Virus record (IMG/VR): IMGVR_UViG_3300042340_000194
Span: 1 to 64,000 of that record
Strand: one strand, 5' to 3'
Length of the DNA stretch: 64,000 nt
Origin: a virus
Part shown: one piece after another, positions 1 to 64,000 of the stretch
How the letters are laid out: each line of letters opens with the position of its first letter
Position numbering within the stretch: the first letter of the stretch is position 1
Made by a program: the position numbers and the translations under genes
Notes under the pieces: model-generated
What the model saw: the letters and a program-made list of their open reading frames with translations, nothing else
The model's database searches: none
Told to the model about the DNA's origin: nothing

Positions 1-49
1 ATTCAGCAGATCACTATCGCCCTTTGTAGACCTCAACTACTCTAATTCC

Positions 50-2014
50 ATGATTAGCAGACTTTTTGACAGTCACTCTTTTTTCAATTCACCAAGTCAA
101 GGTAAACAGTTAGCTGACTGTCTATGGGATTTTTCCCTTTACAACGGGGCGGTAGGGGTGGATACAGAAACCACCGGATTGAACCCATTTAAAGATCGAG
201 TTAGACTTATTCAATTAGGTTCTCCTGGAGATTGTATTATTGTAGATCTTGATGGTTGGCGTTCCAGAGACCCTGATGGGAATTTAATTAGGGCAGTCCC
301 TTGGGGAAAGCCGGGACTTAGAGAGCTGAAGGTGCTGTTAGAAGCGGGGCAACCTAAGGTTTTACAGAACGCCGCGTTTGATTTGAATTTTTTAAGGGCA
401 GAGTCTGTGTTGATCAAGAGTCCTATATTTGATACTATGATAGCGTCTAAAATAATTACTAACGGTACTGACCATAAAAACGACTTAGGTTCTATAGTAG
501 CTCGCTACTTAAAAGTACACATGCCTAAAGAGTTACAGAAAGCTGACTGGGGTGGTGATATTACAACAGAGATGTTGAGTTATGCAGCTAAAGATGCTAG
601 GGCTCTGCCACTGTTAGTAGAACCTCTAACCAGCAAACTACAAGAAAGCAAAATTCTAAATTCGTCATCTACATCTCTGTTTGACGTGTTTACGCTAGAA
701 ATGCAGGCTTTACGGCCCATAGCGTATATGCAATGGTATGGGTTTAAGTTTGATAAGGCCCAAGCGTCAAGACTTAAAGCAGATCTTGAAGTAAAAGCCG
801 ATGAACTAAAAGCTACTTTTTTGACCGCTTTGGATGAGGAACTAAAACAGCGGCACCCCGAGGACGAGTCCAAATGGCTACCTAGGGATCCTGACGGATC
901 TTTGAACTTGCGCAAAACTAATGTTGGTAGAGGTGCAAATAAAATGCTTGCTGGGTTTAATCCTGGAAGCACTCAGCAGATGGCTAGAGCATTTACAGAT
1001 GCTGGGATTATTTTGCCTCCGCCTAAACCGGTAGTGGGTAAACCTTCGGTGCCTGGAAAAGTATCTCTAGATCAGACTCTTTTAGCTTTCCTTCGTAGTG
1101 AGTATCCGCTGATTGATCAATACATGACATGGAGCACGGCTAATACTCGTGTTTCTTGTGTAGAGACTTTGCTAAAAGCTGCCAAAATTCATGGGGATCG
1201 AATACATTGCAGATATTTGCAGATGGGTACTAATACTGGGAGGTTAAGTGCTAGTGAGCCTAACTTACAGCAAGTACCTAAAGAAAAAACGTTCCGTGCG
1301 CTGTTTATCGCAGAACCTGGGTATCAACTGATATGCGCAGATTTTAGTCAGATAGAACTGCGGGTAGCAGCGGAGCTTAGTGGTGACGAACGCATGTTAC
1401 AGGCGTATGCCGATGGTAGGGATTTACATACTGAGACTGCTTCTCTAATAGCACAGGTGGCTTTAGAGGATGTCACTAAAGAGATGAGGACTTCAGCTAA
1501 AATTGCTAATTTTGGGTTGTTGTATGGAGCTGGAGCTAAGACTTTCCAGCGCCAAGCGTTAGCACAATATGGCATCTTATATGCTATGACGGAATGTGAA
1601 GAGATTGTGACTGGTTTCCGTAGAGCTTATCCCAGATTGTATGAGTGGCAGCAAGAGCAAGGTCAAGGTACTTCAAAAGCCGTATTTACTAGGTATGGCC
1701 GCAGGCGTGTTCTTATAGGTTTTAACGACAAATACACAACTAGAGTGAATACTCCTGTTCAAGGCACTGCTGGCGACATCTGCAAGATCTCTATGGCTAT
1801 GCTTTGGGAGACTTTAGCAATAACCTCTGACTTAGACGCTCGCTTACTCAGTCAGGTCCATGACGAATTGATTATGGAGGTGAGGGATGAACTGGTCAAT
1901 GAGTGGCGGCACAGGCTGAAATCCACCATGGAGGCTGCCGGAGCTGTCGTTTGTAAGCGTGTCCCAATCTTGGCTGAGGTCGGAGTTGGAAGCACATGGG
2001 CGAATGCCAAATAG
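50..2014 (+). CDS. polA: DNA polymerase I (family A) with 3'-5' exonuclease domain
   Basis: This is the phage replicative polymerase, 654 residues, with a DnaQ-like 3'-5' exonuclease at the N terminus and a family A polymerase domain at the C terminus; there is no 5' nuclease domain. The exonuclease motif DTETTG places its metal ligands at D38 and E40. Polymerase motif A is DFSQIELR starting at D431, motif B is around residue 484 (KIANFGLLYGAG) and motif C is HDE at H604-E606. The residue of motif B matching E. coli F762 is Phe, so it is not the Leu or Tyr variant seen in many viral polymerases. It is the first gene of a plus-strand block opposite to the structural genes. The ATG at 50 is close to the window edge, and no clear Shine-Dalgarno sequence is seen. 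Confidence 0.95.
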   Translation: MISRLFDSHSFFNSPSQGKQLADCLWDFSLYNGAVGVDTETTGLNPFKDRVRLIQLGSPGDCIIVDLDGWRSRDPDGNLIRAVPWGKPGLRELKVLLEAGQPKVLQNAAFDLNFLRAESVLIKSPIFDTMIASKIITNGTDHKNDLGSIVARYLKVHMPKELQKADWGGDITTEMLSYAAKDARALPLLVEPLTSKLQESKILNSSSTSLFDVFTLEMQALRPIAYMQWYGFKFDKAQASRLKADLEVKADELKATFLTALDEELKQRHPEDESKWLPRDPDGSLNLRKTNVGRGANKMLAGFNPGSTQQMARAFTDAGIILPPPKPVVGKPSVPGKVSLDQTLLAFLRSEYPLIDQYMTWSTANTRVSCVETLLKAAKIHGDRIHCRYLQMGTNTGRLSASEPNLQQVPKEKTFRALFIAEPGYQLICADFSQIELRVAAELSGDERMLQAYADGRDLHTETASLIAQVALEDVTKEMRTSAKIANFGLLYGAGAKTFQRQALAQYGILYAMTECEEIVTGFRRAYPRLYEWQQEQGQGTSKAVFTRYGRRRVLIGFNDKYTTRVNTPVQGTAGDICKISMAMLWETLAITSDLDARLLSQVHDELIMEVRDELVNEWRHRLKSTMEAAGAVVCKRVPILAEVGVGSTWANAK

Positions 2015-2064
2015 TGACAAAGTGTGGTAATTGGTGCTAGAGTGATAATAGCCGCACTACTGCA

Positions 2065-2277
2065 GTGGCTTCCAGCCAAAACTCTCAGCTACGTCGTGAA
2101 ATAGCTTGCGCCCTCGGGGAAGCTCAGTCAGAAAGCTCCTGGGTGGAGGCGGGTATCGCGCTGGAGGTCACTAAACAGATCTTGAGGCGCCGGCTGCAGC
2201 ATATTACGCTCTTCGCTGCTGACGGGGCTGCGGTCGCTGGTGACCAGTTCATCCAGGATCTGCTGACAGCAAGTTGA
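2065..2277 (+). CDS. small hypothetical protein
   Basis: This 70-residue ORF uses a GTG start and fills most of the 337-base interval between the polymerase and the AbrB-like gene, on the same strand. The sequence is Ala/Gln-rich and probably helical, with no motif I recognise. It is the only sensible coding candidate in this interval, but base composition and length give weak support. It could instead be untranslated spacer. Confidence 0.35.
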   Translation: MASSQNSQLRREIACALGEAQSESSWVEAGIALEVTKQILRRRLQHITLFAADGAAVAGDQFIQDLLTAS

Positions 2278-2296
2278 GTTTTGCGTCTTCCAGGGG

Positions 2297-2325
2297 TTGT
2301 GTTAAGGCCCACCAGGGCGTACAAT
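2297..2325 (+). promoter_or_regulatory. candidate sigma70-type promoter for the AbrB-like gene
   Basis: A -10-like TACAAT at 2320-2325 lies 17 bases downstream of a weak -35-like TTGTGT at 2297-2302. It sits 26 bases before the GTG start of the AbrB-like gene. The -35 box matches the consensus poorly, so this is a moderate call. Confidence 0.4.
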
Positions 2326-2351
2326 ACTAAGGTCTGAACCAATTCAACTCT

Positions 2352-2807
2352 GTGACTCTTCTTACTGGCCGTGACCTCCTGGCCCTAGTCAAGGACAACC
2401 CTGAAATCAAGAACCGCTCGGTGCTGGCTCGCATGGCCGGTTACGAACGCAAGACCCGTAAAGGCGATATTGTCGCTGATCTTGGTCGGTTCACCGACGC
2501 TGTGCTTGAAGCCAAAGGTGTGAAGTTCGATTCTGAGACCCGAGGTCGTGCTGCTGCCAATGAGACAACTGTCCATAAAAATGGCTCGGTGCTGATTGGT
2601 GCGATCTACTCCAAACAGGCTGGTATCGGCCCTGGTGACACTCTGAGTATTACTGTCGATCCTGCTTCTGGGCAGATTGTCCTTGATGTGGCACAGCGGG
2701 TGGAGGGCAGTCCGTTGCCGTTCAAGGTGTACGAGAAGAAGCCGAAGGCTGTTGCCGAAGCGCCGGAGGCTACTGAGGCTGCTGGAGGGGAAACCACCGA
2801 AATCTAA
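2352..2807 (+). CDS. cyanobacterial-type AbrB-like transcriptional regulator (cyAbrB)
   Basis: This 151-residue protein resembles the cyAbrB family, which is almost confined to cyanobacteria and regulates carbon/nitrogen metabolism and other global programmes. The N-terminal part (about 1-60, LTGRDLLALVKDNPE and RMAGYERKTRKGD) is the cyanobacterial-specific segment. Residues about 75-115 (GSVLIGAIYSKQAGIGPGD) resemble the DNA-binding AbrB swapped-hairpin region, which in this family is C-terminal. The tail is Ala/Glu-rich. It starts at GTG 2352 and is followed at once by an intrinsic terminator, so it is probably a single-gene transcript. In a phage it may rewire host transcription or control its own early/late switch (inference). 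Confidence 0.85.
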   Translation: MTLLTGRDLLALVKDNPEIKNRSVLARMAGYERKTRKGDIVADLGRFTDAVLEAKGVKFDSETRGRAAANETTVHKNGSVLIGAIYSKQAGIGPGDTLSITVDPASGQIVLDVAQRVEGSPLPFKVYEKKPKAVAEAPEATEAAGGETTEI

Positions 2808-2853
2808 TTCGGTAATATCGGGCGGTCGTGAGCTGCCCTTTTTCTAAGTGATG

Positions 2854-2890
2854 AGCCTAGGGACGTAAAAGCCCTAGGCTTTTTTTTTTT
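2854..2890 (+). terminator. intrinsic terminator after the AbrB-like gene
   Basis: A perfect 9-bp stem pairs AGCCTAGGG (2854-2862) with CCCTAGGCT (2872-2880) around a 9-base loop. It is followed by ten T residues (2881-2890). It lies 47 bases after the AbrB-like stop codon. Confidence 0.93.
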
Positions 2891-2895
2891 GTCTG

Positions 2896-2925
2896 TTGAC
2901 AGATGCACGCGAGATAAGATAGAAT
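2896..2925 (+). promoter_or_regulatory. strong sigma70-type promoter
   Basis: A perfect -35 box TTGACA (2896-2901) and a near-consensus -10 box TAGAAT (2920-2925) are separated by 18 bases. The promoter lies just after the terminator and 26 bases before the ATG at 2952. Together with the terminator it isolates the downstream gene as an independent transcript. This is the best promoter I can see in the window. Confidence 0.82.
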
Positions 2926-2951
2926 AGTGTAAGTCACATCAACGGTTTACT

Positions 2952-3671
2952 ATGGCTGCCCAGAACGCTTCGACTCCTGGAGACAAGGCAGTGCAAAAGA
3001 TGGATAAGCAAGTACCTGTGGTGCAAGAAACTGTTAAGCCTGCGGTGCTATTTACTATAATTGCGCTGCATCCAACATTGTTGATGGAGATGGCGGATCC
3101 TGAGGAGGAAGGGCTTACGGATAAAACTGCATTAGTAGAAACGGGAGAGTGTTATGATGTGGTTAAAGTAGGTAATGTGGTGAAGTGCGGAGAACAAAAT
3201 GTCGTACTCGGGGGGTACGGGGGTAGCCGCGTAATCAGATCTTCAGCCTGGAGGCGGACTTTTCCAGGAGCATTACCGTTTGAGCCAGGTATTACTATAG
3301 ATTGGACTAACTTTATGTGCAGAGTGTCTCCTAATCTAACAGTAGGGGAGGTAGTACAATGGAATACAGAAGAAAGGCCAGTAAACGGCTCTTGGGAAGA
3401 GGGCGCAATTATGCGGATGGTGGATCTTTACGAAACCATAAGAGCTGCTTGGGGTGGATCTATTGGTGTAAGCTTGGTGTATCCTAGTACGATATACATG
3501 TATCCTACAAATGGTGCCGGCTTTTATGAGTTTTACAACTGGATTCGTACCAGATGGACTGGCGAACTCTGTGATGGGTCTAAAGCAGGATTCATCGGTT
3601 TGTCAATTCTGACTGGTGGTCACTTCGTGCCCGGTGCTGGGCGCACCCCTTCAGCGGAATGGGTCTACTAG
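2952..3671 (+). CDS. unknown 239-residue protein, strongly promoted
   Basis: I do not recognise this protein. It has a charged, disordered-looking N terminus (about 1-30), then a compact region rich in Trp, Tyr and Gly, with three Cys residues spread through residues 60-120 and one near the C terminus. No signal peptide or membrane segment is evident. It has its own near-consensus promoter and is convergent with the minus-strand late genes (its stop is 14 bases from the next gene). A separately and strongly expressed solitary gene in a phage is often an early host-takeover protein or a capsid or tail decoration, but nothing here decides between them. Confidence 0.75.
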   Translation: MAAQNASTPGDKAVQKMDKQVPVVQETVKPAVLFTIIALHPTLLMEMADPEEEGLTDKTALVETGECYDVVKVGNVVKCGEQNVVLGGYGGSRVIRSSAWRRTFPGALPFEPGITIDWTNFMCRVSPNLTVGEVVQWNTEERPVNGSWEEGAIMRMVDLYETIRAAWGGSIGVSLVYPSTIYMYPTNGAGFYEFYNWIRTRWTGELCDGSKAGFIGLSILTGGHFVPGAGRTPSAEWVY

Positions 3672-3684
3672 AATATTCTTGATC

Positions 3685-4068
3685 TCAACTCTCTTCATGA
3701 TGGTTCCTTAGTAGCCCATCGTGGAGAGACGTTTTTTTCTCCAGGTCTTCTATCCTGTTAAACACACTCACACGGTATTCCCTATTTTCTTCTTTCATAT
3801 CTTTAAGCTCATCACCAATGCGAGTTATACTTTGATGTATTCCCTCAAAGGCTACTGCAGCGTTCTGCCGCTCTTCAATGAATGCTTCAAATAGTTTGGT
3901 GTATTTTAGCTCATTAGTTTGTCTAAAGGCTAACTCTTCTCGGCGCTCTACTGCCTTAGCCTCATTTTCTTTCTTCTTTACCTCTTCTCTACGTTTCACC
4001 CCCTCCTCTACACGTTTACCAAGCAGCAAAAAAACTCCACCGATAAGTGCTACTGCAATTTCGCCCAC
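3685..4068 (-). CDS. small membrane-anchored coiled-coil protein
   Basis: This 127-residue protein has one N-terminal hydrophobic segment (about residues 3-18, GEIAVALIGGVFLLLG). It is followed by a long, highly charged Lys/Glu helix with heptad character to about residue 115. This topology is seen in phage spanin-like i-proteins and other small membrane proteins, but no lipoprotein partner is seen next to it, so the role is open. The start is GTG at 4068. It is the last gene of the long minus-strand late cluster. Confidence 0.65.
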   Translation of the reverse strand: MGEIAVALIGGVFLLLGKRVEEGVKRREEVKKKENEAKAVERREELAFRQTNELKYTKLFEAFIEERQNAAVAFEGIHQSITRIGDELKDMKEENREYRVSVFNRIEDLEKKTSLHDGLLRNHHEES

Positions 4069-4129
4069 AGTGGTAACGCGGTGTGCTCAGGTCAAAGCAT
4101 AGCTGAGGGGGTAAAGCTGCCTTCAAGCC

Positions 4130-4990
4130 TCATTCGCGGAATAGACGCACTGGGCCGGTTGTCACAAAATTTACAGAACCTTTAATAAAATCATCAGGGT
4201 TTGTATCTAGACTCGTATCTACTAAAAGCATTGAAGTTTGATAATACACACTTCCAGGTAGATATGCTACAGTGGTGTCCTGGATATTAACAGTTTTAAC
4301 TGCTGTGCGTTTTTTTAAGTATAGTTTCGCTTGAGCTATAGCATCATTTTCTACCATTAGAGCCATCCTAAGGATAATGTCTATGTCATTTGTGTTGTTA
4401 CTGTTTTCTAAAAAATCGACTAAAAAATCAAAAGTGCCAGAGCCTGATATAGTAGCTTTAATGGAATCTCCGAATTTTTCTCCTAACGATCCTGTATCGG
4501 TGGTGTTGCTACCTAACTTAAGGCTCCATTTTTTTATGTGCCCTTGAATATTCCATAGAGTTGTCCCTGTATTAGCTGCTATGTAGCTACTATTGGCTGT
4601 AGGATATGCTAGTAGTGTTACTTCTGTGGTGATGTTGGTTAAGCTAGGATGTAATGCGGTTAACACCGATGTAGCGTTGGTTGTACCTTTTAAGCATAAA
4701 ATAGTAGCTGTGGACGGTATTCCACTTAAACTTATTCTGGTAGATATAGTATTATCTTGGGCACCCACGGCTGTAGAATGCAAAGTTATTCTGTCCAGAG
4801 TGTCTCTCCAGACAAACCCGGTCTTAGTGCCTCCAGAGTGTATAAGTATAACTTCATCTCCAGGCCAAAATGCTGTAGAGTTAATAGTAAATCGGCTATT
4901 AGCAATGTCTAGCGCACTCGGGGGGAGCACTATGGGATCTGGGTAGGATCGGGCTAGTTGAATAATACCGTCTTTGCCGATAAGTGACAT
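4130..4990 (-). CDS. distal tail structural protein
   Basis: This 286-residue protein is rich in Thr, Ser, Asn and Ile and looks all-beta, as phage tail or tail-tube proteins do. No enzymatic motif is present. Its stop is separated from the previous gene by 61 bases, and its start touches the stop of the next gene (shared base 4990), showing translational coupling. It belongs to a block of distal tail genes downstream of the gpJ-like tip protein, so a tail tip, fibre or decoration role is likely. Exact function is not recognisable. Confidence 0.65.
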   Translation of the reverse strand: MSLIGKDGIIQLARSYPDPIVLPPSALDIANSRFTINSTAFWPGDEVILIHSGGTKTGFVWRDTLDRITLHSTAVGAQDNTISTRISLSGIPSTATILCLKGTTNATSVLTALHPSLTNITTEVTLLAYPTANSSYIAANTGTTLWNIQGHIKKWSLKLGSNTTDTGSLGEKFGDSIKATISGSGTFDFLVDFLENSNNTNDIDIILRMALMVENDAIAQAKLYLKKRTAVKTVNIQDTTVAYLPGSVYYQTSMLLVDTSLDTNPDDFIKGSVNFVTTGPVRLFRE

Positions 4991-5388
4991 TAGAATGATT
5001 TAGCAGTAGGTTTACCAGATAGTTGAACTGAGAGTTTACACACTTGAGCTTCCCCATAAGTAGCTGACAATCCAATATTAGTTATAACTGCATCTGATGT
5101 TAATGATCTATTCGTGTTGATGTCCCATACAAATTTGAAGTTTGGTAGAATTTCTGGGGTATCTGCATATATAGTGTCAAGGATGTTGACTACTGTAGGA
5201 TCTTGAGGATCGTAAAATAATAAAGCTGAAGCCTTAGTATCACGTAACCCAGCAATATAGGTATTATCAAAAAGATCAATAGTAGTTGTACGCATGGCTT
5301 CTCGACTTATGTCTAAGTCGATATTTTTGACTTTGCCAACCCGCACGTTATTAAAGTATAGACCTGCGGTGGTGCTAGTAAGAATCAT
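4990..5388 (-). CDS. small beta-rich tail protein
   Basis: This 132-residue protein has an alternating beta-strand pattern (start region TTAGLYFNNVRVGKVKNIDL) reminiscent of tail-tube-type folds. It overlaps the next upstream gene by four bases and abuts the downstream one. It is probably a virion component made together with the 286-residue protein. I do not recognise a named family. Confidence 0.62.
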   Translation of the reverse strand: MILTSTTAGLYFNNVRVGKVKNIDLDISREAMRTTTIDLFDNTYIAGLRDTKASALLFYDPQDPTVVNILDTIYADTPEILPNFKFVWDINTNRSLTSDAVITNIGLSATYGEAQVCKLSVQLSGKPTAKSF

Positions 5389-5813
5389 GCGGCGAAACTG
5401 GCCCTAAGCCCCCCAAGTGTACCGTCGAAGTCAAATAGGAAGGTGTCCCCGGAGACTAGATTTTGGGCTACGCCGTAATCCCACCAGCAGATGACTTTGT
5501 TGCCTACTGAAGAGTTGTATAGGACAGGATATTGGAAAGTATTGACGGTGCCAGTTGGGGAGAATGTAAGATCGTTGATCAGGGCTTTATAGACACCAGA
5601 ACTCTGTGTCGAGGAGGCTACTGTAAGGGTAAACCCTCCTAAAGTGTAGCCTCCCCCGGCAGTTATCTGGGTGATCCCCCCGAGGTCGGTTATTGTAGCA
5701 ACAGGGAGCGTGTTGGAGAGGGCCAGTTTTAGCGTATTAGAGCCGATGTTATGAATACCATTGTGAAGATCGGCTATGTAGGAATTGAAGAAATACTGGG
5801 GAGCGGTTGTCAT
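5385..5813 (-). CDS. phage structural protein (WWDYG family, small beta protein)
   Basis: This 142-residue protein matches a widespread phage structural family by pattern: an early TLKLALSNT stretch, a Gly-rich ITAGGGYTLGG turn, a YPVLYNSS segment, the WWDYG motif near residue 111 and a closing LFDFDGTLGGL. Members lie near tail or baseplate genes and are probably virion surface proteins, although the family has no firm function. Its start lies 59 bases from the next upstream gene. Confidence 0.75.
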   Translation of the reverse strand: MTTAPQYFFNSYIADLHNGIHNIGSNTLKLALSNTLPVATITDLGGITQITAGGGYTLGGFTLTVASSTQSSGVYKALINDLTFSPTGTVNTFQYPVLYNSSVGNKVICWWDYGVAQNLVSGDTFLFDFDGTLGGLRASFAA

Positions 5814-5872
5814 AATAGTGGATGCACGATGGACTGGTGTAATGATAGCATAGCGTAGAGGCTTAAATAATA

Positions 5873-7003
5873 CTATATATTAACTGTTATAGTAATAGTC
5901 CCACTATTTAGACTGTAATAAGGAGATTGTTGGGTAATTGTGGAAGCGTAGAATTGTAGTGTACCGGTTATACCTGAAGCCCCAAATACTATATTATATG
6001 TAGAACTATTTATAGAGTTTTGGCTACCTGCTAGGCCCAAGGGTGATGTACTTATTGATTGTGCGGAAGCGGTGTTATTGACACTAAGTAAATTAACAGT
6101 GTTGGCTGATCCGCATATAGGGTAAGGACCTACAAGATAGAAAGCACCAAATATTAAATTGAGTGTGTTTGTCCATATTATAGTATTAGCCCCTGCAGAA
6201 TTACCAGTACCGAAATAATAATCAAATCGTTGAGAATTTATAGTATTAGCCGCAATTGGATTGTTGTCATTAAAAGCACTTTCATTTATATTTCCGGCTA
6301 CTTCTTGCCCTACTGGCTGCCAGGATACCAAAGGGGCATCACACACTAATCTGGTGTAGATACAATTTCTTAAGTTAGGTGTCCCTCCGGTATTCATTGC
6401 CGATCCAGTATTGTTTAATTGTATAGCTCTTGTGTTACCGCTACTGTTAGGCACTGGTACATACCTTAAATTAGGATTATTAGACGTAAACACCATTGTG
6501 TTCGGTGTGGGATTATCTACAAATACGCCTTCATGGGATATTCTAGCTAGTGCAAGGGAGCGCGAAGTAAGTAATGCGGGTGTATTTAATAAAGCTGTGC
6601 TGCTGTTGTTTATTTGGTAAAATTCTCCTTCTAATTCTACTGATATGCTACCTACTCCAGCTATTAAATTATTTAATTTAGGTTCTGCTAAAAAACGCCA
6701 ACCTGTTGATTTAGGTCCAACTATCCGCCCTGCAAAATCCGTAGATTTAATGCCAGCTACGATCTCGGGGGGCAGTGCCAGGGGAAAGAACCCAGAGTAT
6801 GAAGAGTCCCAGGCGGAGAAGATAGACAGTATTTTGGCGGCTGATATGTTTGTGTAGTTTAATGTTAAAACAGCAGCGTTAGGTTTAGACGAGTTTAGGC
6901 GAGGCGAGAAGGTAGAATTAAGGAATTTCGGGGCAGTGACGTTGTAAACGGCTGGAGTAAAGCTGTAACTGGATGGTTTGTAAGCCGGGTAGAGGATAGC
7001 CAT
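5873..7003 (-). CDS. distal tail protein, paralogue of the neighbouring 421-residue protein
   Basis: The ATG at 7003 (MAILYPAYK) is preferred over an upstream GTG or TTG because it leaves a 5-base gap to the preceding stop at 7009; it gives 376 residues. The N-terminal 130 residues share a domain with the upstream gene: a YTN-x-S segment, an ILSIFSAWDSSY-like helix, a LPP or IP turn, and W-x-FAEPK followed by a Gly-rich VGSISVEL strand. The C-terminal part is Asn/Ser-rich, with many beta strands. It is probably a tail-tip or receptor-binding accessory. The low-complexity Asn-rich tail suggests fast divergence. Confidence 0.66.
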   Translation of the reverse strand: MAILYPAYKPSSYSFTPAVYNVTAPKFLNSTFSPRLNSSKPNAAVLTLNYTNISAAKILSIFSAWDSSYSGFFPLALPPEIVAGIKSTDFAGRIVGPKSTGWRFLAEPKLNNLIAGVGSISVELEGEFYQINNSSTALLNTPALLTSRSLALARISHEGVFVDNPTPNTMVFTSNNPNLRYVPVPNSSGNTRAIQLNNTGSAMNTGGTPNLRNCIYTRLVCDAPLVSWQPVGQEVAGNINESAFNDNNPIAANTINSQRFDYYFGTGNSAGANTIIWTNTLNLIFGAFYLVGPYPICGSANTVNLLSVNNTASAQSISTSPLGLAGSQNSINSSTYNIVFGASGITGTLQFYASTITQQSPYYSLNSGTITITVNI

Positions 7004-7008
7004 ATAAT

Positions 7009-8274
7009 TTATGTGGAGCCTCTCCGCAAGCGAGAGTAGCCACTCCATGTTGTTAGGACTGTATAGGAGGCATCAGCGAACTCCCATCGACCTCTAGATC
7101 TAGCTAAATCAAATGTGTCCGGGGTACTGAAGTTAATACCCATACCATAGTTAGTGTTTCCACTTGTTATGGGCTGTCCTTGTATCTTACTATATAGGTA
7201 AAATACGTCCGCACTTCCGCCTATACCGACATTTTGATAATATGATTCTACATAAACATCTATGTTAGAATACCAAGGCCCTAAGTAATACTGGGCGCTG
7301 TACTTTAGGTACGGAGAGCCGTCTAATTGTATGCCCCCTAACCCATAAGTTACTGGCACTCCCAATGAGGTGCGTAGTGGTAACCATCCGCTAACAACGT
7401 CGAATGTGGTCGGAGGGCCGCCGCCGCCAGTTCCCCCGTAACCACTTCTTTGATACTGTGTTCCAACCCATCTAACATAGGTGTAATCTGACATATCTGG
7501 AGACTGCCCTTCGTAATCGCAATCAGAGAAAGTAGACAAAGCTTCATCGTTACTAATAGGATTTATAGGTATAAAGGGAAAGTTTCCTCCTATCTCACTG
7601 GCCACAACTACAGGCTGTGAAACTAATATGACGTTAAGATCGCCATATCCTTTAATCTTACCGACCCATTTAGGGACTTCAGCAAAAAACCATTGTGAAT
7701 TTTTACCTCCAGTTAACATATATACAGCTAGCTGTTGGTTTACTCCAGTTAACGTAGCTATAGGAATACGCAGCGATTTATATGTACCATATAAAGCATC
7801 CCATAGAGCTAAAATTTGTTCAGCTACTGTGTCCGATAAATTTGTATAGTCAAGAGTTAGCGTAGCGTTAGTATTTGAATCTGACCATAACTGTACTTCT
7901 ACCTCACCTGACTGCGTTGGGTGTTCAGTTACAGGGTATTTAGGTGGTTTGAACTGTACTTGTGTGGGAATTGCAGAAGGGTAGAGTAAAGTCCCGGACA
8001 AGGTCCCCCCGAGTACGACTCTATCTATAACAAGGTTACGAGAAGTATGTCTTTGGGTTTTACTTGTAAATCGTCCTATGTGTGCGATTCTTTCTAGAGT
8101 AAGCACTCTGGAGCTTAGTGGGTACGCTCTTGAGACTATTAACCCATCAGAGGAATTTCTTGATATTATAAGATTTCTGCTATTTAGAGAGCTTTCGTTA
8201 GTGTAAGTAAGCGATAGTCCAGTTCTACCTATCAGTAGATTACGACTTACAAGATCAGCGGGAGTACCTGGCAT
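7009..8274 (-). CDS. distal tail protein with repeated tail-tip domain
   Basis: This 421-residue protein starts at ATG 8274, three bases after the gpJ-like gene ends. Residues about 100-230 hold the domain shared with the next gene (LTLDYTNLSDTVAEQILALW and W-FFAEVPKWVGKIKGYGDL). The N terminus carries short repeats of the form RNLIISR / RVLTLER / RNLVIDR. The C-terminal 190 residues are aromatic and Gly-rich. No enzyme motif is seen. The position just downstream of the tip protein supports a receptor-binding or tip-attachment role. Confidence 0.68.
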   Translation of the reverse strand: MPGTPADLVSRNLLIGRTGLSLTYTNESSLNSRNLIISRNSSDGLIVSRAYPLSSRVLTLERIAHIGRFTSKTQRHTSRNLVIDRVVLGGTLSGTLLYPSAIPTQVQFKPPKYPVTEHPTQSGEVEVQLWSDSNTNATLTLDYTNLSDTVAEQILALWDALYGTYKSLRIPIATLTGVNQQLAVYMLTGGKNSQWFFAEVPKWVGKIKGYGDLNVILVSQPVVVASEIGGNFPFIPINPISNDEALSTFSDCDYEGQSPDMSDYTYVRWVGTQYQRSGYGGTGGGGPPTTFDVVSGWLPLRTSLGVPVTYGLGGIQLDGSPYLKYSAQYYLGPWYSNIDVYVESYYQNVGIGGSADVFYLYSKIQGQPITSGNTNYGMGINFSTPDTFDLARSRGRWEFADASYTVLTTWSGYSRLRRGST

Positions 8275-8277
8275 TAT

Positions 8278-11200
8278 CTAACCTCTTTGTATGATCCAAT
8301 TAGTGTCAGTTACATAAGTGGTCCAGTTTTTGGTTATTAAAGAGTATCCATCATTATCAGTAGGATGATGTGTAGCTTTGACATCAATATCTCTATTGCT
8401 ATTTATAGATACCTCATCGACTTTGTAAGTACGCACTTGAGAGGTGATTGTTTTCTTCATAAAAATAATTCCAGCAGGGCTCGCTTTACCGTAAGTCCCT
8501 ACGGTAATAGTTCCTTCCGACAAGGCTGAGCTTAATCCATCCCAGTATGTAACTGTGTGGTTACCTGCAGGTAGAAGGTCTGGACGAGTAGTGACAAGAG
8601 TACCATCATTCAAAACAATACCATTAGCGAACGCATCATAATATGTATAATCAAGAGCTACACGAATATAAGCTCCTGGGTATAAGCCTCCAAGTATCCC
8701 TGAAGGACGGGTACTGAACTGCACAGAATGGGTGATCAGCCGGCGAAGCCGTACAATATAGCAAAGCGCATCGACACATTGTTCAAAATTGGTACAATAT
8801 TCGGATAGATCGAAAACCTCTATGGGGTCAGATTCTGGCCGGTCGGCCTCCCGCAATCGTACCTCTCGCTCAACTGGAAATACACCATTTCTCGTGTATG
8901 ACGCCCGCGAACGCTCTTCTCGCCATTTACCTGATGCTTGGATAGGTTGTCTATCTTCTTCTGGTATAAATGTTAGCGAAAACGAGTTGGGTAATATGTT
9001 GCCTGCAGTGTAAAGCCCGGATATTGGAGGTTTTCCGGTCCCGTCCTCGGGGAAGACCACCGCCGGCTCCATCGCTAACCTACCGTTTTTCTCTGTAATA
9101 TCTACTAACATAGTCCCGCCAATGTCAGCTAGCCATTGGCGTATATTAACTTTTTCTGTTAGTACACCATCAAAAAAGTATCGCCTCTTCTTTAGCCATA
9201 AGCCTGTATTGTAAAATGATTCTAGATCTAGCTGTTTATCGCTTACAGATTGACCAAGTCCTAAACGTGAGCTACGACATAGGTCATAACCTATGTCTGG
9301 TAGCAAATTACTGGGACCTGGACTATTGCTATGTAAAACTCGCCTTACCATACGTCCCCCGGTAACCCTAACCGAGAATTGGGCAAACTGGCTCCATTCA
9401 GTCGCTGCACGGAATACACCACCGACTATGGCTAAAAAGTCATATTTAGGTGTTGTTTCATTGGCGGTTATGACGTTAACATAGGTTATTTCATGTTCTG
9501 GACCCTGAGCAGCGGTAGTCTGCACCTCTTCGTACACAAAAGCTTCAGCTACCTTACCCCAACAATCAAGCATAGAGTCTCTACCTGCAGTGTCTGTCCA
9601 CTTATACCCTAAATCTTCGTTAGGTTCCCAAGAATGAAGTCTAAATGTATCGGATGTATTTTCTACTACTGTTCCAGACCATGTTATTAAATAACCTCCT
9701 AAGTTAAGAGTATTAGATGAAGATATGTTACCGTCTAATACAATAAAGGGGGCTACAGCCAGCCCATTGCGTATTTCCCAGCCGGTCAGTGGCTCAAGCT
9801 CAATTTGTGGTGTAGCTGCTACTGGCTGCTCTACACGTATGTAATTATATATTGCTTGCTGGCTTTGACTACGAATACCAATAGACGCCGGCAGCACAAC
9901 ACGAGTACCATCTTCAGTGACTATACTCATCCTCCAAAATGAGTATCTCTCTGCGGTGTCATTTAACTGACCTGATTGGAAGTTTTGAGTATCTATGTCT
10001 TTGTCTGGATCATGCAGAGTTTCATGGTATTTGTAGCCGGCTATATAGTTGACCTCATCCAATCTTTTAGCATCTTTGAAATTACAAAGACCTGAAGCTC
10101 TAATGCCTACTGCAGATTTTATTCCTATTTCAAAGCATTTTACTCTCTGGTTTAGCTGAATGTTTGCTATAGCGCAGCGGAATATCTGTGCAGTGCTCGT
10201 AGCGGTATCATAGTCAGTGCCGTTGGGATAACTAGCTAGGTTCTGCTGTCTAGTATTTGTGGCTTTTGCCCACTGTGGAGGATATATTATTTTGTCAGTA
10301 TCATCATTGTCTACTCTAGACAAAGGTATAATAGTAATAATTCCGCTACGGACTACTGTAAAGGTGTAGTATACAGATTGCCCCCCTCTAACCGGGTAGT
10401 TGTCCACTTCGCTACTAAACACTTTGTCTGATGGTGATATTTCCGTAACAACAGCTAGACAAGAACCTACCTTATATAGCTCACCTATGGATAGCGCATT
10501 AGCAGCACTCATTTGACGCGATGCTATTGTATTAGCTATATCTGCGCATTTTGCAATTCCAGGTTCGGCCTCAGATGGATTATTTGTGTTAGAAGCCTCA
10601 AATTTTATCTGTGTAGTCGCTGCAGATGTTTTCGACAACATATACACAAATGTATCTCCAACGTTTAGCACGGAGCTGCCAGTGCTTGTAGATATAATCC
10701 CACTGCGCCCTGACCACCAGTATCTAGATTTCCACATATCAGCTAGTGCTACGGCATCGTCATTTACACGAACCTCATATTTTTTCTTACTTTCTCTATT
10801 TTTAGTCCATAGATTTATTGTTGGACGAATACGAGGATTTATTCTCAACCCTAAGTTGTTAGGTATTATGTTGTAGACTCCAAATGTGGTTTGAGTAGAT
10901 GGCTTGGCCGTAAAGCAAGAATCTTGCCTCCATGCGTTCCCTTCAGATCTAATTGAAAATACATCGGCTCCTCCAGTATTTTCGGCGTTACCTATATCAG
11001 TGCTTGGGGATCTACCAGCTAAATAATCAGTGCTTCTTAATCTACCTCCATTACCAGCGTAGTATAGCGTTAGCCTCCCTGCAGCTTGGGCGGCTGCGGT
11101 GTCTAAATCATAAGTGCCTAAAGTGTTATCCCCTACGGCGAAACTCTTTGGATCTATACAGCAAATCCTGCCTTCCCCGAGCATGAAAATAGCTTTTAAT

Positions 11201-11673
11201 ATCTGGCTGCCACTGGAGCTGAGCATCTGGCTCCAGAGTAATTGCATGTTGACCCTCACTCCTCCATAGCGACCTTCCGGCCTCGGGGGTGAAGCCTGCG
11301 CCAGCATATAAAGCTGATTGGCGTATATTACTGGGGTAGTAGTACCAAGAATTGCTGGCTGTTGTACGCTATCGAAACCTCTTCTAGGGGCAAATTTCTG
11401 GTTTCTTGTGATGTTTACAGGATCTGGCGATTGTGTTTTAATGCCCCCATTTTTACCTCCACCTTGTTTTGGCTTAAAAAAGCTTGCAGCTATGTTAAAT
11501 CCTATGCTCAGTCCAGCAGATACTATTGCTAAAGTCTCAAGACCTGCTTGCGGTACACCAGGGTCTATTTTAACTTTGCTATCAATTTCTTGCTGAAACC
11601 ATTCCATTTGAGCTGGAGTAAGTCCCAGCATTTCTGCTAGGTACTCGTCGCTAGGTAAAGGTTTGTACCCCAT
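8278..11673 (-). CDS. tail tip / host-specificity protein (gpJ-like)
   Basis: At 1131 residues this is the size of lambda gpJ-type central tip proteins, which close the distal end of the siphovirus tail and contact the host. Residues about 45-70 are hydrophobic (LAIVSAGLSIGFNIAASFF), followed by a GGGKNGG linker, a feature common near the N terminus of such proteins. The gene order tape measure, gpL-like, NlpC/P60-like, then this protein is the lambda order M-L-K-I-J with some members missing. The rest is beta-rich. It starts at ATG 11673, sharing bases with the previous stop. Confidence 0.82.
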   Translation of the reverse strand: MGYKPLPSDEYLAEMLGLTPAQMEWFQQEIDSKVKIDPGVPQAGLETLAIVSAGLSIGFNIAASFFKPKQGGGKNGGIKTQSPDPVNITRNQKFAPRRGFDSVQQPAILGTTTPVIYANQLYMLAQASPPRPEGRYGGVRVNMQLLWSQMLSSSGSQILKAIFMLGEGRICCIDPKSFAVGDNTLGTYDLDTAAAQAAGRLTLYYAGNGGRLRSTDYLAGRSPSTDIGNAENTGGADVFSIRSEGNAWRQDSCFTAKPSTQTTFGVYNIIPNNLGLRINPRIRPTINLWTKNRESKKKYEVRVNDDAVALADMWKSRYWWSGRSGIISTSTGSSVLNVGDTFVYMLSKTSAATTQIKFEASNTNNPSEAEPGIAKCADIANTIASRQMSAANALSIGELYKVGSCLAVVTEISPSDKVFSSEVDNYPVRGGQSVYYTFTVVRSGIITIIPLSRVDNDDTDKIIYPPQWAKATNTRQQNLASYPNGTDYDTATSTAQIFRCAIANIQLNQRVKCFEIGIKSAVGIRASGLCNFKDAKRLDEVNYIAGYKYHETLHDPDKDIDTQNFQSGQLNDTAERYSFWRMSIVTEDGTRVVLPASIGIRSQSQQAIYNYIRVEQPVAATPQIELEPLTGWEIRNGLAVAPFIVLDGNISSSNTLNLGGYLITWSGTVVENTSDTFRLHSWEPNEDLGYKWTDTAGRDSMLDCWGKVAEAFVYEEVQTTAAQGPEHEITYVNVITANETTPKYDFLAIVGGVFRAATEWSQFAQFSVRVTGGRMVRRVLHSNSPGPSNLLPDIGYDLCRSSRLGLGQSVSDKQLDLESFYNTGLWLKKRRYFFDGVLTEKVNIRQWLADIGGTMLVDITEKNGRLAMEPAVVFPEDGTGKPPISGLYTAGNILPNSFSLTFIPEEDRQPIQASGKWREERSRASYTRNGVFPVEREVRLREADRPESDPIEVFDLSEYCTNFEQCVDALCYIVRLRRLITHSVQFSTRPSGILGGLYPGAYIRVALDYTYYDAFANGIVLNDGTLVTTRPDLLPAGNHTVTYWDGLSSALSEGTITVGTYGKASPAGIIFMKKTITSQVRTYKVDEVSINSNRDIDVKATHHPTDNDGYSLITKNWTTYVTDTNWIIQRG

Positions 11674-12068
11674 TACCGCAAATTATAGTAAAGCGGACTT
11701 TTTAACTGTAGTAGAGGTACTGTCGTGAGCCCTTGGCGGTGATGTACGGCTAGCAATAACTTATCAGGAACTACAACCCCAATGCCGAAAGACACTGGAG
11801 TTAGTAATGGGACTAGAGACCATAGCTCTTCATCTACAGCGGCTTTAATCGCAATGAGCTGGAACTCTTCGTATAGATCAGTCCAGCGGCGTTCTCGGGC
11901 CAAATTCTCCCATCGGGGGTCGATCTCGGGGGGATCCCTCCCGATCTCCTCCATGATGATCTGGGCCATCCTCAGGCAGCAACAGGCTTCACCGTTGCGG
12001 GGGTCGGCACCAATGCGGTGAGGTAGTCCTAGCCAGGGGTGCCAGCCGGTGTAACTCGGAGAAGTCAT
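11673..12068 (-). CDS. NlpC/P60-like tail tip assembly peptidase (gpK-like)
   Basis: This 131-residue protein has the signature of small phage NlpC/P60 proteins. A Cys cluster (EACCCLRMAQIIMEE, about residues 27-41) supplies the likely nucleophile at the start of a helix. A later GIGVVVPDKLLLAVHHRQG segment (about 95-113) supplies the likely His. Such proteins cut peptidoglycan or process the tip during assembly and entry. It lies between the gpL-like and gpJ-like genes, where lambda gpK sits. The three adjacent Cys residues make the exact nucleophile uncertain. Confidence 0.72.
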   Translation of the reverse strand: MTSPSYTGWHPWLGLPHRIGADPRNGEACCCLRMAQIIMEEIGRDPPEIDPRWENLARERRWTDLYEEFQLIAIKAAVDEELWSLVPLLTPVSFGIGVVVPDKLLLAVHHRQGLTTVPLLQLKSPLYYNLR

Positions 12069-12089
12069 GAATCAGTCTAAGGCTCTAGC

Positions 12090-12575
12090 TTAGGACGACA
12101 AAATATTACCAGTTGGGGGTAGATTACCCACGCGGTAGGACGATAGAACACCTTTAGGTACTTGTTGTACAACAGCATCAAAGGGGTTACGGAGATTTAT
12201 TGAACACTTTTGATCATTCTGGGGACCTCCGCTACAAGCCCATATCTGTGTTAATGCTGTGGTGCCTTCGGTGGGCTCTACACCTTCGGCGGTAGTGATT
12301 ATTACAGTTTGTATTTCTACTAACCAACCAGATAGGATGGCTTCGGTAAATAAAGATACTGTTAGCTCGTTAGGTACAGTAACTAATCCGCCGGATGATG
12401 TGGCACCACCTCGTTTGGATGATGATCCTGAAACCCCAAAGGGGGCGAATGTGTAGTAAGTACCTTCATACAGTCTGGCTTTGTTGATAAAATAATTTTG
12501 AAATGCTCTAGCCGGGATATAGTTGCCAGCTTTATCCACGAAGCGTATGTATTCAGCAAAACTGGATCTACGCAT
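12090..12575 (-). CDS. minor tail protein (gpL / DUF1833-like)
   Basis: This 161-residue protein has the closing pattern of DUF1833/gpL-type proteins: NPFDAVVQQVPKG near residue 133, then LSSYRVGNLPPTG. A central Cys pair (WACSGG and QKCSIN, about residues 112-125) may bind metal or a cluster, as in gpL. It lies directly downstream of the tape measure (shared base 12575), the canonical place. It probably forms part of the tail tip hub. Confidence 0.72.
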   Translation of the reverse strand: MRRSSFAEYIRFVDKAGNYIPARAFQNYFINKARLYEGTYYTFAPFGVSGSSSKRGGATSSGGLVTVPNELTVSLFTEAILSGWLVEIQTVIITTAEGVEPTEGTTALTQIWACSGGPQNDQKCSINLRNPFDAVVQQVPKGVLSSYRVGNLPPTGNILSS

Positions 12576-15500
12576 TAGGTTAGACCTAGGGCTCTGCGGA
12601 CATTGGGGTCGAGCTGCATACCACTATAGGCAAGGTCGCGCCCCTGGTTGGCGGCTTCTTGCACGCCCTGCCGGAACTCCTTCACGGTGACATACTCGAC
12701 ACCATTGATTGGCTGCGGTTCGTAGCGGATGTCTATGGCACCTCCGGGCAGGGACATCGGCCTCGGGGGAGCGGGGGGAGCCAGTGGGGTCAGGGCCGCA
12801 CGGGTGTTGCTGAACATCCCAGCGGTGGCGTCGGCAGGCAGGATCGAGCCGGGGCCCGAGGGGCTGAATAGTTCAGGGCCCCGTTCACCGACGATGTAGG
12901 AACTGGAGGGGAGGACGGGGCCGCCAGAAGCGCGGAAGCCTCCGAAGGTCTTGCCGAAGATGCCCAGCCCGCCGCCACCGAGCAGCCCCCCGAACCCGCC
13001 AAAAACACCACCCAGGCCCGCGAGGACATTCTGGGTGCCACCTTTGCCGATCTGGGAAAGGCCACCGAAGATAGTAGCCGCACCGGTCGCGAGAGTAACC
13101 ATCCCCCCGAGTACGGTCTGCAGACCAGTTGCTGCTTGGGTGGTAGCGGGGGCGAAGTCTTTGATAGTGTCGCCCAGGCCGGTTAGATCCGTATTGAGGG
13201 TTGTGATTGTAGAGCCTGCGCTCGTGGGGGCGAAGGCGTCGAAATAGCCGGCCTCGGGGGAGAAGCCTTTAGGGTCTAGGCCACCGAAGGTGGAGTTTGG
13301 TCCGGGGACAATGTTGTTTGTAGGATTTGCTGCAATCGCCAAAAGTGCTGCGGTATTCTCACGGGTAGCTATAGTGTTGTCTACTGTAGGGTTGGAAACA
13401 TCAGCACCAAAGAACTTAGCAAACATTTTGGTCATATTGTCTTCCATCGGCTTTAAGGACATATCCATAAACTGCTCCATGACACGCTCAGTCAGAGATT
13501 GACTAAAGGAGCTGGTAGCTTCTTTTATATCACCTCCAGATATAATAGATTTGAATACACTACGGAACCCTCCGCTAAATTCTTTGGCTAGCTCAGTACC
13601 TTTAGCCCAAGCCTCATTTTGTTTTTTCAGGGCTTTATCAAGAATAGCCAGTTCTAATGCAGCGGCGCGGGTAGCTGCAGCAAAAGCTGCAATCTCTTTC
13701 TCTACTTGACTATCAGACATACCTGGATTATTTTTCTTATAGTCCAAGCGATAGGTGGCTATGGATTCTTCTGCGCTATTAAGCCGTTGCCCTTGAAGAT
13801 CGTCTGGGTTTATACGAAGCCCTCTGAGACGGCCAGCTATAGAGATCTTTGCTTTTTCTATGTTATACCCAATATCGCGCACATCAGCTTGCACTTTTTC
13901 TATGCGAGTAGTTTCAGACGTAACAGCAAGAATTTCTTGACGTGTCTTTAAGTTAGTTCTTAGTATTTTTTCTTGCTCCGCGTAATAAGTATTTGTCTTT
14001 TTAATAAGTTCAGCTTTTTGTGTTTCAGTTAACACACCTCCTTCTGCAGTACGTTTTTCGTTTATAGATAAAAGTGTGTCTTTTCTGACTTTTTCCAGAG
14101 CTACTAGTTTCTGAGCATTATCAATAGTTAAGTCTAGCTCTTTAGGGTTATAGACTTGACTAGCAGCTTTTTTAATATTTTCTAGTGCAATCTTAGCATT
14201 ATTGAGTTCTATTGTGTACTGTTCAGTGCTTTGTATAGGCAGTGCATTTTTTAGGATTGCCTCAAACGCATCTTTTGTTTCAGCTTTGATTAACTGTGCT
14301 TTAAGGTCTTCTATTTTACCCATTTGAGCTTCCAAGCTTCTAGTGATCTTCTCCTGCTCGGAAGCTTGAGTATTCTGTATTTTAGCTAAATCTGGTATTA
14401 CCGGGGCGGTAGGGGGTGCAAGGTTTTGCTTTGCCGAGGGAGTGTCTCTGACTTTCCCATCAGTCCCTACCCACGCCTGGCCGTTCCAAGTGACGGGCTT
14501 GCCATTGAGGGTACTTTTTTCGCCAGGAGCCCTCCCACTGACCATGGTTGGCCCCATGCTTGTCCCTGTGGCTGTAGAACTGGCTAATCCATGTAAGAAT
14601 TGATTCCCAGTAGTAAGGGATTGAGCGACATAACCCCCACCTCCATCTGTCCACCTCGGGGCACTAGCAGGCATTGGGATCAATGTCCCTGCTGGTAACG
14701 ATATGTCAATAGCATTACGACTTTGTCCGGGTCTACGATTTCTTGTTGAATCGTGAGCACCTTGTTCAACGGCTAACCGCCTCCTTAGTTCCCGTTGATC
14801 AGTAAGATTTAGTATGTTTTTATTACCGGGCTCTAGTTTAGCAAGATTCGGTAGTTCCATGTACTCTACCCCTGACTTTTGCAGGGATAAGACTATGGCT
14901 AGTGCTTCCTCAATTACTTTCTGCTTGTTAGGTCCGCGTATATCAAGATGGGGTCCAGAAGAATTACCGGAAGATCCAACGCGGAAGCCAGAACTGACAC
15001 CTGGGGCGGTCATTGGACTAGCCCCACCACCTGTAGAATTTCCGGTTTCTCTGGCTTTCTGCTCCAACGCAGCCTGCTTCACTCTGTAATCTGAGACTTG
15101 CTTCTCGTAATCTCCGATTTTTAGACGTAAAGCTGCGATGTTCTTCTCCGTCTCATAACGATAATCAGCTATAGATTTCTCCATGCTATTGATTTCGATC
15201 TGCATCTGCCGGCGATTATCTTCAATCGTTTTCTCTCCCCTCATCTTAGTTGCAAGATATTCGTTAATACCTTGAGTTACACTGCGGCGCACCCCTTCTT
15301 GGCCTTCTAAGAGTTTGGTGTTAAGCCGCTCCGCAGCTTTAATTCTAATGTCACCCTCTAAGCTGATAATATTTGCAGTCTTTTGTAACGCCTGTTGACG
15401 CAGTTGGAACATATTATTCTCGTGTGCGCGTTCAAGGTCGCGTAATTGTTTACTAATATCAATTTTCTTTTGGCTAAGGATTTGGATGTTAGACTCTTGC

Positions 15501-18055
15501 TGTTCTAAATCTTTTTGATTAGCGATACGAGTCTGCTCTGCTTCTAGCTTGCCTTTCTCTTCTACAAGCTCTTTCATTTTCTCCGCCTGCATCGTTGTCC
15601 AGTCTGCATTAGGAGTAAAAGAGTTTAGAATAGCCATGCCTAACTCTTGCCAGGAGTTAACACCTCTAGTGGCTATGTCATAGTTAAGATCATTTATGGC
15701 TTTGCTAGTTTCTTGGATTTTCTTTGTTAATTCATCCCATCTGCCATTTACCGTAGCCTCATCCAGCTCTTTTGCTTTTTTAGCTGCGTATGAACTACTA
15801 TCTCCAACATCTTTATAGACAGTAGCTAAGCGCTTAAGCGCGAGTTCTGTTTTTGTCTGAGATGCAATTTCGTCATTTCGCCGCTGGAAGCGCCCAAAAA
15901 GGTCTACTGCAATGGTAACCGCTACTTGAACAAGTGTCATTATAGCTAAAAACTTGAAAAAGCCTAGTAGTTGAGTTCCTATAAAACCGCCTATTGAACT
16001 GCCTAGAGTTTTTATACCATTACCGACGTTCTCTGCTCCTTTCTTTGCCGCGTTCCCAACATCAACAGCACTGAATTTAAGTTTCTCTAAAGCAATAGCC
16101 ATTCTAATAGATTCTATTTCTACATCAGTAGCTGCTTGGTTTGCCCCTCGTCCTATATTTCTAAAAGTAGCAGCTACTTCAAGAATAATTATCTGCAGTT
16201 TAGCAAATTGTGGGAATATCCTTGCAAAAAACGAGGATATGCTAATCAACACTGTGCTTATAGTTTGAGATACTAAAGCTCCTATCCTGATCGCAGTGGC
16301 TATTACTAAAGTCCCTAACTCTAGTATTTTAGTAAGCGTAAATCCAAGTCCTTGGGCTATAGCTGCTATAGCTGAACTGACCCAAGTGCCAACTTTTGCT
16401 AGACCTGCCCCTATGGCTGCTATAACACTGTCAAACCCTCGCTTAAAGGCTACAAGACTCTGGATTACTGATGGGACAGTCATCCCAATTCTAATCATAC
16501 CATTTACACCTATCTTTTCCAGTACCGCGAACTGTGCGGTTAGCTGACTAAGATACTGAAATAAGGGCTGTTCTATTAGCTTCCCATAAAGAGTTAGCAG
16601 CGTAGAAACTGCAGGAATTACTGTGGCGTTAAGTACAGTAGCCAAGTTAGTGAACGAGTTTACAAGAATTTTTAATTGCTCGAATCTAAAGCTTGCGAAT
16701 CCTTCAAACAGTTCTTTCAGTCCTGAACCAACCATTACAAACGCCTTAATCATCTCATCTGTAAACTTGGCAATAGTAGGCCGTAGTTTCTCAATCTCTT
16801 GTTGAACTCGCAGAAACAAATCCGTTGTAGCTTTATTAACATCATCGAATACCCTCTTTTGCGAGTTGTCATCGAATTTCTGCAGGCTCGGGGCGGCCAT
16901 TGCTCCCCCGACCAGCCCTTGACCAAGGGCGGCCCCAGCTCGGCCCAGACCATCTGCGATCTGCATAGTCGGTTTGACGACCAGAGACATGCGCCGGTAG
17001 ACCTCCCCCAGGCCATCGAGCAAGGGCTGCAACATGGGTGCCCCGAGTGCGCGGCCCATTTCCTGCTGGATTTCTTGGATGTTGGAGGTGATCCCAGCAA
17101 AGCCCTGCGCTTGAATCTTTTGGCCGGCGGTGAACGCCGCTAGTTTCTTTGTAATAAACTCTACTAAATCTCCTGTCTGCTTCGCTTTTTGGATGTCTTT
17201 GTTTGTAATTCCTAGGGAACGGGCTAGGATTGAGTTGTTGTCAATGTCCCCACGGAGCATCGAGCCGACTTCTTGGACTGCTAGTCCAGGATCACTCATG
17301 CCAATAGTCCCTAGAGCTGCGCTAAAGCTAAGGGCGAGTTTTTTAGCATCTTCGATTGAACCGCCCACCTGGCCAATCTGGCTAGATACTGTGCCGAATA
17401 CTTGAATAATTGCTTCAGAGGTGGTCCCTGCTATGTTTAGTGATTCTCTACGAATATCTTCAATAGCTTTTTGAATAGGCCCTTTGAGCGCAAGCACGCT
17501 GTCTAACGGATTAGTTAGCTCAACCCCATTCCGAAGAACCTTATTTGTGGCAGCTATGGTAGTCTGAGTTTGCAGCATTACTTGCTGTAATCTGACTTCT
17601 CTACCTATGGTTTCCGCGAACATCCCGCCGTAAGCGGATTTTAATATGTTGACACTTTGAGTAATACCGAATATAGTAAAGCCTAGGCGGGCTAGACTAC
17701 TAATAAGAGTGTCAGATGCTAATAATGCTCCTTGGAGACTAACTGCTAAGGTTTTGCCTGGAGTAGCCTGGCTGAGCAAAAGCGCGGCTTTTGCGGTTGT
17801 TCTAAAAGTGTTCCCTAGAGATATCCCAATGGATTCAATATCCATCAGAGCCGGAACTACGTTCCTGGCGATGCCGTAGGTTATTTGTAGAGCTTTACCT
17901 ACATCTTGGATACCCTTGACTGTTTCGCTTAAACTCGGAAACTGAATATTAACTTTAATCGGGGTTTGTAAATTTTTTAACTTTCTATCTATACTATCAA
18001 TATCCTTATGCGTTGCGCTGGATTCACTCTCGATTCTAATTGTATAATCAGCCAC
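12575..18055 (-). CDS. tape measure protein with embedded M23-like domain
   Basis: This 1826-residue protein sets tail length and is ejected first during infection. Long coiled-coil stretches (about 770-1000 and 1240-1500) flank several hydrophobic segments between about 530 and 720. The C-terminal SGGPVLPSSSYIVGERGPEL block (around residue 1715) is typical of lambda gpH-like tape measures. Residues about 1015-1160 resemble a lysostaphin-type (M23) peptidase: GPHLDIR near 1034, AIDISLPAGT near 1113, and FLHGLA near 1152. The usual HxGxD motif is RNAID here, so one zinc ligand may be missing and activity is uncertain. The chaperone genes lie immediately upstream, as expected. Confidence 0.9.
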   Translation of the reverse strand: MADYTIRIESESSATHKDIDSIDRKLKNLQTPIKVNIQFPSLSETVKGIQDVGKALQITYGIARNVVPALMDIESIGISLGNTFRTTAKAALLLSQATPGKTLAVSLQGALLASDTLISSLARLGFTIFGITQSVNILKSAYGGMFAETIGREVRLQQVMLQTQTTIAATNKVLRNGVELTNPLDSVLALKGPIQKAIEDIRRESLNIAGTTSEAIIQVFGTVSSQIGQVGGSIEDAKKLALSFSAALGTIGMSDPGLAVQEVGSMLRGDIDNNSILARSLGITNKDIQKAKQTGDLVEFITKKLAAFTAGQKIQAQGFAGITSNIQEIQQEMGRALGAPMLQPLLDGLGEVYRRMSLVVKPTMQIADGLGRAGAALGQGLVGGAMAAPSLQKFDDNSQKRVFDDVNKATTDLFLRVQQEIEKLRPTIAKFTDEMIKAFVMVGSGLKELFEGFASFRFEQLKILVNSFTNLATVLNATVIPAVSTLLTLYGKLIEQPLFQYLSQLTAQFAVLEKIGVNGMIRIGMTVPSVIQSLVAFKRGFDSVIAAIGAGLAKVGTWVSSAIAAIAQGLGFTLTKILELGTLVIATAIRIGALVSQTISTVLISISSFFARIFPQFAKLQIIILEVAATFRNIGRGANQAATDVEIESIRMAIALEKLKFSAVDVGNAAKKGAENVGNGIKTLGSSIGGFIGTQLLGFFKFLAIMTLVQVAVTIAVDLFGRFQRRNDEIASQTKTELALKRLATVYKDVGDSSSYAAKKAKELDEATVNGRWDELTKKIQETSKAINDLNYDIATRGVNSWQELGMAILNSFTPNADWTTMQAEKMKELVEEKGKLEAEQTRIANQKDLEQQESNIQILSQKKIDISKQLRDLERAHENNMFQLRQQALQKTANIISLEGDIRIKAAERLNTKLLEGQEGVRRSVTQGINEYLATKMRGEKTIEDNRRQMQIEINSMEKSIADYRYETEKNIAALRLKIGDYEKQVSDYRVKQAALEQKARETGNSTGGGASPMTAPGVSSGFRVGSSGNSSGPHLDIRGPNKQKVIEEALAIVLSLQKSGVEYMELPNLAKLEPGNKNILNLTDQRELRRRLAVEQGAHDSTRNRRPGQSRNAIDISLPAGTLIPMPASAPRWTDGGGGYVAQSLTTGNQFLHGLASSTATGTSMGPTMVSGRAPGEKSTLNGKPVTWNGQAWVGTDGKVRDTPSAKQNLAPPTAPVIPDLAKIQNTQASEQEKITRSLEAQMGKIEDLKAQLIKAETKDAFEAILKNALPIQSTEQYTIELNNAKIALENIKKAASQVYNPKELDLTIDNAQKLVALEKVRKDTLLSINEKRTAEGGVLTETQKAELIKKTNTYYAEQEKILRTNLKTRQEILAVTSETTRIEKVQADVRDIGYNIEKAKISIAGRLRGLRINPDDLQGQRLNSAEESIATYRLDYKKNNPGMSDSQVEKEIAAFAAATRAAALELAILDKALKKQNEAWAKGTELAKEFSGGFRSVFKSIISGGDIKEATSSFSQSLTERVMEQFMDMSLKPMEDNMTKMFAKFFGADVSNPTVDNTIATRENTAALLAIAANPTNNIVPGPNSTFGGLDPKGFSPEAGYFDAFAPTSAGSTITTLNTDLTGLGDTIKDFAPATTQAATGLQTVLGGMVTLATGAATIFGGLSQIGKGGTQNVLAGLGGVFGGFGGLLGGGGLGIFGKTFGGFRASGGPVLPSSSYIVGERGPELFSPSGPGSILPADATAGMFSNTRAALTPLAPPAPPRPMSLPGGAIDIRYEPQPINGVEYVTVKEFRQGVQEAANQGRDLAYSGMQLDPNVRRALGLT

Positions 18056-18085
18056 GGCTTTTGTCGGTAGACCTCATAAACGAGT

Positions 18086-18607
18086 TTATCGCGGGGGCCC
18101 AGACGGGCTCGGGGGGCGGCTCATCCTCATATACACATGTACTGGGATGCGACGTTCTTGTACTAGGCGGTTTAACACATGTTTAGTATTTTCGGTTATC
18201 TGGAGTTTGCTTTCTTCGGCAGACACCCCGGAAGAACTAATGGCATCAGGGAAAGGCAAGAATAAATTAGGGTTCTTGAACTCTGTCTTCGCTTCAGGGT
18301 TAATGCTTCGCATGCCTATAAAATGAACGATACTAGCTAGCTGTGCCGTGGTAGCCGCTGCTATGTTAGCTTCTCGATGTTCTATCTCATCTAATTTCTT
18401 CATCAAAGCTTCAATAAGCTTTATCGGGGTTCTGATAAAGCGGTGCGCAGGGAAGTCATCCGCTAAGCAGGAATTGCGAAAGCGGATGTATATTTCCCCC
18501 CAGTCGAACTCTGGCTCACTCCAGAGTTTCTCGTAAGAACTCAGGACGGCGTCTATGTCTAGGTCGCCTTCGGCTGTGCGCGGGTTTTCGTTGTTTTTTC
18601 GTTTCCC
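18086..18607 (-). CDS. tail assembly chaperone T domain, reached by -1 frameshift (gpT-like)
   Basis: This frame is open from 18607 down to its stop at 18086 and has no convincing start of its own, although a TTG (18406) and an ATG (18403) occur inside. It lines up in the -1 frame with the upstream chaperone at a canonical slippery heptamer (18601-18607). Shifted translation gives a G-T fusion of about 341 residues, 170 from the G frame and 171 from this one. By analogy with lambda gpG-gpGT, the fusion binds the tape measure and recruits major tail subunits. The tape measure starts 30 bases downstream. Confidence 0.8.
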   Translation of the reverse strand, partial: GKRKNNENPRTAEGDLDIDAVLSSYEKLWSEPEFDWGEIYIRFRNSCLADDFPAHRFIRTPIKLIEALMKKLDEIEHREANIAAATTAQLASIVHFIGMRSINPEAKTEFKNPNLFLPFPDAISSSGVSAEESKLQITENTKHVLNRLVQERRIPVHVYMRMSRPPSPSGPPR

Positions 18608-19110
18608 TCAGTACCTTCGGATTTAGGCCAGCCATCACGCTCCCATAGTACAAATTCCAGCATGCTAGTAAGGACTTTGATTGGGATAATATTTGTTTCC
18701 TCCAGTTCCCATTTTTCTGTCGATTCCCATTCGGCAGTGTCTGGATTCTTAACTTCTCCCCGGTATTGGAGTAACATTAGAGCATAGGCTTGTAGCTTAG
18801 CGGTCGTGTTTTCCTGTGAGTTATTAAGCTCTTCGATTTCGTCAATGTAATCAAAAACAATACTACTGTCGTCTGCAGTATTGAGGTTCTGTAGTAGATC
18901 GACCGCTTCCTGATTAGTGATATTGCGAGCTATTGCGATTTTCTTAGCTAATCGCATCGAATCATAACTACCCTTCGAGTATTCTTTTTCGATAGCTAAA
19001 ATCTTAGTAGCTTCTGCTGGAGTTAAATCATTATGAATAGGGAACCTGAAAGGGCCGATTTCATGATAGGCGTCAGCCGGAAACAGTAGTCCTTTGTTGA
19101 AGTTGAGCAT
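18559..19110 (-). CDS. tail assembly chaperone (gpG-like)
   Basis: This protein has 183 residues from ATG 19110 (MLNFNKGLLFP). An upstream TTG at 19140 in the same frame is less likely. It is rich in Glu, Ala and Lys and helical, and carries no enzymatic motif. Its position between the major tail and tape measure genes, together with the frameshift signal near its end, identifies it as the G-type chaperone. Normal termination is at TAG 18559, 14 codons after the slippery site. It is required for tail assembly but is not part of the virion in known systems. Confidence 0.82.
   Translation of the reverse strand: MLNFNKGLLFPADAYHEIGPFRFPIHNDLTPAEATKILAIEKEYSKGSYDSMRLAKKIAIARNITNQEAVDLLQNLNTADDSSIVFDYIDEIEELNNSQENTTAKLQAYALMLLQYRGEVKNPDTAEWESTEKWELEETNIIPIKVLTSMLEFVLWERDGWPKSEGTEGNEKTTKTRAQPKAT
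18601..18607 (-). promoter_or_regulatory. programmed -1 ribosomal frameshift heptamer
   Basis: On the minus strand the sequence is G GGA AAC, read in the zero frame as GAG GGA AAC. This is a perfect X XXY YYZ slippery heptamer, one base different from lambda's G GGA AAG at the gpG-gpGT site. Slipping back one base gives GGG AAA and enters the open T frame, which has a stop just upstream of the site (TGA at 18608-18610). A second A-run (A AAA AAC, about 18593-18599) lies a few bases downstream and could contribute. Confidence 0.85.
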
Positions 19111-19342
19111 GATGGTGGGGAAGCTCAACCGACCAGGCAACCAAGGCGTTCTGGCAGTTGAGCCATTCGAGGGGTAGATCGACTACCACAGTAGCATCTT
19201 CAGAGGATAGGTGTACAGTCTGGTCTACACAATGAGGTTCTAAGTAGATAGCTCCGACCTTGACGGCCTCGGGGAGGATCTCGCAGTTAGCTGCGAAGAT
19301 CGTGCAAATCGGATCTAGTAGCAAATCGACTGCTTTCGACAT
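19073..19342 (-). CDS. small tail-module protein of unknown function
   Basis: The ATG at 19342 (MSKAVDLLLDP) gives 89 residues and lies just downstream of a terminator hairpin. It overlaps the start of the chaperone gene by about 38 bases, in another frame. The sequence is hydrophobic and beta-like, with three Cys residues. No family is recognised. Its place between the major tail protein and the chaperone suggests a minor tail or assembly role. Confidence 0.55.
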   Translation of the reverse strand: MSKAVDLLLDPICTIFAANCEILPEAVKVGAIYLEPHCVDQTVHLSSEDATVVVDLPLEWLNCQNALVAWSVELPHHHAQLQQRTTVSG

Positions 19343-19361
19343 TGGTAGAGGGAAAGCAAAG

Positions 19362-19382
19362 GAAAACCCCCGAGGTCGGGGG
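19362..19382 (-). terminator. intrinsic terminator or attenuator after the major tail gene
   Basis: On the minus strand, CCCCCGA (19376-19382) pairs with TCGGGGG (19367-19373) across a two-base loop. It is followed by TTTTCC and further T-rich bases. It lies 26 bases after the major tail stop and before the next start, a good place to make the major tail protein more abundant than its downstream genes. A second GC-rich inverted repeat lies just upstream of it. Confidence 0.68.
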
Positions 19383-19407
19383 CGGAGAAGCGGCGGGGCC
19401 GCCTCGA

Positions 19408-20436
19408 TCAAGCCGTGCGGAAGCTGGTGGAGAACCCACCCAAGGCCCGCCTGGTGCCGGTAGCACTGGCAGCACCGTTGCTGTCCACAGCCTGGGTCAC
19501 GGCGCCGTCGCGCATGATGAATTTGAAATTTGTGGCGGCAGGCAGGGATGTAGTGGGCGTGATGGTGGCCACTGCCGTGGTGGAGTTGAAGGCCACGGTG
19601 GCTGGGATCTGGACACCCGTAGAGGCCAGCTCCAGGCGGAACCCGGATCCATCGGCCTGCCCCAGGCTGGTTTGGGTCAGGGCCAGGGTGCCGTTGGAGG
19701 TGAACGTCACCGTCAGTGGAGCTGAGACCACAATGGCCGTGGCATTGTCGGCAGGGACCGGAGCGTACCTACGAGTGCCAGTTGACAAAGTGGCGTTAAA
19801 TGTCTGCAACAGGCCGGTCTGCAGCGACCCGTAGCTCAACGGTGTAGAGCCTGCATCGTAAAGACCGCTGATGACTTCGCCTCGACCAATAAGGTCGTAT
19901 GTGAGGTTCGTCAGGTTCTGCGGATCTACCCCTGGTTTGAGGTTCTGGACAGAACAATTAACCCCAGTAAAGCTGTAGATGTAGTTGCCGGTAGTACCAT
20001 TGGCTTGGCCGAGATCTTGCAAGATCTCCAGGTAGATTTCACTGTCGGCTGTCTGAGAGGCTAGTTCGATAATTCGGTAGCCTTCTTCGTAGGCACCACG
20101 GAAGGATGGGACATTAGAACCTGCGGAGAACTCCATGTCCTTCATAAGGAAGGATGTGATGGAGGCTTGCCAGCCAGCACCGGTCTTTCGGCTGTCTTCC
20201 CACCCACCGTCGCCGATCAGGCGGAATTTTTGGTCTTTATCGGATTTTGACCAGTTGAGGTTCTGGATCCCCTGAATCTCTGTGTAAGAGACACCAGTAT
20301 CTAGGGTTGGCAGGGTTACAAAGCCGGCATTGTCACGAGTACCGAAATAACGTGCGCCTGGTGCTAGAGCGACACACCGAACAATAGTTTCATTTGCATT
20401 GTGAAAGCTCTGGCCCACGGCGTAGGTGAATGGCAT
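19408..20436 (-). CDS. major tail tube protein with C-terminal Ig-like domain
   Basis: This 342-residue protein fits a siphovirus tail tube subunit. Residues 1-245 form the beta-rich tube domain (Asp/Gly-rich, RLIGDGGWEDSRKTGAGW around 73-90). Residues about 250-330 look like a bacterial Ig-like (Big_5) domain: PLTVTFTSNGTL, then an AVATITPTTSLPAATNF strand pair and an RDGAVTQAVDSNG close. In lambda gpV an Ig-like C-terminal domain also decorates the tube surface. It starts at ATG 20436 and is followed by an intrinsic terminator. Tail terminator and completion genes lie directly upstream. Confidence 0.85.
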   Translation of the reverse strand: MPFTYAVGQSFHNANETIVRCVALAPGARYFGTRDNAGFVTLPTLDTGVSYTEIQGIQNLNWSKSDKDQKFRLIGDGGWEDSRKTGAGWQASITSFLMKDMEFSAGSNVPSFRGAYEEGYRIIELASQTADSEIYLEILQDLGQANGTTGNYIYSFTGVNCSVQNLKPGVDPQNLTNLTYDLIGRGEVISGLYDAGSTPLSYGSLQTGLLQTFNATLSTGTRRYAPVPADNATAIVVSAPLTVTFTSNGTLALTQTSLGQADGSGFRLELASTGVQIPATVAFNSTTAVATITPTTSLPAATNFKFIMRDGAVTQAVDSNGAASATGTRRALGGFSTSFRTA

Positions 20437-20447
20437 GACTTAAACCT

Positions 20448-20933
20448 TTAGAAAGGGCGGAGGATCGAATTGAGGGAAGTGCCGCGAAAACGGACGGTCA
20501 GAGCTTCCAGGGCCACGTCAGACCCGGAGTTATACCGAAGGTTAGCTGTGGGAAAAAGCCTTGCCATACGGGATTGGACTTCTTTAAGGGTCACTGTTTG
20601 TCTAGTGGTGTCGTCGAATCCGTAATTGGTGAAGATGACTTTCCAGGTAGATACTAGAATTATCTGACCTATACCTGGGGTAACGCTTTGTTCGGGGACT
20701 TCCTCGATAATACATTGAATGCCGGAAGGTTTCCAGGACGACGGTACTTGATCTTTGCCTTCAGCAAAAATACATGGTATTTTCTGCCCAGTTTTTAGCG
20801 TGTAGTAGCCTGGCCACTGGCTGTCAGGTTTAAGCGTGATGTTGTCTGTTAAAAAATATTCTAACACAACCCTCTCTATCGGGTAACGTATGTCAGAGGG
20901 TTCGGGCACGTAAGTGCTGGTGGGTAGCGTCAT
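20448..20933 (-). CDS. tail terminator-like protein
   Basis: This 161-residue protein lies 11 bases upstream of the major tail gene, the usual place of the gpU-like tail terminator. It has a mixed alpha/beta pattern, with a long central strand set (GIGQIILVSTWKVIFTNYG, about 86-104) followed by a helix with LKEVQSRMARLFPT. No motif is diagnostic, so the call rests on size and position. Its start overlaps the preceding stop by four bases. Confidence 0.62.
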   Translation of the reverse strand: MTLPTSTYVPEPSDIRYPIERVVLEYFLTDNITLKPDSQWPGYYTLKTGQKIPCIFAEGKDQVPSSWKPSGIQCIIEEVPEQSVTPGIGQIILVSTWKVIFTNYGFDDTTRQTVTLKEVQSRMARLFPTANLRYNSGSDVALEALTVRFRGTSLNSILRPF

Positions 20934-21310
20934 AAGGATTTCGCAGCTTTTAGATTTTTAGCCAATAACTGAGCGTACATGGCGGGAAGTTCCGCGATAG
21001 GGTCTCGGGTCCAGGGCCGTCCGGGGAAACGAACGCCCTCGGGGGAAGTTCCGCCTTCATGGACTTCAGTGGAGTAGTCAACTTCCCAAGTTATCTCAAA
21101 CCCTCCTGTAGGTAATAGGCGTAGTACCGCGCTGTCTCGTAACTTTCCTGTAGAGACAATATCTCGGATTTTCGGGTTACTTGGGTAAGCCCATTCAGGG
21201 GATTCGATTTCTTGACGACATCTTTCATTAAACCATTCCCCGAGTTCGACTATGGTTTTTGTTTGGGCCGCTTCAAAATCATCAGCGATTGAACGGGTGT
21301 TGGCTATCAT
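20930..21310 (-). CDS. head-tail joining / neck protein (HK97 gp10-like)
   Basis: This 126-residue protein has features of HK97 gp10-type neck proteins: an N-terminal amphipathic helix, KIRDIVSTGKLRDSAVLR (about 46-63), an EITWEVDYSTEVHEGG segment (about 73-88) and RPWTRDPI near residue 98. These proteins sit between connector and tail. It overlaps both neighbours by a few bases, showing coupled translation. Confidence 0.7.
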   Translation of the reverse strand: MIANTRSIADDFEAAQTKTIVELGEWFNERCRQEIESPEWAYPSNPKIRDIVSTGKLRDSAVLRLLPTGGFEITWEVDYSTEVHEGGTSPEGVRFPGRPWTRDPIAELPAMYAQLLAKNLKAAKSL

Positions 21311-21705
21311 TAGCCACCTCCGGTTACTCGGAATATGCCGGATATGAGTTGCTTAAGGTCTGGGCGTGAAGCTGCGTGCATGCTAAGGTCAAATACAAGC
21401 TCAAAACGCCCTTCTACACCGTTGAGGGTGGCTAGTGCTTGAGATCCGTTTATGATGCGTGGGTCTAGCGTGCTCGGGGAAAGTAGTCGCCCGGATACGT
21501 TGTAAGTGGTTTGGTCAGTACCTGTAGATGACTTCCAGTTTGGTGGTTGAATAGCAAGATGGGCTATGTATTCAACTGTCTCTTCGTTGTAGTTATAGTT
21601 GCCGGTATCTGTGTTTATAGTTAGTGTGGTGCCGGGTACTTGGAATGCAAGTATTGCGTTACTCCAAGGGCTGTAGGCGGCAATAGTTTGGGTATTGGGG
21701 GGCAT
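21310..21705 (-). CDS. head-tail completion protein
   Basis: This 131-residue beta-rich protein (NTDTGNYNYNEETVEYIAHL around residues 31-50, then a LNGVEGRFELVFD strand pair) lies between the neck protein and the fibre genes. Size, order and fold pattern suggest a head closure or completion protein, but the family is not recognised. The 69 bases upstream (21706-21774) hold no gene that I can support. Confidence 0.58.
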   Translation of the reverse strand: MPPNTQTIAAYSPWSNAILAFQVPGTTLTINTDTGNYNYNEETVEYIAHLAIQPPNWKSSTGTDQTTYNVSGRLLSPSTLDPRIINGSQALATLNGVEGRFELVFDLSMHAASRPDLKQLISGIFRVTGGG

Positions 21706-21774
21706 GGTATCAAATCAGACATTGCTTAATTGAGCTTTCTTTATCATTGGGGTTTCATGGTTGCTGCTCTCCGC

Positions 21775-21903
21775 TCACGGCTGCAACCTCCCCCGCATCC
21801 ATCGCTGCAGGGACGGCACCGCCGTCACCAGATACCAGGCAGCCGGGAACAGCGCCAGGTGCCAGGCGGTCATAAGGGCGAGGTCGGCGGGGAACAGCAT
21901 CAT
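21775..21903 (-). CDS. small single-span membrane protein (42 residues)
   Basis: The start ATG (21903) overlaps the stop of the upstream fibre-associated gene as ATGA, and the ORF ends at TGA 21775. The protein has one hydrophobic stretch (about residues 8-29, LALMTAWHLALFPAAWYLVTA) and a basic C terminus with Arg residues. The coupled start and compact structure support a real gene. Function is unknown, with a holin-like or fibre-linked accessory possible. Confidence 0.45.
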   Translation of the reverse strand: MMLFPADLALMTAWHLALFPAAWYLVTAVPSLQRWMRGRLQP

Positions 21904-22400
21904 GGCGAAGAAAACGAATCCAACGCTTCGATCAATTCCGTTATGAACTGGCCCGGCAAATTACACCGAGTAATCAGCGCCAGCAGCTCTGACGCAAGGT
22001 CACTTTTTTCTGCTACCGGCAGAGTGGAGCCTCCCAGAATCCACACGATGCAATCTAAGTAGTCTTTGTGATCTCCTCGATCTTGAAACGAATTTAACGC
22101 AGCAGATATGTTCATCGCGCCATACTTTGCTTCCGGAGTTGACGAAAGCGCTGCCGCAACAATGCTGACGTAGCACGGATCGCGCAGTCCTTCCCGGTAT
22201 TCGATCCAGTCCGGCGGGGCGGGTGGTGCCGGCAAGGCCATCCATTCGGCCAGGTCGGCTTCGCTGGGCATAGGGTAACCCATGGCGTCCGCATCCCAGT
22301 GGTAAATCTCATCGGCTGTGCCATTAAACAAAACTCCCCAATCCACAAGCGACACCGAATGCGGGAAACGAGCGGCGATAGCTGCAGCAATTCCTACCAT
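21900..22400 (-). CDS. fibre-associated protein (possible fibre chaperone)
   Basis: This 166-residue acidic protein lies just downstream of the long fibre gene and overlaps it by seven bases. Residues 30-70 carry IYHWDADAMGYPMPSEAD and a Pro-rich WMALPAPPAPPDW stretch, similar in style to tail fibre assembly proteins and C-terminal fibre chaperones. The helical second half has no known motif. It shares the higher GC content of the fibre gene, suggesting the two moved together. Confidence 0.55.
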   Translation of the reverse strand: MVGIAAAIAARFPHSVSLVDWGVLFNGTADEIYHWDADAMGYPMPSEADLAEWMALPAPPAPPDWIEYREGLRDPCYVSIVAAALSSTPEAKYGAMNISAALNSFQDRGDHKDYLDCIVWILGGSTLPVAEKSDLASELLALITRCNLPGQFITELIEALDSFSSP

Positions 22401-24949
22401 GACGGAACCTCAATAGCCATTAGCTGAGTGGTATCAGTAGTGGGGTGCCCATAAACGTTTGTTACGTTAGCTGATTTGTACGCTTGTAACTTTATCCTTG
22501 ATGTTGCCAATAAAGCGACCAAAGCGTAGGGCTGGCATGAAGGGTAGCAGGAAGCTGCAAAGGCAGTCATCTCGTGCGCCGTTATAGCTACAGATGTATT
22601 TGAATTAAAAATCTGGCCAATCAATCGCGTAGCCGAGCCAGTAGTATTGTCCCACATTAAATGCGCCATAAGAATGTACTGCCCAGGCCGAAAATTTATT
22701 ATTCTGGAGTTAGCCGTATCTGCCATCGCCCCAGTATTATCAACATCAACACGAGAAAACGTCACGTCGGTCATCGTTAAATTCGAGATTGTCTGGTTTG
22801 ATGTCAAGGAGATCTGGCATTGCATAGGCTTGGTCACCCCAGAAAGCTTCAGCCATCCAGATCCGTCGCAATAAAGCACGGCAGACTCACCGGCCCACAT
22901 GATACGCCTATTCTGACCATTTATCAATTCAGAGGCATTGCCGCTAATTGTAAATCTCCTAGTCGCCGCGTCACTAATGCGAAATGATATAAACTTGCCA
23001 GCGTTACCGGCTGCAGCTGGCAAAGTTACCGTGTAATCAGCAGTTGTCCCAGATATAAGATGTTGCCTGCTTATTGTTGCTGTGGCTGTTGTAGTTACTG
23101 CAACTTCAGAACTTGCAAGAATGGCAAGGTAGTCAGAGCCACTGTCGGTGGCAGTGACGGTGAGTGCGCCCGCAACGATCGACAAACCAGAGCCCAGGGG
23201 ATAGACCTGCGGCGCCCCGGTGCCGCTCTCGCGGCCTAGCACGCCGGCCGTCATGGTCAGCCCGCTGGAGCCGATTGCCCCAGCAAGCGCCCGGCCAGCA
23301 ATGTTGCCGACAATCTTGTTAATTGCTTGAAGGATTGAATCTGTGGCGGCAACAGTTCCCGCCTCAGCAACAAAGCCCGTTAGTGCCGATCCAATCGCTC
23401 GGGCTGCGGCAAAGAATTGGTTGCCGCCGGTTTCCGTAAGGTCGCCTGTGCCACCAGATGTGGCCACCGTGGCTAGGCCCGAAACCTGGCCCGCCGAAAT
23501 CGTCGGAATATCGCTAGCCACCAGAGATCGAAACGTCGGGGCTGCTGCCATGCCGGTCGCAGGGCCAGCCCATACCAAGTTTGCACCCTGGGCCGCCAGC
23601 GTGGCGGTCAGGGTCCCCGCCGTGGTGACGGGCGACCCGGTAACACTGAACAGGGCCGGCAGGCTCAGCCCAACACTGGTAACAGTGCCGCCATCAGGGC
23701 CACCATGGCCGCCCGTGACGCTGATGGTTTGGTTGGGCCAGGTGCCGGTAATGTTTACGTGTGTGCCTGCCACCAGCCCAGGGGTGGCCGTTCCCGTGCC
23801 GCCATTGGCGATCGACAGCAGCCCAGACACCCCCGTCGCCAGGGGGAGCCCAGTGGCGTTCACCAGGCCCAGACTGGAGGGAGTGCCCCCTGCCCCGTCA
23901 AACAGCACGGGGGCCCCCGTGGCGCCGGCGTTCACCGCCAGGGCATTGGCAATACCGGTTCCTAGGCCGCTGATGGTGCTCAGGGCCTGCGTGCCGGTGT
24001 GGTTGCTTCGGGCCAGGTAATAGGCCGCGTTGTTTGCCGCCAGGGCCGTCAGGTTTGCGGAGAGAGGCTGATAGCTGCTGGCTGCGCTGACTGTGGTCAG
24101 GTAGGCGGCCAGCGTTGAGGCCAGCCCTGGAGGCTGCACCGCCGTCGCGGCTAGGGCCCCCTGGGCAGAGCTGGCAAAGTCCCCCGCCGACGCCAGCGCC
24201 GCTGAACCCAGCTCTAGGCTTACGCGCCCAGTGGCAGCATTGAGCCCGGTAGCCCCGCCAGACCACTGCCCGCGCATTGAGTAGGCCGTATCCCAGTTGG
24301 TCTGGCTGGTGTTGCTCGGCAGGCTGAACCCTGCCGGCAGGCCCAGCGTGAGGGTGACGCTGCCGCCCGTGGTGGTGCTGCTTGTGCTCCAGCCGCTAGG
24401 AACCGACAGCGCAACCGCTTGCACCGCCGCTTCAGCCTTTGCCCGGTTGCTGGGCGCCTGCAGCCCCGCCAGCTCAGCAGTCGCCAGCGGAACATCTGCA
24501 TCCTCTCCGGTACTGGATGTAAGCCTAAAGCCGTCTGGCCCACGTAGAGTTACTGAAAGGTCTGTCCCTACTGTGGGTTGGGGCGACGGAGTGATTGAGT
24601 CAGGTGTAGTCGATGAGTCGTAGAAATCATAGTAGCTATCAGTAAACCCTACTACTGCAATAGAATCTCTAAGTCTTTTATACTCTTGTCCATAAAGAGT
24701 GGAATCAAGACCTCCGCCTAGAGCTGCCCCCGAGGGTGCTCCTACTTGAGACCCGATTTGACTAATACGAGATGCGAGAAGATGTGCGGATAGATAGGCA
24801 ACCCCATCCATCCGCATACCGCCGTTTCCCCATACTGAGGCTGGAGTTTCGCGCTCAGCTTGCGCAATAATGGGGGTGATTACTCCAGCAGGCTGCTCCC
24901 CGAACTCGGGGAAACGCTCACAGAGGCTGGTAGCGTCAAACAGCGCCAT
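22394..24949 (-). CDS. head-tail connector (DUF4054-like) fused to long fibre with jelly-roll tip
   Basis: This 851-residue protein is a chimera. Residues 1-115 match the DUF4054 type of head-tail connector: FPEFGEQPAGVITPIIAQAE, a WGNGGMRMDGVAYLSAHLLAS helix region, then YGQEYKRLRDSIAVVGF. Such proteins normally end near residue 130. Here the chain continues into a Gly/Ala/Ser/Thr-rich fibre with repeats of the SGLGTG / GTVTSVGLSLP / GGTGT kind. It ends in a compact domain (about 710-851) whose strand pattern resembles C1q/TNF-like jelly-rolls. Codon use shifts to GC-rich after the connector part. It may form a neck whisker or collar fibre. Confidence 0.78.
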   Translation of the reverse strand: MALFDATSLCERFPEFGEQPAGVITPIIAQAERETPASVWGNGGMRMDGVAYLSAHLLASRISQIGSQVGAPSGAALGGGLDSTLYGQEYKRLRDSIAVVGFTDSYYDFYDSSTTPDSITPSPQPTVGTDLSVTLRGPDGFRLTSSTGEDADVPLATAELAGLQAPSNRAKAEAAVQAVALSVPSGWSTSSTTTGGSVTLTLGLPAGFSLPSNTSQTNWDTAYSMRGQWSGGATGLNAATGRVSLELGSAALASAGDFASSAQGALAATAVQPPGLASTLAAYLTTVSAASSYQPLSANLTALAANNAAYYLARSNHTGTQALSTISGLGTGIANALAVNAGATGAPVLFDGAGGTPSSLGLVNATGLPLATGVSGLLSIANGGTGTATPGLVAGTHVNITGTWPNQTISVTGGHGGPDGGTVTSVGLSLPALFSVTGSPVTTAGTLTATLAAQGANLVWAGPATGMAAAPTFRSLVASDIPTISAGQVSGLATVATSGGTGDLTETGGNQFFAAARAIGSALTGFVAEAGTVAATDSILQAINKIVGNIAGRALAGAIGSSGLTMTAGVLGRESGTGAPQVYPLGSGLSIVAGALTVTATDSGSDYLAILASSEVAVTTTATATISRQHLISGTTADYTVTLPAAAGNAGKFISFRISDAATRRFTISGNASELINGQNRRIMWAGESAVLYCDGSGWLKLSGVTKPMQCQISLTSNQTISNLTMTDVTFSRVDVDNTGAMADTANSRIINFRPGQYILMAHLMWDNTTGSATRLIGQIFNSNTSVAITAHEMTAFAASCYPSCQPYALVALLATSRIKLQAYKSANVTNVYGHPTTDTTQLMAIEVPSW

Positions 24950-24953
24950 CGGC

Positions 24954-25397
24954 TTAGCTGCCTCCGGTTAAAGTATCAATGCGTTTTTGAATAGCAGTGC
25001 GGACAGGCACGCGCTGGTCTTGCTCCAGCCAGGCTGCTAGACGCTGGAGATCATGAGTAGTTGTAATGACCTTGGTTGCATCTGGTAGTTTGAGATTAGC
25101 AATGGAGACATCCTCAGGAACTTTAAGGTCAGCTTCACTTAGAACTTCTTTGACCTCATCGCTTTCCATGACGCGGAGGGCGCCTAGATCCAAAAGACGG
25201 AGTGCATGGGGTCCGTGCGTTCCTGCTTTGATACTCTCCCAGTCGTCCTCGGGGATATTGTTGATCCCTTCGCGGATAGTCACACGAGTGGATTCCTCCG
25301 TTTCCTTAGAGATCGTGGTGTAGGTAATAGAACACCCATCCATAGGGGGGTTCTCCAGTGCAGGGCTGTAGAAAATGTTGACTCGATCGTGGCTCAT
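24954..25397 (-). CDS. head-module protein of unknown function
   Basis: This 147-residue acidic protein lies between the capsid and connector genes. The first half is beta-rich (SITYTTISKETEESTRVTI), the second helical with DLQRLAAWLEQDQRVPVR. No family is recognised. The position is typical of capsid-completion or accessory head proteins. It starts at ATG 25397, 33 bases after the capsid stop. Confidence 0.6.
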   Translation of the reverse strand: MSHDRVNIFYSPALENPPMDGCSITYTTISKETEESTRVTIREGINNIPEDDWESIKAGTHGPHALRLLDLGALRVMESDEVKEVLSEADLKVPEDVSIANLKLPDATKVITTTHDLQRLAAWLEQDQRVPVRTAIQKRIDTLTGGS

Positions 25398-25430
25398 GGG
25401 GAGATTTGTGTAGGGGCCGCTGGTAGCTTA

Positions 25431-26345
25431 TCAGGGTTTGTCCATCGCCATGACGGATCGGGGGAAGTAGATGGCCACACCACCGTGGCGGGCGTGGGCG
25501 GGAACGGTATATTCCAGGCCCTGGAGTTGAGGAGGGAAAAACTCCAGTGGCTGGGGGAGGTGCATCTCCAGCTTGTCCGGGTTACGCTCATAGGTCATGA
25601 TCCGGTCTTTAGACAAGAACCCGCCGGATTTAGAGGCAGTAAGCTCATTGATGGGTTCAATGTCCTTAATAACCTCGTTGGTATCGAGGAAAAACTCCAT
25701 GACAGTGGTGTCCGAAGCCGTCCCGAGCTTCATTGTGGAGATCTTTCGGAACACATTGTACGGAACCAACATGGTGTCTGGTTGTTCTTTCATGTTGCTG
25801 TTCTCGACGATCCGGGTTACCGGTTCATTGAGGAGTTCGAGAACTTCATCGGCGGTGATGCCGGACGTGTCGAACCACTTATCAGGTACGATCTTGTCGA
25901 GTTGATCGGAGTTGAAGAAGCCGCGAAGGCCGGCAGCAGGATCTCCGAAGTAGGAAATGCGCTGCATAGTTTCTTCATAGACGCGACGCACAGCGTTAGC
26001 GCGGCGTTGCTCCAGGTTTGTGTTGGGGACTTCAGCCGCAGCTCGCAGCTCCTGGACGGTGTAGCCAAAGCTGGAACCGTAGGATTCAACCTTGTGGGTT
26101 ACTTCCTTACGGAACACATCAGCGCGGGGGAGATCCTTTGCCTTATCGGCAATTCGCCGCATGGAGCCTTGTTGGTCGTAGATCCTATATGTGTAGGAAT
26201 CCTTCCCATTAGACACCTCGCTGTTAATGGGGAGTACACTAGCGTATTTGATGTCGGCATACTCGACTTCAAAAGCCCTAGTGATGATATGCTCAAGTTC
26301 CCTCGCGAGGAAGAAACCGTGGTTGTCGAGGCGTTGGTTGGACAT
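25431..26345 (-). CDS. major capsid protein (DUF2184-like)
   Basis: This 304-residue protein matches the DUF2184 type of HK97-fold capsid proteins. Features are an N-terminal helix (FLARELEHIITRAFEVEYAD), the DSYTYRIYDQQGSMRRIAD segment (about 49-67), a long spine-like helix (TNLEQRRANAVRRVYEETMQ, about 108-127) and a closing VPAHARHGGVAIYFPRSV strand. No separate scaffold gene is obvious. Cement and DUF2213 genes lie upstream, as in related phages. A segment of it (ITADEVLELLNEPVTRIVEN) recurs in a plus-strand gene at 30273-30614. Confidence 0.87.
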   Translation of the reverse strand: MSNQRLDNHGFFLARELEHIITRAFEVEYADIKYASVLPINSEVSNGKDSYTYRIYDQQGSMRRIADKAKDLPRADVFRKEVTHKVESYGSSFGYTVQELRAAAEVPNTNLEQRRANAVRRVYEETMQRISYFGDPAAGLRGFFNSDQLDKIVPDKWFDTSGITADEVLELLNEPVTRIVENSNMKEQPDTMLVPYNVFRKISTMKLGTASDTTVMEFFLDTNEVIKDIEPINELTASKSGGFLSKDRIMTYERNPDKLEMHLPQPLEFFPPQLQGLEYTVPAHARHGGVAIYFPRSVMAMDKP

Positions 26346-26353
26346 GGTCAGAG

Positions 26354-26367
26354 CCTCTCGCGAGGGG
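26354..26367. promoter_or_regulatory. GC-rich inverted repeat upstream of the capsid gene
   Basis: CCTCTCG/CGAGGGG forms an almost perfect 14-base palindrome in the 72-base gap before the capsid start. It could form a hairpin in the leader RNA, stabilising the capsid message or weakly terminating upstream transcription. There is no T-run. A similar palindrome (TTCCCTCGCGAGGAA) lies inside the capsid gene near 26299-26313. Confidence 0.35.
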
Positions 26368-26417
26368 AAATAGAAGGAGGGAGGGTTAAGTAGTGGGGGA
26401 CCTGTGATGGTCAGGGA

Positions 26418-27041
26418 TTAGGTGTCGGCGGTGAAGGTCGCGGCGGCCATCTCGATCTCCAAGACAGCCAGGCCAGCCCCGGTGGTCTTGGTGATCCAGC
26501 GGGCACCGTTGGTGAACAGGGTCGTCCGGGTGCCGGAGGCTGTTTTGCAGAACCTTCCCAGGAATGCCCCGGCCACGGTGCCGGAGTGGTCGGTATCCCA
26601 GAACCTGACAGCATCCGTCAGGGCCACGGCCTCGGTGACGTAGACCCAGATTTGGCCCCGGCGGATGACGTTGAGCGACTTCCGGTTGGGGTAGCCAGGC
26701 CGGCCATCGGCGGCCAGGTTGGTCCCTGGGATCCCGGCCGATAGATAGCTGGCATTGCCGGAGGTGACCCCTTCGAATGTGAAGGAATCCGCCAGGATGC
26801 CGAAGTTGCCGGTGACCCCGGTGGAGAGGGTCATGGCGTTATCGTCTCGACCGCCGGCTGTATCTACCTGCACCAAGGCTCCAAACGGCAGCGCCGCGCT
26901 GGTCTGATTGATCCCGGTGAAAGAGTCGTAAGAGTTGAGATTGGCCAGCATCCCTTCATGGGCACCAGCGGAAGTCAGGGGGTATGAACCTTGAACCCCG
27001 ATAGGGGAGGTTACTGTGGTTGGGGTGAAAGTTACAGGCAT
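26418..27041 (-). CDS. capsid cement / decoration protein
   Basis: This 207-residue Gly/Thr-rich beta protein fits structural cement proteins that often precede DUF2184-type capsid genes. Features are the N-terminal PIGVQGSYPLTSAGAHEGML, a central FGILADSFTFEGVT strand and KSLNVIRRGQIWVYV near residue 120. Such proteins stabilise expanded capsids. The start is ATG 27041. Confidence 0.74.
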   Translation of the reverse strand: MPVTFTPTTVTSPIGVQGSYPLTSAGAHEGMLANLNSYDSFTGINQTSAALPFGALVQVDTAGGRDDNAMTLSTGVTGNFGILADSFTFEGVTSGNASYLSAGIPGTNLAADGRPGYPNRKSLNVIRRGQIWVYVTEAVALTDAVRFWDTDHSGTVAGAFLGRFCKTASGTRTTLFTNGARWITKTTGAGLAVLEIEMAAATFTADT

Positions 27042-27089
27042 GGCCGGAGGTGTGAGTAGAGGGGATTAGCCTTTAATAGAAAGCAAGAG

Positions 27090-28400
27090 TCATCGCCTCT
27101 TAGAAGCAGTCAGCGGTTTCTGCCAACTATTGTTGGTTTTTTGCTTGTAGCTATCGGAGGATGCTGCAGCATCGCGCCGTTGAACCCCGCGAAGGGCCGT
27201 GCGCAGCTTGCCGGTGGAATCGGCAGCATCGGTTCGGGGAGCTGGTTCGGCCTCGGGGGGATCTTCGGCATCAAGCGTGGCCAGGGCCCCCTCAACCCGG
27301 CCCCTCATTTGGGCGACTTCCATCTCCTCATCTGGGGCCTCACCGAAGATGTTTTCGTATGCTTGGACATACAACTCATCGGCCTCGATGCCGTCGAAGA
27401 CGAAATCGTCTTCAAAGGCGGGTGCGAGGAGTTGAAGAGTGTCGAGGCGGGCGGCTACTAGGGTGTCCAACCGGGAGGCTGGGATTTGAGCGAGAACCGC
27501 GTCGATGTTGTCTTCATCGAGGTGAATCTCACTGGGTTCCCCGGCATCAATCGTGGCCTGGAGCCCATCGGCCCGCCCTTCGGCGATCTCCTTCTCAGCC
27601 TCCAGGTCGGAAAAATCACTCTGCAGGGTATTTAGCTTTTCCTGCAGAGTGGAATTAGCAGTGCGCAGTTCAGTAAGGGCCTTGCTGGAATCCCTCACAT
27701 AGGCTTGCACCAGCGGAGCATATTCAGAGGCAACCTCAACATCGACTCCATCGAGATTGATACGGGCCATAACGGGGTTCGCGGGGGGTACGGGCTCGGG
27801 GGAATCGAGGAGTGCTTGATCAAAAGATACCGCTGCCGTAGAATCCATTCGATCTAACAGCAACCTGACTTCTGGGCCAGCACGTCCTTTAGGGACAATG
27901 GCGATGTGGTTGACGCGGATATTGCGTTGGACACCGTCATAGGACTCGCCTGATGGTGTTTGACCGGGGGTAGGGTCATAATCGACTCGGTAGCCGGCGG
28001 ATACTTCTACAGCGTGATCGGGAGAATCTTTACGTTGGATGTTGTCGATGGATTTTTGGTCAGTGACAAGAAGCGCGACTTCAACAAAACCGTCGCTGAA
28101 GTGGACATGCGAGCCGGCATGCCCGATTTGATACATCTTTGTATTATCCGCATCAAGGAGCTGCGGAGGATGACGCCAAGTAACTGGCTTCATCCCGAAG
28201 GATGCTAGGGTTTCTGGCTTTCCTACTTCCTCTTCCGGGCGGTACTCAGTTTCGACCCTGCCGTCAGCGCGGCGATATTTCTGGAGGCCAGTGCGGGCGG
28301 TGCGGGCCCGGACCTGGAGGTATCCCGACTCCGGGTCGATCTTGCAGCCGACGATAGGCAGCGAGAGGAAGTCGTATCGGGTAGCTGTTGCTAGGCTCAT
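27090..28400 (-). CDS. DUF2213 prohead protein (putative maturation protease/scaffold)
   Basis: This 436-residue protein has a DUF2213-like domain in residues 1-190 (ATRYDFLSLPIVGC, then VTWRHPPQLLDADN, HAVEVSAGYRVDYDPTPG and HIAIVPKGRAGPEVRLL). DUF2213 is regarded as a likely prohead protease. The C-terminal half is acidic and coiled-coil, resembling a fused scaffold (LTELRTANSTLQEKLNTLQ onward). Position upstream of cement and capsid genes fits this. If it is a protease, it is the natural candidate to trim proteins packaged in the head. Confidence 0.78.
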   Translation of the reverse strand: MSLATATRYDFLSLPIVGCKIDPESGYLQVRARTARTGLQKYRRADGRVETEYRPEEEVGKPETLASFGMKPVTWRHPPQLLDADNTKMYQIGHAGSHVHFSDGFVEVALLVTDQKSIDNIQRKDSPDHAVEVSAGYRVDYDPTPGQTPSGESYDGVQRNIRVNHIAIVPKGRAGPEVRLLLDRMDSTAAVSFDQALLDSPEPVPPANPVMARINLDGVDVEVASEYAPLVQAYVRDSSKALTELRTANSTLQEKLNTLQSDFSDLEAEKEIAEGRADGLQATIDAGEPSEIHLDEDNIDAVLAQIPASRLDTLVAARLDTLQLLAPAFEDDFVFDGIEADELYVQAYENIFGEAPDEEMEVAQMRGRVEGALATLDAEDPPEAEPAPRTDAADSTGKLRTALRGVQRRDAAASSDSYKQKTNNSWQKPLTASKRR

Positions 28401-28436
28401 GCACCAGTTTACGGCTGGCGTTTAGGGGTAATCAGC

Positions 28437-29486
28437 CTAGTAGCTTTTTAACAAAGCGGTCTCTAAACTTCTGTAATAACCTTTTACAACTTTGTCTACG
28501 TGATCGGTTTCATAAGTGCGCAGCGCGTTTTCTAGAGGATCCCATTGAGGAGCCCAACGCCTTTCAAATGTTTCTACTGCGTATTCTGATAAACCTACGC
28601 GGCGTGGTACTTGAGTAAGCTCGTTGATGAAATCGCGGGCGCTAGTTCGATTTTCTGTAGCGAACTCAGCTAGGCCGAAGTCGATGAATTTAAGGCTTCT
28701 GGTTTTTGGGTTAAACATTATGTTTTTTAAGTGCCCATCGTTGTGTACGAGACCACTAATGTGTAAAGAGCGATAGAGGTCTAACATTTGGCGTTTTAAC
28801 TGTAGTGGTGCGGTGTATTTAAGCGAGAAAATACTAGAACTTACCCCATGCGTAGATAAAGGGGAATAATTGTTCAAGTGCTCCATGACCAATACCCGGT
28901 CAGTAGCTTTGTATAGCTGAGGGGATGGCACATTATTGATGTTAGCGTGCCTTAGTATCTCACCTTCAGGGAGTAAGCTTTCTGTGGGGCCGCTCAGGAA
29001 TTTATTAGGTGTCCCCCCGAGGTCGTTGTTCTTTAAGTATTTTATACCGTATTTATTAGACGGGTGGACAACATAATTACCGTAAGCACCTTGGCCCCCT
29101 AGACATCGTGGAGTCGGAACAAAGTCATCTTCTCTAATCCAGTGATCAATCTTGGATGCTGCACATGCAATTGCGTTGGCTTTCTTGTTATCTTCAAAGA
29201 CATCCCACTGTTTGCCGCGCTTCCGCGCCTCAGCTTCGATCCGATCCCAGTCCTCACCAGGGGCGGTGAATCCCTTCCAATCGGGGTCGCGGCGAACGAA
29301 ACGGCGGGCGGCGGAGATGCCTAGGGCTGCGATCCCGGCCCCAAGGGCGACTTTGCCGATCAGGCTCGGGGTGATTGTTGGATTAGAACTGGGCGCAGTG
29401 GTCTTTTTGGAGCATTTCTTGTTGTCTGGTATGCCTGACGCACCGCATTTTTTGTCGAATCTTAGTGAAGCGGTGGTTATGGGCAT
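28437..29486 (-). CDS. kinase-like protein with Cys motif and hydrophobic segment
   Basis: This 349-residue protein has three parts. The short N terminus carries the shared Cys motif (R9-x-DKKCGASGIPDNKKC, C14 and C25). A hydrophobic Gly/Ala segment follows (about 40-62) and ends in Arg residues. The rest is a protein-kinase-like fold: a Gly-rich loop GGQGAYGNYVV with Lys in GIKYLK, a helix-C type Glu (EGEILRHA), the catalytic loop HNDGHLKN and the metal-binding DFG. All key kinase residues are present. It is the first gene of the effector-like cluster and is divergent from the plus-strand island. Substrate unknown. Confidence 0.82.
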   Translation of the reverse strand: MPITTASLRFDKKCGASGIPDNKKCSKKTTAPSSNPTITPSLIGKVALGAGIAALGISAARRFVRRDPDWKGFTAPGEDWDRIEAEARKRGKQWDVFEDNKKANAIACAASKIDHWIREDDFVPTPRCLGGQGAYGNYVVHPSNKYGIKYLKNNDLGGTPNKFLSGPTESLLPEGEILRHANINNVPSPQLYKATDRVLVMEHLNNYSPLSTHGVSSSIFSLKYTAPLQLKRQMLDLYRSLHISGLVHNDGHLKNIMFNPKTRSLKFIDFGLAEFATENRTSARDFINELTQVPRRVGLSEYAVETFERRWAPQWDPLENALRTYETDHVDKVVKGYYRSLETALLKSY

Positions 29487-29549
29487 GATTACCGGTGGTA
29501 TGTATGCTATTCTAGCGAGGCACCTGCGTGGACACTTGTCTTGGGTTTT

Positions 29550-30014
29550 ATGGATAGAGAGACTCTGGTCAAGCTAAATGGCGATGTGGCGCAGTTAAAA
29601 GGTATTATGCAGCCTTTTAATGATGCTGCCGCTCAGGCCAATAAAGGTTTTATTGAGCTTGGGCGTACTCTGAACTTAGAGGCCCAACGGCGCAATGCCA
29701 TCTTGCGAGCATTGTTTTATTCATCGGTCAAGGCCGCATCACCTACTATTGGGCGTAAACGTCGCGCCCGCAGGGCTAGGGGAAGGCGGCTAGAGGTCAA
29801 GGCAGGAAATAAAACCAATAACGAGTTTCAGTCATACGACAGTGTCTGTCCTCCGATTAGTTCAAACCATATTGCGATCAGCGAAGATGGCGAACTCAGT
29901 TTTGTTTACCGTGCTCATATTGAGCACACATCAGGAGTGACTCCTGATGGGTCAGAATATAAGGCCATTGTAAGATCAATAAAACCAATCAGTGCTAGGA
30001 TTAAGGCGTTATGA
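29550..30014 (+). CDS. plus-strand island protein with basic TIGRKRR module
   Basis: The ATG at 29550 (MDRETLVK) gives 154 residues. The N-terminal 60 residues are helical. Residues about 65-80 form a strongly basic patch (SPTIGRKRRARRARGRRL) that recurs almost unchanged in the protein at 30273. The C-terminal half is beta-like, with SEDGELSFVYRAHIEHTSG. No family is recognised, but the basic patch could bind nucleic acid. It opens a plus-strand block of four coupled genes, opposite to its surroundings. Confidence 0.6.
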   Translation: MDRETLVKLNGDVAQLKGIMQPFNDAAAQANKGFIELGRTLNLEAQRRNAILRALFYSSVKAASPTIGRKRRARRARGRRLEVKAGNKTNNEFQSYDSVCPPISSNHIAISEDGELSFVYRAHIEHTSGVTPDGSEYKAIVRSIKPISARIKAL

Positions 30015-30280
30015 TATCCCCACTCCTCATGATAGACTTTGTAACCGTACAAACCACTGTAGCATTTGAGTTGTACATGGACGAACCCGCTGGTGGGTCT
30101 AGCCTAGAGGATCTAAATACTAGGATCTTAGTATTTAGAGAGAAGCTTATCGAGATTTATGGTTGCAATCCTGCAATTCTACGTGTAGTGGAACACCCTT
30201 TCTGGATACTTAATCCAGTGGCGGATCAGCCATTTAATCTAGTTAAACCACGCTCTTATTTTTCAAACTGCCATGTTTAA
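30011..30280 (+). CDS. small hypothetical protein
   Basis: This 89-residue protein is coupled to the gene before it by an ATGA overlap and overlaps the next start by eight bases. It has an alpha/beta look (TVAFELYMDEPAGG, then LNTRILVFREKLIEIYG). No family is recognised. Its place between two genes that share the basic module suggests one transcript of four genes. Confidence 0.55.
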   Translation: MISPLLMIDFVTVQTTVAFELYMDEPAGGSSLEDLNTRILVFREKLIEIYGCNPAILRVVEHPFWILNPVADQPFNLVKPRSYFSNCHV

Positions 30281-30614
30281 GGACGACCTAGGGATAAACA
30301 TACAAAATGCTGCTTGCAGTACTACAGGCATGACTGCTGATGAAATGCTTGAACTACTAAATGAGCCGGTTACGCGCATCGTAGAGAACTTTAACATGAG
30401 GGAGAAACTGGACACTATATTGCTCGATTCTAAGCAGTTTGCGTCTATATTATCTGAACGCACCAAGGCGGCAATGAATCGCGTCTATCACAATACGAGA
30501 CCTAACTATCTACCTATCTTTGTTAACGCCTCCCCCACTATTGGACGTAAACGCCGCAACCGTCGCGCTCGGGGGCGTAAACTAGCAGCTAATCGCCAAA
30601 AAGCTTGTGCTTAA
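30273..30614 (+). CDS. chimera of a capsid-protein fragment and the basic TIGRKRR module
   Basis: This 113-residue protein has residues 18-52 clearly related to the phage's own major capsid protein: TTGMTADEMLELLNEPVTRI here against TSGITADEVLELLNEPVTRI there, continuing through VEN-x-NM and DT. The corresponding DNA has diverged, so this is not a very recent copy. Residues about 85-103 are the basic SPTIGRKRRNRRARGRKL module shared with the 29550 gene. It overlaps the Dcd start by eight bases. It could be a capsid-assembly modulator, an RNA- or DNA-binding capsid ligand, or a decaying recombination product. Confidence 0.62.
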   Translation: MFKDDLGINIQNAACSTTGMTADEMLELLNEPVTRIVENFNMREKLDTILLDSKQFASILSERTKAAMNRVYHNTRPNYLPIFVNASPTIGRKRRNRRARGRKLAANRQKACA

Positions 30615-31212
30615 GAACGACATCTGGATAGGACAGCAAGCTGCCGCTGGGATGATCGAGCCCTATCAGGAATGTCTGTTGCGCCGCATTGAAACCTGGG
30701 AGGATAGCATTCTACAAGTAAAGCCGGTGTTGTCTTTTGGTGTTAGCAGTTATGGCTATGACATCCGGCTGTCGGCTCAGGAATTTATGACCTTCCGCCA
30801 TGTCCCTGGCACGGTGATGAACCCCAAGCGGGCCAATCCCGCCAACCTGGAGCCGGCCCCTCTCCATCAGGACGAGGATGGGCGCTACTTCATCCTGCCG
30901 GCGCATACCTACGGCCTCGGGGTAGCTCTGGAGAAATTGCGGGTGCCGCCGAATATCACTGTGATCTGCTTGGGGAAAAGCACTTACGCCCGGTTGGGGA
31001 TCATTGTGAATACCACGCCGGCAGAAGCGGCATGGGAGGGGCACCTAACCCTGGAGTTCAGTAATTCTTCTGGTGCTGATTGCCGTATTTATGCCGAAGA
31101 GGGTATCTGCCAACTGCTTTTCTTTGAGGGGGATCCCTGTGAAACTACTTATGCGGATCGGAATGGTAAATATCAATATCAGCCGGAACTGGTGACATTA
31201 GCAAGGGTTTGA
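30607..31212 (+). CDS. dcd: dCTP deaminase
   Basis: This 201-residue protein is close to the usual Dcd length. It would deaminate dCTP to dUTP, feeding dUMP to thymidylate synthesis. Motifs include SFGVSSYGYDIRLS near residue 43, the conserved GKSTYARLGIIVNTTPAEAAWEG block with the catalytic Glu region (about 123-145) and the closing YQ. It starts at GTG 30607 and overlaps the preceding gene. It is the only recognisable enzyme of the plus-strand island and complements ThyX (49527-50291) and MazG. Confidence 0.92.
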   Translation: MLKNDIWIGQQAAAGMIEPYQECLLRRIETWEDSILQVKPVLSFGVSSYGYDIRLSAQEFMTFRHVPGTVMNPKRANPANLEPAPLHQDEDGRYFILPAHTYGLGVALEKLRVPPNITVICLGKSTYARLGIIVNTTPAEAAWEGHLTLEFSNSSGADCRIYAEEGICQLLFFEGDPCETTYADRNGKYQYQPELVTLARV

Positions 31213-31242
31213 TTCTTACTTTATTGTGAAACATAATTAAGG

Positions 31243-32133
31243 CTATCGCAGCCGATTTCCCACACGTCTTGTCAGGCGGGGCGCATTACCTAAGTACCTA
31301 TCCCAGAACTTGTTGTAGGCTTGCTGTGTGGGAGCGTTTTTAGTAAGCCCGGTCTCCTTGATCAGATCAGAGAATTTCCTATGTTCTATAGGATCTAGTT
31401 TATTCAGCATGTAGTTAATGTGGTCCATATCATTGCGTAGACCTGAAGTAGGCATGAATTTGATCGGCTTGGCGTAGCCCCAGTCGATCAATTTAACATC
31501 GCCATCCTTGACCATAACATTACCCAGGTGCATGTCTCCATGTGCGTACCCGGCCTTATGCAGCTTCGACATCTCTAAGACAAACTGCTTCGCGTAGCGG
31601 GCCTTCTCCTGCTTGGTTCCGCTTTCTACGATTTTGGTTAAGTTCTTGTACCCGTCCATGTACTCGATTTGAGTTATAGATCGCGCCGAATCGACAGCTA
31701 GGACATTCGGAGTGTTGATGCCCTTATCGTGTAGTTTGGCCTGCAGCGTGACTTCACGCAGGAACTGTCGCCGCCCGACAAGGGTTTTCTTGAAGTTTGT
31801 CTTGAAGACTGATTTACGATCCGGGGAGACGTGAATGGCCCCGGCATAACCTTTGGCTAGGAACTTACTACCTTTGGGGAGATTTTGCGGAGTTGATAAT
31901 GCAATAGCTTCCTTGAAGGCACGTTCAATTGCAGGAGTCCATCTTCTCCTGTTGAGCACTCCTACAAGAACGACTCCTGTAGCTACGGCTGCGGTGGTTG
32001 TTCTCGGGGTTATGATACCTCCTGAGCTGCTTGCAGGGGCTACGCTTTTTCCACACTTCTTGTTCGCTGCAATGCCGGATTTCCCGCACTTCTTATCCAG
32101 GCGCAGCCGCGCTGCGGTCAGTTGCAATTCCAT
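31243..32133 (-). CDS. second kinase-like protein with Cys motif
   Basis: This 296-residue protein is built like the 349-residue kinase. It has a short leader, the Cys motif (R11-x-DKKCGKSGIAANKKC, C16 and C27), a hydrophobic stretch (about 42-58, TTAAVATGVVLVGVL) ending in RRR, then a kinase/phosphotransferase domain. Domain motifs are a GYAGAIHVSPDRKSVFKT loop and Lys, Glu in FLREVTLQAKLH, the catalytic AHGDMHLGN and IDWG in place of DFG. Key residues are present. The domain is only distantly similar to the first kinase, so the leader is shared more closely than the enzyme. Convergent with dcd, 30 bases apart. Confidence 0.8.
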   Translation of the reverse strand: MELQLTAARLRLDKKCGKSGIAANKKCGKSVAPASSSGGIITPRTTTAAVATGVVLVGVLNRRRWTPAIERAFKEAIALSTPQNLPKGSKFLAKGYAGAIHVSPDRKSVFKTNFKKTLVGRRQFLREVTLQAKLHDKGINTPNVLAVDSARSITQIEYMDGYKNLTKIVESGTKQEKARYAKQFVLEMSKLHKAGYAHGDMHLGNVMVKDGDVKLIDWGYAKPIKFMPTSGLRNDMDHINYMLNKLDPIEHRKFSDLIKETGLTKNAPTQQAYNKFWDRYLGNAPRLTRRVGNRLR

Positions 32134-32444
32134 TTCCGTAACGACTTATTGATCCGTGAATCCTGGTTATTAGCGGTTTTCGCGCTGGTTAGCTTACGCT
32201 TCATTCCCGACATGCGGGCACAGAACCTCCGTCGTCTTTCTGCTCTCGCTGATCCGGGTTTGAGCTTGGAGGGGTCGGTCGTTACCGCGAGGGAGAGCTT
32301 CGAGCCTGGATGTTGCTTGCGGTAGGAGGCGATGCCTGCGGCGTTAAGGCCGCCCTCGGGGTTTTTGCCTTCCTTGCGCTGCCAAGCGGGGGATTTGTCA
32401 AGGCGGATGGTTAGAGGTGTGAGTAGTCCCACCTCAGTTACCAC
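32118..32444 (-). CDS. DUF6321-like basic protein
   Basis: This 108-residue protein matches a small phage family by pattern: SPAWQRKEGKNPEGGLNAAG, PSKLKPGSARAERRRRFCAR, then MSGMKRKLTSAKTANN with DSRINKSLRKW. It is strongly basic and probably binds nucleic acid or a virion component; function is not established. The start is GTG 32444. Before the domain it has LTIRLDK, like the R-x-DK leaders of its neighbours. It overlaps both neighbouring genes. Confidence 0.78.
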   Translation of the reverse strand: MVTEVGLLTPLTIRLDKSPAWQRKEGKNPEGGLNAAGIASYRKQHPGSKLSLAVTTDPSKLKPGSARAERRRRFCARMSGMKRKLTSAKTANNQDSRINKSLRKWNCN

Positions 32445-33270
32445 TAAAGAGCCTGCGCTTCTGCCTAATCAGCCCGATTTGGGTTTTACGCGCAGCGCGG
32501 CGTGTTGAAGCAACCCCAGCTTGGGCTTTAGCCATTGTTGTAGATACTGCAGCTTTTGTCGCCTTCCGTACTCTCGCTTTAGATGGAGGTATAGCGCCTT
32601 GAGACAACATCCCCCGAGCTTGTTTGTTATTCATAGACCGTGCCATACTGGCTTGTGAGTTGCTAACTTGATTTGTCCATGGGTCTGGAATGCCACCAGC
32701 GGAATTGGTAGGGCGAGGATTGGACATGCGGCTAGTCACACGTAAGTTTTTCGCAACTCTTAGGTTAGACATAGCATTTTTCTGCATTCCTCGATATTTC
32801 ATAGCACCCACTGTACCTGCAGCAATACTACCAGCAACGGCGGCTACTTTAAGGCCGGTCTGGACGTTTTCATTACCAAGGGAGGATTTTACAGTACCGA
32901 CTAAGCCTTTAGTACACTTTTTGCCTTCAGCAATGCCGGAAGCACCGCACTTCTTGTCCTCTCTTACACTCAACACACCACGGATATAATTCTTACTGTG
33001 TTTATTGATTCCAAGTTCACAAGCATCAAGATATTCCATAGGAGTAAGTACAGCGTCCATTGCTGCTTTAGCTGCGCAGCCACAAGAGCCACTCTTCTTA
33101 CCCTTCTTCATGCAAGCGGCACAAGGCTTCTTACCTTTCCCGTGGGGGGCATCACCGTACTCGGGGGACTCTCCCTCCTCCATCTTCGAAGACTCCATTC
33201 CTTTCCCCGCAGCGCTGCCCTCGGCGGCCTTTTTACGACCCTTTTTAAGGAATGCTGCGGGGATCGGCAT
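32434..33270 (-). CDS. Cys-rich, basic virion-type protein with shared motif
   Basis: This 278-residue protein starts with a Lys/Glu/Gly-rich segment and a Cys cluster (CAACMKKGKKSGSCGC, about 49-64). Residues about 103-121 carry the shared motif (REDKKCGASGIAEGKKC, C108 and C119). A hydrophobic Gly/Ala segment (about 136-155) and a long basic C-terminal region follow (ARVRKATKAAVSTTMAKAQA onward). No enzyme domain is seen, so this may be a structural or DNA-condensing member of the set. Confidence 0.7.
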   Translation of the reverse strand: MPIPAAFLKKGRKKAAEGSAAGKGMESSKMEEGESPEYGDAPHGKGKKPCAACMKKGKKSGSCGCAAKAAMDAVLTPMEYLDACELGINKHSKNYIRGVLSVREDKKCGASGIAEGKKCTKGLVGTVKSSLGNENVQTGLKVAAVAGSIAAGTVGAMKYRGMQKNAMSNLRVAKNLRVTSRMSNPRPTNSAGGIPDPWTNQVSNSQASMARSMNNKQARGMLSQGAIPPSKARVRKATKAAVSTTMAKAQAGVASTRRAARKTQIGLIRQKRRLFSGN

Positions 33271-33302
33271 GGCCTGGGTAGATAGGGATTCTCCCCCTCA
33301 GG

Positions 33303-33881
33303 TTACCGTTGAGGCACAGCCGGCAAGATTCTATGCACCCAGGCCCTCTTTAGGTTGTAATCAGGTCGGCGATCGTACCATTGAGCAGCGTCCCAAACAC
33401 TCACGCTGGGCATGCACGCAGCATAGATGGTTTTATCGGAATAAAACCCGTCGTAGAATGTGGACTTGGGGTTGTTATAGGTCCAGCTAGGGCCGTCGAA
33501 CTCCGACCAAGGATCTTTGACATTGAAGGCATAAGTGGCGTCCGCTTTCAGTTTCACACCATCGAGAGCAATAACATGCCCAGATCCGGTGAAATAGCCG
33601 TGAGTGATGAGAAACTCACCAGCTTTTAGATAACCAACAATGTCATTGAGCGAAGCGGTGTTGTTGTAGATATACCGGTCACCGATATAACCACGAATTA
33701 CTTTGCCCATGTTGGTAGTATCCCCCGCCGCACCAGGCAGGCGGTTCAATTTACGACGAACACCTAGCACGTCTTTATCACCTACCGCCATCGCAATGCA
33801 GGCGGACTGACATGTAGAAGCGTCAGGCTGGGAGAGGTTGAGTGCGTGGACTGTTGTTTTCCACTCTTGACTGATGATCAT
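33303..33881 (-). CDS. C39-like cysteine peptidase
   Basis: This 192-residue protein has the triad layout of papain-like C39_2 peptidases. The nucleophile Cys lies in DASTCQSACIAMAVG (C24 or C28), followed by the usual helix. The His lies in GSGHVIALDG (around residue 102) and the Asp in FNVKDPWS. Such domains cleave peptide bonds, often after Gly-Gly, or peptidoglycan bridges. It is adjacent to a small two-span membrane protein, so a lysis role is possible. Its place among Cys-motif proteins also allows a virion effector role. Confidence 0.74.
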   Translation of the reverse strand: MIISQEWKTTVHALNLSQPDASTCQSACIAMAVGDKDVLGVRRKLNRLPGAAGDTTNMGKVIRGYIGDRYIYNNTASLNDIVGYLKAGEFLITHGYFTGSGHVIALDGVKLKADATYAFNVKDPWSEFDGPSWTYNNPKSTFYDGFYSDKTIYAACMPSVSVWDAAQWYDRRPDYNLKRAWVHRILPAVPQR

Positions 33882-33929
33882 GACGATAATTAAGGATAAA
33901 GAGAGAAAAAGGGAGAGGTGGATGTGTGA

Positions 33930-34181
33930 TTAAGTGACCTCGTCCTCCTCACGAGGTTTGCGAAGAGCTGGGTTATATGTATTAAAACCATTCACGAAGC
34001 CAGCCTTCTCAGCCATACTTTTCATAAAAGGAACTCCCATAATAGAGCCACTGACAATCCAACAGCTAGGCCACCCACCAGGCAGGGTGGGGGAATGTTC
34101 GCAACGGATTAGAAAACCTACGCCGAATATAACTGTGGCTACGACAGGAACAGTCAACACCTTTGGCCAGCGTATTTGCAT
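33930..34181 (-). CDS. small membrane protein, holin candidate
   Basis: The ATG at 34181 (MQIRWPKVL) gives 83 residues. Two hydrophobic segments, VLTVPVVATVIFGVGFLI (about 8-25) and a Gly/Pro-rich one around SCWIVSGSIMGVPFM (about 38-52), are followed by a charged tail ending KPREEDEVT. Size and topology suit a class II-like holin. It precedes the C39-like peptidase gene in transcription order. No other holin-lysin pair is obvious. Confidence 0.55.
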   Translation of the reverse strand: MQIRWPKVLTVPVVATVIFGVGFLIRCEHSPTLPGGWPSCWIVSGSIMGVPFMKSMAEKAGFVNGFNTYNPALRKPREEDEVT

Positions 34182-34200
34182 TTTGATTGGGTGTGGCACT

Positions 34201-37200
34201 TTAGTTAGAGGAAGTGGCGGGCTCGGGGGGAACTGTCTTAGCTCCGGTGGCATTCTGCTGTACTTCAGCTCGCAGGGATTTACTACTACGCTTTACCTTG
34301 TTAGGATCGTAACCTCCGTACCATACATCAATCATACGATCTTCAATTTCTGAGCGTAGTTGAAGTAGTGCTTGCTGCTTATTTGTGCTAAGAGCTTTGA
34401 TATACCGACTTTTAACATCTCTACTTTTATTACCAAATAAAACTTGTAGATCACCCTCTATTGGTTTATCGCTGGCTATACGCCATACCATTTCATTAGT
34501 CAACTCCTTTGAGCGGGCACGGTCCACTGTTAAATAACTGTGTGCCTCTTTCTGTAACTGCTTATCTAATAAATAACTATCACCAGCCTTAAAGTATTTT
34601 CTCCAGTTAGCCCCAAACTCTGGGTTATTAGGATCAATTTTTTCGCTAAGTCCATGAGGAATATTATTATTCTGTAACATGCGCACCGGACTGCTAGCGA
34701 ACGCACGTTTACCCATAGTTGCGTAAAACACATCTCCTTTGCTGACCCATGTTCGCATATTCTCATCTGTATGATTAAACACCCCGAAAGTGGGGCCTGC
34801 TACATTAACAACTTTGACATCTCTATAACCCATTTCGGCTAGAATAGCTAATGTTTCCGACGCCACATTTCCCCCATTGCTGTAGGCTAGCATGTGGACA
34901 GGCTTGCCGGTTAACCGCCGTTGTGCTGCGACAAAAGCTGCTGCACGTACTGCATCAGGATTAAACCCACGAGTTTCTATATTACCTCGCAAATAATCCA
35001 TCTGCTTAAACGCATTCTTCATCTCTATACCCATAGTAACCGGCTTCTGAGCTACTTTAGGGAGCATACCTATGCGGGCTTTCCGCGTCTTCATGTCTAG
35101 ATCGTCGGCACCTTGCTTAATAGGTTGGGAGATTTTGTTAGCAAAAGGGAGTATATCATGCTCGCCCCAGATCTCCCGAAAAGCTCCACCTTCAGCCATC
35201 AAATGACTACCTTGACCACGCTTAGTAAAAGTACCATCGTCTGCATAAGAAAGCATGACCACTGCGCCTTTGCTATTCTGTGTTTGCCCGTAAAATGCTG
35301 GGGTATTGTCCATACCACTAAACCCAGTATCATATCCTTTATCTTTGAAGTTGTAAGTAGATGCTTCAAACGGAGTAACGTCTTTGACATCCTTACCTAA
35401 ACGCTTCGCCGCTTTTTCGTTAAACTCGCGCACCATATCCTTAGCCATAGCCTCGGCGTCTATAGCAGATCTGGACACATTTCTCCTATAGGCGAATACC
35501 TGCTGAGATTTCACCCCGAGTGCGAGCCCTACGGCTGTGGCAGCCACTGCTCCAGCACCGATAGCCACATTACGGAGAGTATTGTCCTTATCTTTTGGGA
35601 TTGCTGCAGATTGCCCACCTCCGCCAGAAGCGGCTTGAGCGGCCAATGTTTTCTTAGAGCAGTTCCTATTATCAGGAATACCGGATTTACCGCAGCGCTT
35701 GTCCTGCCTAATAGTCGCAGCGAAAGCCTGGAAATAAGCATCACCGCGCTCGGGGGGCTTTCTTGCTTCCATGCGGCGGCGCTGGATTACTACGCGGGCA
35801 GCCGCCTCCGCTGACTTCTGGTTTTTATATAAAGGCTTGCCATTAGGCAATGTCCTATCCATTAGGGCTTTAAGCACGTCTAGATAAGACTGCTGCTCCT
35901 CTACATTAGTAAATTTGAAACTCTCCCTAGCCCGTCGAGGACGGTTCATCGGAGGTATCGGCGGAATAGCTCTACCGGTACGTGTGTTTAGCTCATTAGG
36001 GGGTCTTATTTGAAGCCCTTCGAATGCACCGGTCCCCCTGAGTATTGTCAAAGCTTCGGAAGGGTCTTTGATCGGCCTACCTGCGTGCTCTGAGGCAGCC
36101 TTTTGGATAGTCAGGCTCGGGGCAGACCATATCGTATTGACACTGGCGGGAAAGCCATTAGTTTGGAAATAATGCTGGTTAACTAGATCCGCAGAGTATG
36201 GGCCTTTAACCGCCTGCCTACCTGCTGTAGGGTAGAGCCGCGTAGCAAAGAACTCCGCATGCCCCTGCATCGCGTTCTGCATTACTGGGTATTGGTCTAG
36301 AGGTACGGATTTCCTTAAGCCTGTTGGCCCATAGACTTTAGGTAAAGAGTTAATAATAGACTCGTAGAAAGTATCATAGCTTGAGATTGTCTTACCATAG
36401 ATAGTTCTTGCTGTGCCAATTGCTCGGAAATTGGGGTGCAGCGTACCTAGGAGCTGGCTACGGGCTTGTTCTCTGGCTGCTGGGGTTAGCTGTTGAGCAT
36501 CGAGCAGCGTGTTAGCTAAGCTATGGCGATCTTCTAATTTACCTAGGTTAAAGCCCCGGTCTTTCGCGTAATTAGTCAACGTTTTATGCTCAGCATCCAA
36601 TTGATCTGCGATCTGCTGCACCAGCTTCACGCCTGACACTTCAGCCCCGCCAGTCACCTTGTAATGAGTTCTGAGGAAATCCTCCCCCGAGAGCGTCGCG
36701 AATTGATAACCGTCACCGACTCTATAGATTTGCTGCTCTTTCAAGCGTGGCGTGCTCCACATCGCTTTGTATGAGGCTTTATGCCACTCACCAAAGTCTG
36801 TGTAGGCGCTAGGACTTACATTTTTAACCCGCTGGCCGACAGCCGAAAATGGGGAATAGTCTAAAGGACTGGTTTTAAGAATATCAGAAGTATCGGGTAA
36901 TCCGTAGTTTCTACCAGCTACTGCTCCTACGCCATTGCGACGGCGCACTAATTCAGCGACAGCATTACGAGCTTCAGTTTTGGTACGCGCACGCGCCGGA
37001 TGTAGATCTAGCACCGAATGCAGTGCATTACTTACACTGTCATCAATGTTTTTACCAATACCTTCCCTGTAGCTGCGGATATTGCTTAAGATGCCGTGGG
37101 CACGAACTCCTCCCCCGAGTACGGCAAGAGCTACACCGATGCCTATAGACCCTTGAACTAGAGCAGCTTGTAGTTCTTTTTTCTTCTTAAGATCTTGAGG

Positions 37201-37515
37201 GGATGCTTTAACAGCACCGCGAATGACGGCTTTTCTACCGCCTTCTAATTCTGAGAAGTTACCAGTAGTTATGCCTTTTCTAAGGCGACCGAGCCCTCTT
37301 TGTGTGCTGGCGAGTGCAGCTAATGGATCACTACCTCTTCCCGCAGCTTTTAAATGTCCATCACCGCCTTCCCCCTTTAGCCGGCAATCCCATTCAGGAG
37401 GAATGCAGCGAGATCCACAACGCCGATTAGGCGGCTTACACGCAATGGTGTTTCGAGTCTTAGCGTCGATCCTCGATTGAGTAATCAGGAAAGTAGCCGT
37501 ACGAATGTTGGTCAT
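34201..37515 (-). CDS. two-module virion-type protein with lipase-like domain
   Basis: This 1104-residue protein contains two successive cassettes. Module one starts with a Cys motif (ACKPPNRRCGSRCIPPEWDC, about 26-45), then a hydrophobic stretch (about 117-140) and an unrecognised domain to about 590. Module two starts with IRQDKRCGKSGIPDNRNC (C608 and C619), a hydrophobic segment (about 645-668), then a lipase-like alpha/beta-hydrolase. Its nucleophile elbow is LAYSNGGNVAS (Ser-Asn-Gly-Gly, around residue 885), with a possible catalytic Asp in SKGD and a His downstream. The gene lies directly after the portal, where head-morphogenesis proteins usually sit, but I cannot recognise a MuF domain. 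It starts at ATG 37515, overlapping the portal stop. Confidence 0.72.
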   Translation of the reverse strand: MTNIRTATFLITQSRIDAKTRNTIACKPPNRRCGSRCIPPEWDCRLKGEGGDGHLKAAGRGSDPLAALASTQRGLGRLRKGITTGNFSELEGGRKAVIRGAVKASPQDLKKKKELQAALVQGSIGIGVALAVLGGGVRAHGILSNIRSYREGIGKNIDDSVSNALHSVLDLHPARARTKTEARNAVAELVRRRNGVGAVAGRNYGLPDTSDILKTSPLDYSPFSAVGQRVKNVSPSAYTDFGEWHKASYKAMWSTPRLKEQQIYRVGDGYQFATLSGEDFLRTHYKVTGGAEVSGVKLVQQIADQLDAEHKTLTNYAKDRGFNLGKLEDRHSLANTLLDAQQLTPAAREQARSQLLGTLHPNFRAIGTARTIYGKTISSYDTFYESIINSLPKVYGPTGLRKSVPLDQYPVMQNAMQGHAEFFATRLYPTAGRQAVKGPYSADLVNQHYFQTNGFPASVNTIWSAPSLTIQKAASEHAGRPIKDPSEALTILRGTGAFEGLQIRPPNELNTRTGRAIPPIPPMNRPRRARESFKFTNVEEQQSYLDVLKALMDRTLPNGKPLYKNQKSAEAAARVVIQRRRMEARKPPERGDAYFQAFAATIRQDKRCGKSGIPDNRNCSKKTLAAQAASGGGGQSAAIPKDKDNTLRNVAIGAGAVAATAVGLALGVKSQQVFAYRRNVSRSAIDAEAMAKDMVREFNEKAAKRLGKDVKDVTPFEASTYNFKDKGYDTGFSGMDNTPAFYGQTQNSKGAVVMLSYADDGTFTKRGQGSHLMAEGGAFREIWGEHDILPFANKISQPIKQGADDLDMKTRKARIGMLPKVAQKPVTMGIEMKNAFKQMDYLRGNIETRGFNPDAVRAAAFVAAQRRLTGKPVHMLAYSNGGNVASETLAILAEMGYRDVKVVNVAGPTFGVFNHTDENMRTWVSKGDVFYATMGKRAFASSPVRMLQNNNIPHGLSEKIDPNNPEFGANWRKYFKAGDSYLLDKQLQKEAHSYLTVDRARSKELTNEMVWRIASDKPIEGDLQVLFGNKSRDVKSRYIKALSTNKQQALLQLRSEIEDRMIDVWYGGYDPNKVKRSSKSLRAEVQQNATGAKTVPPEPATSSN

Positions 37516-39377
37516 TTAACGTCCTCGGGGGCGGGCTTGAGCGTGAAGATCGTCTGCTCGGGTAGAAAAGCCGCTAAGCCTTTCCTAGCAGCCCGGAGCG
37601 AGGCATAGCCAGTAACCTGCGGGCCAGGGAGGATCGCCCCATCGAGCTTAATGGTGGAGTTGAGCAGGGCATAGCGCCGGGATCGGCTGGGCCCGAGCAA
37701 CACCAGGCCGCCAATATCCGGGCCTGTTGCGTCGTTCCGGGTAGTGGTCCCCACCGGATAGCCCAGGCTGGCGCCGTCTTGATGCTTGATCACGTCGATG
37801 GTCAAGCCCAGAGCCTCGTAGCTGTCGGTCTTGGGCGCGGGCTTCGCCGGTTGAGACTCTTGAGACGCAGGTTGAGACTGGCCAGGGACCTCGCCGCCCT
37901 CGGGGGGAATCGGCTGGCCGTCTGGTCCTAAACCCTGCGCCTGGAATGCTTGTGCTTGTAACTGATTCATATTGTTCTCAAACATGCTATCCTCTTGCAT
38001 TTGTAGCTGGGCAGATACGTTCTCGTCCAGCACAGTCTCAATACTGTATTCCGCTGAGCCGTAGCGATTATTTCTAATTTCTATAGGACTTAGCACTCTT
38101 AATGCTGCATAAATATTGTCTATTTCAGCTCTGGACTTCTGTACAGCGAGCTTCTCCGTGGCGGTCTCAACGAACACCGAGGGGAACGAAATTTCCCACG
38201 ATTCTGGTGGGGTGCCCCGCATGGGACTGTCCTTGGCCCGCATGAAAAGCTCAAAAATATCGGAAATAGGGTCTTGGCAATAGACAGTCTGCCAGTCCTC
38301 TACTAGAGAGGCCCATACTCGCTCTTCAAACCGCCCTTCTTTCCCGAGGCCGCCAGGACTGGTGCCCATTAGAATTGACGCAGGCCAACCAGTAGTAGCC
38401 TGCATGTACTCAGCAAAAGGTGCGGTGGCTTGCGCCATGTTACTGAGGGATCTTTCAGCAAAGCCTATCTCTTCATTCGCGTCTATTAAGAATCCTCCAT
38501 AGGAGGATCTAGACATGTTGTTTATTTCCATGCGTTTCATCACCTGATTAGCGTTACCGGCTCTCACCATCTCCATTAACCCTGGCACTTTATGCCAAAA
38601 CAAAGAAGAGTCTGTAACACTAGAAGATAATCCTCTAATGGACGTTTCATACAGTTTCCATGAATCCCATACTACTTGTAATGGTGCTTGGCCCCAGCCT
38701 TGTTGTTGTTGGCGCTGTCGCCAGGGTAGGTACAGTCCATCAAAGCGGCTAACTCTAGTGTGATGGATACGCATATTTGTTACAGGGCTTTTCTGGTTCT
38801 CGTCTAATTTTTGATTAGTAGTAATTCTGTACATCTCGGGTTTGGAGTAGTCCATAACGGACACGTCCATGGGAAATATTTCGTGGCGTGATAACGCACA
38901 CAGCCCACGAATACCACGAATGCGGTCGTAGTTTACAGGTGTTTCCGGGTCTTCGTTGCCATCATCAACTAGAGCGACAATGACCGATCCGCCGTAGAGG
39001 CGTTGAAGGCGGACAGCTTCGGCATACACCCGGTGGAATTTCAACTGTTTAAGGTAGGCTTCAAAATCTGTGATCTGGTCAATCTCTTGGGAAGCTTTCC
39101 GGCCTCCTAGTTTAATTGTGACACGATGTTTGAGAACTTCATCGGCAATAGAATCGACAAAACGCCGGGGTAGTCCTACGGAGTAAAGAGCTTCGAGTTC
39201 TGGATGAGAGAGTAGATAGCTAGTCCGTATGCTTGTTGATTGGCTTCGGTCTTTACCTGCTATTCCCATGCCTGTAAAGGCATTGACTAAAGCTCCATCT
39301 GTACGCATGCCATCAGCATCGCTACGATTGCCGATAGCGACGGAATTATCGGGAGCTTCGGGAGATACTGATTTCAA
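37512..39377 (-). CDS. portal protein with C-terminal extension
   Basis: This 621-residue protein matches DUF1073-type portals: PELEALYSVGLPRRFVDSIA (about 58-77), VRLQRLYGGSVIVALVDDG (about 122-140), HHTRVSRFDGLYLPWRQR, and TGWPASILMGTSPGGLGKEG followed by an E-R helix. It forms the dodecameric DNA gate. A Gln/Pro-rich linker (about 470-525) leads to an unrecognised domain of about 95 residues with TRNDATGPDIGGLVLLGPSR. The longest frame starts at TTG 39377; ATG 39308 (MRTDGALVNAF) is a credible alternative. The order small terminase, large terminase, portal is standard. Confidence 0.9.
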   Translation of the reverse strand: MKSVSPEAPDNSVAIGNRSDADGMRTDGALVNAFTGMGIAGKDRSQSTSIRTSYLLSHPELEALYSVGLPRRFVDSIADEVLKHRVTIKLGGRKASQEIDQITDFEAYLKQLKFHRVYAEAVRLQRLYGGSVIVALVDDGNEDPETPVNYDRIRGIRGLCALSRHEIFPMDVSVMDYSKPEMYRITTNQKLDENQKSPVTNMRIHHTRVSRFDGLYLPWRQRQQQQGWGQAPLQVVWDSWKLYETSIRGLSSSVTDSSLFWHKVPGLMEMVRAGNANQVMKRMEINNMSRSSYGGFLIDANEEIGFAERSLSNMAQATAPFAEYMQATTGWPASILMGTSPGGLGKEGRFEERVWASLVEDWQTVYCQDPISDIFELFMRAKDSPMRGTPPESWEISFPSVFVETATEKLAVQKSRAEIDNIYAALRVLSPIEIRNNRYGSAEYSIETVLDENVSAQLQMQEDSMFENNMNQLQAQAFQAQGLGPDGQPIPPEGGEVPGQSQPASQESQPAKPAPKTDSYEALGLTIDVIKHQDGASLGYPVGTTTRNDATGPDIGGLVLLGPSRSRRYALLNSTIKLDGAILPGPQVTGYASLRAARKGLAAFLPEQTIFTLKPAPEDVK

Positions 39378-39438
39378 GCGCGGTCCTGCCTGCTTTCAGT
39401 GTAGCGACGGCCTCGGGGGGCGACAAGAGATGAGGGTC

Positions 39439-39578
39439 TTTTCATAGAGATGGAGGTTTTTTAATAGAGATGAGGGGTGGTTTTTCATAGAGATGGAGCT
39501 TTTTTCATAGAGTCCAGGGGTTTTTAAGAGAGTTGGGGGTATTTTCATAGAGTCCAGGGTTTTTTAAGAAATCCAGCA
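39439..39578. repeat. degenerate tandem repeat with phased T-tracts between portal and terminase
   Basis: About seven units of 18-24 bases follow one another in the 231-base portal-terminase gap. Each has a run of 4-6 T, then CATAGAG or AAGAGAG, then ATGGAGG, TCCAGGG or similar. T-runs begin at 39439, 39457, 39481, 39500, 39521, 39542 and 39560, so they recur about every two helical turns and should bend the DNA. No gene is supported here. The place suggests a packaging (pac or cos) recognition element or a regulatory region. Confidence 0.72.
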
Positions 39579-39608
39579 ATATATGTACATTTTTCGCGTA
39601 GCACGCGC

Positions 39609-41105
39609 TCAGGCCGCCTTGAGGAAGCCCAGGAGATCGACGGATCCGGGGGCCGCCATGGCTGCCAGAGCCACACCCATCACCGTGTCATCGTGGGCCG
39701 ACCCCCCTGCCCCCCGCTTTCCGTGGTCATCCCGGCGGAATGCTCGATGCTCAGCAGCAATGATCCCATCAGGGAATATTAGGTCATCATCCTCCATCAT
39801 AAAGAGAGTTCTGTCGGTTATTGCGTTTTTGATGGGATCAGACATATAGACTAGCTCTATTTCAGTCCCCATGGATTGCAGTGCAAGCGCCTCCGCTATG
39901 ACAATGCCCATGGAGTTCTTCTCTACTATGATTTTAGAAGGTAGAAAATTCTCTATCAACTCTTTTACTTTGGCTAAGCTGTACGGGGAGGATTTGTAGT
40001 GTTCCCGATACATGGCTGCCACGCGCCGTGGTTTAGAGGTTACGTCAAGCACTACAGCGGTGAAGTAGTCATTACCTCCTCCGTTGGGATCCACTCCCAT
40101 GGAGTAGATGCGGTTTGCCATACCGCATTCATCGAAGGAACCTTTAGCACATTTTTTGACTAACAGGCTGTCATATATGGCAGATGCGGTAGCACCGAAT
40201 TTAAGCTCAAATTCCGCCGCCCATTGGTTTAGTGTTAGCTTCTCTTGTTTTCTATAAGTTGCTGGCCAGGTAGGATCTGCACCATACTGTGGGTGCATTG
40301 AGTAATGAAGCGCTACCCGTGCCCATCCGTCCGCTTCCCCGGCTTTGTTTAGAAGGGCTTGAAGGCCTATTAGATCACGACGTTCTACATAGTCATACCA
40401 GTCGGAGGGGAGGCCCGTTGTCCACATTTCGCCGAACCAGTCTGACTCCATGTCTGGAGTAGAGACTATGATCACTTTCCCGGCTTTGCCTAACTTCATC
40501 AGTGAAGGGCTGGCTCCTTGATATAAATCTTTTACTCCGTCGATAAAGGCGGCTTCGTCGAGGAAGAGTACAGAACAGGCTGGGATACCACGAACGCCCC
40601 GACCTGTAGGAGCTAAGAAATGTAGAGTGCCTCGCCCTTTCCAGGATAGCCGCTTAGTGCTATCCGATAGCCATGTTAATGACTCACCTTGGAGGGATTC
40701 CGCCATGAAGCGGACCCGTATAGCTAGCTCCTCGGAGTCCTTGCCTGTTTTTGAGACAATTACGGCAGTAAAGCCGGGTTCTGTTAATGCCCTGTTTAAT
40801 AGATAATTACAGATAACTTCCGATATGCCGATCTGCCTAGATTTGAGGACTTGAATCCGGCGAGAATTGTGGAGTATGCGTACAAATTCTTTCTGAAATT
40901 CATACGGCGCAAAGGGTTCAATCTTGGCACCGTCATCGTCACCAGTTTTGATCCAAGTAAGCGGCGCGAACTCCTCCCAGTTCTTTACAGGAGGTAACGA
41001 AGTTAGTAGCTTTGCACTGGCGTGATTAGCTGCTGCAGCTTCGCGCTGAGCTACCTTCTTCTCCAGTTGAGCCAGACGAGATTTGAGTGACGCTCCGGTT
41101 CTCAC
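39609..41105 (-). CDS. terminase large subunit
   Basis: This 498-residue DNA-packaging motor and nuclease has a Walker A variant SRQIGIS at about residues 86-92, Walker B with its catalytic Glu in VLFLDEAAF (about 178-186) and a coupling motif in VIIVSTPDMESDW. The C-terminal RNase H-like nuclease has its first Asp in SMGVDPNGGG and a late Asp in SAHDDTVMGVALA. It starts at GTG 41105, overlapping the small subunit stop as GTGA. Confidence 0.92.
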   Translation of the reverse strand: MRTGASLKSRLAQLEKKVAQREAAAANHASAKLLTSLPPVKNWEEFAPLTWIKTGDDDGAKIEPFAPYEFQKEFVRILHNSRRIQVLKSRQIGISEVICNYLLNRALTEPGFTAVIVSKTGKDSEELAIRVRFMAESLQGESLTWLSDSTKRLSWKGRGTLHFLAPTGRGVRGIPACSVLFLDEAAFIDGVKDLYQGASPSLMKLGKAGKVIIVSTPDMESDWFGEMWTTGLPSDWYDYVERRDLIGLQALLNKAGEADGWARVALHYSMHPQYGADPTWPATYRKQEKLTLNQWAAEFELKFGATASAIYDSLLVKKCAKGSFDECGMANRIYSMGVDPNGGGNDYFTAVVLDVTSKPRRVAAMYREHYKSSPYSLAKVKELIENFLPSKIIVEKNSMGIVIAEALALQSMGTEIELVYMSDPIKNAITDRTLFMMEDDDLIFPDGIIAAEHRAFRRDDHGKRGAGGSAHDDTVMGVALAAMAAPGSVDLLGFLKAA

Positions 41106-41581
41106 TCGGCCTCGGGGGGCGTAGCTTCCTCGACGGTTGCCGACTCAAGGTCAAGAAACGCCTGGCCTGTAACACCTGTGGTGGCGCTAGTGAGACGTTC
41201 AATGCGCTCTTCGAGTTTTTTGATTATGGCTTCCGTCTCTCGCTGTTCTCTGTAGACATTAGCGGACGCCATTATGGTCGATGCTGCCCTGATTCTATCG
41301 GCTTTTAGCGCTGTGTTATCGTTCATAATCGTCTTGAGCACATTTAGGCATTCAGGTATTAACCCAACACCTTGTGTTCCGCTAATATCGGTCCTCTCTT
41401 GGATCCGGCGGGTCAGGCCGGTCATGAACACAGCGGTGTTCCTCCAGTTGTGGACCGTTTTGGGGTCCACCTTAGCGATCCTGGCGGCTTCGCCTAGAGT
41501 ATGGCCTTCCGCAATGGCCTCCGCGCAGATGATCTGCTTTGCGGTGAGTCCTTCATTGTTTACTGGGCGCTGAGCAACCAC
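41102..41581 (-). CDS. terminase small subunit
   Basis: This 159-residue protein has an N-terminal helix-turn-helix (LTAKQIICAEAIAEGHTLGE then AARIAKVDPKTVHNWRNT, about 13-50), which would bind the packaging site. A helical oligomerisation region follows and ends in an acidic tail. It lies directly before the large subunit and is coupled to it. The start is GTG 41581. The 113-base gap upstream shows a short inverted repeat (GATAG/CTATC) but no convincing promoter. Confidence 0.85.
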   Translation of the reverse strand: MVAQRPVNNEGLTAKQIICAEAIAEGHTLGEAARIAKVDPKTVHNWRNTAVFMTGLTRRIQERTDISGTQGVGLIPECLNVLKTIMNDNTALKADRIRAASTIMASANVYREQRETEAIIKKLEERIERLTSATTGVTGQAFLDLESATVEEATPPEAE

Positions 41582-41694
41582 TGGGGGTATGGGCGAAGCC
41601 GGAGAGATAGGCAGAGTCTATCTAAGGGTGCCAGAAATTACCGCAGATTGCCGGGTTTTTCCACCGGAGGCGGAGAAGTGGCGTGGTAGTAAGC

Positions 41695-42111
41695 TCATGT
41701 CGATGTCTGCTCGTGGGGATCAGTAGCGAACATCCACGGTGCAAATTCCTTTAGCAGAGCTTCCGCTACATTAGGTTTTATCTGTCGTACCATCCTCTCT
41801 ATCAACCCTTCTACCAACTCCTCAATAAAAACATCAATATCGTCGTTGTATATGGATTCCACCCTATCCATATCTACACGAAGGGCGAACTTTACTTGTT
41901 CGTATATCGGATGATCTCGACCAGACTGGACGATCACCATATATGTGTTGTCTATTGGTTGTTTAACATCGCACATTACTAATGGGAAGTTTTGCGTTAC
42001 TTCGTGTGCCACCCGGTAGGGTAGAAAGGCGGGCAGCGGGGCAGGGTTAGAAAACGGGAAAGCGATGGCGGGCATGGTTAGGATCCAATAAGGTTTGCTC
42101 GGCGGTCCCAT
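41695..42111 (-). CDS. hypothetical protein
   Basis: This 138-residue protein has an internal ATG option at 42075 (MPAIAFPF), which avoids the overlap with the upstream gene and may be the true start. The middle is beta-rich (NTYMVIVQSGRDHPIYEQVKF). A helical acidic part follows (DVFIEELVEGLIERMVRQ). No family is recognised. It is the first gene upstream of the terminase pair. Confidence 0.6.
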   Translation of the reverse strand: MGPPSKPYWILTMPAIAFPFSNPAPLPAFLPYRVAHEVTQNFPLVMCDVKQPIDNTYMVIVQSGRDHPIYEQVKFALRVDMDRVESIYNDDIDVFIEELVEGLIERMVRQIKPNVAEALLKEFAPWMFATDPHEQTST

Positions 42112-42359
42112 CTCTTGCGCACGTCACGGGTACGTTTAGCAAGATCAGTTCCTAGTGGGGCTTCATCTGATACCTGTGCTAAACATTTAACGCAATATAT
42201 CATAACCACGTCAGTAGGGTCATTAAGTTTGATGCTGACAAAAAGCTTATCCTTAATGGTTAGACGTTTTCGGATGACGAATTTACCCTTCCCGCCACAG
42301 AATGGGCAAGGCTTGACAGCTATCAATGGTTTAGCAGGGACTCTCGCATTCGGTGGCAT
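42078..42359 (-). CDS. Lar-like zinc-ribbon protein (possible restriction alleviation)
   Basis: This 93-residue protein has the layout of Lar-type proteins: KPCPFCGGKGKF (Cys pair about 18-21), then VMIYCVKCLAQVSD (second Cys pair about 53-56) and a closing A-x-R-x5-WDRRANL, close to the usual AWNRR. Lar from prophage Rac relieves type I restriction in E. coli, but most homologues are untested. It is a small accessory gene near MazG. Confidence 0.72.
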   Translation of the reverse strand: MPPNARVPAKPLIAVKPCPFCGGKGKFVIRKRLTIKDKLFVSIKLNDPTDVVMIYCVKCLAQVSDEAPLGTDLAKRTRDVRKRWDRRANLIGS

Positions 42360-42418
42360 GGGATCAAGCGGGCTCGGGGGTCACAGGGGCTGTCTCAGTA
42401 TGAGTCTCATGGGACTCC

Positions 42419-42985
42419 TCATCGGTTGTCACCGCTCCCGCCCAGTTGGCCGCGCTTCTGGCGGTCTTGAGTCTTTTGGATATTGGCCTTAGCTATTGCG
42501 TCAAGACTTAGTCCTAGTTCAGTGGCTAGTTGGGTCAGATACCAGAGGACATCACCTAATTCTAGTTTGATTGCTGCTATGGTATCGGCGTGGAATTGTC
42601 CGTTATGATCACGGAGAACTTTTTTAATCTTCTCAGCAACTTCTCCGGTTTCACCGCATAAGCCTAGTGCGCAGTAGATGATGGAGTTCTTGTCGGGGTA
42701 GACCGCAGTCTCTGATGACGTTATTTGGTAGTCTGTGAAAGTCATTAACTCCATGAGTTGTGGTGATTGCGGTGATGGGGGTTCTGAGATGAGTCCTGAG
42801 CGTTGGAGTTGGGCCTGGAGAAGCTCATCACTGCCGGGTTCGTCATTAGTGACTTGAAACACGCATGAAGACTTATCCTGACATGTTTCGCGCAAGAAGA
42901 TTTTAGCCGCATGTTCGGGTGAAGCCTCGTGGCGGTGGTGATACCTTTCACGAGTGACGTCACAGACAACGCATTTAATGATCAT
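42419..42985 (-). CDS. mazG: MazG-like nucleotide pyrophosphohydrolase with N-terminal zinc-type extension
   Basis: This 188-residue protein carries a MazG domain in residues about 80-180: GLCGETGEVAEKIKKVLRD supplies the E-x2-E metal motif, and LELGDVLWYLTQLATELG supplies E-x2-D. It would hydrolyse (d)NTPs or possibly (p)ppGpp. The first 45 residues carry CVVCDV, HHRH, SPEHAAK and a C-x-D segment that look like a small zinc-binding module joined to MazG. Phage MazG is common in cyanophages. It overlaps the upstream gene by four bases. Confidence 0.86.
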   Translation of the reverse strand: MIIKCVVCDVTRERYHHRHEASPEHAAKIFLRETCQDKSSCVFQVTNDEPGSDELLQAQLQRSGLISEPPSPQSPQLMELMTFTDYQITSSETAVYPDKNSIIYCALGLCGETGEVAEKIKKVLRDHNGQFHADTIAAIKLELGDVLWYLTQLATELGLSLDAIAKANIQKTQDRQKRGQLGGSGDNR

Positions 42986-43176
42986 GGGAATCTGGGTGGT
43001 AATGAATAATGGAGATGTCCGTTCTCAGGATAGCGGGTGATCTCGTCAGGATCGGCCTGCTGAAGCCAGGCCCACCAGTGAGCGCAGGCGACTAGGAAGG
43101 TCACTGGGTCATCTGGGAAGAGGGGATGATCATCCATGGACAGGGTGTAACAGGCTCGGGGGTAATACATCGTCAT
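42982..43176 (-). CDS. small aromatic-rich protein
   Basis: This 64-residue protein has a Trp/Ala-rich middle (FLVACAHWWAWLQQADPDE) and many His and Tyr residues. It is coupled to both neighbours by four-base overlaps, which supports translation. I do not recognise a family. An inner ATG (MDDHPLFPDD) is possible. Confidence 0.6.
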   Translation of the reverse strand: MTMYYPRACYTLSMDDHPLFPDDPVTFLVACAHWWAWLQQADPDEITRYPENGHLHYSLPPRFP

Positions 43177-43868
43177 GGGGCTGTCTCATCTTGAGACTCA
43201 TGAGACTGAGAATGATTCTCATCCCCCAGGCTGTGCCGCCGGGTCCGCTTCCTCACAGACTTGGCACTATTTTTGAGCCAGCGCTCTTTGACAACTTCGG
43301 GTATATCTTGTTGCTGCTTTACCCACTCTGTCACTTCCTCGATAGCGTTAGCATGGGCTGCAGCTTCCATGCGGTTGTAGAGAACATCATCCTGTAGCAA
43401 TTGCCGAAGTTGGCCACGCAGGATACTGTTATAGGCTAATACTACTTTGTGGGCAATAGTTGTGTATGATTCTGCATTCTCTGGTGTTAGCCGGTTACGT
43501 GCTCGTCTGCGGCTTTCATGCTCACGTTTGCGCGCTCTATCCGCAGCAGCTTTCCTCTCGGTTTCTCTAATATCTAAGATGGCTCTAATCTGAGTGCGGA
43601 ATCTAATGTAAACTTCTCTAGTGCGATCTAGTTTCCACATCTTAGTCTCTATGCTCCGTCTATTAGTAATAAGCAGATTATCTCCTTGTAAACTCGTAAC
43701 CATAGATCTGTAATCATGCTTGATAGTATCAATATTGGCGGCTAGATGGGCTAGTAACAGTATAAGTCCGTCGTTATCTAACTTATCTAAGTCGTCAAAA
43801 TAAAGAGGCTCATCAAGATTTTCACCCCATAAAACATAAACTCGTTCTTTACTCGGATCGAAAGGCAT
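43173..43868 (-). CDS. helical charged protein of unknown function
   Basis: ATG 43868 (MPFDPSKERVYVLWG) gives 231 residues and forms a TAATG overlap with the stop of the gene before it, so it is preferred over upstream starts. The N-terminal 30 residues are beta-like. The rest is a long basic/acidic helical region, with a dense Arg/Lys stretch at ADRARKREHESRRRARNR (about 113-130). It may bind nucleic acid. No family is recognised. Confidence 0.65.
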   Translation of the reverse strand: MPFDPSKERVYVLWGENLDEPLYFDDLDKLDNDGLILLLAHLAANIDTIKHDYRSMVTSLQGDNLLITNRRSIETKMWKLDRTREVYIRFRTQIRAILDIRETERKAAADRARKREHESRRRARNRLTPENAESYTTIAHKVVLAYNSILRGQLRQLLQDDVLYNRMEAAAHANAIEEVTEWVKQQQDIPEVVKERWLKNSAKSVRKRTRRHSLGDENHSQSHESQDETAP

Positions 43869-44305
43869 TAGGTGGACTCCGTGTGAGTAGTGAAAATCCG
43901 GCGGGCCGCTTCGATGACGGTGTTCATGTCGTCCTCGGGGTAGCCCCACCCGTAGTTCGAGCAGAAGATTTGATCACCATAATGGATCGGCAGTTTGTCG
44001 AATAACTCAGCTCCGGTGGGGATTACTCCTTGGATGTATTCTCTTAATCGGATGATGAGACTTCGCATGGTCCCGCCTTGAGAGAATCCCCGCCATTCCC
44101 CGTTGTAGTGGGTATAGATGAGGCGCTTTGTGTAACAGTCGATTAGATTTATTCGGCCTTGTCCGTCCAGGCACAGTACGCTTACGCGGTCTTGGTGGGA
44201 AAAGAACTTTCGCCCGGTAGTGGCTATGACTCGGATGAACTCATTGGCTTTAGCCAGTCTTTCGGCTTTGTCGGGCAGGGCCCGTAAACGATGAGGATAG
44301 GTCAT
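43868..44305 (-). CDS. hypothetical protein
   Basis: ATG 44305 (MTYPHRLRAL) gives 145 residues and overlaps the stop of the small membrane gene before it as ATGA. It has a mixed fold with VSVLCLDGQGRINLIDCYT and a tail with FCSNYGWGYPEDDMNTV. No motif is recognised. It is translationally coupled on both sides. Confidence 0.65.
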   Translation of the reverse strand: MTYPHRLRALPDKAERLAKANEFIRVIATTGRKFFSHQDRVSVLCLDGQGRINLIDCYTKRLIYTHYNGEWRGFSQGGTMRSLIIRLREYIQGVIPTGAELFDKLPIHYGDQIFCSNYGWGYPEDDMNTVIEAARRIFTTHTEST

Positions 44306-44433
44306 AATTGATTCTCCCCACAAGCGTAAGCGATTAAAGTCCAAGCAAGTATTCCAAGAGGTGTAGGATGAAGTGCAGTTGTTATGAAGAGGGTGCCTAA
44401 GCCTAACAGTAAAGAAAGTTGGGATTCTGTCAT
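44302..44433 (-). CDS. small two-span membrane protein (43 residues)
   Basis: ATG 44433 overlaps the preceding stop as ATGA, and the TGA at 44302 overlaps the next start as ATGA, so the gene is locked into the operon by both ends. Two hydrophobic stretches, LSLLLGLGTLFITTAL (about 6-21) and LGILAWTLIAYACG (about 26-39), are joined by a His-Pro turn. Together with the adjacent 68-residue membrane protein it could form a holin/antiholin pair. Confidence 0.6.
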   Translation of the reverse strand: MTESQLSLLLGLGTLFITTALHPTPLGILAWTLIAYACGENQL

Positions 44434-44636
44434 GGCTTCCCTCCACGTCTCATACAGCCATATGCGGTCAGCAGTAGTATTAAAGCTGGTAGTGCTATAG
44501 AACTTAAAATCAAAATATCCATCTTAGTTATAGGTGTAGATGGGGCGTTGGACTCTTGAGACATTAAGCGGGCTGCGTTGGAGGCGGTCATAGAGGCTCC
44601 GGTAGCTATTACTCCTGATGCCGATGCTCCGATCAT
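44430..44636 (-). CDS. small membrane protein with C-terminal span
   Basis: This 68-residue protein has a Ser/Ala-rich N-terminal half and one membrane span near the C terminus (ILILSSIALPALILLLTAYG, about 42-61), then a short basic tail. It overlaps the genes on both sides by four bases. A shorter start at MDILIL would give a 30-residue peptide. Function is unknown. Confidence 0.6.
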   Translation of the reverse strand: MIGASASGVIATGASMTASNAARLMSQESNAPSTPITKMDILILSSIALPALILLLTAYGCMRRGGKP

Positions 44637-45091
44637 GATTGCATCTCCCCGGCTTTAGCCTGGGGCAGCAACTGCCTAGCCGCCCAAGCGCGAACTCTTG
44701 ACCAGCGCTGGCGCATGGCGGCCTCGCAATTACTGGCTGACCAGCCTTCGTTTGCCTCGACAACCTCCCATGCGAGCGCCGTCGCAACATTGAAAGGCTC
44801 CGCAAAGTGGGGAGGGTCCAAATCCTCTTCTCGTGGGTCGAAGTACAACGGCACAGCATCGGTTCCTCTGTAGCGGCGAACCGCGCCAAAGGCACAGCAG
44901 CAACCTGTTTCTTCGTTTTCTAGTGCTCCGGCGGAGAGCTTCGGTTCAGGCAAGGCGTCGAGCCCCGCCGCAAGATCGCGCAGGAACTGTTGGCCGCGAT
45001 TGCCACGGATAGCAGATCGCAGGGCCCCGGCTTGCTGGCCCTCCATCCAGGGTTCGGCGTCGCCATAGTCGTCTTGGTAGAGGCGGCTCAT
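44633..45091 (-). CDS. hypothetical acidic protein with CCC motif
   Basis: ATG 45091 (MSRLYQDDYGD) gives 152 residues and overlaps the preceding stop. A Cys triplet occurs in EETGCCCAFGAVRRYRG (about 61-77), followed by a Phe/Pro segment and a helical EAMRQRWSRVRAWAARQ. The composition is more GC-rich than the tail genes. I do not recognise the family. Confidence 0.62.
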   Translation of the reverse strand: MSRLYQDDYGDAEPWMEGQQAGALRSAIRGNRGQQFLRDLAAGLDALPEPKLSAGALENEETGCCCAFGAVRRYRGTDAVPLYFDPREEDLDPPHFAEPFNVATALAWEVVEANEGWSASNCEAAMRQRWSRVRAWAARQLLPQAKAGEMQS

Positions 45092-45357
45092 GGCTCCACC
45101 TGCCCGGCCACGGGCGCTGGTATTTTGTGGCAGCATTCAGAGCACAGGTAGTGCCCGTCCGACTCGCAATCGGTAAAGTCCCCCAGCTTGCAGGGGCGAG
45201 GTTCGAACGCTGGGCACGGGCTATCTGGGTCGCGGTTGCCGGGGATGCCGGTCGGCTTTTTGCCGCTGGCTTGCATCTGCCTGGCGTAATGGCGATAGGC
45301 CCAGGTCGCGATTGCGAGGTAGGCGTCTGCCAGGGTTGGGATCTGGAGTAGTAACAT
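45088..45357 (-). CDS. small Cys-rich protein, possible zinc binding
   Basis: ATG 45357 (MLLLQIPTLAD) gives 89 residues. The N-terminal 25 residues are hydrophobic/helical. The second half has a CP-x7-C spacing and FTDCESDGHYLCSECCHK (about 61-78), plausible zinc ligands. It overlaps both neighbours. No family is recognised. Confidence 0.6.
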   Translation of the reverse strand: MLLLQIPTLADAYLAIATWAYRHYARQMQASGKKPTGIPGNRDPDSPCPAFEPRPCKLGDFTDCESDGHYLCSECCHKIPAPVAGQVEP

Positions 45358-46340
45358 CACTCCCCCTCCCCAGCCTGGGGCGCCTGACCGAAACCGCCCG
45401 CAGTTGCAGTGGCGTAAGTGGCCCACGCCCAAGATGCACCTGAGGTAAAAGCATCAAATTCGGCGTCCTGAGAGGTTAGTCCGTAACGGGAGCTTGCCTC
45501 TTTCGTTAACTGAGATCTAAAGGCATGAATAGCTGATTGCCGTGTCAAGCCCGATCCCGCCTCTGCCGGCGCTGGCGGGCTGGCCAGGTTTTCCCCAGGC
45601 CCTGGGGCCGCTGCAGGGGGGTGTCCCCAGCGGGCAAGCGAAGCGGAGAGCATGTCTCGCAACATCTCAAGGGTTTCACCCTGATCGTTGTAATAATGAA
45701 ACCCGAACTCGGCGCACAGCTCGTCAACATCGGCGAGGGTGGGCCCTTCCCCCTTCTCCGGCGCGGGCGGGGATGGCAGTGTAGCAATCATGCGCTTTAA
45801 TCGCTGACGCAATCTGTGGTGATTGCTGCTATTGGCGCGACTGTCAGAGTCGCCAATACAAAAATCAAGCGCTTCAATTATTCGCTGAACATCAGCCGGT
45901 GCCAAACGGGAGGAGGAAGAAGCAAACTGAAACGCTCTCACTCCCCAGATGCCTCGTAAAAGGGTTTCTGGATGCACCTCCAGCCCACGACCCATCTGGC
46001 GGAAGAAAACCTCCAGCAGTTGCTTGTCCGCATCCTCACCTTGGGGATCAATGTAAGGAGCTGGCGGGATGGCGTCGTAGCGGCGTAACTGGCCTAGTGC
46101 ATTGGCGACTAAATCGAAGTCGTCAGAGCCGGAGCTTGCGTCTCCATGTTGAATCCGCTCCAGTGCGCACAGGGCCTCTTCCGCCAACGTTGGCCTATCC
46201 GGCTCAGTGTTCAGGGCGGCGCGGCCTGCGGCGACGGCATCATCCCAGGCCGTCATATCAGGGTCTGCGCCATTGGCGCTGGCCAAGTCTTCCAGCTCGA
46301 TCAACCGCTTCAGTGCGGCACGGGGCGTTGGGGTGCTCAT
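45357..46340 (-). CDS. hypothetical GC-rich protein
   Basis: ATG 46340 (MSTPTPRAALKRL) gives 327 residues; the longer upstream frame is unlikely because it overlaps another gene. It is helical and acidic, with repeated Ala/Pro linkers (SPPAPEKGEG, PAAAPGPGEN). Two copies of a DADKQLLEVF / DVQRIIEALDF-type segment lie in the first half. The C-terminal GFGQAPQAGEGE tail is acidic. No motif is recognised. Confidence 0.62.
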   Translation of the reverse strand: MSTPTPRAALKRLIELEDLASANGADPDMTAWDDAVAAGRAALNTEPDRPTLAEEALCALERIQHGDASSGSDDFDLVANALGQLRRYDAIPPAPYIDPQGEDADKQLLEVFFRQMGRGLEVHPETLLRGIWGVRAFQFASSSSRLAPADVQRIIEALDFCIGDSDSRANSSNHHRLRQRLKRMIATLPSPPAPEKGEGPTLADVDELCAEFGFHYYNDQGETLEMLRDMLSASLARWGHPPAAAPGPGENLASPPAPAEAGSGLTRQSAIHAFRSQLTKEASSRYGLTSQDAEFDAFTSGASWAWATYATATAGGFGQAPQAGEGE

Positions 46341-47323
46341 GGTTGGGTTGCAATGGTGGAAGGATTCCCGGCCACGGGCGCTGGTTGTGAGATAGCGCGA
46401 TAGGGGAGCAGCCAGCCTGCGGGGTAGACCATATCTGGGTTGGTCAGTTGCCAAGGGCCCTGCGGCCCCGGACTCCACCAGCACTCGCCATTGGAGTTGC
46501 TCCACCCAAGCTGCTGCCTCCATGCCGAATCATCCCCGGTCGGGACTGGCGTGGTGGCGGGGACACCCCAGCGGGCGATAGCGTACTCAATGGCAGGGAG
46601 TAAATCACCATCAAGATGCTTCTTACTGATCAGATACGCTACGGCTCCTCGGATCTGGCCCTCAGTTGCTATCTGGCTTACCAGGTTGCGGTGATGGTCA
46701 GATAACACCGCCGCAGCTTGAGCTTGAGTGTTGAAGGGATACACAGAGGCATCCCAGTCTTCCTCGACAATACCGGCCAACCTGGCGGCCTCATCGAATA
46801 AAGGGCTGAACTGTTGATGGGTGACCCACCCATAGGCTGAGTAGGCATGATGGAAAGCGGTTAGTAACGCATCAATATTGTCTTGTTTCTCGATAAGGCT
46901 GGAGGCATGAAGGTTTCGATCACGGGCGATGGCTCGGGACTGGGCCCAGGCCAGTTGCTCGAAAGACTCCAGAGACTCCCATTGATGGAGCTGATCAGCT
47001 TGAGCGTTCCACTGCTCGATTAGATCATGCTCAGATAGCGGGCCGGGAGGAATGTCGTCACAGGTCGCATTGGCCTGTTGCAGGCCCTGCTGTTGTGGTT
47101 GTTGTGATTCGGTAGGCTGCGGGCTCGGGGGATCCTCGGTCATTTCCAGTAAAATTGGTTCATTTTTAACCGGGCACATCGCCCAATGAGTTATCCCTGC
47201 AGCGAAACTCGCTGGTTGTTGAGAGAACTTTTTGAAGAGTAGCGAGGGGTGATGCCCGTTACATCGAGAACAGCCTACTACATCGGTGTAGTAGGTTTCA
47301 GGTAGATCTGTGAGGTTTGTCAT
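46337..47323 (-). CDS. hypothetical protein with N-terminal zinc motif
   Basis: This 328-residue protein begins with a likely zinc module: VGCSRCNGHHPSL (about 16-28), then THWAMCPV (about 46-53). Such pairs occur in many phage accessory proteins. A Gln-rich linker follows. The middle is helical, and the C-terminal Trp/Pro-rich part has GECWWSPGPQGPWQL and WLLPYRAI. It overlaps the next gene by four bases. Confidence 0.62.
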   Translation of the reverse strand: MTNLTDLPETYYTDVVGCSRCNGHHPSLLFKKFSQQPASFAAGITHWAMCPVKNEPILLEMTEDPPSPQPTESQQPQQQGLQQANATCDDIPPGPLSEHDLIEQWNAQADQLHQWESLESFEQLAWAQSRAIARDRNLHASSLIEKQDNIDALLTAFHHAYSAYGWVTHQQFSPLFDEAARLAGIVEEDWDASVYPFNTQAQAAAVLSDHHRNLVSQIATEGQIRGAVAYLISKKHLDGDLLPAIEYAIARWGVPATTPVPTGDDSAWRQQLGWSNSNGECWWSPGPQGPWQLTNPDMVYPAGWLLPYRAISQPAPVAGNPSTIATQP

Positions 47324-47337
47324 GAATGGGGATCTTT

Positions 47338-47838
47338 TCAGGAGTTGGTTAAAGAATGCGGTAGTTGTGGAGTTGGGCTCAACGCCTGTAAAATCAGATA
47401 TTGGTTGTTCTTGTCTTCAAGGTTGTGCAGTGTGCCGTCCCTCCGATACAGCCAGTTGCGCATAATAGGGTCTTCTACCATCTGTACCACATCTCCGTGA
47501 TGGATGGTTCTATGCCCCAAAGCGCCATGCCGAACCATGTACCAAGTTGGGCCCGGTTCCACAGACCCAGCACTGACTCCAGGGCTTAGCTGCAATTGCA
47601 TGGGCGCTACTTGCGGGAGCACCCATGCAATATTAGGGTCTCTGTAGCCTGGTGGGACAATGCAACCGAAGTTGTTATCGGAATAGCTGATGTTACCAAT
47701 TACCTCGGCGTAGCCTTGCCCTACTGCTAGTAATGGCCGATCAGGTCGGGCATGTACATCACCGATGATAATTAGATCACCTTGAGATAAGAAGCGGAGT
47801 AACGGGCGGCGGATTGAGCGGATTAAGCGTTTGAACAT
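47338..47838 (-). CDS. hypothetical protein, basic N terminus
   Basis: This 166-residue protein has a basic N terminus (KRLIRSIRRPLLRF) and a short GDLIIIGDVHARPD segment resembling the start of a metallophosphatase, although the downstream GNHE-type motif is missing. The rest is beta-rich. I would not call it an enzyme. It lies between the zinc-motif gene and an interrupted gene. Confidence 0.6.
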   Translation of the reverse strand: MFKRLIRSIRRPLLRFLSQGDLIIIGDVHARPDRPLLAVGQGYAEVIGNISYSDNNFGCIVPPGYRDPNIAWVLPQVAPMQLQLSPGVSAGSVEPGPTWYMVRHGALGHRTIHHGDVVQMVEDPIMRNWLYRRDGTLHNLEDKNNQYLILQALSPTPQLPHSLTNS

Positions 47839-47873
47839 GAGGGTTTTCGTGATAGAAGGGTGTTTGAGGTGGG

Positions 47874-48257
47874 TCAGATGTCGCCCCAGTCTTCGGGGCC
47901 TAGCCCGTAGTAATCTCGATAATTCCCAAAATCTGTAATATTAGAATCTGAAGGATAGCGCGATAGGGCTTTCGTAATAAGGTAATCATTTAGCGCTCGC
48001 AGTTGTCTAGGAGATAGCCACGGAGGGTCGTAGTCACGCGGATAACGGGTAAGCGTACATTATTGGCCTACACATGAAGCAATTATATAAGCGTAGGCTG
48101 AGGTAGTTTTTGTACTAAGTCTAAGCCGGAACGGCTTGTTGTCTAGTAACTTCTGTAGCAGTATATTCTGTTGCTTAGCATTTAGATCTCTGCCTACTAA
48201 TCTGTTTAATTTTAATCTATCGTAACTTATGATACAGAATCGTGAAGAATTGCTCAT
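47874..48257 (-). pseudogene. small gene interrupted by an in-frame TAA
   Basis: The first 65 residues (48060-48257) start at ATG 48257 and stop at TAA 48058-48060. The same frame then stays open for about 61 more codons to TGA 47874-47876. It has a normal protein-like composition (LTRYPRDYDPPWLSPRQLRA, then a FGNYRDYYGLGPEDWGDI close) but no start codon of its own. The downstream part ends 36 bases before the next gene. Either a nonsense mutation split one gene, or stop readthrough makes a longer form. The upstream part may still work alone. Confidence 0.5.
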
Positions 48258-48691
48258 TGTAGATTCAATGCCTGTCTTGCTGAAGGTCTATTGATAGCAG
48301 CGGTGTCCTTGATAAGAACACTATTTGACAGTTCTTGCTGCTGCATATCTATGTACTCTCTAATCTTTCTTAAGCGTAAATCTACCTGGGAAGAGTTCGA
48401 ATATCTACTAACCCAAGCCATATCATCGGCGATCTGCTCTCGTGTAGGAGGAGGCACATTGTGTATATTAGCAGCTATCTTTAATATCGGATGGGCCTGG
48501 GGCCTATCACTTCCGCTGTATGCAGTGTATGCAGGGAATGCTTGGTACACCGCTTCGCGGAGTGCGGCTGCTACCGCTCTACGGTAGTACATGTTAGTCG
48601 CCCCATTAGCGTCTCGATACGCCTGAAGTATTGCCTCCGAGGCGGGAGTTAGCTCAGGAAATTCGACGGAGTTTGAAGTAGAGCTGGTCAT
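48254..48691 (-). CDS. hypothetical protein, paralogue of the 51707-52123 gene
   Basis: This 145-residue helical protein shares a pattern with the 138-residue protein at 51707-52123: FPELTPASEAIL against FPPLTEQSKAVL, AAALREAVYQAFP against SAALREAMRQSYP, and IAANIHNVPPPT against IADNIHNIHPTP. Function is unknown. It overlaps the interrupted gene by four bases. Confidence 0.65.
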   Translation of the reverse strand: MTSSTSNSVEFPELTPASEAILQAYRDANGATNMYYRRAVAAALREAVYQAFPAYTAYSGSDRPQAHPILKIAANIHNVPPPTREQIADDMAWVSRYSNSSQVDLRLRKIREYIDMQQQELSNSVLIKDTAAINRPSARQALNLQ

Positions 48692-48741
48692 GACGAGTGA
48701 TGCTGTGGTTGTAACGTTGGTGGTGAGTGGATGAAGATTGG

Positions 48742-49056
48742 TTAAGGGTTAACCGAGGATCTGGCCACTACGGCGAGATCCTCTAGAGCTTTAGCAATAT
48801 CTTCAATGCCCGCTAGCGCGGCCGTAGGGTTTAGGAAAGGCCGCTGAGCGATATTAGCACGAACGGGGTAGTTACGGTGATCTTTTTGATCACGGACATA
48901 AATCACAGAGTTCGCAGGAAGCTCGAACTCTCCGGTCCACCAGGGCTGACCGCATTGTTTACTACTGCATCGTCGTTTGCGGATAATGGACTCGATGGTG
49001 TCATTTCTGGTTGTAACGACAGAGTGGGTTTTGCCTCCACAGGACGGGCAGAGCAT
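48742..49056 (-). CDS. zinc-ribbon protein (NrdR/Ogr-like N terminus)
   Basis: This 104-residue protein starts with MLCPSCGGKTHSVVTTRN and RKRRCSSKQCGQPWWTGEF, a C-x2-C and C-x4-C zinc ribbon with the basic middle seen in NrdR and Ogr/Delta-type regulators. The ATP-cone domain of NrdR is absent. A small transcriptional regulator role is plausible. It starts six bases after the stop of the gene before it. Confidence 0.72.
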   Translation of the reverse strand: MLCPSCGGKTHSVVTTRNDTIESIIRKRRCSSKQCGQPWWTGEFELPANSVIYVRDQKDHRNYPVRANIAQRPFLNPTAALAGIEDIAKALEDLAVVARSSVNP

Positions 49057-49061
49057 GGCGA

Positions 49062-49316
49062 TCAGGGCTGTTGAGATTGAGAATCAGTCGCAAGAGGCTT
49101 TGGAGATTCCCAGTAGACGCAGTGGTCATCGAGTTCCTAGCGGCGAGAAATGGAGCCTCCTGTCGGCCTCGGGGGGATCCCCCCTGGCCAGTATTGGCAG
49201 GCCGGGATGGCTGGGATCTTGATGCGCTTTGTGCATTGCCCCTCCCCGCTGGGGTGGAGCCGCCCGGTGCTGGTGAGGCGCCATTTGGCGTGAATGCAGC
49301 CGTTGCAGGTTTTCAC
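49062..49316 (-). pseudogene. small Cys-rich phage protein interrupted by an in-frame TAG
   Basis: From GTG 49316 the frame encodes MKTCNGCIHAKW, a TGRLHPSGEGQCTKR segment, IPACQYWPGG and TGGSISRR, then meets TAG at 49137-49139. It continues with ELDDHCVYWE to TGA 49062. The Cys residues on both sides (C4, C7, C29, C41 before and one Cys after the stop) and the closing DHC-x-YWE look like one intact small zinc protein of a common phage type. The full frame ends six bases before the next start, as a real gene would. So this is either a recent nonsense mutation or suppressible amber readthrough. Confidence 0.6.
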
Positions 49317-49320
49317 GGGA

Positions 49321-49530
49321 TCAGGAGGTTAATTCGGAACTACGGGCGGCGGATCGAGCGAAACGCCTATAGTTTATTTTGTGGTCGATGTCAAGACTTT
49401 TATTTGTGGCTTGTAATATGTAGCGTGAACGGTTGATTAACGATTGTACTCTGTGTGGGTCTTTATCTGGTTGTTCTAAAGTGTTGCATAGCTCAGTGCA
49501 GAGATCAGAAAGAGTTTTGATACTGGTCAT
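49321..49530 (-). CDS. small hypothetical protein
   Basis: This 69-residue helical protein (LSDLCTELCNTLEQPDKD, then RVQSLINRSRYILQATN) starts at ATG 49530, overlapping the ThyX stop by four bases. No family is recognised. Coupling to ThyX supports expression. Confidence 0.6.
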   Translation of the reverse strand: MTSIKTLSDLCTELCNTLEQPDKDPHRVQSLINRSRYILQATNKSLDIDHKINYRRFARSAARSSELTS

Positions 49531-50291
49531 GGTGCCAGCCTCGCCTTACCCCAACGTTTTTCTTTGTAGTAAGCAGCGATAGCTGGCGTCCATTTTTCAA
49601 ACTCAACCATCATCAGCTCGCAGAGGGCTTGGATCTCTAGCTGTGCGTCGAGCTTCGTTCGTAGATCGAGGAAGTGCATAAGCGAACGGATGTTGAAGCT
49701 AACTACGAAATTCTGGCGATACTCAAAGGCTAATACTCCTCGGGCGTGTTCTTCGGCTACGCCTTGATGGACTAGATCTGAATAGCGCTTAGCAGTTTCA
49801 TTCATAAGATACATGTCGTTGTCACGGTCTTCTTTGGAATACTTGTAATAGCTTCCATTTCGTCCATGATAGAGCCCCACAGGGCGTTGAAAAAATATGT
49901 CATTGAACTTAAGCATGCTATTTATATGTCTAACATAATCCACAATCCTTGATCCTGTGTAACGCATCGACTGAACATCGAAAGAAATCCCGACCCGATG
50001 TGTACGGGCCTGTTGCATTACCGAATGAGGGAATCCTGCTACACCGAAGACAATGACGTTGTGCTCTAACGGGCCGTAATGGCCTCGTTCACCGGAGAGG
50101 AGGCGTTTAACGAGGATTAGGCCGGCATCGTGCTCGGGGGGCGGTGTCTCATCCCCCACGAAGCCTTCGGAGTAGTCCTGGTGCATGCCGAACCAAGAGG
50201 CTTGGCTGGGATTGTGGAGGGCAGTGAGGGTTTTGACGCGGAGCCGGGGGTCGCTTTGGATGATGTCCGAGGCGGTGATGGTGAGAGACAT
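49527..50291 (-). CDS. thyX: flavin-dependent thymidylate synthase
   Basis: ATG 50291 (MSLTITASD) gives 254 residues. It makes dTMP from dUMP using FAD and methylene-tetrahydrofolate. The ThyX motif RTHRVGISFDVQSMR lies at about residues 95-109, close to the RHRxxSxNxxSxR family motif in the form common in cyanobacteria and their phages. The C-terminal part has NFVVSFNIRSLMHFLDLR, including the conserved N-x-RS-x2-HFL-x-LR. It works with Dcd, which supplies dUTP/dUMP. Confidence 0.95.
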   Translation of the reverse strand: MSLTITASDIIQSDPRLRVKTLTALHNPSQASWFGMHQDYSEGFVGDETPPPEHDAGLILVKRLLSGERGHYGPLEHNVIVFGVAGFPHSVMQQARTHRVGISFDVQSMRYTGSRIVDYVRHINSMLKFNDIFFQRPVGLYHGRNGSYYKYSKEDRDNDMYLMNETAKRYSDLVHQGVAEEHARGVLAFEYRQNFVVSFNIRSLMHFLDLRTKLDAQLEIQALCELMMVEFEKWTPAIAAYYKEKRWGKARLAP

Positions 50292-50296
50292 GGGGA

Positions 50297-50716
50297 TCAA
50301 GAATTAAATGGTTGAGATGGGGATTGAGCTAAATCATAATCATCGACTAACTTTTTAGCAGCGCGGATCTTTCGGACTAACGTCTTCTGCTCACGCTTAG
50401 TCATCGAAGTGATATGCCAGTGATCACAGCATTGACATAGGTAGCTAGAGCCGGCGTGGCCGGTGTGTCGGAGAAAGGTAGAGATCTCGCGGCGGCTGTT
50501 GTAAGCCGCTTTGCAGCGGCATGCACCCTCTAATCTCTGGAGAAAGTTTCGGGCTTCTGCGAGTTCACAGAAGAAGTTGGGGGATTCTCCAGAAACTCCG
50601 CTGAGGATGTTTGGATTAGCCGGTGCAGCCGCTGGCGGGGCCTGTCCATGCTGGGGACTCCTGTTTTTTCTGGAGGCGGCGGGGCGCCGATGGGATAGGT
50701 GGGTAAACTTCGCCAT
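50297..50716 (-). CDS. small zinc-finger protein
   Basis: ATG 50716 (MAKFTHLSHRR) gives 139 residues. After a Pro/Ala-rich start it has EGACRCKAAYNSRREIST (about 77-94) and SSYLCQCCDHWHITSM (about 103-118). This matches a recurring phage zinc module, C-x-C-K-x-Y-x-S-R followed by Y-x-C-x2-C-x2-WH-x-TS. A basic helix follows. It overlaps the next gene upstream by 187 bases in a different frame. Confidence 0.65.
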   Translation of the reverse strand: MAKFTHLSHRRPAASRKNRSPQHGQAPPAAAPANPNILSGVSGESPNFFCELAEARNFLQRLEGACRCKAAYNSRREISTFLRHTGHAGSSYLCQCCDHWHITSMTKREQKTLVRKIRAAKKLVDDYDLAQSPSQPFNS

Positions 50717-50811
50717 CGGCGGGAGAGGAGAAAACGGATTAGCAATGATAATAGGAGGATGAGAGTGATGTAAGGGGTTAGCCAGAGGCGAAGCCGTTTT
50801 AGAAAAGGCAT
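50530..50811 (-). CDS. small membrane protein with Pro-rich tail, overlapping gene
   Basis: This 93-residue protein starts at ATG 50811 by a TGATG overlap with the gene before it. A basic N terminus leads to one span (LTPYITLILLLSLLIRFLL, about 11-29), then RR and a Pro/Arg-rich soluble tail. The last two thirds share DNA with the zinc-finger gene in another frame. The layout recalls nested lysis genes, but no lipobox is seen. Confidence 0.55.
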   Translation of the reverse strand: MPFLKRLRLWLTPYITLILLLSLLIRFLLSRRWRSLPTYPIGAPPPPEKTGVPSMDRPRQRLHRLIQTSSAEFLENPPTSSVNSQKPETFSRD

Positions 50812-51014
50812 CAGTCTCCACCTTCGGTGAGATAGCTAGTGGCGGAGGAATCCGCGAACCGCCGGGGGCGGGGGGCCTCACCGGAGGAGATGCTCTGGGC
50901 TCGGTCGATAGCAGCGGAGGTCTCGCTCAAGACGCTCACCAGGGGGCTGGCGACGGGAGCGAGTTCCTGGAGCAGGGCTGCGGCGGCGGCGAAGAACGGG
51001 AGGGGTTTAGACAT
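50811..51014 (-). CDS. small hypothetical protein
   Basis: ATG 51014 (MSKPLPFFAAAAALL) gives 67 residues. The N-terminal 30 residues are Ala/Leu/Val-rich, possibly a membrane anchor or signal-like helix; the rest is polar. It overlaps the HTH gene by eight bases and is coupled to the membrane protein gene downstream. Confidence 0.5.
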   Translation of the reverse strand: MSKPLPFFAAAAALLQELAPVASPLVSVLSETSAAIDRAQSISSGEAPRPRRFADSSATSYLTEGGD

Positions 51015-51390
51015 GGGGAAGTTCGTCGAGGGGTTCAATAAGGTTGCTGCTAAGCAACGAGGCGCGGTAGCGATTAACCGCCGCGTGGAGGATGTAGGCG
51101 GGCTGGATGTGAAGCAGCTTCGCCAGGTCTCGTATGAACTCGTCGTTCTCGGGGGAGAGTGACGTGTTGAATCGCTGAGTCAGCTTGGTCGATGTTGGTC
51201 GGTAGCTGTCTGCTCGCTCCTGGCTGATGGCTCCTTGTGCGACGGCTGTGGTGAGCCGTTGGTGTACGGCCTGGCGGCTGATGTCTAACCTCCTCCCGAC
51301 TTCTGCGTAATTGCAGACACCGTATTTGGTTAGAACCTCTTCGCAGGTATCAAGGATTGATTGAAGAGAAGTCTTCGAGACGTAAGTCAT
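51007..51390 (-). CDS. HTH plus ribbon-helix-helix-like DNA-binding protein
   Basis: This 127-residue protein has a helix-turn-helix in residues about 26-58 (NYAEVGRRLDISRQAVHQRL). A second part (about 68-115) fits a ribbon-helix-helix: LTQRFNTSLSPENDEFIRDL then a LLHIQPAYILHAAVNRYRAS helix. It is probably a transcriptional regulator of the early/accessory block. ATG 51390 lies inside the preceding gene. Confidence 0.68.
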   Translation of the reverse strand: MTYVSKTSLQSILDTCEEVLTKYGVCNYAEVGRRLDISRQAVHQRLTTAVAQGAISQERADSYRPTSTKLTQRFNTSLSPENDEFIRDLAKLLHIQPAYILHAAVNRYRASLLSSNLIEPLDELPHV

Positions 51391-51571
51391 CTGGACGGTG
51401 AAGCGAGGGGATGCTGAAGTCCCCTGGCGGGAAGAAGCGATACGGTTGGTCGCAGTTTTTTAAGTTTTGATTGGCTTGCTGGATCTCCTCCTCGGTGGCT
51501 GTTGTTTGGTAGAGGATTACTCCGGTTTCCAGGTGGTGCATGGCGTAGACCGCGTGGATATTGGAAGACAT
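51350..51571 (-). CDS. small hypothetical protein
   Basis: This 73-residue alpha/beta protein (AVYAMHHLETGVILYQTTAT, then EEEIQQANQNLKNCDQPYRF) starts at ATG 51571. It overlaps the HTH gene by 41 bases. A competing frame at 51387-51698 is low-complexity and less likely. The 135 bases upstream (51572-51706) hold nothing else I can support. Confidence 0.55.
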   Translation of the reverse strand: MSSNIHAVYAMHHLETGVILYQTTATEEEIQQANQNLKNCDQPYRFFPPGDFSIPSLHRPDDLRLEDFSSINP

Positions 51572-51706
51572 GCAGAGGCAAGCCTTTTAGGAGGCTTAAA
51601 GGAGATTTAGAGAACTCCGTTGCAGCGGGCGCAGTGCCGGGGAGGCTGGTCGGGCCTTCATAGTCTGGCGCAGGGGGTGAGGAGGTGGGGTTCTGCATGG
51701 GGCGGC

Positions 51707-52123
51707 CTAGGCGGGAAGGTGGTGGGCCAGGCCACGTTGGAGGGTCCTGAGTTTGTCTTGAGATATTGTTGCTGAGTTGTTGAGGCTAATCGCGTCATTA
51801 CTGTCGATCATCTCCTGTAATAGCTTGTGCATCTGCGATGGTGTGGGGTGTATGTTGTGGATATTGTCGGCAATATTGCTGAGCTGATTCCATGCTCGAA
51901 ACTGCTCCCCAGATACTGCTCCAGGATAAGATTGCCTCATTGCTTCACGGAGGGCAGCACTGAAGAAGCGGCGGATTACTTGCACTTCTAAAGTAGTTAT
52001 GCCATCTAAATCTAATAGGCAATTTCCAAGCATATCACTACTGAGTACGGCTTTAGATTGCTCTGTTAACGGAGGGAACTCTTCGTAGGGGTTCACGGAT
52101 TTGACTGGAATAGTTGATGGCAT
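51707..52123 (-). CDS. hypothetical protein, paralogue of the 48254-48691 gene
   Basis: This 138-residue protein shares a central pattern with the 145-residue protein at 48254: a PPLTEQS segment, SAALREAMRQSYP and IADNIHNIHPTPSQM. The two lie about 3 kb apart on the same strand and are likely an old duplication. Function is unknown. Confidence 0.65.
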   Translation of the reverse strand: MPSTIPVKSVNPYEEFPPLTEQSKAVLSSDMLGNCLLDLDGITTLEVQVIRRFFSAALREAMRQSYPGAVSGEQFRAWNQLSNIADNIHNIHPTPSQMHKLLQEMIDSNDAISLNNSATISQDKLRTLQRGLAHHLPA

Positions 52124-52129
52124 TGTAGA

Positions 52130-52291
52130 TCAGCAGAGGTTAATAAGAAGATAAAGCGTCATGAGCTGGCCTACCACAGCGGCGATAGAAAGGTCTAATG
52201 ACGGGGATTTGATGTTGTACCCCATCAACCCTCCGGTGAGAAAGCTGATGAGGAGGGTTAAGGCTATCTCGACTCCCTTTTGCATAGTCAT
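52130..52291 (-). CDS. small two-span membrane protein (53 residues)
   Basis: ATG 52291 overlaps the stop of the Acb2-like gene as ATGA. The protein has two hydrophobic spans: VEIALTLLISFLTGGLMGY (about 7-25) and LSIAAVVGQLMTLYLLINL (about 34-52). It ends six bases before the next start. Function is unknown. Coupling to an anti-defence gene makes it interesting as a possible partner. Confidence 0.62.
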   Translation of the reverse strand: MTMQKGVEIALTLLISFLTGGLMGYNIKSPSLDLSIAAVVGQLMTLYLLINLC

Positions 52292-52563
52292 GAGATCATC
52301 TGCTCCAGGGTGACTACATCAGGCTCGTTACGAGCTATCGCAGCATTTGCCCACATCATGGCTTCCTCAATCTTAGTTAAAGCGAGCGATTGCTCGCGGG
52401 AACGTGGGGTGAGATCGAGGACGAGCTGAGCTAGAGATTTAGCGTTTTCTCTGAGTAAGAAATACTTAGAGACTTGGTCAGGGCTGGGAGTGTGATAGCA
52501 GAAGATGTTGTTAATGTTGTAAGGGTGCGGAGAAGTGGCGGGATTGTCGTGAGTAGAGGCCAT
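52288..52563 (-). CDS. acb2: Acb2/Tad1-type anti-CBASS protein
   Basis: This 91-residue protein fits the Acb2/Tad1 hairpin family. Acb2 forms a hexamer that sequesters cyclic di- and trinucleotides and blocks CBASS; related Tad1 binds Thoeris signals. Residues about 20-80 carry the family pattern: CYHTPSPDQVSKYFLLRENA, then LAQLVLDLTPRSREQSLALT, and EEAMMWANAAIARN. The helix pair and the MWANA-x-IARN block are the strongest identifiers. The N-terminal 18 residues are Asn/Pro-rich. The call is from pattern memory; which signal it binds cannot be read from sequence. Confidence 0.82.
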   Translation of the reverse strand: MASTHDNPATSPHPYNINNIFCYHTPSPDQVSKYFLLRENAKSLAQLVLDLTPRSREQSLALTKIEEAMMWANAAIARNEPDVVTLEQMIS

Positions 52564-52612
52564 TGGTGCAAAATCGGATGATAGTGGAAGTTTAGAGCGT
52601 AGCCGCTGGTTA

Positions 52613-53629
52613 TCAGCAGACTTCGCTCCAGTCGATAGAAATCGCCGGGTGGAGTTCTCCGTCTACAAGCAGTTGCGCAAAGTCTTTGGCCGAGTGATCC
52701 AAGACCATTTCCTGGATAAACTCGGACAGCTTGCGGCGTTGCGCTTTGGTAGGGACGGTGGTAGGAGAGGGGGGCGTGGCTACGGGCTCGGGGGTACGGG
52801 CCCAGGGGGCACATCCTCTATTCACCACCAGGCTTACTTGTGGAACTACTTCAACCTTCGCTGCAGCGGCTGCCACCACTACTTCTTTCTCCTCTTCTGC
52901 TCTCGCGGCACGTTGCTCGGCGGCTTCGGTTTTCTTACGCTCCGCGTCCAGCGCGGTAGCGGCCTCTGCCTCCGCTTCTTCTTTAGCCTTGGCTGCGGCC
53001 TTATCAGCTATATCCTGCTCCCGTTTAACACGGGCAGCTTCTGCAGCATCCTTGCGCTCTTGTTCCCTTCGGGCCGCCGCTTCTTCAGTGTCCAAAGCGG
53101 CTTGGAGGGTTTGCTCCAACGCGGCGGTAGCAATGACTAGCTCCGCATCCGCCTTAGGGGTAAACTCTTCAAAGGTTTTATGGTCAATCCCCTTCAGGAT
53201 GTCTAGGTATTCCTGGATCTGTGCGGATCCAACTCCTACTGGAGCTTTCCCCATGTCGATGATGACCTGAATATTGTTTTCGTGCTCTGCTATACGAGCA
53301 TCTTCTTCATCTTTGATACTCTTGAGGATTGTTTCATGAGGCGTTATGAGCGATGTAACACGCGCTTCTAGTTTTTTAGAGAATGTGTTGACATCTTGAA
53401 TATATGTTTGAGCTGCTTCATTCTGCGCTTTGCGAGTCTTATCAACCGAAGCTCTTACTTTACGCAGCTTGGCTACATAACTACGCGCTCTCTTATTTAC
53501 ATCGGGATTTTTATAGTCACCAAAATCGGCTATTGCTTCTTTTTCCGCTATTTTAATGTCTGAAGTGACACGGTCAAACGGTGTAAATACTTCAGTATCC
53601 AGAATTGGGGCAGTGGTAGCGAGAGTCAT
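52613..53629 (-). CDS. coiled-coil protein (DUF1351-like)
   Basis: This 338-residue protein is mostly a long charged coiled coil: DVNKRARSYVAKLRKVRASV (about 44-63), then a KEEAEAEAATALDAERKKTE-type region (about 215-260). A Pro/Thr linker leads to a small C-terminal helical domain (SEFIQEMVLDHSAKDFAQLL). DUF1351-like proteins accompany phage recombination genes, but no exonuclease or RecT is visible beside it here. It may be a structural or recombination accessory. Confidence 0.62.
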   Translation of the reverse strand: MTLATTAPILDTEVFTPFDRVTSDIKIAEKEAIADFGDYKNPDVNKRARSYVAKLRKVRASVDKTRKAQNEAAQTYIQDVNTFSKKLEARVTSLITPHETILKSIKDEEDARIAEHENNIQVIIDMGKAPVGVGSAQIQEYLDILKGIDHKTFEEFTPKADAELVIATAALEQTLQAALDTEEAAARREQERKDAAEAARVKREQDIADKAAAKAKEEAEAEAATALDAERKKTEAAEQRAARAEEEKEVVVAAAAAKVEVVPQVSLVVNRGCAPWARTPEPVATPPSPTTVPTKAQRRKLSEFIQEMVLDHSAKDFAQLLVDGELHPAISIDWSEVC

Positions 53630-53892
53630 GACGTGGAGGGGCGAGAGGAGTAAAGAGAGACGGCAGCGCGGGTGGTGGTAGACGCTCGATGGAGGTTCCG
53701 CCCTGCAGCGAGGATGTCGCAGACCACTGCCGGGGGAAGATCTTTGAGATGGCCCTGCCGCAGGAGTAGAGCGAGATGAGCTTTGATTTGGTCGAGTCGA
53801 TTGGCTGTGTTGTTTAGTTCTACGGCTCGTTGGTAGCTTCTGCCATGGGGGGATTGGAGGTTGTGTGGTTGAGATAACTGGAGGGATGGCAT
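53626..53892 (-). CDS. small hypothetical protein
   Basis: ATG 53892 (MPSLQLSQPHN) gives 88 residues. It is helical in the middle (RAVELNNTANRLDQIKAHLA) with a LPPAVVCDILAAGRNLHRA helix. It overlaps the coiled-coil gene by four bases. No family is recognised. Confidence 0.52.
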   Translation of the reverse strand: MPSLQLSQPHNLQSPHGRSYQRAVELNNTANRLDQIKAHLALLLRQGHLKDLPPAVVCDILAAGRNLHRASTTTRAAVSLYSSRPSTS

Positions 53893-53941
53893 CAAGGGAT
53901 AAAGGGAGGTAGAGGGGAGAGCTAGTGCTATCCCCGTGGGG

Positions 53942-54334
53942 TTAACTAGAGGTGGTGTCCTCCTGCTCCGCACGCTTGTCGATTTTCTGGTAGGCAAGTT
54001 TGAGTAGCTCGTCTACAGAAAGTTCAGCGGCGTTGAGGAAGACATCGTCTAGGGCATGGCGGTCTGCGGTTTTGACAGATCCTGCGGATTTGAGATGGAT
54101 GGATAGTTGTTTACCCACAGCAGATTGTAGGTAATAACGCCCAGTATCCCACACGGGATCGCAGTAACCTATCCCTGTTTCTACTGATAGCTCAGCAACG
54201 ACGAAGCTAGAAAGAAGGAAAGATCTCTCTCCCCATCTTAGTGCTAGTTGTTTACCGTCAGAGACTAGATTGACACCTTGCTCGTTAAACCGCCGATGGT
54301 CCGCATCGCTGCTTGTATGCGAGAACACGACCAT
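53942..54334 (-). CDS. hypothetical protein
   Basis: This 130-residue protein has a beta-rich first half (GKQLALRWGERSFLLSSFVV) and a helical acidic end (DELLKLAYQKIDKRAEQE). It starts at ATG 54334, three bases from the next gene. No motif is recognised. Confidence 0.6.
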   Translation of the reverse strand: MVVFSHTSSDADHRRFNEQGVNLVSDGKQLALRWGERSFLLSSFVVAELSVETGIGYCDPVWDTGRYYLQSAVGKQLSIHLKSAGSVKTADRHALDDVFLNAAELSVDELLKLAYQKIDKRAEQEDTTSS

Positions 54335-54337
54335 GGA

Positions 54338-54697
54338 TCAATACCGCAAAGCGGCGATCTCTTCAGGGGTTTTCTTGAGGAGTTTGGCCAGCTCGTTTTC
54401 TGATTTTGGTAGCAGCATTCGTAGGCGATTGCGCTCCGTGAGGCGCTCGGAGATTAGCTTTTTTGCTTCGCCTCTAGTAGTCAGGGCTGATTCGGCTTCA
54501 GCCTCTTCGAAGATAGCTAGTGTGCTGTCTTTTGTAATAAGCTCGGAGGGAGTAATTAACAATTCGGGACCTACATCACCTACATTGAGCAAGGACTCGC
54601 TGGAAATGAAACACTCACGAGGATCGTTATTGGATTGGGCGGGCTCGGGGGGAGTGGTGGGGCCGCCCATGCTGCGACTGAAGGAAGGTGAAGACAT
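54338..54697 (-). CDS. hypothetical helical protein
   Basis: This 119-residue protein has a Ser/Pro-rich N terminus and a helical C-terminal half ending LLPKSENELAKLLKKTPEEI. This helix pair could be a small DNA- or protein-binding fold. The 126 bases upstream (54698-54823) hold short inverted repeats, including GTTAC/GTAAC and TTAAC/GTTAA, possibly a promoter or operator, but no gene. Confidence 0.55.
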   Translation of the reverse strand: MSSPSFSRSMGGPTTPPEPAQSNNDPRECFISSESLLNVGDVGPELLITPSELITKDSTLAIFEEAEAESALTTRGEAKKLISERLTERNRLRMLLPKSENELAKLLKKTPEEIAALRY

Positions 54698-54823
54698 CAG
54701 AGGGTGGTAATGGAAAAAGAAGGGGGAATTAACTCAATCAAGGTTAATTAGGTGTGGGCGTTACAAGAGTAACGGGGGGCTTTAGAGGACCTTGGGCAGA
54801 CCCCCACCTTCAGTGATTCGGTC

Positions 54824-55075
54824 TTAAATATAAAGCACCCCCTTAGTGTCATTCACCTCGCGCCAGTATTCGGGCCAGGAGGGTTGAGTGCGTGGGAGAG
54901 CAGTGGAGTCACACCTAGCCCTAAACCAGGCGTAGCGGGCTTGCATGCGGCGGCCTCGACGAGGGACAGCGGGCCAGTTTGCAATGTTCTTGGCGGCGAG
55001 GTTTACCTCGCGAGAGGATGCAATGGGGAGAGATGCGCAACTTTGGGCTATTCGTCGGATCTTGCGGAGGTTCAT
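54824..55075 (-). CDS. small basic protein
   Basis: This 83-residue protein is rich in Arg and Trp (RRGRRMQARYAWFRARCD around residues 39-56), then WPEYWREVNDTKG. It may bind nucleic acid. No family is recognised. The start is ATG 55075. Confidence 0.55.
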   Translation of the reverse strand: MNLRKIRRIAQSCASLPIASSREVNLAAKNIANWPAVPRRGRRMQARYAWFRARCDSTALPRTQPSWPEYWREVNDTKGVLYI

Positions 55076-55120
55076 GGGAGGAGAAAGAGAGGGAGGGAAG
55101 AAAGGGGGAGGAAGAGTTAG

Positions 55121-55381
55121 TCAGGCTGCGATAAAGTCTGCGCAGATGACGCATTGCTGTAGTCCGGGTACAGCAATGCCGATCAATTCGACCTTAACCA
55201 TATCTGGGCTTTCACACCATGCACTGCAATGGGAAGGGCTGCACCAATCCATTAGTTCGCCATCTCCATTAGGGCGAATGTTTCTTGCTGTATCCTCATC
55301 CTTCGCGCATACAACAGCACTCTTGAAAGTGTCATAATCGTCTGCTTCTAAGTCTTCTCGGCTGATTTTGTAGATGTTCAT
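55121..55381 (-). CDS. small acidic phage protein
   Basis: This 86-residue protein starts MNIYKISREDLEADDYDTFK and ends with GLQQCVICADFIAA. The middle has CSPSHCSAWCE. The pattern of YDTFKSAVVCAKDEDTAR resembles a recurring small phage protein that follows a VxA-x-DE-x-AR layout. Function is unknown. Confidence 0.62.
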   Translation of the reverse strand: MNIYKISREDLEADDYDTFKSAVVCAKDEDTARNIRPNGDGELMDWCSPSHCSAWCESPDMVKVELIGIAVPGLQQCVICADFIAA

Positions 55382-55569
55382 GGTTGGGACTTGCTGCTTT
55401 TGGGTCCAAATGGCACCCAGTGATGGGTAATTCCAGGAAACTGGAGATTTAATCCGCTAACCACTTCTTCGGGATTTGGTAGATGTACACCCTGACCAAC
55501 ACCTTGTGCGCCGGTCAGGGCACTGCGCCAGTGTATGTGGCCAAACTGCGAGTCATTCTGCGGGTCCAT
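55378..55569 (-). CDS. small hypothetical protein
   Basis: ATG 55569 (MDPQNDSQFGHIHW) gives 63 residues; a longer frame to 55629 exists but is less likely. Gly/Pro-rich, with no motif. It overlaps the next start by four bases. Confidence 0.5.
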   Translation of the reverse strand: MDPQNDSQFGHIHWRSALTGAQGVGQGVHLPNPEEVVSGLNLQFPGITHHWVPFGPKSSKSQP

Positions 55570-55606
55570 AGAATTGCCTCTGTGATGATGGATGAATGGA
55601 TAAAAG

Positions 55607-55798
55607 TTAATCAGAGTCGATTTCAACAAATCGCAGATTGTGGCGGTAGAAACCTTCCGCGACTAGATCGTCGATAGCATTGATAGCTTCTAGATCATCA
55701 GCAAATTCGTTGTCTTCATTTACAATGCCATGCCCTAGCAAGCTGGGATCATCAGTCCAGTGACCATCATGAAAAGTTTCGATGCGGTAATAAGCCAT
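55607..55798 (-). CDS. small acidic protein
   Basis: ATG 55798 (MAYYRIETFHDG) gives 63 residues. A GHWTDDPSLLGHGIVNEDNE stretch and an EAINAIDDLVAEG helix follow. The compact alpha/beta pattern is like other small proteins of this region. The longer frame to 56014 overlaps the DUF932 gene and is rejected. Confidence 0.58.
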   Translation of the reverse strand: MAYYRIETFHDGHWTDDPSLLGHGIVNEDNEFADDLEAINAIDDLVAEGFYRHNLRFVEIDSD

Positions 55799-55854
55799 GG
55801 TTGTTGATGCGATGGAATTGAATTGATTGCCGGGAAGCCCCGGCGGGCTGGGGG

Positions 55855-56961
55855 TCAAACCAAAGCAAGGCACGCTTCGCGAGCACGCTCGATGCGCTGG
55901 GAGCCGGCTCCGCCGTAGAGAGCCTCCAGGCGGCCACGGGCCCGATCGAGAGGGTCCTTCGCCCGCCCGGTGTCCCAAGTGGTGTACTGGGTGATGGCGT
56001 TGTAGAGCCCCCAAAGGGAACCACGCATGCCAGGGAAGTCGAAGCCGATCCCAGTGTCGCCATAGGCGTGGCTGCGGATTGCATCCACCTCGTCGTTGAG
56101 ATCTAGCAGTGTGCGCTTGCGCATTGTCGAACGGTCGGTGCTGGTGCGGTCACGGATGGGGACTGCGAGGCGATCCGCGAAGGCAGCGCTCAATACCTGT
56201 GCGGCATGTTCAGTGGTCACCTGGACATCCGCCATGGCGCGGAAGCCCTCGATTGTGGTGTGGAATTGCTGGATCTCCGCGTCTATGATACCGGGAAGAC
56301 GACGGATAAATTCCGTGATCCCACGGCTGTGCCTGTGCTTAAGCGCATCGCCTTTCTTAGTGGCTTGGTTGAACACCGTGCCGTCGAAGTATGATAGTTG
56401 ATTGGCGCAGAACAGTCGTTTATCTGTGAAGTAAGCGCGGAGAGAGCTACCCTTGTGGCCGTTACTTAGATGGAGGTAGCGGCGGACTACGTCGCCGGGG
56501 AGGACATCATTCTGAGCGTTGATTGTAGCCGTGATGTAGACACGCTCGCCTCCGTTGATGGAGAGGATGTCCTCTATTTGGGCGCGGCCTTCTAGAGCAT
56601 CGAAGATGCCTCTAAGTTCGTGGTTCTGGACAGGGGTATAGCCAGGGCCGTGGATGGCCAGGAGCCCACCTGTGTCGGAGCGGACGATGGATTTATAGGC
56701 TGCGGTTGGGTGATATGCACCACCGGGGACTCCAGTGGTAAAGCCCACATCGGTGGTGTCTGCAGTCCAGGTGAGTCCAGCCTGGGAGAAGGCGGCCTCG
56801 GGGGTGGCGTCGGAGGAGACAAGGATGCCGCCAGCTACCTCGCTGAGGGGGTTGACGGCGTAACCGGCGGCGCGGTAGTTGCCGTAGACCATGAGACCCT
56901 TGCCGTCACGAGCAAAGGCTTGATCGACAGTGGTGCTGGTCTGGTTGAAGGAGTTCTGCAT
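55855..56961 (-). CDS. DUF932-like protein
   Basis: This 368-residue protein matches the DUF932 phage/plasmid family: YKSIVRSDTGGLLAIHGPGY then TPVQNHELRGIFDALEG (about 88-125), RRYLHLSNGHKGSSLRAYFT (about 164-183) and LFCANQLSYFDG. Its function is unproven; members often accompany recombination or replication genes. It starts at ATG 56961 and is preceded by a cluster of inverted repeats (56995-57088). Confidence 0.82.
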   Translation of the reverse strand: MQNSFNQTSTTVDQAFARDGKGLMVYGNYRAAGYAVNPLSEVAGGILVSSDATPEAAFSQAGLTWTADTTDVGFTTGVPGGAYHPTAAYKSIVRSDTGGLLAIHGPGYTPVQNHELRGIFDALEGRAQIEDILSINGGERVYITATINAQNDVLPGDVVRRYLHLSNGHKGSSLRAYFTDKRLFCANQLSYFDGTVFNQATKKGDALKHRHSRGITEFIRRLPGIIDAEIQQFHTTIEGFRAMADVQVTTEHAAQVLSAAFADRLAVPIRDRTSTDRSTMRKRTLLDLNDEVDAIRSHAYGDTGIGFDFPGMRGSLWGLYNAITQYTTWDTGRAKDPLDRARGRLEALYGGAGSQRIERAREACLALV

Positions 56962-56994
56962 GAAGGTGGGGGGGGCCGCGATTGCGGGTATGAG

Positions 56995-57088
56995 GTCAAC
57001 CTATCAAGAACAGGAGAGGTTGTCAACCTGTTGATAGGGGGCAGGTTAGAAAGCCTGCGACGACTGGACTTACGTCAACGTGGTTGAC
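56995..57088. promoter_or_regulatory. cluster of GTCAAC inverted repeats upstream of the DUF932 gene
   Basis: GTCAAC occurs at 56995-57000, 57022-57027 and 57074-57079. The last pairs with GTTGAC at 57083-57088 to make a 15-base palindrome. A larger inverted repeat (CCTATCAA at 57000-57007 against TTGATAGG at 57031-57038) surrounds an AGGTT-GTC-AACCT core. This looks like an operator for a dimeric regulator at the promoter of the minus-strand DUF932 operon. The HTH protein (51007-51390) or the AbrB-like protein are possible binders. Confidence 0.6.
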
Positions 57089-57110
57089 CGCCAGGCGGAT
57101 AAGGCGAAGC

Positions 57111-57719
57111 CTAGGAGGGTTCCCTTATGGCGTCCAGATGGGCAACGAGGTAGCTCTCGATGGCGCGGAGGTGGTCAAAGATCTCGTTGCGGGATTTTCG
57201 AGCAGCTTCGAAGCTCCCGTCCGGTAGGTCTTGGTAATTGCGCCCGTGGAAGTCAATCTTTAGGAACAGGGCCGACGCTGCATTCTGAGCATCAAGAGCC
57301 TCGGTATAATCTTTTACCAGTGATTCACGGGTGTTGCCGTTTATATTGATCCTAGGGAGGATAAGCTCGGGGGGCTGTGGGGTGGAAGGTTGGGTCATTG
57401 GAGGAGGGGTTGGATTAGACTGAAGATCGAGTTGTAATTGAGTGGTCTTAGCTAGCCGCCGCAGTTCTATAGCGGTAGCTAGCCCGGCATTGGTGAGGCG
57501 CAGGTTGAAGTAAGGAGGGTCAGTGTGTTGGTGCTCGACAATTACGATTAGATGTAATCGTTGGAGAACGTAGGCAGTTTTTCTAAAGCGTTGAGAGTTT
57601 ATGGCTATAGCTGTAGCCCCTGCGTTTAGGAGGTTTAGGAGTAGCCGCTGTTGAGCTATAGAGAGCTTAAAGCTATAGCTGCCGTCAGGTTTGAGTTTAA
57701 GGGCTTTCGGGGATTTCAT
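57111..57719 (-). CDS. hypothetical protein with winged-helix-like N terminus
   Basis: This 202-residue protein begins with a helical region (SIAQQRLLLNLLNAGATAIA, then RFRKTAYVLQRLHLIVIVEH and YFNLRLTNAGLATAIELRRL) whose layout resembles a winged helix. A Pro-rich linker follows, then a helical C-terminal part with ESLVKDYTEALDAQNAASAL. It could be a regulator; no family is certain. Confidence 0.58.
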   Translation of the reverse strand: MKSPKALKLKPDGSYSFKLSIAQQRLLLNLLNAGATAIAINSQRFRKTAYVLQRLHLIVIVEHQHTDPPYFNLRLTNAGLATAIELRRLAKTTQLQLDLQSNPTPPPMTQPSTPQPPELILPRININGNTRESLVKDYTEALDAQNAASALFLKIDFHGRNYQDLPDGSFEAARKSRNEIFDHLRAIESYLVAHLDAIREPS

Positions 57720-57904
57720 GGCTCATCCTCATCTTTCTCATCAATAACGGGTGGTTCGGCTTCGTGTTTGGTGATGGCTCTTGTCCATCTACCGATGTAC
57801 TCCTTGAGCATTTCACGGCGTTCATCGTCATAGAGTAAATCACTGGAAAAGATTGAAGCGTCGATGCCTTCGCAGGCGTCTTCTAGATACTTGAGCATGT
57901 TCAT
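57716..57904 (-). CDS. small acidic helical protein
   Basis: This 62-residue protein has an acidic tail (VIDEKDEDEP) and a helical core (ERREMLKEYIGRWTRAITKH). It overlaps both neighbours by four bases. No family is recognised. Confidence 0.58.
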   Translation of the reverse strand: MNMLKYLEDACEGIDASIFSSDLLYDDERREMLKEYIGRWTRAITKHEAEPPVIDEKDEDEP

Positions 57905-58065
57905 GGTTGATCAGAAGGTAAAGTCTCATCTAAGTGGTCGGTCATCCTTAGTACAACATTGTTGTAAGTGACTTCTAGATCGTGCGCCTCTTGGCGAAGC
58001 GCTAGCGCTCGGTTGTAGATGGCTGTGCCGATTCTGACAAGAGCATCAATTTGTGGTTCGGTCAT
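57901..58065 (-). CDS. small helical protein (54 residues)
   Basis: ATG 58065 leads to MTEPQIDALVRIGTAIYNRA and ALRQEAHDLEVTYNNVVLRM. The TGA at 57901 overlaps the next start as ATGA. It fills what would otherwise be a 165-base gap. The sequence is a clean amphipathic helix pattern, so a real gene is likely. Confidence 0.6.
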   Translation of the reverse strand: MTEPQIDALVRIGTAIYNRALALRQEAHDLEVTYNNVVLRMTDHLDETLPSDQP

Positions 58066-58069
58066 CGGA

Positions 58070-58438
58070 TCAACCGGCTTTAGCCGGGACAGAGGGTGAT
58101 GGTAAATTAGTTATCCTTAGCGCCCAGTACCCATCTTGACGCTCCTGCCATTCGCCTGCGCGGATACTGCGCCCATCGTCGGTTTCAACCTCTATGAATC
58201 GAGGACCTTCTGGCCCAGGCGGACCGTCAAAGATAATATTCACAGCTTCTACTTTAGTGGTAGAAGCTGCTGGGGCTGGACAAAGTGTTTGGATAAGCAG
58301 ATCGGCGGATGCTTTGTTGTTGAAGTAGGCAACGATCCCACCGGATTGTTCGTCTACGACTCCGTACCAATCCGGCATCCACTGAAACAGATAATGCGAA
58401 GTGTCGATGTCGGTAATCCAAAAACGTGAGTTACTCAT
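58070..58438 (-). CDS. hypothetical protein
   Basis: ATG 58438 (MSNSRFWITDIDTS) gives 122 residues. The first half has FQWMPDWYGVVDEQSGG, the second IEVETDDGRSIRAGEW. It ends in VPAKAG, encoded by a CCGGC-N4-GCCGG hairpin. No family is recognised. Confidence 0.6.
   Translation of the reverse strand: MSNSRFWITDIDTSHYLFQWMPDWYGVVDEQSGGIVAYFNNKASADLLIQTLCPAPAASTTKVEAVNIIFDGPPGPEGPRFIEVETDDGRSIRAGEWQERQDGYWALRITNLPSPSVPAKAG
58074..58087. repeat. CCGGC-N4-GCCGG hairpin (copy 1)
   Basis: A 5-bp GC stem with loop TTTA overlaps the last codons of the 58070-58438 gene. Identical stems with other loops lie at 58451-58464 (TGCT) and 58891-58904 (GTTA). All three sit near 3' gene ends. They may affect mRNA stability or weak termination; none has a T-run. 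Confidence 0.55.
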
Positions 58439-58670
58439 GATGGGTGTTCGCCGGCTGCTGCCGGAGAGAAGGAGGTAAAAGAGGAAGACAGTGGTGTGGC
58501 TGATGTCTAGTATAAAGCATGTTTGCTCGTGCCATATCTTCACGCAGTATGATGTTATCAATCATCCAAGTAATTACCCAATCATTGTGTGCATCCCAGT
58601 CTGTAAACAGGGTGTTACATGGATCCGGCTCATAAATGGGATCTCGATACTTGCCGTGGTAAAGGCTCAT
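58431..58670 (-). CDS. small hypothetical protein
   Basis: This 79-residue protein starts MSLYHGKYRDPIYEPDPCNT and has a DWVITWMIDNIILREDMARA helix. Its C terminus is Pro/His-rich and contains the second CCGGC hairpin. It overlaps both neighbours. No family is recognised. Confidence 0.55.
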   Translation of the reverse strand: MSLYHGKYRDPIYEPDPCNTLFTDWDAHNDWVITWMIDNIILREDMARANMLYTRHQPHHCLPLLPPSLRQQPANTHHE

Positions 58671-58882
58671 GGCTTTACTAAGAAATATTGACTGGTTTCC
58701 CCATTGATGCGTTCCGACTTAGATACGCCTACGACTGTTCCGTCTCTCTTCTTCCAGTCAGAGGTGTATGGATAAGGAGTTCTGCGCAAATAAGGATGAA
58801 CGTCAATGCCTTTTTTAGACAGTTCGTTGATTATTGCATAGAATTGTTCTTGTGTAACTGGAGTGAGGTTGTTAGTGCTCAT
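58667..58882 (-). CDS. small hypothetical protein
   Basis: ATG 58882 (MSTNNLTPVTQEQF) gives 71 residues. A helix (YAIINELSKKGIDVHPY) is followed by a beta-like RDGTVVGVSKSERINGETSQ. It has a compact domain look; function is unknown. Confidence 0.58.
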   Translation of the reverse strand: MSTNNLTPVTQEQFYAIINELSKKGIDVHPYLRRTPYPYTSDWKKRDGTVVGVSKSERINGETSQYFLVKP

Positions 58883-58886
58883 GGGG

Positions 58887-59339
58887 TCAACCGGCGTTAG
58901 CCGGGGCGAGGGTGTTCTTATTCTTAGCAAACGGGAGAAGGGGTGGTGGCGCCTGATTGGGCCTTACCGCATAGAGCACACCGAGGATGCCGTTGACATC
59001 GCCATTTCGCAGATACTTGGCTCGCTCGTGAGCCTGCTTTCGAGCGTGTACACCGGTCTCATCATCGCTCTCGCTCTGATAGCGCTCATCCAGTTGCCAG
59101 CCAGAAACGTCAGACCAGTCGTGTTCATCGGAATAGTCCTCGCACATCCATACGCTGTAGATGGTATTGGGGTTGGGGTAAAGGTCCATGGGGCTAATTG
59201 CGACCTGCACGTTTACCCAATAGACACCGTACTGGTCCGGGCAATACGAAAGGTCCTCAGGGTCATCGCCAATTCGGACTTCGGCTTCGTCATAGTTGGC
59301 GCGGATGGCGTCGCGCAGTCGTTCTTCAATGGTGCTCAT
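58887..59339 (-). CDS. hypothetical acidic protein
   Basis: This 150-residue protein starts MSTIEERLRDAIRANYDEAE. An aromatic acidic middle (VWMCEDYSDEHDWSDVSGWQ) follows. It ends LAPANAG over the third CCGGC hairpin, matching the PAKAG end of the 58070 gene. No motif is recognised. Confidence 0.6.
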   Translation of the reverse strand: MSTIEERLRDAIRANYDEAEVRIGDDPEDLSYCPDQYGVYWVNVQVAISPMDLYPNPNTIYSVWMCEDYSDEHDWSDVSGWQLDERYQSESDDETGVHARKQAHERAKYLRNGDVNGILGVLYAVRPNQAPPPLLPFAKNKNTLAPANAG

Positions 59340-59350
59340 GATTGTTTACC

Positions 59351-59569
59351 TTAGGATACTTTTAACAATTGACGGACTTTAGCTGGATGGGTCTGTAGCC
59401 AGTTAACTAGATCATCAAATGGTACTTTTAGCCCAAAGTCGTATGTGAGTTGGTTGTCGTTGTACCACAAGTTGAGGTCTAGGCGGTCCTGATGGGAACT
59501 AGCCTCAACCGGGTCCTCAAAGAGAAGCCCGTCAGTTGTAGCAAAGCGCTCAACTTTTTTAACAGTCAT
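59351..59569 (-). CDS. small phage protein
   Basis: ATG 59569 (MTVKKVERFATTDG) gives 72 residues. The RFATTDGLLFEDPVEASSHQ segment follows a pattern seen in many small phage proteins, F-x-T-x-DG-x-LF-x5-EA-x2-H. Function is unknown. It overlaps the next gene by four bases. Confidence 0.65.
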   Translation of the reverse strand: MTVKKVERFATTDGLLFEDPVEASSHQDRLDLNLWYNDNQLTYDFGLKVPFDDLVNWLQTHPAKVRQLLKVS

Positions 59570-59784
59570 GGTAGCCACCGCATAATAATGATCCCCTCAG
59601 GAGTGAAACGGACACGTTTTTGTTCGTGGTCAAGCTCAACCAGATCTGGGGGGCTTTGGTCTACAACATGTGGCCAAAGAGGGGTGCTGCATTGACGCCA
59701 GCCATCCCCAATGTCAGGGCTACGCTCGATTAGGCGGAGCATGATTTTTTGATTGTCTGTAATTGATGGTTTAGCGGTGCTCAT
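59566..59784 (-). CDS. small hypothetical protein
   Basis: This 72-residue protein starts MSTAKPSITDNQKIMLRLIE and ends with VRFTPEGIIIMRWLP. The layout of helix then hairpin resembles a short winged-helix-type fold, but this is weak. It is coupled to both neighbours. Confidence 0.57.
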   Translation of the reverse strand: MSTAKPSITDNQKIMLRLIERSPDIGDGWRQCSTPLWPHVVDQSPPDLVELDHEQKRVRFTPEGIIIMRWLP

Positions 59785-60107
59785 TGGGCGGGCTCGGGGG
59801 ATGGTTTTAATGCTGTAAATACTGGTAACTTCAAGTCCTCAACATTGCCGTTAGCTTTTATCTCTTCTTTAAGATAAGAGAGGAAGAAGCGCTCAGGGTT
59901 GCATTCGGCTGAGCTAGCGCATAAATGCCAGCGTATAAACAGGATCTGATAGATTACATGGTTCCTGCATTGGTCTAAAGTCCATCCTTGACGGATTTTG
60001 GACATTAGATCATTAGTGGCATCACTATTGACAAGATGCCATTCAACACTCTCTACAGCGTTGCTGATCTCTTGCCGAACCTTCTCATCCGCTATTTGAT
60101 GACTCAT
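59781..60107 (-). CDS. hypothetical helical protein
   Basis: This 108-residue protein is mostly helical, with WTLDQCRNHVIYQILFIRWH and ERFFLSYLKEEIKANGN. It ends in a Pro-rich tail. It lies between small coupled genes; no family is recognised. Confidence 0.58.
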   Translation of the reverse strand: MSHQIADEKVRQEISNAVESVEWHLVNSDATNDLMSKIRQGWTLDQCRNHVIYQILFIRWHLCASSAECNPERFFLSYLKEEIKANGNVEDLKLPVFTALKPSPEPAQ

Positions 60108-60110
60108 GGC

Positions 60111-60521
60111 TCAACCCTGCGAAGTAGCTTTGCTGCTAACAGCCAGCGCAGCGTAGATTGTCGGAGTATTCTTTGCTGTCTTATTAAGCTGCTCCAGCTT
60201 CTGCTCTTGCTCAATCTTAAGCATTTTCGCCTGCAGCGCTACGCTGTATTCCCACTTATTCCTACTCTTGATCTGCACTTGAAACTCCCCAACATCAATC
60301 CGGCTGATGTTATTCTTAACAGCGTGCGCTTTTAGCGCTGCGACATGACCGTCTAGCTGCGCTTTCAGCCGGTCCATCTCTAACTTGATGGCGAACGCCT
60401 TGGCCACCCTGCCGCCAATCTCCCCAGTAGGAGAGTAAGTCTTTGGCTGAGGGGGTACTTTGATCTGCGAACGGGGCTTTGTGGCAGTTGTGGAAGTGGC
60501 TGGAGCAGTGGAGGTAGGCAT
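60111..60521 (-). CDS. helical protein, possible DNA-metabolism accessory
   Basis: This 136-residue protein has a disordered Thr/Pro N terminus, then AFAIKLEMDRLKAQLDGHVA and a beta hairpin (VGEFQVQIKSRNKWEYSVAL), ending in a coiled coil. The helix-hairpin-helix layout recalls small phage proteins with a DUF-type siphovirus Gp157-like shape, but identity is unsure. The 99 bases upstream hold only a GC-rich inverted repeat. Confidence 0.5.
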   Translation of the reverse strand: MPTSTAPATSTTATKPRSQIKVPPQPKTYSPTGEIGGRVAKAFAIKLEMDRLKAQLDGHVAALKAHAVKNNISRIDVGEFQVQIKSRNKWEYSVALQAKMLKIEQEQKLEQLNKTAKNTPTIYAALAVSSKATSQG

Positions 60522-60620
60522 GGATGGTACGGCAGAAGCCGGGGTGAGTGGGACCAGGGCGCAGAGGGCGCCAGGAAGCCCCCTGCCGGGGGAGACAGGA
60601 GGCTTCGGGGCGTCGTCTGA

Positions 60621-60860
60621 TTAGTATAGAACCGTTTGTGTAAGAGTAAACCAGACTTGTTCGTCATTGATGCGTCCTCCACCCTTTTGGAGGTGTAGGA
60701 GGAACTTGAGCAGATCTGTGACGTTACTGTAATCGACTTCGTCTTTAGTAAAGTCGAGTAGCTGCTCTACTGTAGGTAGTTGTTTGAAGGGGGCTACGAA
60801 GTAGTGTCCGTGTTGGTTGTGGTCATTGTGGGATCGGGTTAGGATCCAGACTTTACCCAT
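60621..60860 (-). CDS. small hypothetical protein
   Basis: This 79-residue protein starts MGKVWILTRSHNDHNQHGHY. A VEQLLDFTKDEVDYSNVTDL helix and a closing QVWFTLTQTVLY strand follow. The compact alpha/beta shape supports a real gene. The family is unknown. Confidence 0.58.
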   Translation of the reverse strand: MGKVWILTRSHNDHNQHGHYFVAPFKQLPTVEQLLDFTKDEVDYSNVTDLLKFLLHLQKGGGRINDEQVWFTLTQTVLY

Positions 60861-60878
60861 GATGGTTAGTGGAAGAGG

Positions 60879-61133
60879 TTACTCTTGTAGAGGTGTGATG
60901 AACCTTATCTTATCAACATGGACGGCTTCTACCTTACCGTCTACATATTCAACGATGGCCACGGGTTGTAACCCCGGCCCATTTTCGTATTCCTCGTGGT
61001 CGGTAGAGAAGCAGTGGAACTCTGCTCGTTTGTCAAACGGGGCGCTCCAGGCACCATTTACCCATAACTTACAAGTTACGATGCAGGTACGGGTGGTCTT
61101 CTGTTTGCGTAAAAAGCGGGAGAGGAAGGACAT
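60879..61133 (-). CDS. small beta-rich protein
   Basis: ATG 61133 (MSFLSRFLRKQ) gives 84 residues. The sequence alternates beta strands (TTRTCIVTCKLWVNGAWSAP, VAIVEYVDGKVEAVHVDKI). An overlapping frame at 61069-61236 covers its first 65 bases. No family is recognised. Confidence 0.57.
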   Translation of the reverse strand: MSFLSRFLRKQKTTRTCIVTCKLWVNGAWSAPFDKRAEFHCFSTDHEEYENGPGLQPVAIVEYVDGKVEAVHVDKIRFITPLQE

Positions 61134-61236
61134 GGGGAGAACGGTTAGGATGGGTGGCATGGAATACCGCAGATGCGGCGAAAGCTAGGCCCATAGCCAC
61201 GCCGAAGGCGTATTGGGAGAGATGGGCTAGTTTCAT
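61069..61236 (-). CDS. small single-span membrane protein (55 residues)
   Basis: ATG 61236 overlaps the preceding stop as ATGA. One hydrophobic stretch (YAFGVAMGLAFAASAVFHA, about 9-27) is followed by a Pro/His-rich tail. The tail overlaps the next gene's start region. The coupled start supports expression; function is unknown. Confidence 0.42.
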   Translation of the reverse strand: MKLAHLSQYAFGVAMGLAFAASAVFHATHPNRSPHVLPLPLFTQTEDHPYLHRNL

Positions 61237-61496
61237 GGAGTTTCCGCTAGCCCTGCTTGCTCGACCACCCAGTCTTTTAGATCCAGAGTGGTTGACCCCT
61301 CATTAGTAGCTGCTCCCCAGGCGGAACAAATCCATCTGTGTTCCTGTGCTGGTATGTAATTAGCAAGAGCTTTTTCATTAGCAAGCGGATCTCTGCTCAT
61401 GGCATCTACGGCGATCTTCATGATAGGCCGTAGCCTATTTAGAACCAATCGCTTAGCTACTTGCTCTTCAGAAAGTGGTGGGGTTGACATGTTCAT
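61233..61496 (-). CDS. small hypothetical protein
   Basis: ATG 61496 (MNMSTPPLSEEQ) gives 87 residues. The helical core AKRLVLNRLRPIMKIAVDAM is followed by EHRWICSAWGAATNEGS. No family is recognised. It overlaps the 61468-61629 gene by 29 bases. Confidence 0.57.
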   Translation of the reverse strand: MNMSTPPLSEEQVAKRLVLNRLRPIMKIAVDAMSRDPLANEKALANYIPAQEHRWICSAWGAATNEGSTTLDLKDWVVEQAGLAETP

Positions 61497-61629
61497 CGGA
61501 ATCAGGATTGGGGTAGTAGGAAAGAAAATCGTCAAGCCAGTCCCCCGGAGGGGACTCGTTATCATCCCCCTCCGGGGGGTCGGGTGGGTCCATGGGAGGA
61601 TCCATGGACCGGACAGAGCGGGGATACAT
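61468..61629 (-). CDS. small acidic Pro-rich protein (53 residues)
   Basis: ATG 61629 forms a TGATG overlap with the stop of the gene before it. The protein is strongly acidic and Pro-rich (MDPPMDPPDPPEGDDNE, then DWLDDFLSYYPNPDSDEH). It looks like a disordered peptide that could mimic DNA or bind a basic partner. Codon structure is consistent with translation. Confidence 0.52.
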   Translation of the reverse strand: MYPRSVRSMDPPMDPPDPPEGDDNESPPGDWLDDFLSYYPNPDSDEHVNPTTF

Positions 61630-62327
61630 CAGAGATCCCCGGAGTTATCGCCACGGGCGATAGCCGCTGCTTTTTTGCGACCAGCCCCGTGGGCCCAGAA
61701 CGCGACAATAACTGTGCGAGCTGGACGAGCACAGATAGGGCCCTGCTTTCCTCCGCAGTTAGAGCAGGTAATATACTCTGCTGTGTTAGCGGGACATTGG
61801 ATGACGGGGATCCCGTCGATCTTGAAGTGGGTGGGGGATTCAGGAGGAACCACTAGGACAGTTGGGAGGCCCTGCCGGAAGGAGGAGGCGGCGTCCTCGG
61901 GGGTCTCCGTGGAGATGTTTATGCAGAATCCCCGGCTGATTGCTTCTCGAATTACGAGGAGATTGGCGGGAGATAGGACGTGATGCGTGTATGTCCAGGC
62001 TTTGAGATGGGCAGCGGCAGCGGCCAGGCCAAGGACAAGCCGGGGGATGAGCTGGCCGGTATTGTGCCAGAGATCGCCAGCCACATTGTGGCGGAAATAG
62101 GCGCCGGGGCGTAACTCCCGGAGCTTGGCGAATAGGGATTCTGGGGAGATCCCGGTAGTGGGGACTTTTGACCAGTGGAACAGGACCATGCCGTAGGAGG
62201 CATAGCAGCCGTGGCCCTTGAGCGGGCAGGTTGTGGGACAGGAGGACTCTTCGGTTAGAGTCAAAGAGATCGGCCCGGTTTTGGCATTGCCGGAGCGGGC
62301 GATGAAGTGGGACAGAGGTGCAGTCAT
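61629..62327 (-). CDS. Cys-rich phage protein (DUF7227-like)
   Basis: ATG 62327 (MTAPLSHFIARSG) gives 232 residues. The N-terminal part has KTGPISLTLTEESSCPTTCP then LKGHGCYASYG (three Cys). The middle has RHNVAGDLWHNTG and TYTHH. The end has VIQCPANTAEYITCSNCGGK and VIVAFWAHG. This matches a recurring phage family that I recall as DUF7227. The Cys set may hold a metal or Fe-S cluster. Function is unknown. Confidence 0.72.
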   Translation of the reverse strand: MTAPLSHFIARSGNAKTGPISLTLTEESSCPTTCPLKGHGCYASYGMVLFHWSKVPTTGISPESLFAKLRELRPGAYFRHNVAGDLWHNTGQLIPRLVLGLAAAAAHLKAWTYTHHVLSPANLLVIREAISRGFCINISTETPEDAASSFRQGLPTVLVVPPESPTHFKIDGIPVIQCPANTAEYITCSNCGGKQGPICARPARTVIVAFWAHGAGRKKAAAIARGDNSGDL

Positions 62328-62707
62328 GGGGATGAACGAGTGTCGGTCATAGTCCAGCAGAAGCCGTCCCAGTAATGCCAAGTGATTAGCTCAGCATCGC
62401 GGAGGAAGGCTTTTACTTGACTAAAGGTCCTGAAGTGTAGACACATCTCACTACGACAGTAGTGGTAAGATGGCCCTTCGGTAGAGGATTCTATATCCTC
62501 TCCCTTACTGTTATATCGACCTGTTAGTCTTTTGATTTTGTCGTTGATGCCTGACATGCCTCCAGGCGATACCAACATGGCGGCTAAGGGGCCGCTATTG
62601 TAGGATTCGACTAGGGTTTTTTGGAGAGATTCGCCGTAAGACCCGTGGCAGCGGGACACGAGGAATAGCTCGTCAGCTACTTTAGCGACGAGGTAAGAGC
62701 GGTTCAT
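62324..62707 (-). CDS. hypothetical protein
   Basis: This 127-residue protein starts MNRSYLVAKVADELFLVSRC. The middle is Gly/Ser-rich and the end aromatic (AELITWHYWDGFCWTM). It overlaps the DUF7227-like gene by four bases. No family is recognised. Confidence 0.6.
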   Translation of the reverse strand: MNRSYLVAKVADELFLVSRCHGSYGESLQKTLVESYNSGPLAAMLVSPGGMSGINDKIKRLTGRYNSKGEDIESSTEGPSYHYCRSEMCLHFRTFSQVKAFLRDAELITWHYWDGFCWTMTDTRSSP

Positions 62708-62730
62708 GGGAAGATTGTGGGTAGAGGGAT

Positions 62731-63036
62731 TTAACGTTTACCAAGTCGTATACATCGCTCCTCCCAACTAACAATATCTCCAGATGGCACCATGCGGTGA
62801 GTGCCGTCACCTAACGGATCCGCCCCGTAGTCGGGATCACCCGGTTCCCAGGGTAGGATTGACTTTGGCGGTTCGTAGTGTATCCCGGCTGATTCGTACA
62901 TCAGACGCTTTTGGCCTTCACCAGTGGTGTAGTCATAGCCGTAGTTGGGTTTAGGCATGAATATGGCGGCAGGAAGGGCCCCGCGTATATACTCCCCGGT
63001 CCATACCGAGGTTTGGTCGGTTTTGGATTTAGACAT
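62731..63036 (-). CDS. hypothetical protein
   Basis: This 101-residue protein is Pro/Gly/Tyr-rich, with PKPNYGYDYTTGEGQKRLMY and ILPWEPGDPDYGADPLGDG. Few secondary structures are evident. It may be a small structural or binding protein; function is unknown. Confidence 0.57.
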   Translation of the reverse strand: MSKSKTDQTSVWTGEYIRGALPAAIFMPKPNYGYDYTTGEGQKRLMYESAGIHYEPPKSILPWEPGDPDYGADPLGDGTHRMVPSGDIVSWEERCIRLGKR

Positions 63037-63039
63037 GGT

Positions 63040-63243
63040 TTAAGCCTCTGGGTTTGGAGTAAGTCCTAGAACCTTAATAATGGCCCCAGTGGTGTGGTAA
63101 GGATAGCGGACACAGGTGTGGCCGCAGAACTGCCAAGACGAGAAAGTCTGTGAGAACCAGAGATCTGCTGGGTTGATTCCTACAGAGGTAAGCTGTTCCG
63201 CAGTTACGGGAGGAATTGAAGGGTTGCTGAAGTGTGTTTTCAT
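63040..63243 (-). CDS. small hypothetical protein
   Basis: ATG 63243 (MKTHFSNPSIPPVT) gives 67 residues. It has a PVTAEQLTSVGINPADLWFS helix and a SWQFCGHTCVRYPYH segment with two Cys. Its start overlaps the stop of the gene before it. No family is recognised. Confidence 0.57.
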   Translation of the reverse strand: MKTHFSNPSIPPVTAEQLTSVGINPADLWFSQTFSSWQFCGHTCVRYPYHTTGAIIKVLGLTPNPEA

Positions 63244-63884
63244 GAAAAAGGTTCCTCTTTCAGCCAACAGTCGTATCTACTAAAGTCCACACACAAGTAA
63301 GCGGTCTGCCCTTCATCAGCGCAGTTAAGAAACTCATCAGCTACTGAAGCTATTTTGTCAAACAGGCGTGTAGAGATTGTGTAATTGTCCAATTTTTTGA
63401 ATCTTCTTATATAAGCCTGGTAGCCTTTACACACCCAAGCCACAGATGAGCCTATGTCGATCGTTATGGTTCCTTCAACTTCATGTTCAGCTTGTTTTAT
63501 TCCCTGTTCTATACCTTTTCGCATTAGCTCAACAATCTTCTTATCTTGTATGTAGCTATTACACGGCAAGCTACAGAAAGCGTTTCCATTGTAGTAACAA
63601 CTTTCAGCCATACGGGATACGTCCATCGCAATATCATCTAGATCCAGCATTCTATACCCCCCAGGACTACTCCAACCACACTCTAGCCTTCCAGCTACAA
63701 TCCCTCCTATAGCCATTAGCTCATCAACTACTGGATTAGGGTGAGGAGTCACGGGGTGTTCAAGTATGTCATGGGCTATACCTAATCCCCGCAAGGGGTC
63801 GAAGTAGGGTCTACCTACGTCTACGACGAGCCCAAGCCCACCATACTCTTCGTGCTCTTTGACTGTGATCTTGTAGGTTTTCAT
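63240..63884 (-). CDS. hypothetical protein
   Basis: ATG 63884 (MKTYKITVKEHEE) gives 214 residues. The middle carries Cys residues in RLECGWSSPGGYRML and CYYNGNAFCSLPCNSYIQ, possibly metal-binding. Helix-rich later parts include VELMRKGIEQGIKQAEHEVE. No family is recognised. Confidence 0.6.
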   Translation of the reverse strand: MKTYKITVKEHEEYGGLGLVVDVGRPYFDPLRGLGIAHDILEHPVTPHPNPVVDELMAIGGIVAGRLECGWSSPGGYRMLDLDDIAMDVSRMAESCYYNGNAFCSLPCNSYIQDKKIVELMRKGIEQGIKQAEHEVEGTITIDIGSSVAWVCKGYQAYIRRFKKLDNYTISTRLFDKIASVADEFLNCADEGQTAYLCVDFSRYDCWLKEEPFS

Positions 63885-64000
63885 GAGAAAAGGGTTACCT
63901 CTGCAAGATGAGAGAATCTTCCCCAAATCGAGTGCATGTGCTCATCTGAGATTAGACGAGAGTGGAGCATTCGACCTGTTTGGTCGGAAGCTTCTACTTT
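63881..64000 (-). CDS. C-terminal end of a gene cut by the window edge
   Basis: The frame is open from the window edge (64000) to TGA 63881, which overlaps the next ATG. The 39 residues include SDQTGRMLHSRLISDEHMHS and end LAEVTLFS. The start lies outside the window. Coupling to the next gene supports it. Confidence 0.5.
   Translation of the reverse strand, partial: KVEASDQTGRMLHSRLISDEHMHSIWGRFSHLAEVTLFS

Follow-up and report, generated by a model that had tools for sequence, protein, structure and literature searches.

The head-to-tail adaptor (neck-1) proteins of phages have been sorted into classes 1-4 of about 100-310 residues in the Milano paper; they are built on a common helical core, to which individual lineages have added parts such as C-terminal strands and whiskers, and none of them carries a fibre (PMC10491603). 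The adaptor of cyanophage Pam3 (8hdr/8hds; 131 aa) and gp27 of E217 (155 aa) are present in 12 copies per neck and likewise have no fibre; gp27 ends in a tail placed between portal subunits. Neck fibres are already known. In the lactococcal siphophage TP901-1, the neck passage structure (NPS) forms an elongated fibre at the portal-adaptor level of the neck; it is encoded by a separate gene, has its own N-terminal ring domain, and its attachment to the neck was described as unknown (PMC10747895). Lactococcal NPS proteins possess a carbohydrate-binding module at the fibre end. The Anabaena phage A-1(L), a cyanophage, bears trimeric gp82-gp81-gp80 fibres on a gp5 neck ring, but these are separate proteins whose genes are far from the neck genes, and the gp5 ring is 15-fold with a different fold (PMC10966104). 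The collar whiskers of T4 (fibritin, wac) and the collar spikes of XM1 (gp40) are also whisker-like neck appendages, but they are separate coiled-coil collar proteins and not extensions of the adaptor (PMC10491603). What is new in the locus described here is that the fibre is built covalently into the adaptor, so that its anchor is the adaptor itself in the same chain, and the protein would represent an additional neck-1 class. No adaptor fused to a fibre was found in the open-access literature, although such a case may exist.

The window is a stretch of 64,000 nucleotides from a virus (IMG/VR record IMGVR_UViG_3300042340_000194, positions 1 to 64,000). As the original prediction had proposed, a single open frame of 851 codons without a stop runs on its minus strand from 24949 to 22394 (22394..24949), and the fusion is directly seen in a second assembled record, G001, which shows one mismatch to the window over 38,701 bp by BLAST. 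The fused gene is preceded by genes for the portal (39377-37512), the maturation protease (27090-28400), a cement protein, the major capsid protein (25431..26345, minus strand; Pfam PF09950, E 3e-51) and a phrog_1983 protein (24954..25397, minus strand). It is followed by an XkdW-like gene of 166 aa (21900..22400, minus strand; XkdW E 1.1e-4, just under the Pfam cut-off), then by three small genes of the neck, one for a probable major tail protein and one for a tape measure protein of 1826 aa (12575..18055, minus strand; phrog_10574, E 4e-7). This gene order is that of Synechococcus phage S-CBS4, in which the next neck gene comes immediately after that for a 103-aa DUF4054 protein, and in the contigs L035 and L058 the counterpart of the next neck gene (21310..21705, minus strand) also stands directly after a stand-alone adaptor. 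In all of them the adaptor gene lies between the gene for the capsid protein and this neck gene. None of the genes scanned was recognised as encoding a tail sheath, so the virus is probably a siphophage. A search of the record with the A1 profile and PF13262 found no second, unfused adaptor, and the record may be incomplete. Elsewhere in this region, several genes between portal and protease (28437-37515) have a common segment like LRFDKKCGASGIPDNKKCSKK and may form a paralogue family, two of them looking kinase-like (phrog_2361). A tandem array of 20-nt units in about 6.8 copies (39426-39569) lies beside the portal gene, on the side facing the terminase.

Residues 1-113 (24611..24949, minus strand) were identified as a DUF4054 head-to-tail adaptor domain by Pfam, profile and model, in agreement with the predicted DUF4054-like connector. 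The Pfam score was 30.6 bits against a gathering score of 23.9 (24.3 bits in the genome search), the N-terminal part matched phrog_302 of the head and packaging category, and among PDB entries a profile of 13 relatives reached E 3.4e-9 with the Pam3 adaptor and E 6.8e-4 with E217 gp27. A structure model of residues 1-128 (pLDDT 67.8, below 50 from residue 99) was compared with the PDB by structural alignment, and the nine best entries were all phage adaptor or neck-1 proteins with Z scores of 10.5-5.8: Pam3 (10.5), E217 (10.0), T1 (9.4), HK97 gp6 (7.3), FCWL1, XM1, Mu, JBD30 and Bxb1, with the next unrelated entry at 4.7. Foldseek alone listed FCWL1 as a single weak adaptor match (E 0.53), so the evidence for the fold rests on the second structural comparison together with the sequence profile. 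In this model, which is of moderate confidence, the N-terminal part takes the helical fold of an adaptor.

The adaptor domain was originally thought to end normally near residue 130, but 53 of the 58 distinct DUF4054 relatives in IMG/VR end at 102-113 aa. L058, which is 57% identical, stops at 113 aa. DUF4054 or similar proteins of S-CBS4, Rhizobium phages and Aaphi23 are stand-alone proteins of 103-133 aa, the inspected annotated genes of Rhizobium and Haemophilus phages also stand alone, and a scan of bacterial genome contigs yielded no relatives. The stand-alone length of about 100-155 aa, which is a usual and not a defining feature of the family, is far exceeded by the 851-aa protein. In the proposed search for other extended DUF4054 proteins, true extensions proved unusual: among the 58 distinct relatives they occur in only three lineages, namely that of the fused gene (851 aa), L031-L034 (249 aa) and L036 (196 aa).

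Sliding identity and the BLAST breakpoint placed an exchange point in the linker (residues 114-128; 24566..24610, minus strand), where DNA identity with the sister strain stops. This strain, G002, is mostly 92-97% identical to the window along the overlapping structural region, and its adaptor codons 1-113 show zero amino-acid changes, but it carries unrelated DNA across window 24604 to 21708. Since G002 is homologous up to residue 113, then unrelated, and homologous again at the next neck gene, where sister-strain homology resumes at 96%, a cassette has been exchanged between those points. This allelic exchange is observed directly: the cassette (21708..24604, minus strand), delimited by BLAST against G002, L031 and L032, is replaced as a block in G002, while the phrog_1983 gene, its left neighbour, is conserved in sister strains. 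The insert of G002 encodes an adaptor extension of ~136 residues with a bead-like end, followed by a 266-aa gene, a 183-aa gene and further genes, and L036 and sister strains also have adaptor extensions and fibre cassettes in this slot. Sequence comparison thus indicates that the junction is the exchange point, at which relatives place different fibres; from residue 113 to the next neck gene, sister strains fill the slot with an extension that is short and beaded and with fibre and tip proteins encoded separately. The second gene of the sister-strain cassettes (L031 7775-8572, L036 7602-8390) matches phrog_2647, head decoration; homologues occur in about 300 annotated phages, chiefly those of Mycobacterium and Gordonia. 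The sister-strain cassette proteins, when compared with A-1(L) gp80-gp82, gave one weak match (E 0.001) and no clear relationship. At the cassette end of the window, a tiny hydrophobic ORF (about 21778-21902, minus strand; …WHLALFPAAWYLVTAVPSLQRWMRGRLQP) has a similar counterpart at the same place in L032. A second patch without alignment to G002 (window 7012-7563), possibly another exchange point, lies where two tail genes (5873-7048 and 7009-8274) meet; each of these genes matches phrog_15525, minor tail protein.

Beyond the linker the chain continues as a fibre, as predicted. The shaft (residues 129-640; 23030..24565, minus strand) shows 70-89% identity to separate-chain fibres of contigs L004-L021. 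The tip (residues 641-851; 22397..23029, minus strand) is 97% identical in L003 and 81% identical in L126, and residues 500-851 are 96-97% identical to L003 and L016. In L003 an XkdW-like gene with 95% identity lies beside the same tip but the downstream genes differ, therefore tip and XkdW-like gene have moved together between unrelated phages. The shift in codon composition noted originally was also found, with GC3 rising at the junction from 0.42 in residues 1-113 to 0.66-0.79 in residues 114-400; at the tip it is 0.48. By these sequence criteria the fibre is horizontally acquired, as a mosaic. The predicted jelly-roll end of the C1q/TNF type (residues 700-851) did not find usable support: Pfam gave no such match at E<=10 and no domain at all in the tip, profile comparison of the tip with the PDB gave only noise (E>=0.04), and the AlphaFold model of the tip is all-beta but, with a pLDDT of 43.5, too poor for use. 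Nor did Pfam give a match in the tip to a carbohydrate-binding module such as that of lactococcal NPS.

The separate-chain relatives begin with an anchor of their own. Among fibres with the MTTYN or MPYQEQ anchor, similarity to the window sets in at about fibre residue 82-85, therefore the fusion replaced the fibre's own anchor; in the fused chain, adaptor homology and fibre homology are only ~15 residues apart. In L004-L029, where the fibre is a separate protein with such an anchor, and in L135-L212, the fibre gene occupies the same place among the neck genes, directly 3' of a small connector gene; one relative matches phrog_82, head closure Hc1 (E 7e-4). The body of this head-closure-like connector is conserved, whereas its C-terminal tail varies; against the PDB, the connector and the next neck gene of the window gave only noise. 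Seven types of connector tail and seven types of fibre anchor were seen, and tail type matched anchor type in all 46 distinct pairs classifiable for both, a count for which the classes were set after inspection, related contigs are non-independent and tight linkage could account for part of the pairing. Connector bodies 97-99% identical carry different tails, and bodies about 27-36% identical carry the same tail. As bodies assort freely while tail matches anchor, recombination must have occurred inside the connector gene, with tail and fibre moving together. The sequences suggest that the connector tail is the fibre dock, and separate fibres of unrelated phages would probably dock there. In L191, L192 and L194, connector tails of repeated LLLE-x-G strands are followed by fibres with an LPLTG-x-ELAY-x-VQ-x-GA anchor, which looks like one more dock type. 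Tips are common to the fused, separate and multi-protein formats: separate-chain fibre ends are matched at 61-66% by the 183-aa protein of L031, and other such ends at 39-47% by the 165-aa protein of L036. In annotated phages, tblastn with the head-closure-like connector gave zero matches and with one separate-chain fibre one short match. We give an even chance to the broader view that many phages share a docking code at a neck-fibre locus of the plug-in kind, where a head-closure or adaptor protein exchanges its 20-30 C-terminal residues along with the matching fibre anchor, so that fibres move between unrelated virions. In the window virus the fusion may have taken the place of this dock, with the adaptor ring as carrier.

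For the window virus itself, we consider it quite probable that the C-terminus of the adaptor has been extended by an acquired fibre, that the 12-subunit ring displays covalently anchored neck fibres with tips binding on or near the host cell, and that the slot is of the plug-in kind. By analogy with the Pam3 and E217 relatives, the adaptor domain would form a twelve-membered ring beneath the portal. From each subunit a fibre chain of ~740 residues would leave outward at the portal-adaptor level, and the chains would probably associate in threes, an inferred number giving four trimers per ring. The original placement of a fibre at the neck is supported by the adaptor model, the missing anchor, the other extensions starting from the same residue and the gene order, from which the position on the virion is inferred. 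According to a rule of thumb, a tape measure protein of 1826 aa corresponds to a tail of roughly 270 nm; a neck fibre would hardly reach the tip of such a long tail, so extra adhesion is more likely, and the neck fibres are probably whisker-like. The C-terminus of the adaptor joins the beta-sheet of the portal clip in Mu (PMC11915804), forms a whisker bridging neck and head in Sf6 (PMC10491603) and inserts between portal subunits in E217 (PMC10329688). An extension of this end would exit close to where portal and adaptor meet, at the level modelled for the neck passage proteins of TP901-1 (PMC10747895). The buried C-terminus in E217 also counts against a neck fibre, because a bulky extension needs some route to the outside. 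The neck fibres of A-1(L) showed no host binding (PMC10966104), therefore binding is not assured for the window fibre.

Several other explanations were weighed. The fusion might be made and then cut after about residue 113, for example by the capsid maturation protease, leaving an ordinary ring while the fibre is lost or used elsewhere, such as at the tail tip. A protease gene nearby and the rule of stand-alone adaptors fit this, but a freed fibre would begin within the shaft, without the anchor of its separate-chain relatives, and three lineages of this adaptor family have extensions; we regard cleavage as unlikely. A simple scan found no internal ATG or GTG with a Shine-Dalgarno-like motif for a free fibre, nor any of the listed slippery heptamers near the junction, and scans for promoters and terminators gave signals at shuffle level. 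Slightly less credible still is a recent recombination accident of little function, with the extension tolerated or present on some subunits only. An unrelated phage has a tip and an XkdW-like gene with 95-97% identity to these, which dates the last exchange as recent, and dN/dS for this recent pair is 0.59, close to relaxed; against this, a 2.2 kb open frame has been retained, wider comparisons show purifying selection on the shaft (dN/dS 0.25-0.33) and the tip (0.12), and L036 and the sister strains have filled the slot as well.

An assembly chimera, with adaptor and fibre coming from two different phages, would be conceivable in a viral contig whose fibre segments are common to many phages of the collection. 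It would require two exact joins coming back to the same genome at 21707, whereas the two records disagree at a single base over 38.7 kb and fibre matches elsewhere differ by at least 3% from the window, which makes a chimera very improbable. Sequencing or assembly error joining two genes was ruled out by G001 and by related alleles in sister strains, whose extensions start from the same residue. A merger of two complete genes through a lost stop codon was ruled out because the anchor region of the fibre is absent. Neither of the outcomes named as refuting the original prediction, such an error or an N-terminus without a connector fold, was thus obtained, and its main point is supported.

The attachment of neck fibres is poorly resolved in general. 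The reading of the fused gene as a fibre-bearing adaptor, a natural fusion, and the connector tail that always matches its fibre anchor point to a testable attachment site. They also suggest that the neck is a site of exchange for likely host-contact parts, remote from the tail tip, which is the usual place to look for host-range determinants.

What the first reader, a model, noticed from the sequence alone, without database searches (positions are those of the whole stretch)
28437..37515. A family of modular phage proteins sharing one Cys motif plus hydrophobic segment
Five copies of a short motif occur in four proteins: DKKCGASGIPDNKKC (kinase 1), DKKCGKSGIAANKKC (kinase 2), DKKCGASGIAEGKKC (basic protein), DKRCGKSGIPDNRNC (lipase-like module) and RRCGSRCIPPEWDC (first module of the 1104-residue protein). 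All keep a C-x10-C spacing and CG-x3-I[P/A]. Four have a matching R-x-DK leader (LRFDK, LRLDK, VREDK, IRQDK), and the DUF6321-like gene has IRLDK. Each motif copy is followed, after a linker, by a Gly/Ala-rich hydrophobic stretch and basic residues. The domains behind it differ: two kinases, a lipase-like hydrolase, a basic tail and an unknown. This looks like a sorting or processing cassette for virion-packaged, ejected effectors, perhaps trimmed by the nearby DUF2213 protein.
Basis: partly seen in the sequence, partly recalled or inferred. Interest (0 to 1): 0.92.

Follow-up and report, generated by a model that had tools for sequence, protein, structure and literature searches.

The report
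Phage header for interchangeable injected effectors
Cyanobacterial phages carry, beside their portal gene, an interchangeable set of enzymes that all start with the same short header (a likely capsid-protease cut site, a cysteine loop and a membrane-type stretch), which looks like a delivery tag for proteins packed in the virus head and sent into the host.

Summary
The five motif copies exist as described. A profile finds 465 copies in 333 proteins of 116 non-redundant phage loci, against none in reversed or shuffled ORFs. In 46 loci holding both genes, all 238 copies lie between portal and DUF2213 protease. The motif heads many unrelated modules: kinases, lipases, LRAT/NlpC-like, ADP-ribosyltransferase-like, zincin-like, GNAT-like, DnaJ, DUF6321. 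Phages with ~97% identical portals carry different modules.

It also recurs through the DUF2213 scaffold, at the capsid protein N-terminus (46/46) and near both portal ends, and is depleted in terminase and a tail protein. This matches the short P3-x-P1 sites of T4 and SPN3US prohead proteases. The cysteines vary as disulphide pairs would, and three quarters of copies precede an Ala/Gly-rich hydrophobic segment.

Best reading: a capsid-targeting and processing header for ejected, possibly membrane-inserted effectors, working like T4 internal proteins and MuF/polyvalent toxins but unrelated in sequence. Packaging, cleavage and ejection are inferred. Isolates PaV-LD and CL131 carry it; CL131's published virion protein list could not be read.

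The parts
37384..37419 (-). 4-Cys cassette (CKPPNRRCGSRCIPPEWDC) of the first module of the 1104-aa protein; C2-C4 core
   Evidence: same 4-Cys form heads the gene after portal in about 94 loci
37465..37473 (-). R-x-D leader (RID, residues 15-17) upstream of the first cassette
37117..37173 (-). hydrophobic Ala/Gly-rich segment LQAALVQGSIGIGVALAVL
34201..37515 (-). 1104-aa protein: cassette + mostly helical conserved module (no known fold) + second cassette + alpha/beta-hydrolase (lipase-like) module
35701..35709 (-). R-x-D leader (RQD) of the second cassette
35659..35694 (-). 2-Cys cassette CGKSGIPDNRNC before the lipase-like module
35512..35568 (-). hydrophobic segment VAIGAGAVAATAVGLALGV
32434..33270 (-). 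basic protein with internal cassette and basic tail
   Evidence: its N-terminal part recurs in 75 loci
32914..32949 (-). 2-Cys cassette CGASGIAEGKKC; R-x-D (RED) at 32956-32964
32118..32444 (-). DUF6321 protein; shares the LTPxTIRLD header (R-x-D at 32397-32405) but has no Cys loop; in L015 the same domain is fused behind a cassette
31243..32133 (-). kinase 2 with N-terminal cassette
32053..32088 (-). 2-Cys cassette CGKSGIAANKKC; R-x-D (RLD) at 32095-32103
28437..29486 (-). kinase 1 with N-terminal cassette
29412..29447 (-). 2-Cys cassette CGASGIPDNKKC; R-x-D (RFD) at 29454-29462
29307..29363 (-). hydrophobic segment LIGKVALGAGIAALGISAA followed by RRFVRR
27090..28400 (-). DUF2213 prohead protease/scaffold; ten R-x-D sites at residues 8, 44, 123, 138, 184, 276, 310, 318, 389, 408
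25431..26345 (-). major capsid protein; R-x-D (RLD, residues 5-7, 26325-26333) at its N-terminus, conserved 46/46
   Evidence: called MCP by position and by similarity to S-CBS4 MCP
37512..39377 (-). portal protein (Phage_portal_3); conserved R-x-D at residue 25 and, in most relatives, in the C-terminal tail

Best explanation
The block between portal and protease encodes a cargo of host-acting proteins destined for the phage head. Each cargo module starts with a header of three parts: an R-x-D site, a small Cys loop (C2-C4, plus an optional C1-C3 pair), and, after a linker, an Ala/Gly-rich membrane-type segment flanked by basic residues. During prohead assembly the cargo is built into the core with the DUF2213 scaffold/protease. 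The protease then cuts after R-x-D in itself, in the capsid protein and portal ends, and upstream of each cargo header, cutting multi-module chains into separate effectors. At infection the effectors leave through the portal; the hydrophobic segment and the Cys loop (oxidised once outside the cytoplasm) help them insert in or cross the host membrane, and the enzyme domains act on the host. SHOWN by computation: header, its exclusivity to the portal-protease block, shared R-x-D sites, Cys co-variation, hydrophobic segment, module diversity and swapping. INFERRED: packaging, cleavage, disulphides, membrane insertion, effector role.
For: 465 cassettes against 0 in nulls. 238/238 cassettes between portal and protease in 46 loci, and none elsewhere in 14 long phage records. 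R-x-D lies within 25 aa upstream of 95% of 400 distinct cassettes, 20.6% after shuffling; density 47 per 1000 residues in leaders, 1.2 in the 100 aa after the cassette, 3.7 elsewhere in the same proteins. DUF2213 proteins hold 20.6 R-x-D per 1000 residues (6.8 shuffled) and 11.9 R-x-D-[AS] (1.0 shuffled), at conserved positions including the protease-scaffold junction; R-x-D is the most enriched one-gap pair in an unbiased scan of that part. Capsid N-terminus 46/46, portal 73/76 twice. Cyanophages S-CBS4, CL131 and PaV-LD share the sites; Pam3, RHph_TM3_3_3 and phiEt88, with other DUF2213 proteins, do not. C(-7) and C(+4) are present or absent together in 400 of 403 distinct cassettes, and the other three have C1 shifted by one. 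A hydrophobic segment follows 75% of cassettes, against 17% in other ORFs and 0.8% elsewhere in the same proteins. Module types. Fourteen module families occur both as separate genes and inside longer chains. Swaps at ~97% portal identity. T4 and SPN3US precedents for short P3-x-P1 sites and N-terminal targeting propeptides: PMC9026906, PMC10052503.
Against: No virion proteomics was read for any carrier. The residue after R-x-D differs: mostly A/S/T in DUF2213 but L, A, K or F in cassette leaders, so not every leader need be cut. Two conserved R-x-D in the portal and capsid core (RFDGLYLP, RADVLRKE) lie in what is probably folded protein, so the motif alone does not make a site. The hydrophobic segments are Ala/Gly-rich and only moderately hydrophobic, with basic residues on both sides, so membrane topology is uncertain. 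In CL131 the cassette genes lie between capsid and tape measure genes, not between portal and protease.
Confidence: 0.7

Rival explanations
1. The proteins are made late in the infected cell and stay there as membrane-anchored host-control, lysis or superinfection-exclusion proteins; they are never packaged.
For: Hydrophobic segment after the header; kinases and lipases could act in the producing cell; no virion data read here.
Against: Invariant position inside the head gene block and a leader shared with scaffold, capsid and portal are not expected; the leader would have no role.
Confidence: 0.14
2. The cassette is mainly a structural docking module for an internal head or portal core (like podovirus core/ejection proteins); proteins are packaged, but the header is for docking and the R-x-D is only tolerated.
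For: The first module (94 loci) is almost all helical and always follows the portal gene; the cassette persists in non-enzymatic proteins (basic protein).
Against: R-x-D lies just before the cassette in 95% of copies and is depleted behind it; the module fold matches no known ejection or MuF protein.
Confidence: 0.1
3. The Cys motif is a metal (zinc) binding element for nucleic acid or protein binding.
For: Four-Cys copies could bind zinc; cassette proteins are basic.
Against: Most copies keep only two Cys, and the other two are lost together, as with disulphides; no structural or family match to known zinc modules.
Confidence: 0.05
4. The motif is part of one ordinary enzyme family, or a chance resemblance.
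For: None found.
Against: 98 module clusters follow it, with kinase, hydrolase, LRAT, ADP-ribosyltransferase, DnaJ and zincin matches; zero null hits.
Confidence: 0.01

Closest known systems
T4 internal proteins (IPI-III, Alt) with capsid-targeting sequences cut by gp21
   Same: Short shared N-terminal element on unrelated proteins packed in the prohead core, cut by the prohead protease at a P3-x-P1 acidic motif (L/I-x-E); cargo includes an ADP-ribosyltransferase; ejected into the host (PMC9026906).
   Different: No sequence relation; acidic residue is Asp with Arg at P3; header also contains a Cys loop and a hydrophobic segment that would stay on the product; several headers per chain (up to four in the metagenomic set, more in CL131 gp048); up to nine per locus.
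SPN3US/phiKZ head ejection proteins cut by gp245/gp175
   Same: Several head proteins carry N-terminal propeptides cut after A-x-E, with Ser preferred at P1' (PMC10052503).
   Different: Different motif, giant myoviruses, no Cys header.
MuF polymorphic toxins of temperate phages
   Same: Gene next to portal; conserved front part with swappable toxic or enzymatic rear domains, including proteases and ADP-ribosyltransferases (PMC5576092).
   Different: The front module here is not MuF (hhalign probability 0.4%); many headers instead of one N-terminal domain; no prophage or bacterial copies outside one MAG.
Polyvalent proteins of phages and conjugative elements (Iyer et al. 2017)
   Same: Multi-domain early effectors encoded among virion genes and predicted to be injected, including kinases and GNATs (PMC5512222).
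   Different: That paper's text mentions neither cysteine nor cyanophage; here a repeated header separates the domains.
DUF6321 (PF19846)
   Same: Part of the same gene block; shares the LTPxTIRLD header.
   Different: No Cys loop of its own; found in only 3 of 16 records tested.

Membership tests
T4-type capsid-targeting (CTS) internal proteins | short shared N-terminal element on otherwise unrelated proteins | tested here: met
   but half of the copies (243 of 465) are internal
T4-type capsid-targeting (CTS) internal proteins | motif of the prohead protease at the end of the element | tested here: inconclusive
   R-x-D is shared with DUF2213, capsid and portal, but that DUF2213 cuts at it was not shown
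T4-type capsid-targeting (CTS) internal proteins | protein found in the virion and ejected | not testable with these tools
   CL131 LC-MS/MS list is in a supplement not readable here
T4-type capsid-targeting (CTS) internal proteins | sequence relation to T4 CTS or internal proteins | tested here: not met
   no matching family in the Pfam/PHROGs scans; it works like them but is not a member
MuF polymorphic toxins | MuF domain next to portal | tested here: not met
   hhalign 0.4%; no Pfam/PHROGs MuF match
MuF polymorphic toxins | swappable C-terminal effector domains | tested here: met
DUF2213 head maturation protease | match to PF09979 / phrog_530 | tested here: met
   E 7e-44 and 3e-69
Protein kinase superfamily (kinases 1 and 2) | Pfam match over cut-off | tested here: met
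   PF00069 32.7 and 40.7 bits, cut-off 31.7; activity not tested
Metal-binding Cys4 module | four Cys conserved together | tested here: not met
   317 of 403 distinct copies have only two Cys

The most novel reading that the evidence does not exclude
A previously undescribed portable delivery header of cyanobacterial phages: any protein placed behind [R-x-D site + Cys loop + hydrophobic segment] is packed into the head, cut free from multi-effector chains by the scaffold protease, and delivered across or into the host membrane, giving each phage a swappable set of several injected effectors.
Probability: 0.5. Interest if true: 0.9.

Novelty: new variant of a known kind. Interest (0 to 1): 0.8.

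Why it matters
It would give a sequence handle for finding injected effectors in uncultured cyanophages, where the header matched no Pfam or PHROGs family in the scans run here and many of the effectors are unannotated. It predicts a cleavage specificity (R-x-D) for one branch of DUF2213 proteases, for which no specificity turned up in the papers searched. It suggests a natural, reusable protein-delivery tag. The prediction can be checked at once against existing virion mass spectrometry of CL131.

Tried and rejected
Megablast of the block against 50,697 phage records: none. tblastn of the 1104-aa protein: none. tblastn with cassette consensus found only CL131; a profile was needed for PaV-LD. 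First alignment too diverse for a collection scan. First PSSM used the wrong spacing and was discarded. MuF homology of the first module: rejected. Fold searches of the first module: nothing. PDB search with the cassette: nothing. Fold of the commonest unassigned module points weakly to GNAT acetyltransferases (best E 0.02; KacT, AtaT and others), so it is only 'GNAT-like'. Bacterial origin: only one cyanobacterial MAG among 386 genomes carries the cassette, and the contigs with it look phage-derived. Mic1, whose virion proteome includes the two genes after portal, shows no header in the pattern search and no R-x-D clustering in the three proteins read, so it gave no help. Papers on DUF6321: none; on DUF2213 cleavage: none useful.

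Full report
WHAT IS THERE. The window is part of a 75.6-kb virus record. Its head block runs on the minus strand: TerL, portal (37512-39377), the 1104-aa protein, a 107-aa ORF, a C39-like protein, the basic protein, the DUF6321 protein, kinase 2, kinase 1, DUF2213 protease (27090-28400), a small head protein and the major capsid protein.

IT IS NOT CHANCE. Searches with portal and motif alignments brought in loci from IMG/VR, reduced to 119 non-redundant ones. A 29-column matrix gives 465 sites of 20 bits or more, and none in reversed or shuffled ORFs. They lie in 333 proteins of 116 loci, up to nine per locus and four per protein; 222 are within the first 60 residues and 243 are internal.

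THE HEADER. Three parts recur. (2) The loop CG-x3-I-x5-C. One fifth of copies have two more Cys, at -7 and +4 from C2: both present in 83, both absent in 317, and three cases with C1 displaced by one residue. Paired gain or loss is what disulphides C1-C3 and C2-C4 would give. (3) A hydrophobic segment, 33% Ala and 19% Gly, within 100 residues after 75% of copies, against 17% of other ORFs and 0.8% of positions elsewhere in the same proteins.

WHERE IT OCCURS. In all 46 loci that contain both portal and DUF2213 protease, all 238 copies lie between them. In 14 long phage records every copy sits in one block of about 3-9 kb. Of 386 cyanobacterial genomes only one MAG has it, on contigs that look phage-derived. 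Two isolated cyanophages carry it. In CL131 three proteins (gp044, gp047, gp048) do, gp048 with several headers and lipase-type modules. In PaV-LD five proteins do, two annotated as 'virion structural protein' and 'minor virion protein' (the basis of those names is unknown to me). Hosts of the metagenomic phages are inferred to be cyanobacteria from the nearest portals (S-CBS4, CL131) and the MAG.

WHAT FOLLOWS IT. After the header there are 98 module clusters. Pfam names some: protein kinases, LRAT/NlpC-P60, ADP-ribosyltransferase exoenzyme family, DnaJ, ATLF/M3-like zincins, lipases, DUF5872 and DUF6321. These are family matches only; catalytic activity is not shown. The window's own lipase-like module matches alpha/beta-hydrolase modules by profile. 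The commonest unassigned module is GNAT-like at weak significance. The first module (94 loci) is helical with no known relative. Fourteen module families occur both as separate genes and within longer chains. In contigs with ~97% identical portals, L014, L007 and L010 have a first module only 26% identical to the window's, and L005 lacks kinase 2 and has an extra cassette protein, while kinase 1 stays 96-98% identical in L005 and L014. That is fast, modular swapping.

THE PROTEASE LINK. If R-x-D is a prohead-protease site it should recur in other head proteins and not in unrelated ones. It does. DUF2213 proteins hold 20.6 R-x-D per 1000 residues (6.8 shuffled) and 11.9 R-x-D-[AS] (1.0 shuffled), at conserved places including the protease-scaffold junction. 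R-x-D is the most enriched one-gap pair in that part of the protein in an unbiased scan. The capsid protein has it at residue 5 in 46/46; the portal has it near residue 25 and in the C-terminal tail in 73/76 each, though the window's own tail reads K-T-D. TerL and a tail protein are depleted. Within cassette proteins the density is 47 per 1000 in leaders, 1.2 in the 100 residues after the cassette and 3.7 elsewhere. Across phages the sites go together: S-CBS4, CL131 and PaV-LD have R-x-D in both DUF2213 and capsid N-terminus (PaV-LD ORF071R 15 sites, 4.0 expected, 0 of 2000 shuffles reach it), whereas Pam3, RHph_TM3_3_3 and phiEt88 show no comparable enrichment in DUF2213. T4 gp21 cuts after L/I-x-E and SPN3US gp245 after A-x-E with Ser preferred next (PMC9026906; PMC10052503), so R-x-D followed by Ala/Ser is the same format. 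The weak point is that the residue after R-x-D in cassette leaders is often Leu, Lys or Phe.

HOW IT MOST LIKELY WORKS. Cargo modules are built into the prohead core, cut from each other and from their leaders by DUF2213, stay in the head with the DNA, and enter the next host, where the loop and hydrophobic segment aid passage into or across the membrane. Packaging, cleavage, disulphides and delivery are inferences; none was observed here.

COMPARISON. Functionally this is nearest to T4 internal proteins with capsid-targeting sequences and to MuF/polyvalent effectors. It belongs to none of them by sequence. I found no paper describing the header or an R-x-D protease site, within an open-access library only.

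VERDICT. Observation confirmed and greatly extended; interpretation well supported in architecture and processing, untested in the virion.

Noticed in passing
window 30273-30614 (+): ORF on the opposite strand contains a fragment resembling the window's own major capsid protein (TADEMLELLNEPVTRIVENFNMREKLDT), probably a decayed partial duplicate; it and ORF 29541-30014 share a SPTIGRKRRxRRARGR stretch.
   Followed up: no
window 30607-31212 (+): dCTP deaminase gene (PHROG 1663) inserted on the plus strand in the middle of the minus-strand head block.
   Followed up: no
window 33303-33881 (-): C39-like cysteine peptidase-like protein inside the block without a cassette; relatives in only 6 loci (weak Pfam match, E 0.02).
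   Followed up: partly
A10 family, e.g. L189:5920-6660: C-terminal domain CARSFGDMK...LSRAKWKCSGK resembles the end of DUF6321 (CARMSGMK...LRKWNC); possibly one superfamily.
   Followed up: no
L121, L105, L218, L219: A second recurrent short element, (D)xCWEGYxQxGxKxKGxxxVPNCVP, appears in several cassette proteins.
   Followed up: no
L002 (S-CBS4): S-CBS4 has the R-x-D sites in DUF2213 and capsid but no Cys cassette; its portal-to-protease block holds a glycosyltransferase and a methyltransferase instead.
   Followed up: partly
L219-L222 (Thermosynechococcus MAG contig): One 908-aa open frame carries four cassettes, with a DnaJ-like stretch read by eye.
   Followed up: no

Follow-up and report, generated by a model that had tools for sequence, protein, structure and literature searches.

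The plus-strand cassette

The window, i.e., the 64-kb stretch of viral DNA analyzed here, was taken from the 75.6-kb record of a freshwater cyanobacterial virus. Synechococcus phage S-CBS4 is the nearest isolate by major capsid protein (MCP), with 52% identity across 99% of that protein. The late genes are on the minus strand, and a cassette of four overlapping plus-strand ORFs, in the order orf3-orf4-orfX-dcd, lies inside this long late region, flanked by two kinase-like genes (Table 1). The second ORF, orf4, is under constraint (dN 0.11-0.13, dS 0.45-0.50). The earlier note on this DNA had described a plus-strand ORF at 30273-30614 that shares a segment with an MCP encoded on the opposite strand; the ORF lies exactly there, and the MCP gene is at 25431-26345 on the minus strand.

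Table 1. Features of the cassette and of the related head genes in the window.
Feature	Position	Strand	Remark
MCP gene	25431..26345	-	PF09950 / phrog_264
MCP gene stretch matching orfX	25767..25862	-	DNA match
DUF2213 head-protease gene	27090..28400	-	related, not closest, to the piece in orf3
Cys-module protein, kinase-like	28437-29486	-	flanks the cassette
orf3	29541..30014	+	157 aa, sister ARM gene of orfX
ARM motif region of orf3	29735..29782	+	DNA comparison with orfX
DUF2213 head-protease fragment of orf3 (aa 117-148), after ARM	29889..29984	+	sequence/profile match
orf4	30011..30280	+	89 aa, without known family; overlaps both orf3 and orfX
orfX	30273..30614	+	113 aa, fusion of MCP-derived segment and ARM protein
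MCP-homologous DNA, orfX codons 19-50	30327..30422	+	75% identical to 25767-25862 (-)
ARM-family part of orfX, complete (aa 54-113)	30432..30611	+	ARM family comparison
ARM motif region of orfX	30527..30574	+	77% DNA identity to 29735-29782
dcd, dCTP deaminase	30607..31212	+	start overlaps orfX end
Cys-module protein, kinase-like	31243-32133	-	flanks the cassette
Cys-module protein	32434-33270	-	
Cys-module protein	34201-37515	-	

Further features were observed in and around the cassette. The dcd product begins with a short N-terminal stretch unlike that of the relatives L005, L006 and L009 (201 vs. 213 aa) and is otherwise nearly identical to theirs; the differing N-terminus probably marks another recombination breakpoint in the cassette. 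Near-perfect inverted repeats are present at 29914-29963 in orf3 and at 30112-30139 in orf4, with 10-bp arms CATCAGGAGT and CTAAATACTA, and may form hairpins in what seems to be a recombination-prone cassette. A repeated Cys module, RLDKKCGxSGIxxxKKC, is common to four proteins of the head region, and more copies occur in relatives.

The capsid-derived segment of orfX

The match of about 35 residues to the MCP that the earlier note had reported was borne out: 28 of 35 residues are identical, and the DNA of these codons (orfX 19-50) agrees with the MCP gene in 72 of 96 bp (E 3e-15). With tblastn, the similarity extended over orfX residues 4-59 and MCP residues 147-202 (53.6% over 56 aa, E ~3e-13). 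Profile searches of orfX against PHROGs and Pfam gave matches to phrog_264 (major head protein; E 6e-4) and PF09950 (E 0.0035), which are weak but fall at the profile position corresponding to the MCP segment. The PF09950 match covers 50 of 251 Pfam positions and remains under the Pfam cut-off (17.2 vs. 26.8 bits), and the MCP itself matches the two profiles with E values of 3e-74 (phrog_264) and 3e-51 (PF09950). By homology, orfX is thus best classed as carrying an MCP fragment and not as a full MCP. It holds the only extra MCP copy in the whole 75.6-kb record.

The segment was compared with the best 80 of 202 IMG/VR relatives of the MCP. Among these 80, its nearest relative is the MCP of the same phage (75% DNA identity; next, 72.5%), and it groups with the MCP clade of the window virus and L021-L023 (local support of 0.94); no recent donor was found in this set. 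When the MCP profile was aligned to solved MCPs (8hdt and others), the segment fell on a helix and the strand after it; we take this helix to be the spine helix of the P-domain in HK97. This assignment rests on the solved structures and the known HK97 fold, since the MCP model from AlphaFold was unusable (pLDDT of 33). The strand after the helix is conserved in MCPs and has diverged in orfX. In the structure model of orfX, helices are predicted at residues 22-39, 53-75 and 90-112, with low confidence except near the arginine-rich motif described below.

Comparison of orfX with the MCP gene yielded a dN of 0.054 and a dS of 1.8 for 21 helix codons, i.e., silent sites are saturated while the protein has been kept, and a dN of about 0.66 for the codons after the helix. 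About 2.5 non-silent changes fell in 48 sites of the helix codons, as compared to about 10.5 in the 34 sites just downstream (P 0.001). The view that the DNA had diverged while the protein match was retained therefore holds for the 21 helix codons and fails for the remaining segment. These contrasts give moderate support for selection on the capsid helix of orfX, and they fall short of proof since constraint also acts on the MCP branch and the donor may be an unsampled MCP. With such a donor, the silent divergence could have arisen before any long stay in orfX, and capsid binding could equally explain a constraint on the helix.

Genes orthologous to orfX are found at the same place in seven IMG/VR contigs and, counting the window, represent four sequence types with 90-100% identity, all of which retain the helix. 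The overlapping operon is retained in relatives as well. L009 and L010 lack orf3 and orf4 through deletion, and a tandem duplication of 34 bp near the orfX start (L009 7990-8060; same place in L010) shifts the frame, so that the first 19 residues are lost; since translation can resume at MTADEMLELLNEP by way of an ATGA overlap, the helix and the tail remain open. The earlier note had taken broken frames in relatives as the outcome that would speak against retained function. Instead, the frame was found open in all seven, with L009 and L010 needing the internal restart. The dN/dS comparison of orthologues that it had proposed gave values on the side of constraint (0.38-0.49 for residues 20-113 in the two most informative comparisons), but with few changes and an excess of silent changes at P 0.06 and 0.18. 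Constraint among the orthologues is thus weak.

The ARM family and its recurrent fusions

The earlier note had called the recipient of the capsid piece an unrelated small protein. This description had to be replaced, since residues 54-113 of orfX belong to a definable family of small basic proteins with a near-invariant IGRKRRxRRARGR, here named the arginine-rich motif (ARM). When 35 related records were searched with the orfX sequence, residues 54-106 matched a small basic protein of the L023 phage that stands alone (MSTFGEQFAAVIKSELNRVY...SPIGRKRRARRARGRQIKA, L101 4947-5210, minus strand); the identity is 45%, with the motif aligned. orfX has both the motif and the preceding stretch QFA..L....K...NRVY by which membership was judged, and orf3 carries the same motif (dN 0.15, dS 1.57 over 19 codons shared with orfX). 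As read from the sequences, orfX is a fusion in which a piece of about 35-55 aa from its own MCP clade precedes a complete ARM protein.

IMG/VR was scanned with a degenerate DNA pattern for G-R-K-R-R-x-R-R-A-R-G, and ARM genes were found in 61 contigs, many of them of cyanophage type; their products are small. The invariance of the motif is partly ascertained because the pattern itself requires it; orf3 and orfX were found without the motif filter. The motif codons differ silently across contigs, which rules out a DNA repeat or a ribosome-binding element. A host gene was ruled out as well: within the Cyanobium family, the motif was found in one Cyanobium MAG, beside an integrase gene, and in none of 299 other genomes. 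The family had no match in the PHROGs, Pfam and isolate-phage collections searched and is apparently undescribed in these libraries, and the open-access literature yielded no description of it or of captured MCP fragments in small phage genes. A match to ribosomal protein L35 in the PDB looks like chance or composition. From its composition, the ARM probably binds nucleic acid.

The sequence before the ARM differs among contigs, whereas the ARM and the sequence following it are often common to them. No source was found for most of the N-termini (PYQERFLAAL... and others). At 16 loci, 15 in IMG/VR contigs and one in the Cyanobium MAG, the ARM gene lies 160-730 bp upstream of a same-strand integrase gene. 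In nine contigs, dcd follows the ARM gene immediately; these are the seven with orfX as well as L143 and L150. A further five (L127, L136, L145, L153 and L162) have the ARM gene in the terminase-portal stretch, close to a sigma-factor-like gene, and the remaining ARM genes have other locations. DNA of the window and L150 is 68% identical over 164 bp from the ARM region into dcd and unrelated before the ARM, and the pattern is similar for L143 (63% over 139 bp). Thus, the sequence before the ARM is exchangeable, and the ARM and the downstream gene can travel together. Two arrangements were observed on the integrase side. L115 (6595-7456, minus strand) has two tandem overlapping ARM genes upstream of the integrase gene, like orf3 and orfX in the window. 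The C-terminal modules PPYVGGRIWLASA, LTVEQWAAAR and FLDPSLGEPWEE are common to integrase-side ARM proteins (L121, L128, L131, L132, L151, L163 and others) and also occur in an L151 ORF without the ARM, as though these small genes had been put together from shuffled modules.

Capture of head-gene pieces was not limited to orfX. The ARM proteins of four contigs (L127, L145, L153 and L162) have a portal fragment before the ARM, with up to 57% identity to the portal protein of L127 across 94 aa (E ~1e-24) and support from the profiles phrog_146 (1e-7) and PF06381 (2e-6). Where the contig reaches that far, the portal gene is about 2.3 kb from the portal-ARM gene. The fragment evolves almost neutrally (two types, L127 and L145; dN 0.068, dS 0.123, P 0.24). 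In orf3, a DUF2213 piece follows the ARM, and orf3 is barely constrained outside the ARM (dN 0.36-0.40, dS 0.62-0.73). Since the MCP and DUF2213 fragments lie on the opposite strand in mirrored order, an inverted duplication of the MCP-DUF2213 region was considered. It was ruled out on three grounds: the DUF2213 protein of L092 is a closer match to the piece (45%) than that of the window (34%), the piece is missing from orf3 of L005-L008, and the two sides have no other DNA homology. All traceable captured pieces come from head proteins (MCP, portal and DUF2213). With such recurrent capture and with head genes nearby in these lineages, retention of a piece is by itself no proof of function. 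Nor is capture, since the ARM half is common to proteins without a capsid piece and the captured portal fragment evolves almost neutrally. The earlier proposal of a captured MCP piece with retained function accordingly stands for the capture, by homology, and only moderately for constraint on the helix.

Origin and possible roles of orfX

We infer that mosaic recombination recurs at ARM genes and that orfX is one of its products. ARM loci would be recombination-prone junctions at which illegitimate or homeologous recombination adds new 5' pieces, sometimes from head genes, and in-frame, translated products would be able to persist. In orfX, the capsid helix may have been co-opted as an N-terminal helical extension that does not act on capsids; the ARM would be the working part and bind nucleic acid, and the protein would be produced from an operon coupled with dcd. 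To this joint reading, i.e., recombination-prone ARM loci, a nucleic-acid-binding ARM and a co-opted helix without capsid action, we give about an even chance.

Phage mosaicism by illegitimate or relaxed homologous recombination likewise produces new joints of unlike sequences, truncated gene pieces and short shared stretches at module borders. In the present case, in contrast, a single short protein motif recurs as the partner, to which fragments of several head genes were joined in separate lineages. The arginine-rich nucleic-acid-binding motifs of lambda N and HIV Tat resemble the ARM in their short Arg/Lys cluster and similar composition, a resemblance only; the ARM is internal or C-terminal and joined to unlike N-termini.

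The MCP piece may also be a neutral passenger, pasted before an ARM gene by recombination and now decaying, so that only the ARM or the open frame matters; in a variant of this reading, the open frame merely keeps translation coupled to dcd, the start of which overlaps the orfX end. The near-neutral portal piece, the relaxed parts of orf3 and the loss of the first 19 residues of orfX in L009 and L010 fit such decay, but the paucity of non-silent changes in the helix relative to the sequence just downstream and the presence of the helix in all four sequence types do not, and we regard a passenger as possible though rather doubtful. The retained helix would also be expected if orfX bound MCP or procapsids, of its own or of competing phages, and altered assembly as a decoy, size factor or interference protein, as the earlier note had suggested; the ARM would then supply charge or nucleic-acid contact. 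The head origin of all traceable pieces is in line with this, but location can account for it since head genes are near these ARM genes. A precedent is Rcm, a small satellite protein that binds MCP and redirects assembly (PMC12409344). Like orfX, the satellite capsid-redirecting factors (SaPI CpmB and Rcm, PLE TcaP, P4 Sid) are small, mostly helical and encoded by phage-related elements. They differ from orfX in being satellite-encoded, in not deriving from MCP and in lacking an ARM, whereas the record that holds orfX is that of a phage and includes MCP, DUF2213 and portal genes of its own; moreover, MCP binding was shown for Rcm and is hypothetical for orfX. Since, in addition, most ARM proteins have no head-protein piece and the strand after the helix has diverged, an action of orfX on capsids appears unlikely and is unsupported by the present observations. 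We rate as similarly unlikely, and slightly more so, the broader proposal that freshwater cyanophages make combinatorial small effectors from a constant ARM and virion head segments (MCP helix, portal, protease), selected for acting on head assembly or packaging of their own or competing phages.

The integrase-side loci suggest that ARM proteins could be recombination directionality (excisionase-like) factors, with orfX a displaced member, as a position directly upstream of the integrase gene is usual for small basic excisionases and is shared by 16 ARM loci. The window phage differs in that its ARM genes lie beside dcd and no PF00589 match was found in its 75.6-kb record; therefore, the ARM is not simply an integrase partner, and a strict partnership was ruled out for this phage. 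With ARM genes as often beside dcd, terminase or portal genes, we consider this role improbable. Host defenses that recognize capsid segments (Gol/Lit, CapRel) provide a precedent for an anti-defense decoy, in which the MCP helix would occupy a host sensor of capsid protein. It is the only argument for such a decoy: PADLOC returned only a TniQ match at chance level (E 0.017), nothing points to hosts sensing this MCP segment, and we hold this explanation to be very improbable.

The origin of orfX fits phage mosaicism making small fusion genes, an already known process, while the ARM family is apparently undescribed in the libraries searched. The ARM genes make phage gene fusion visible at several stages, with a constant short peptide joined to varying virion-gene pieces and other sequences, and many of them lie directly beside integrase or dCTP deaminase genes. 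ARM fusions offer a handle for asking if virion fragments, once captured, are junk, serve as raw material for new small proteins or act as interference factors.
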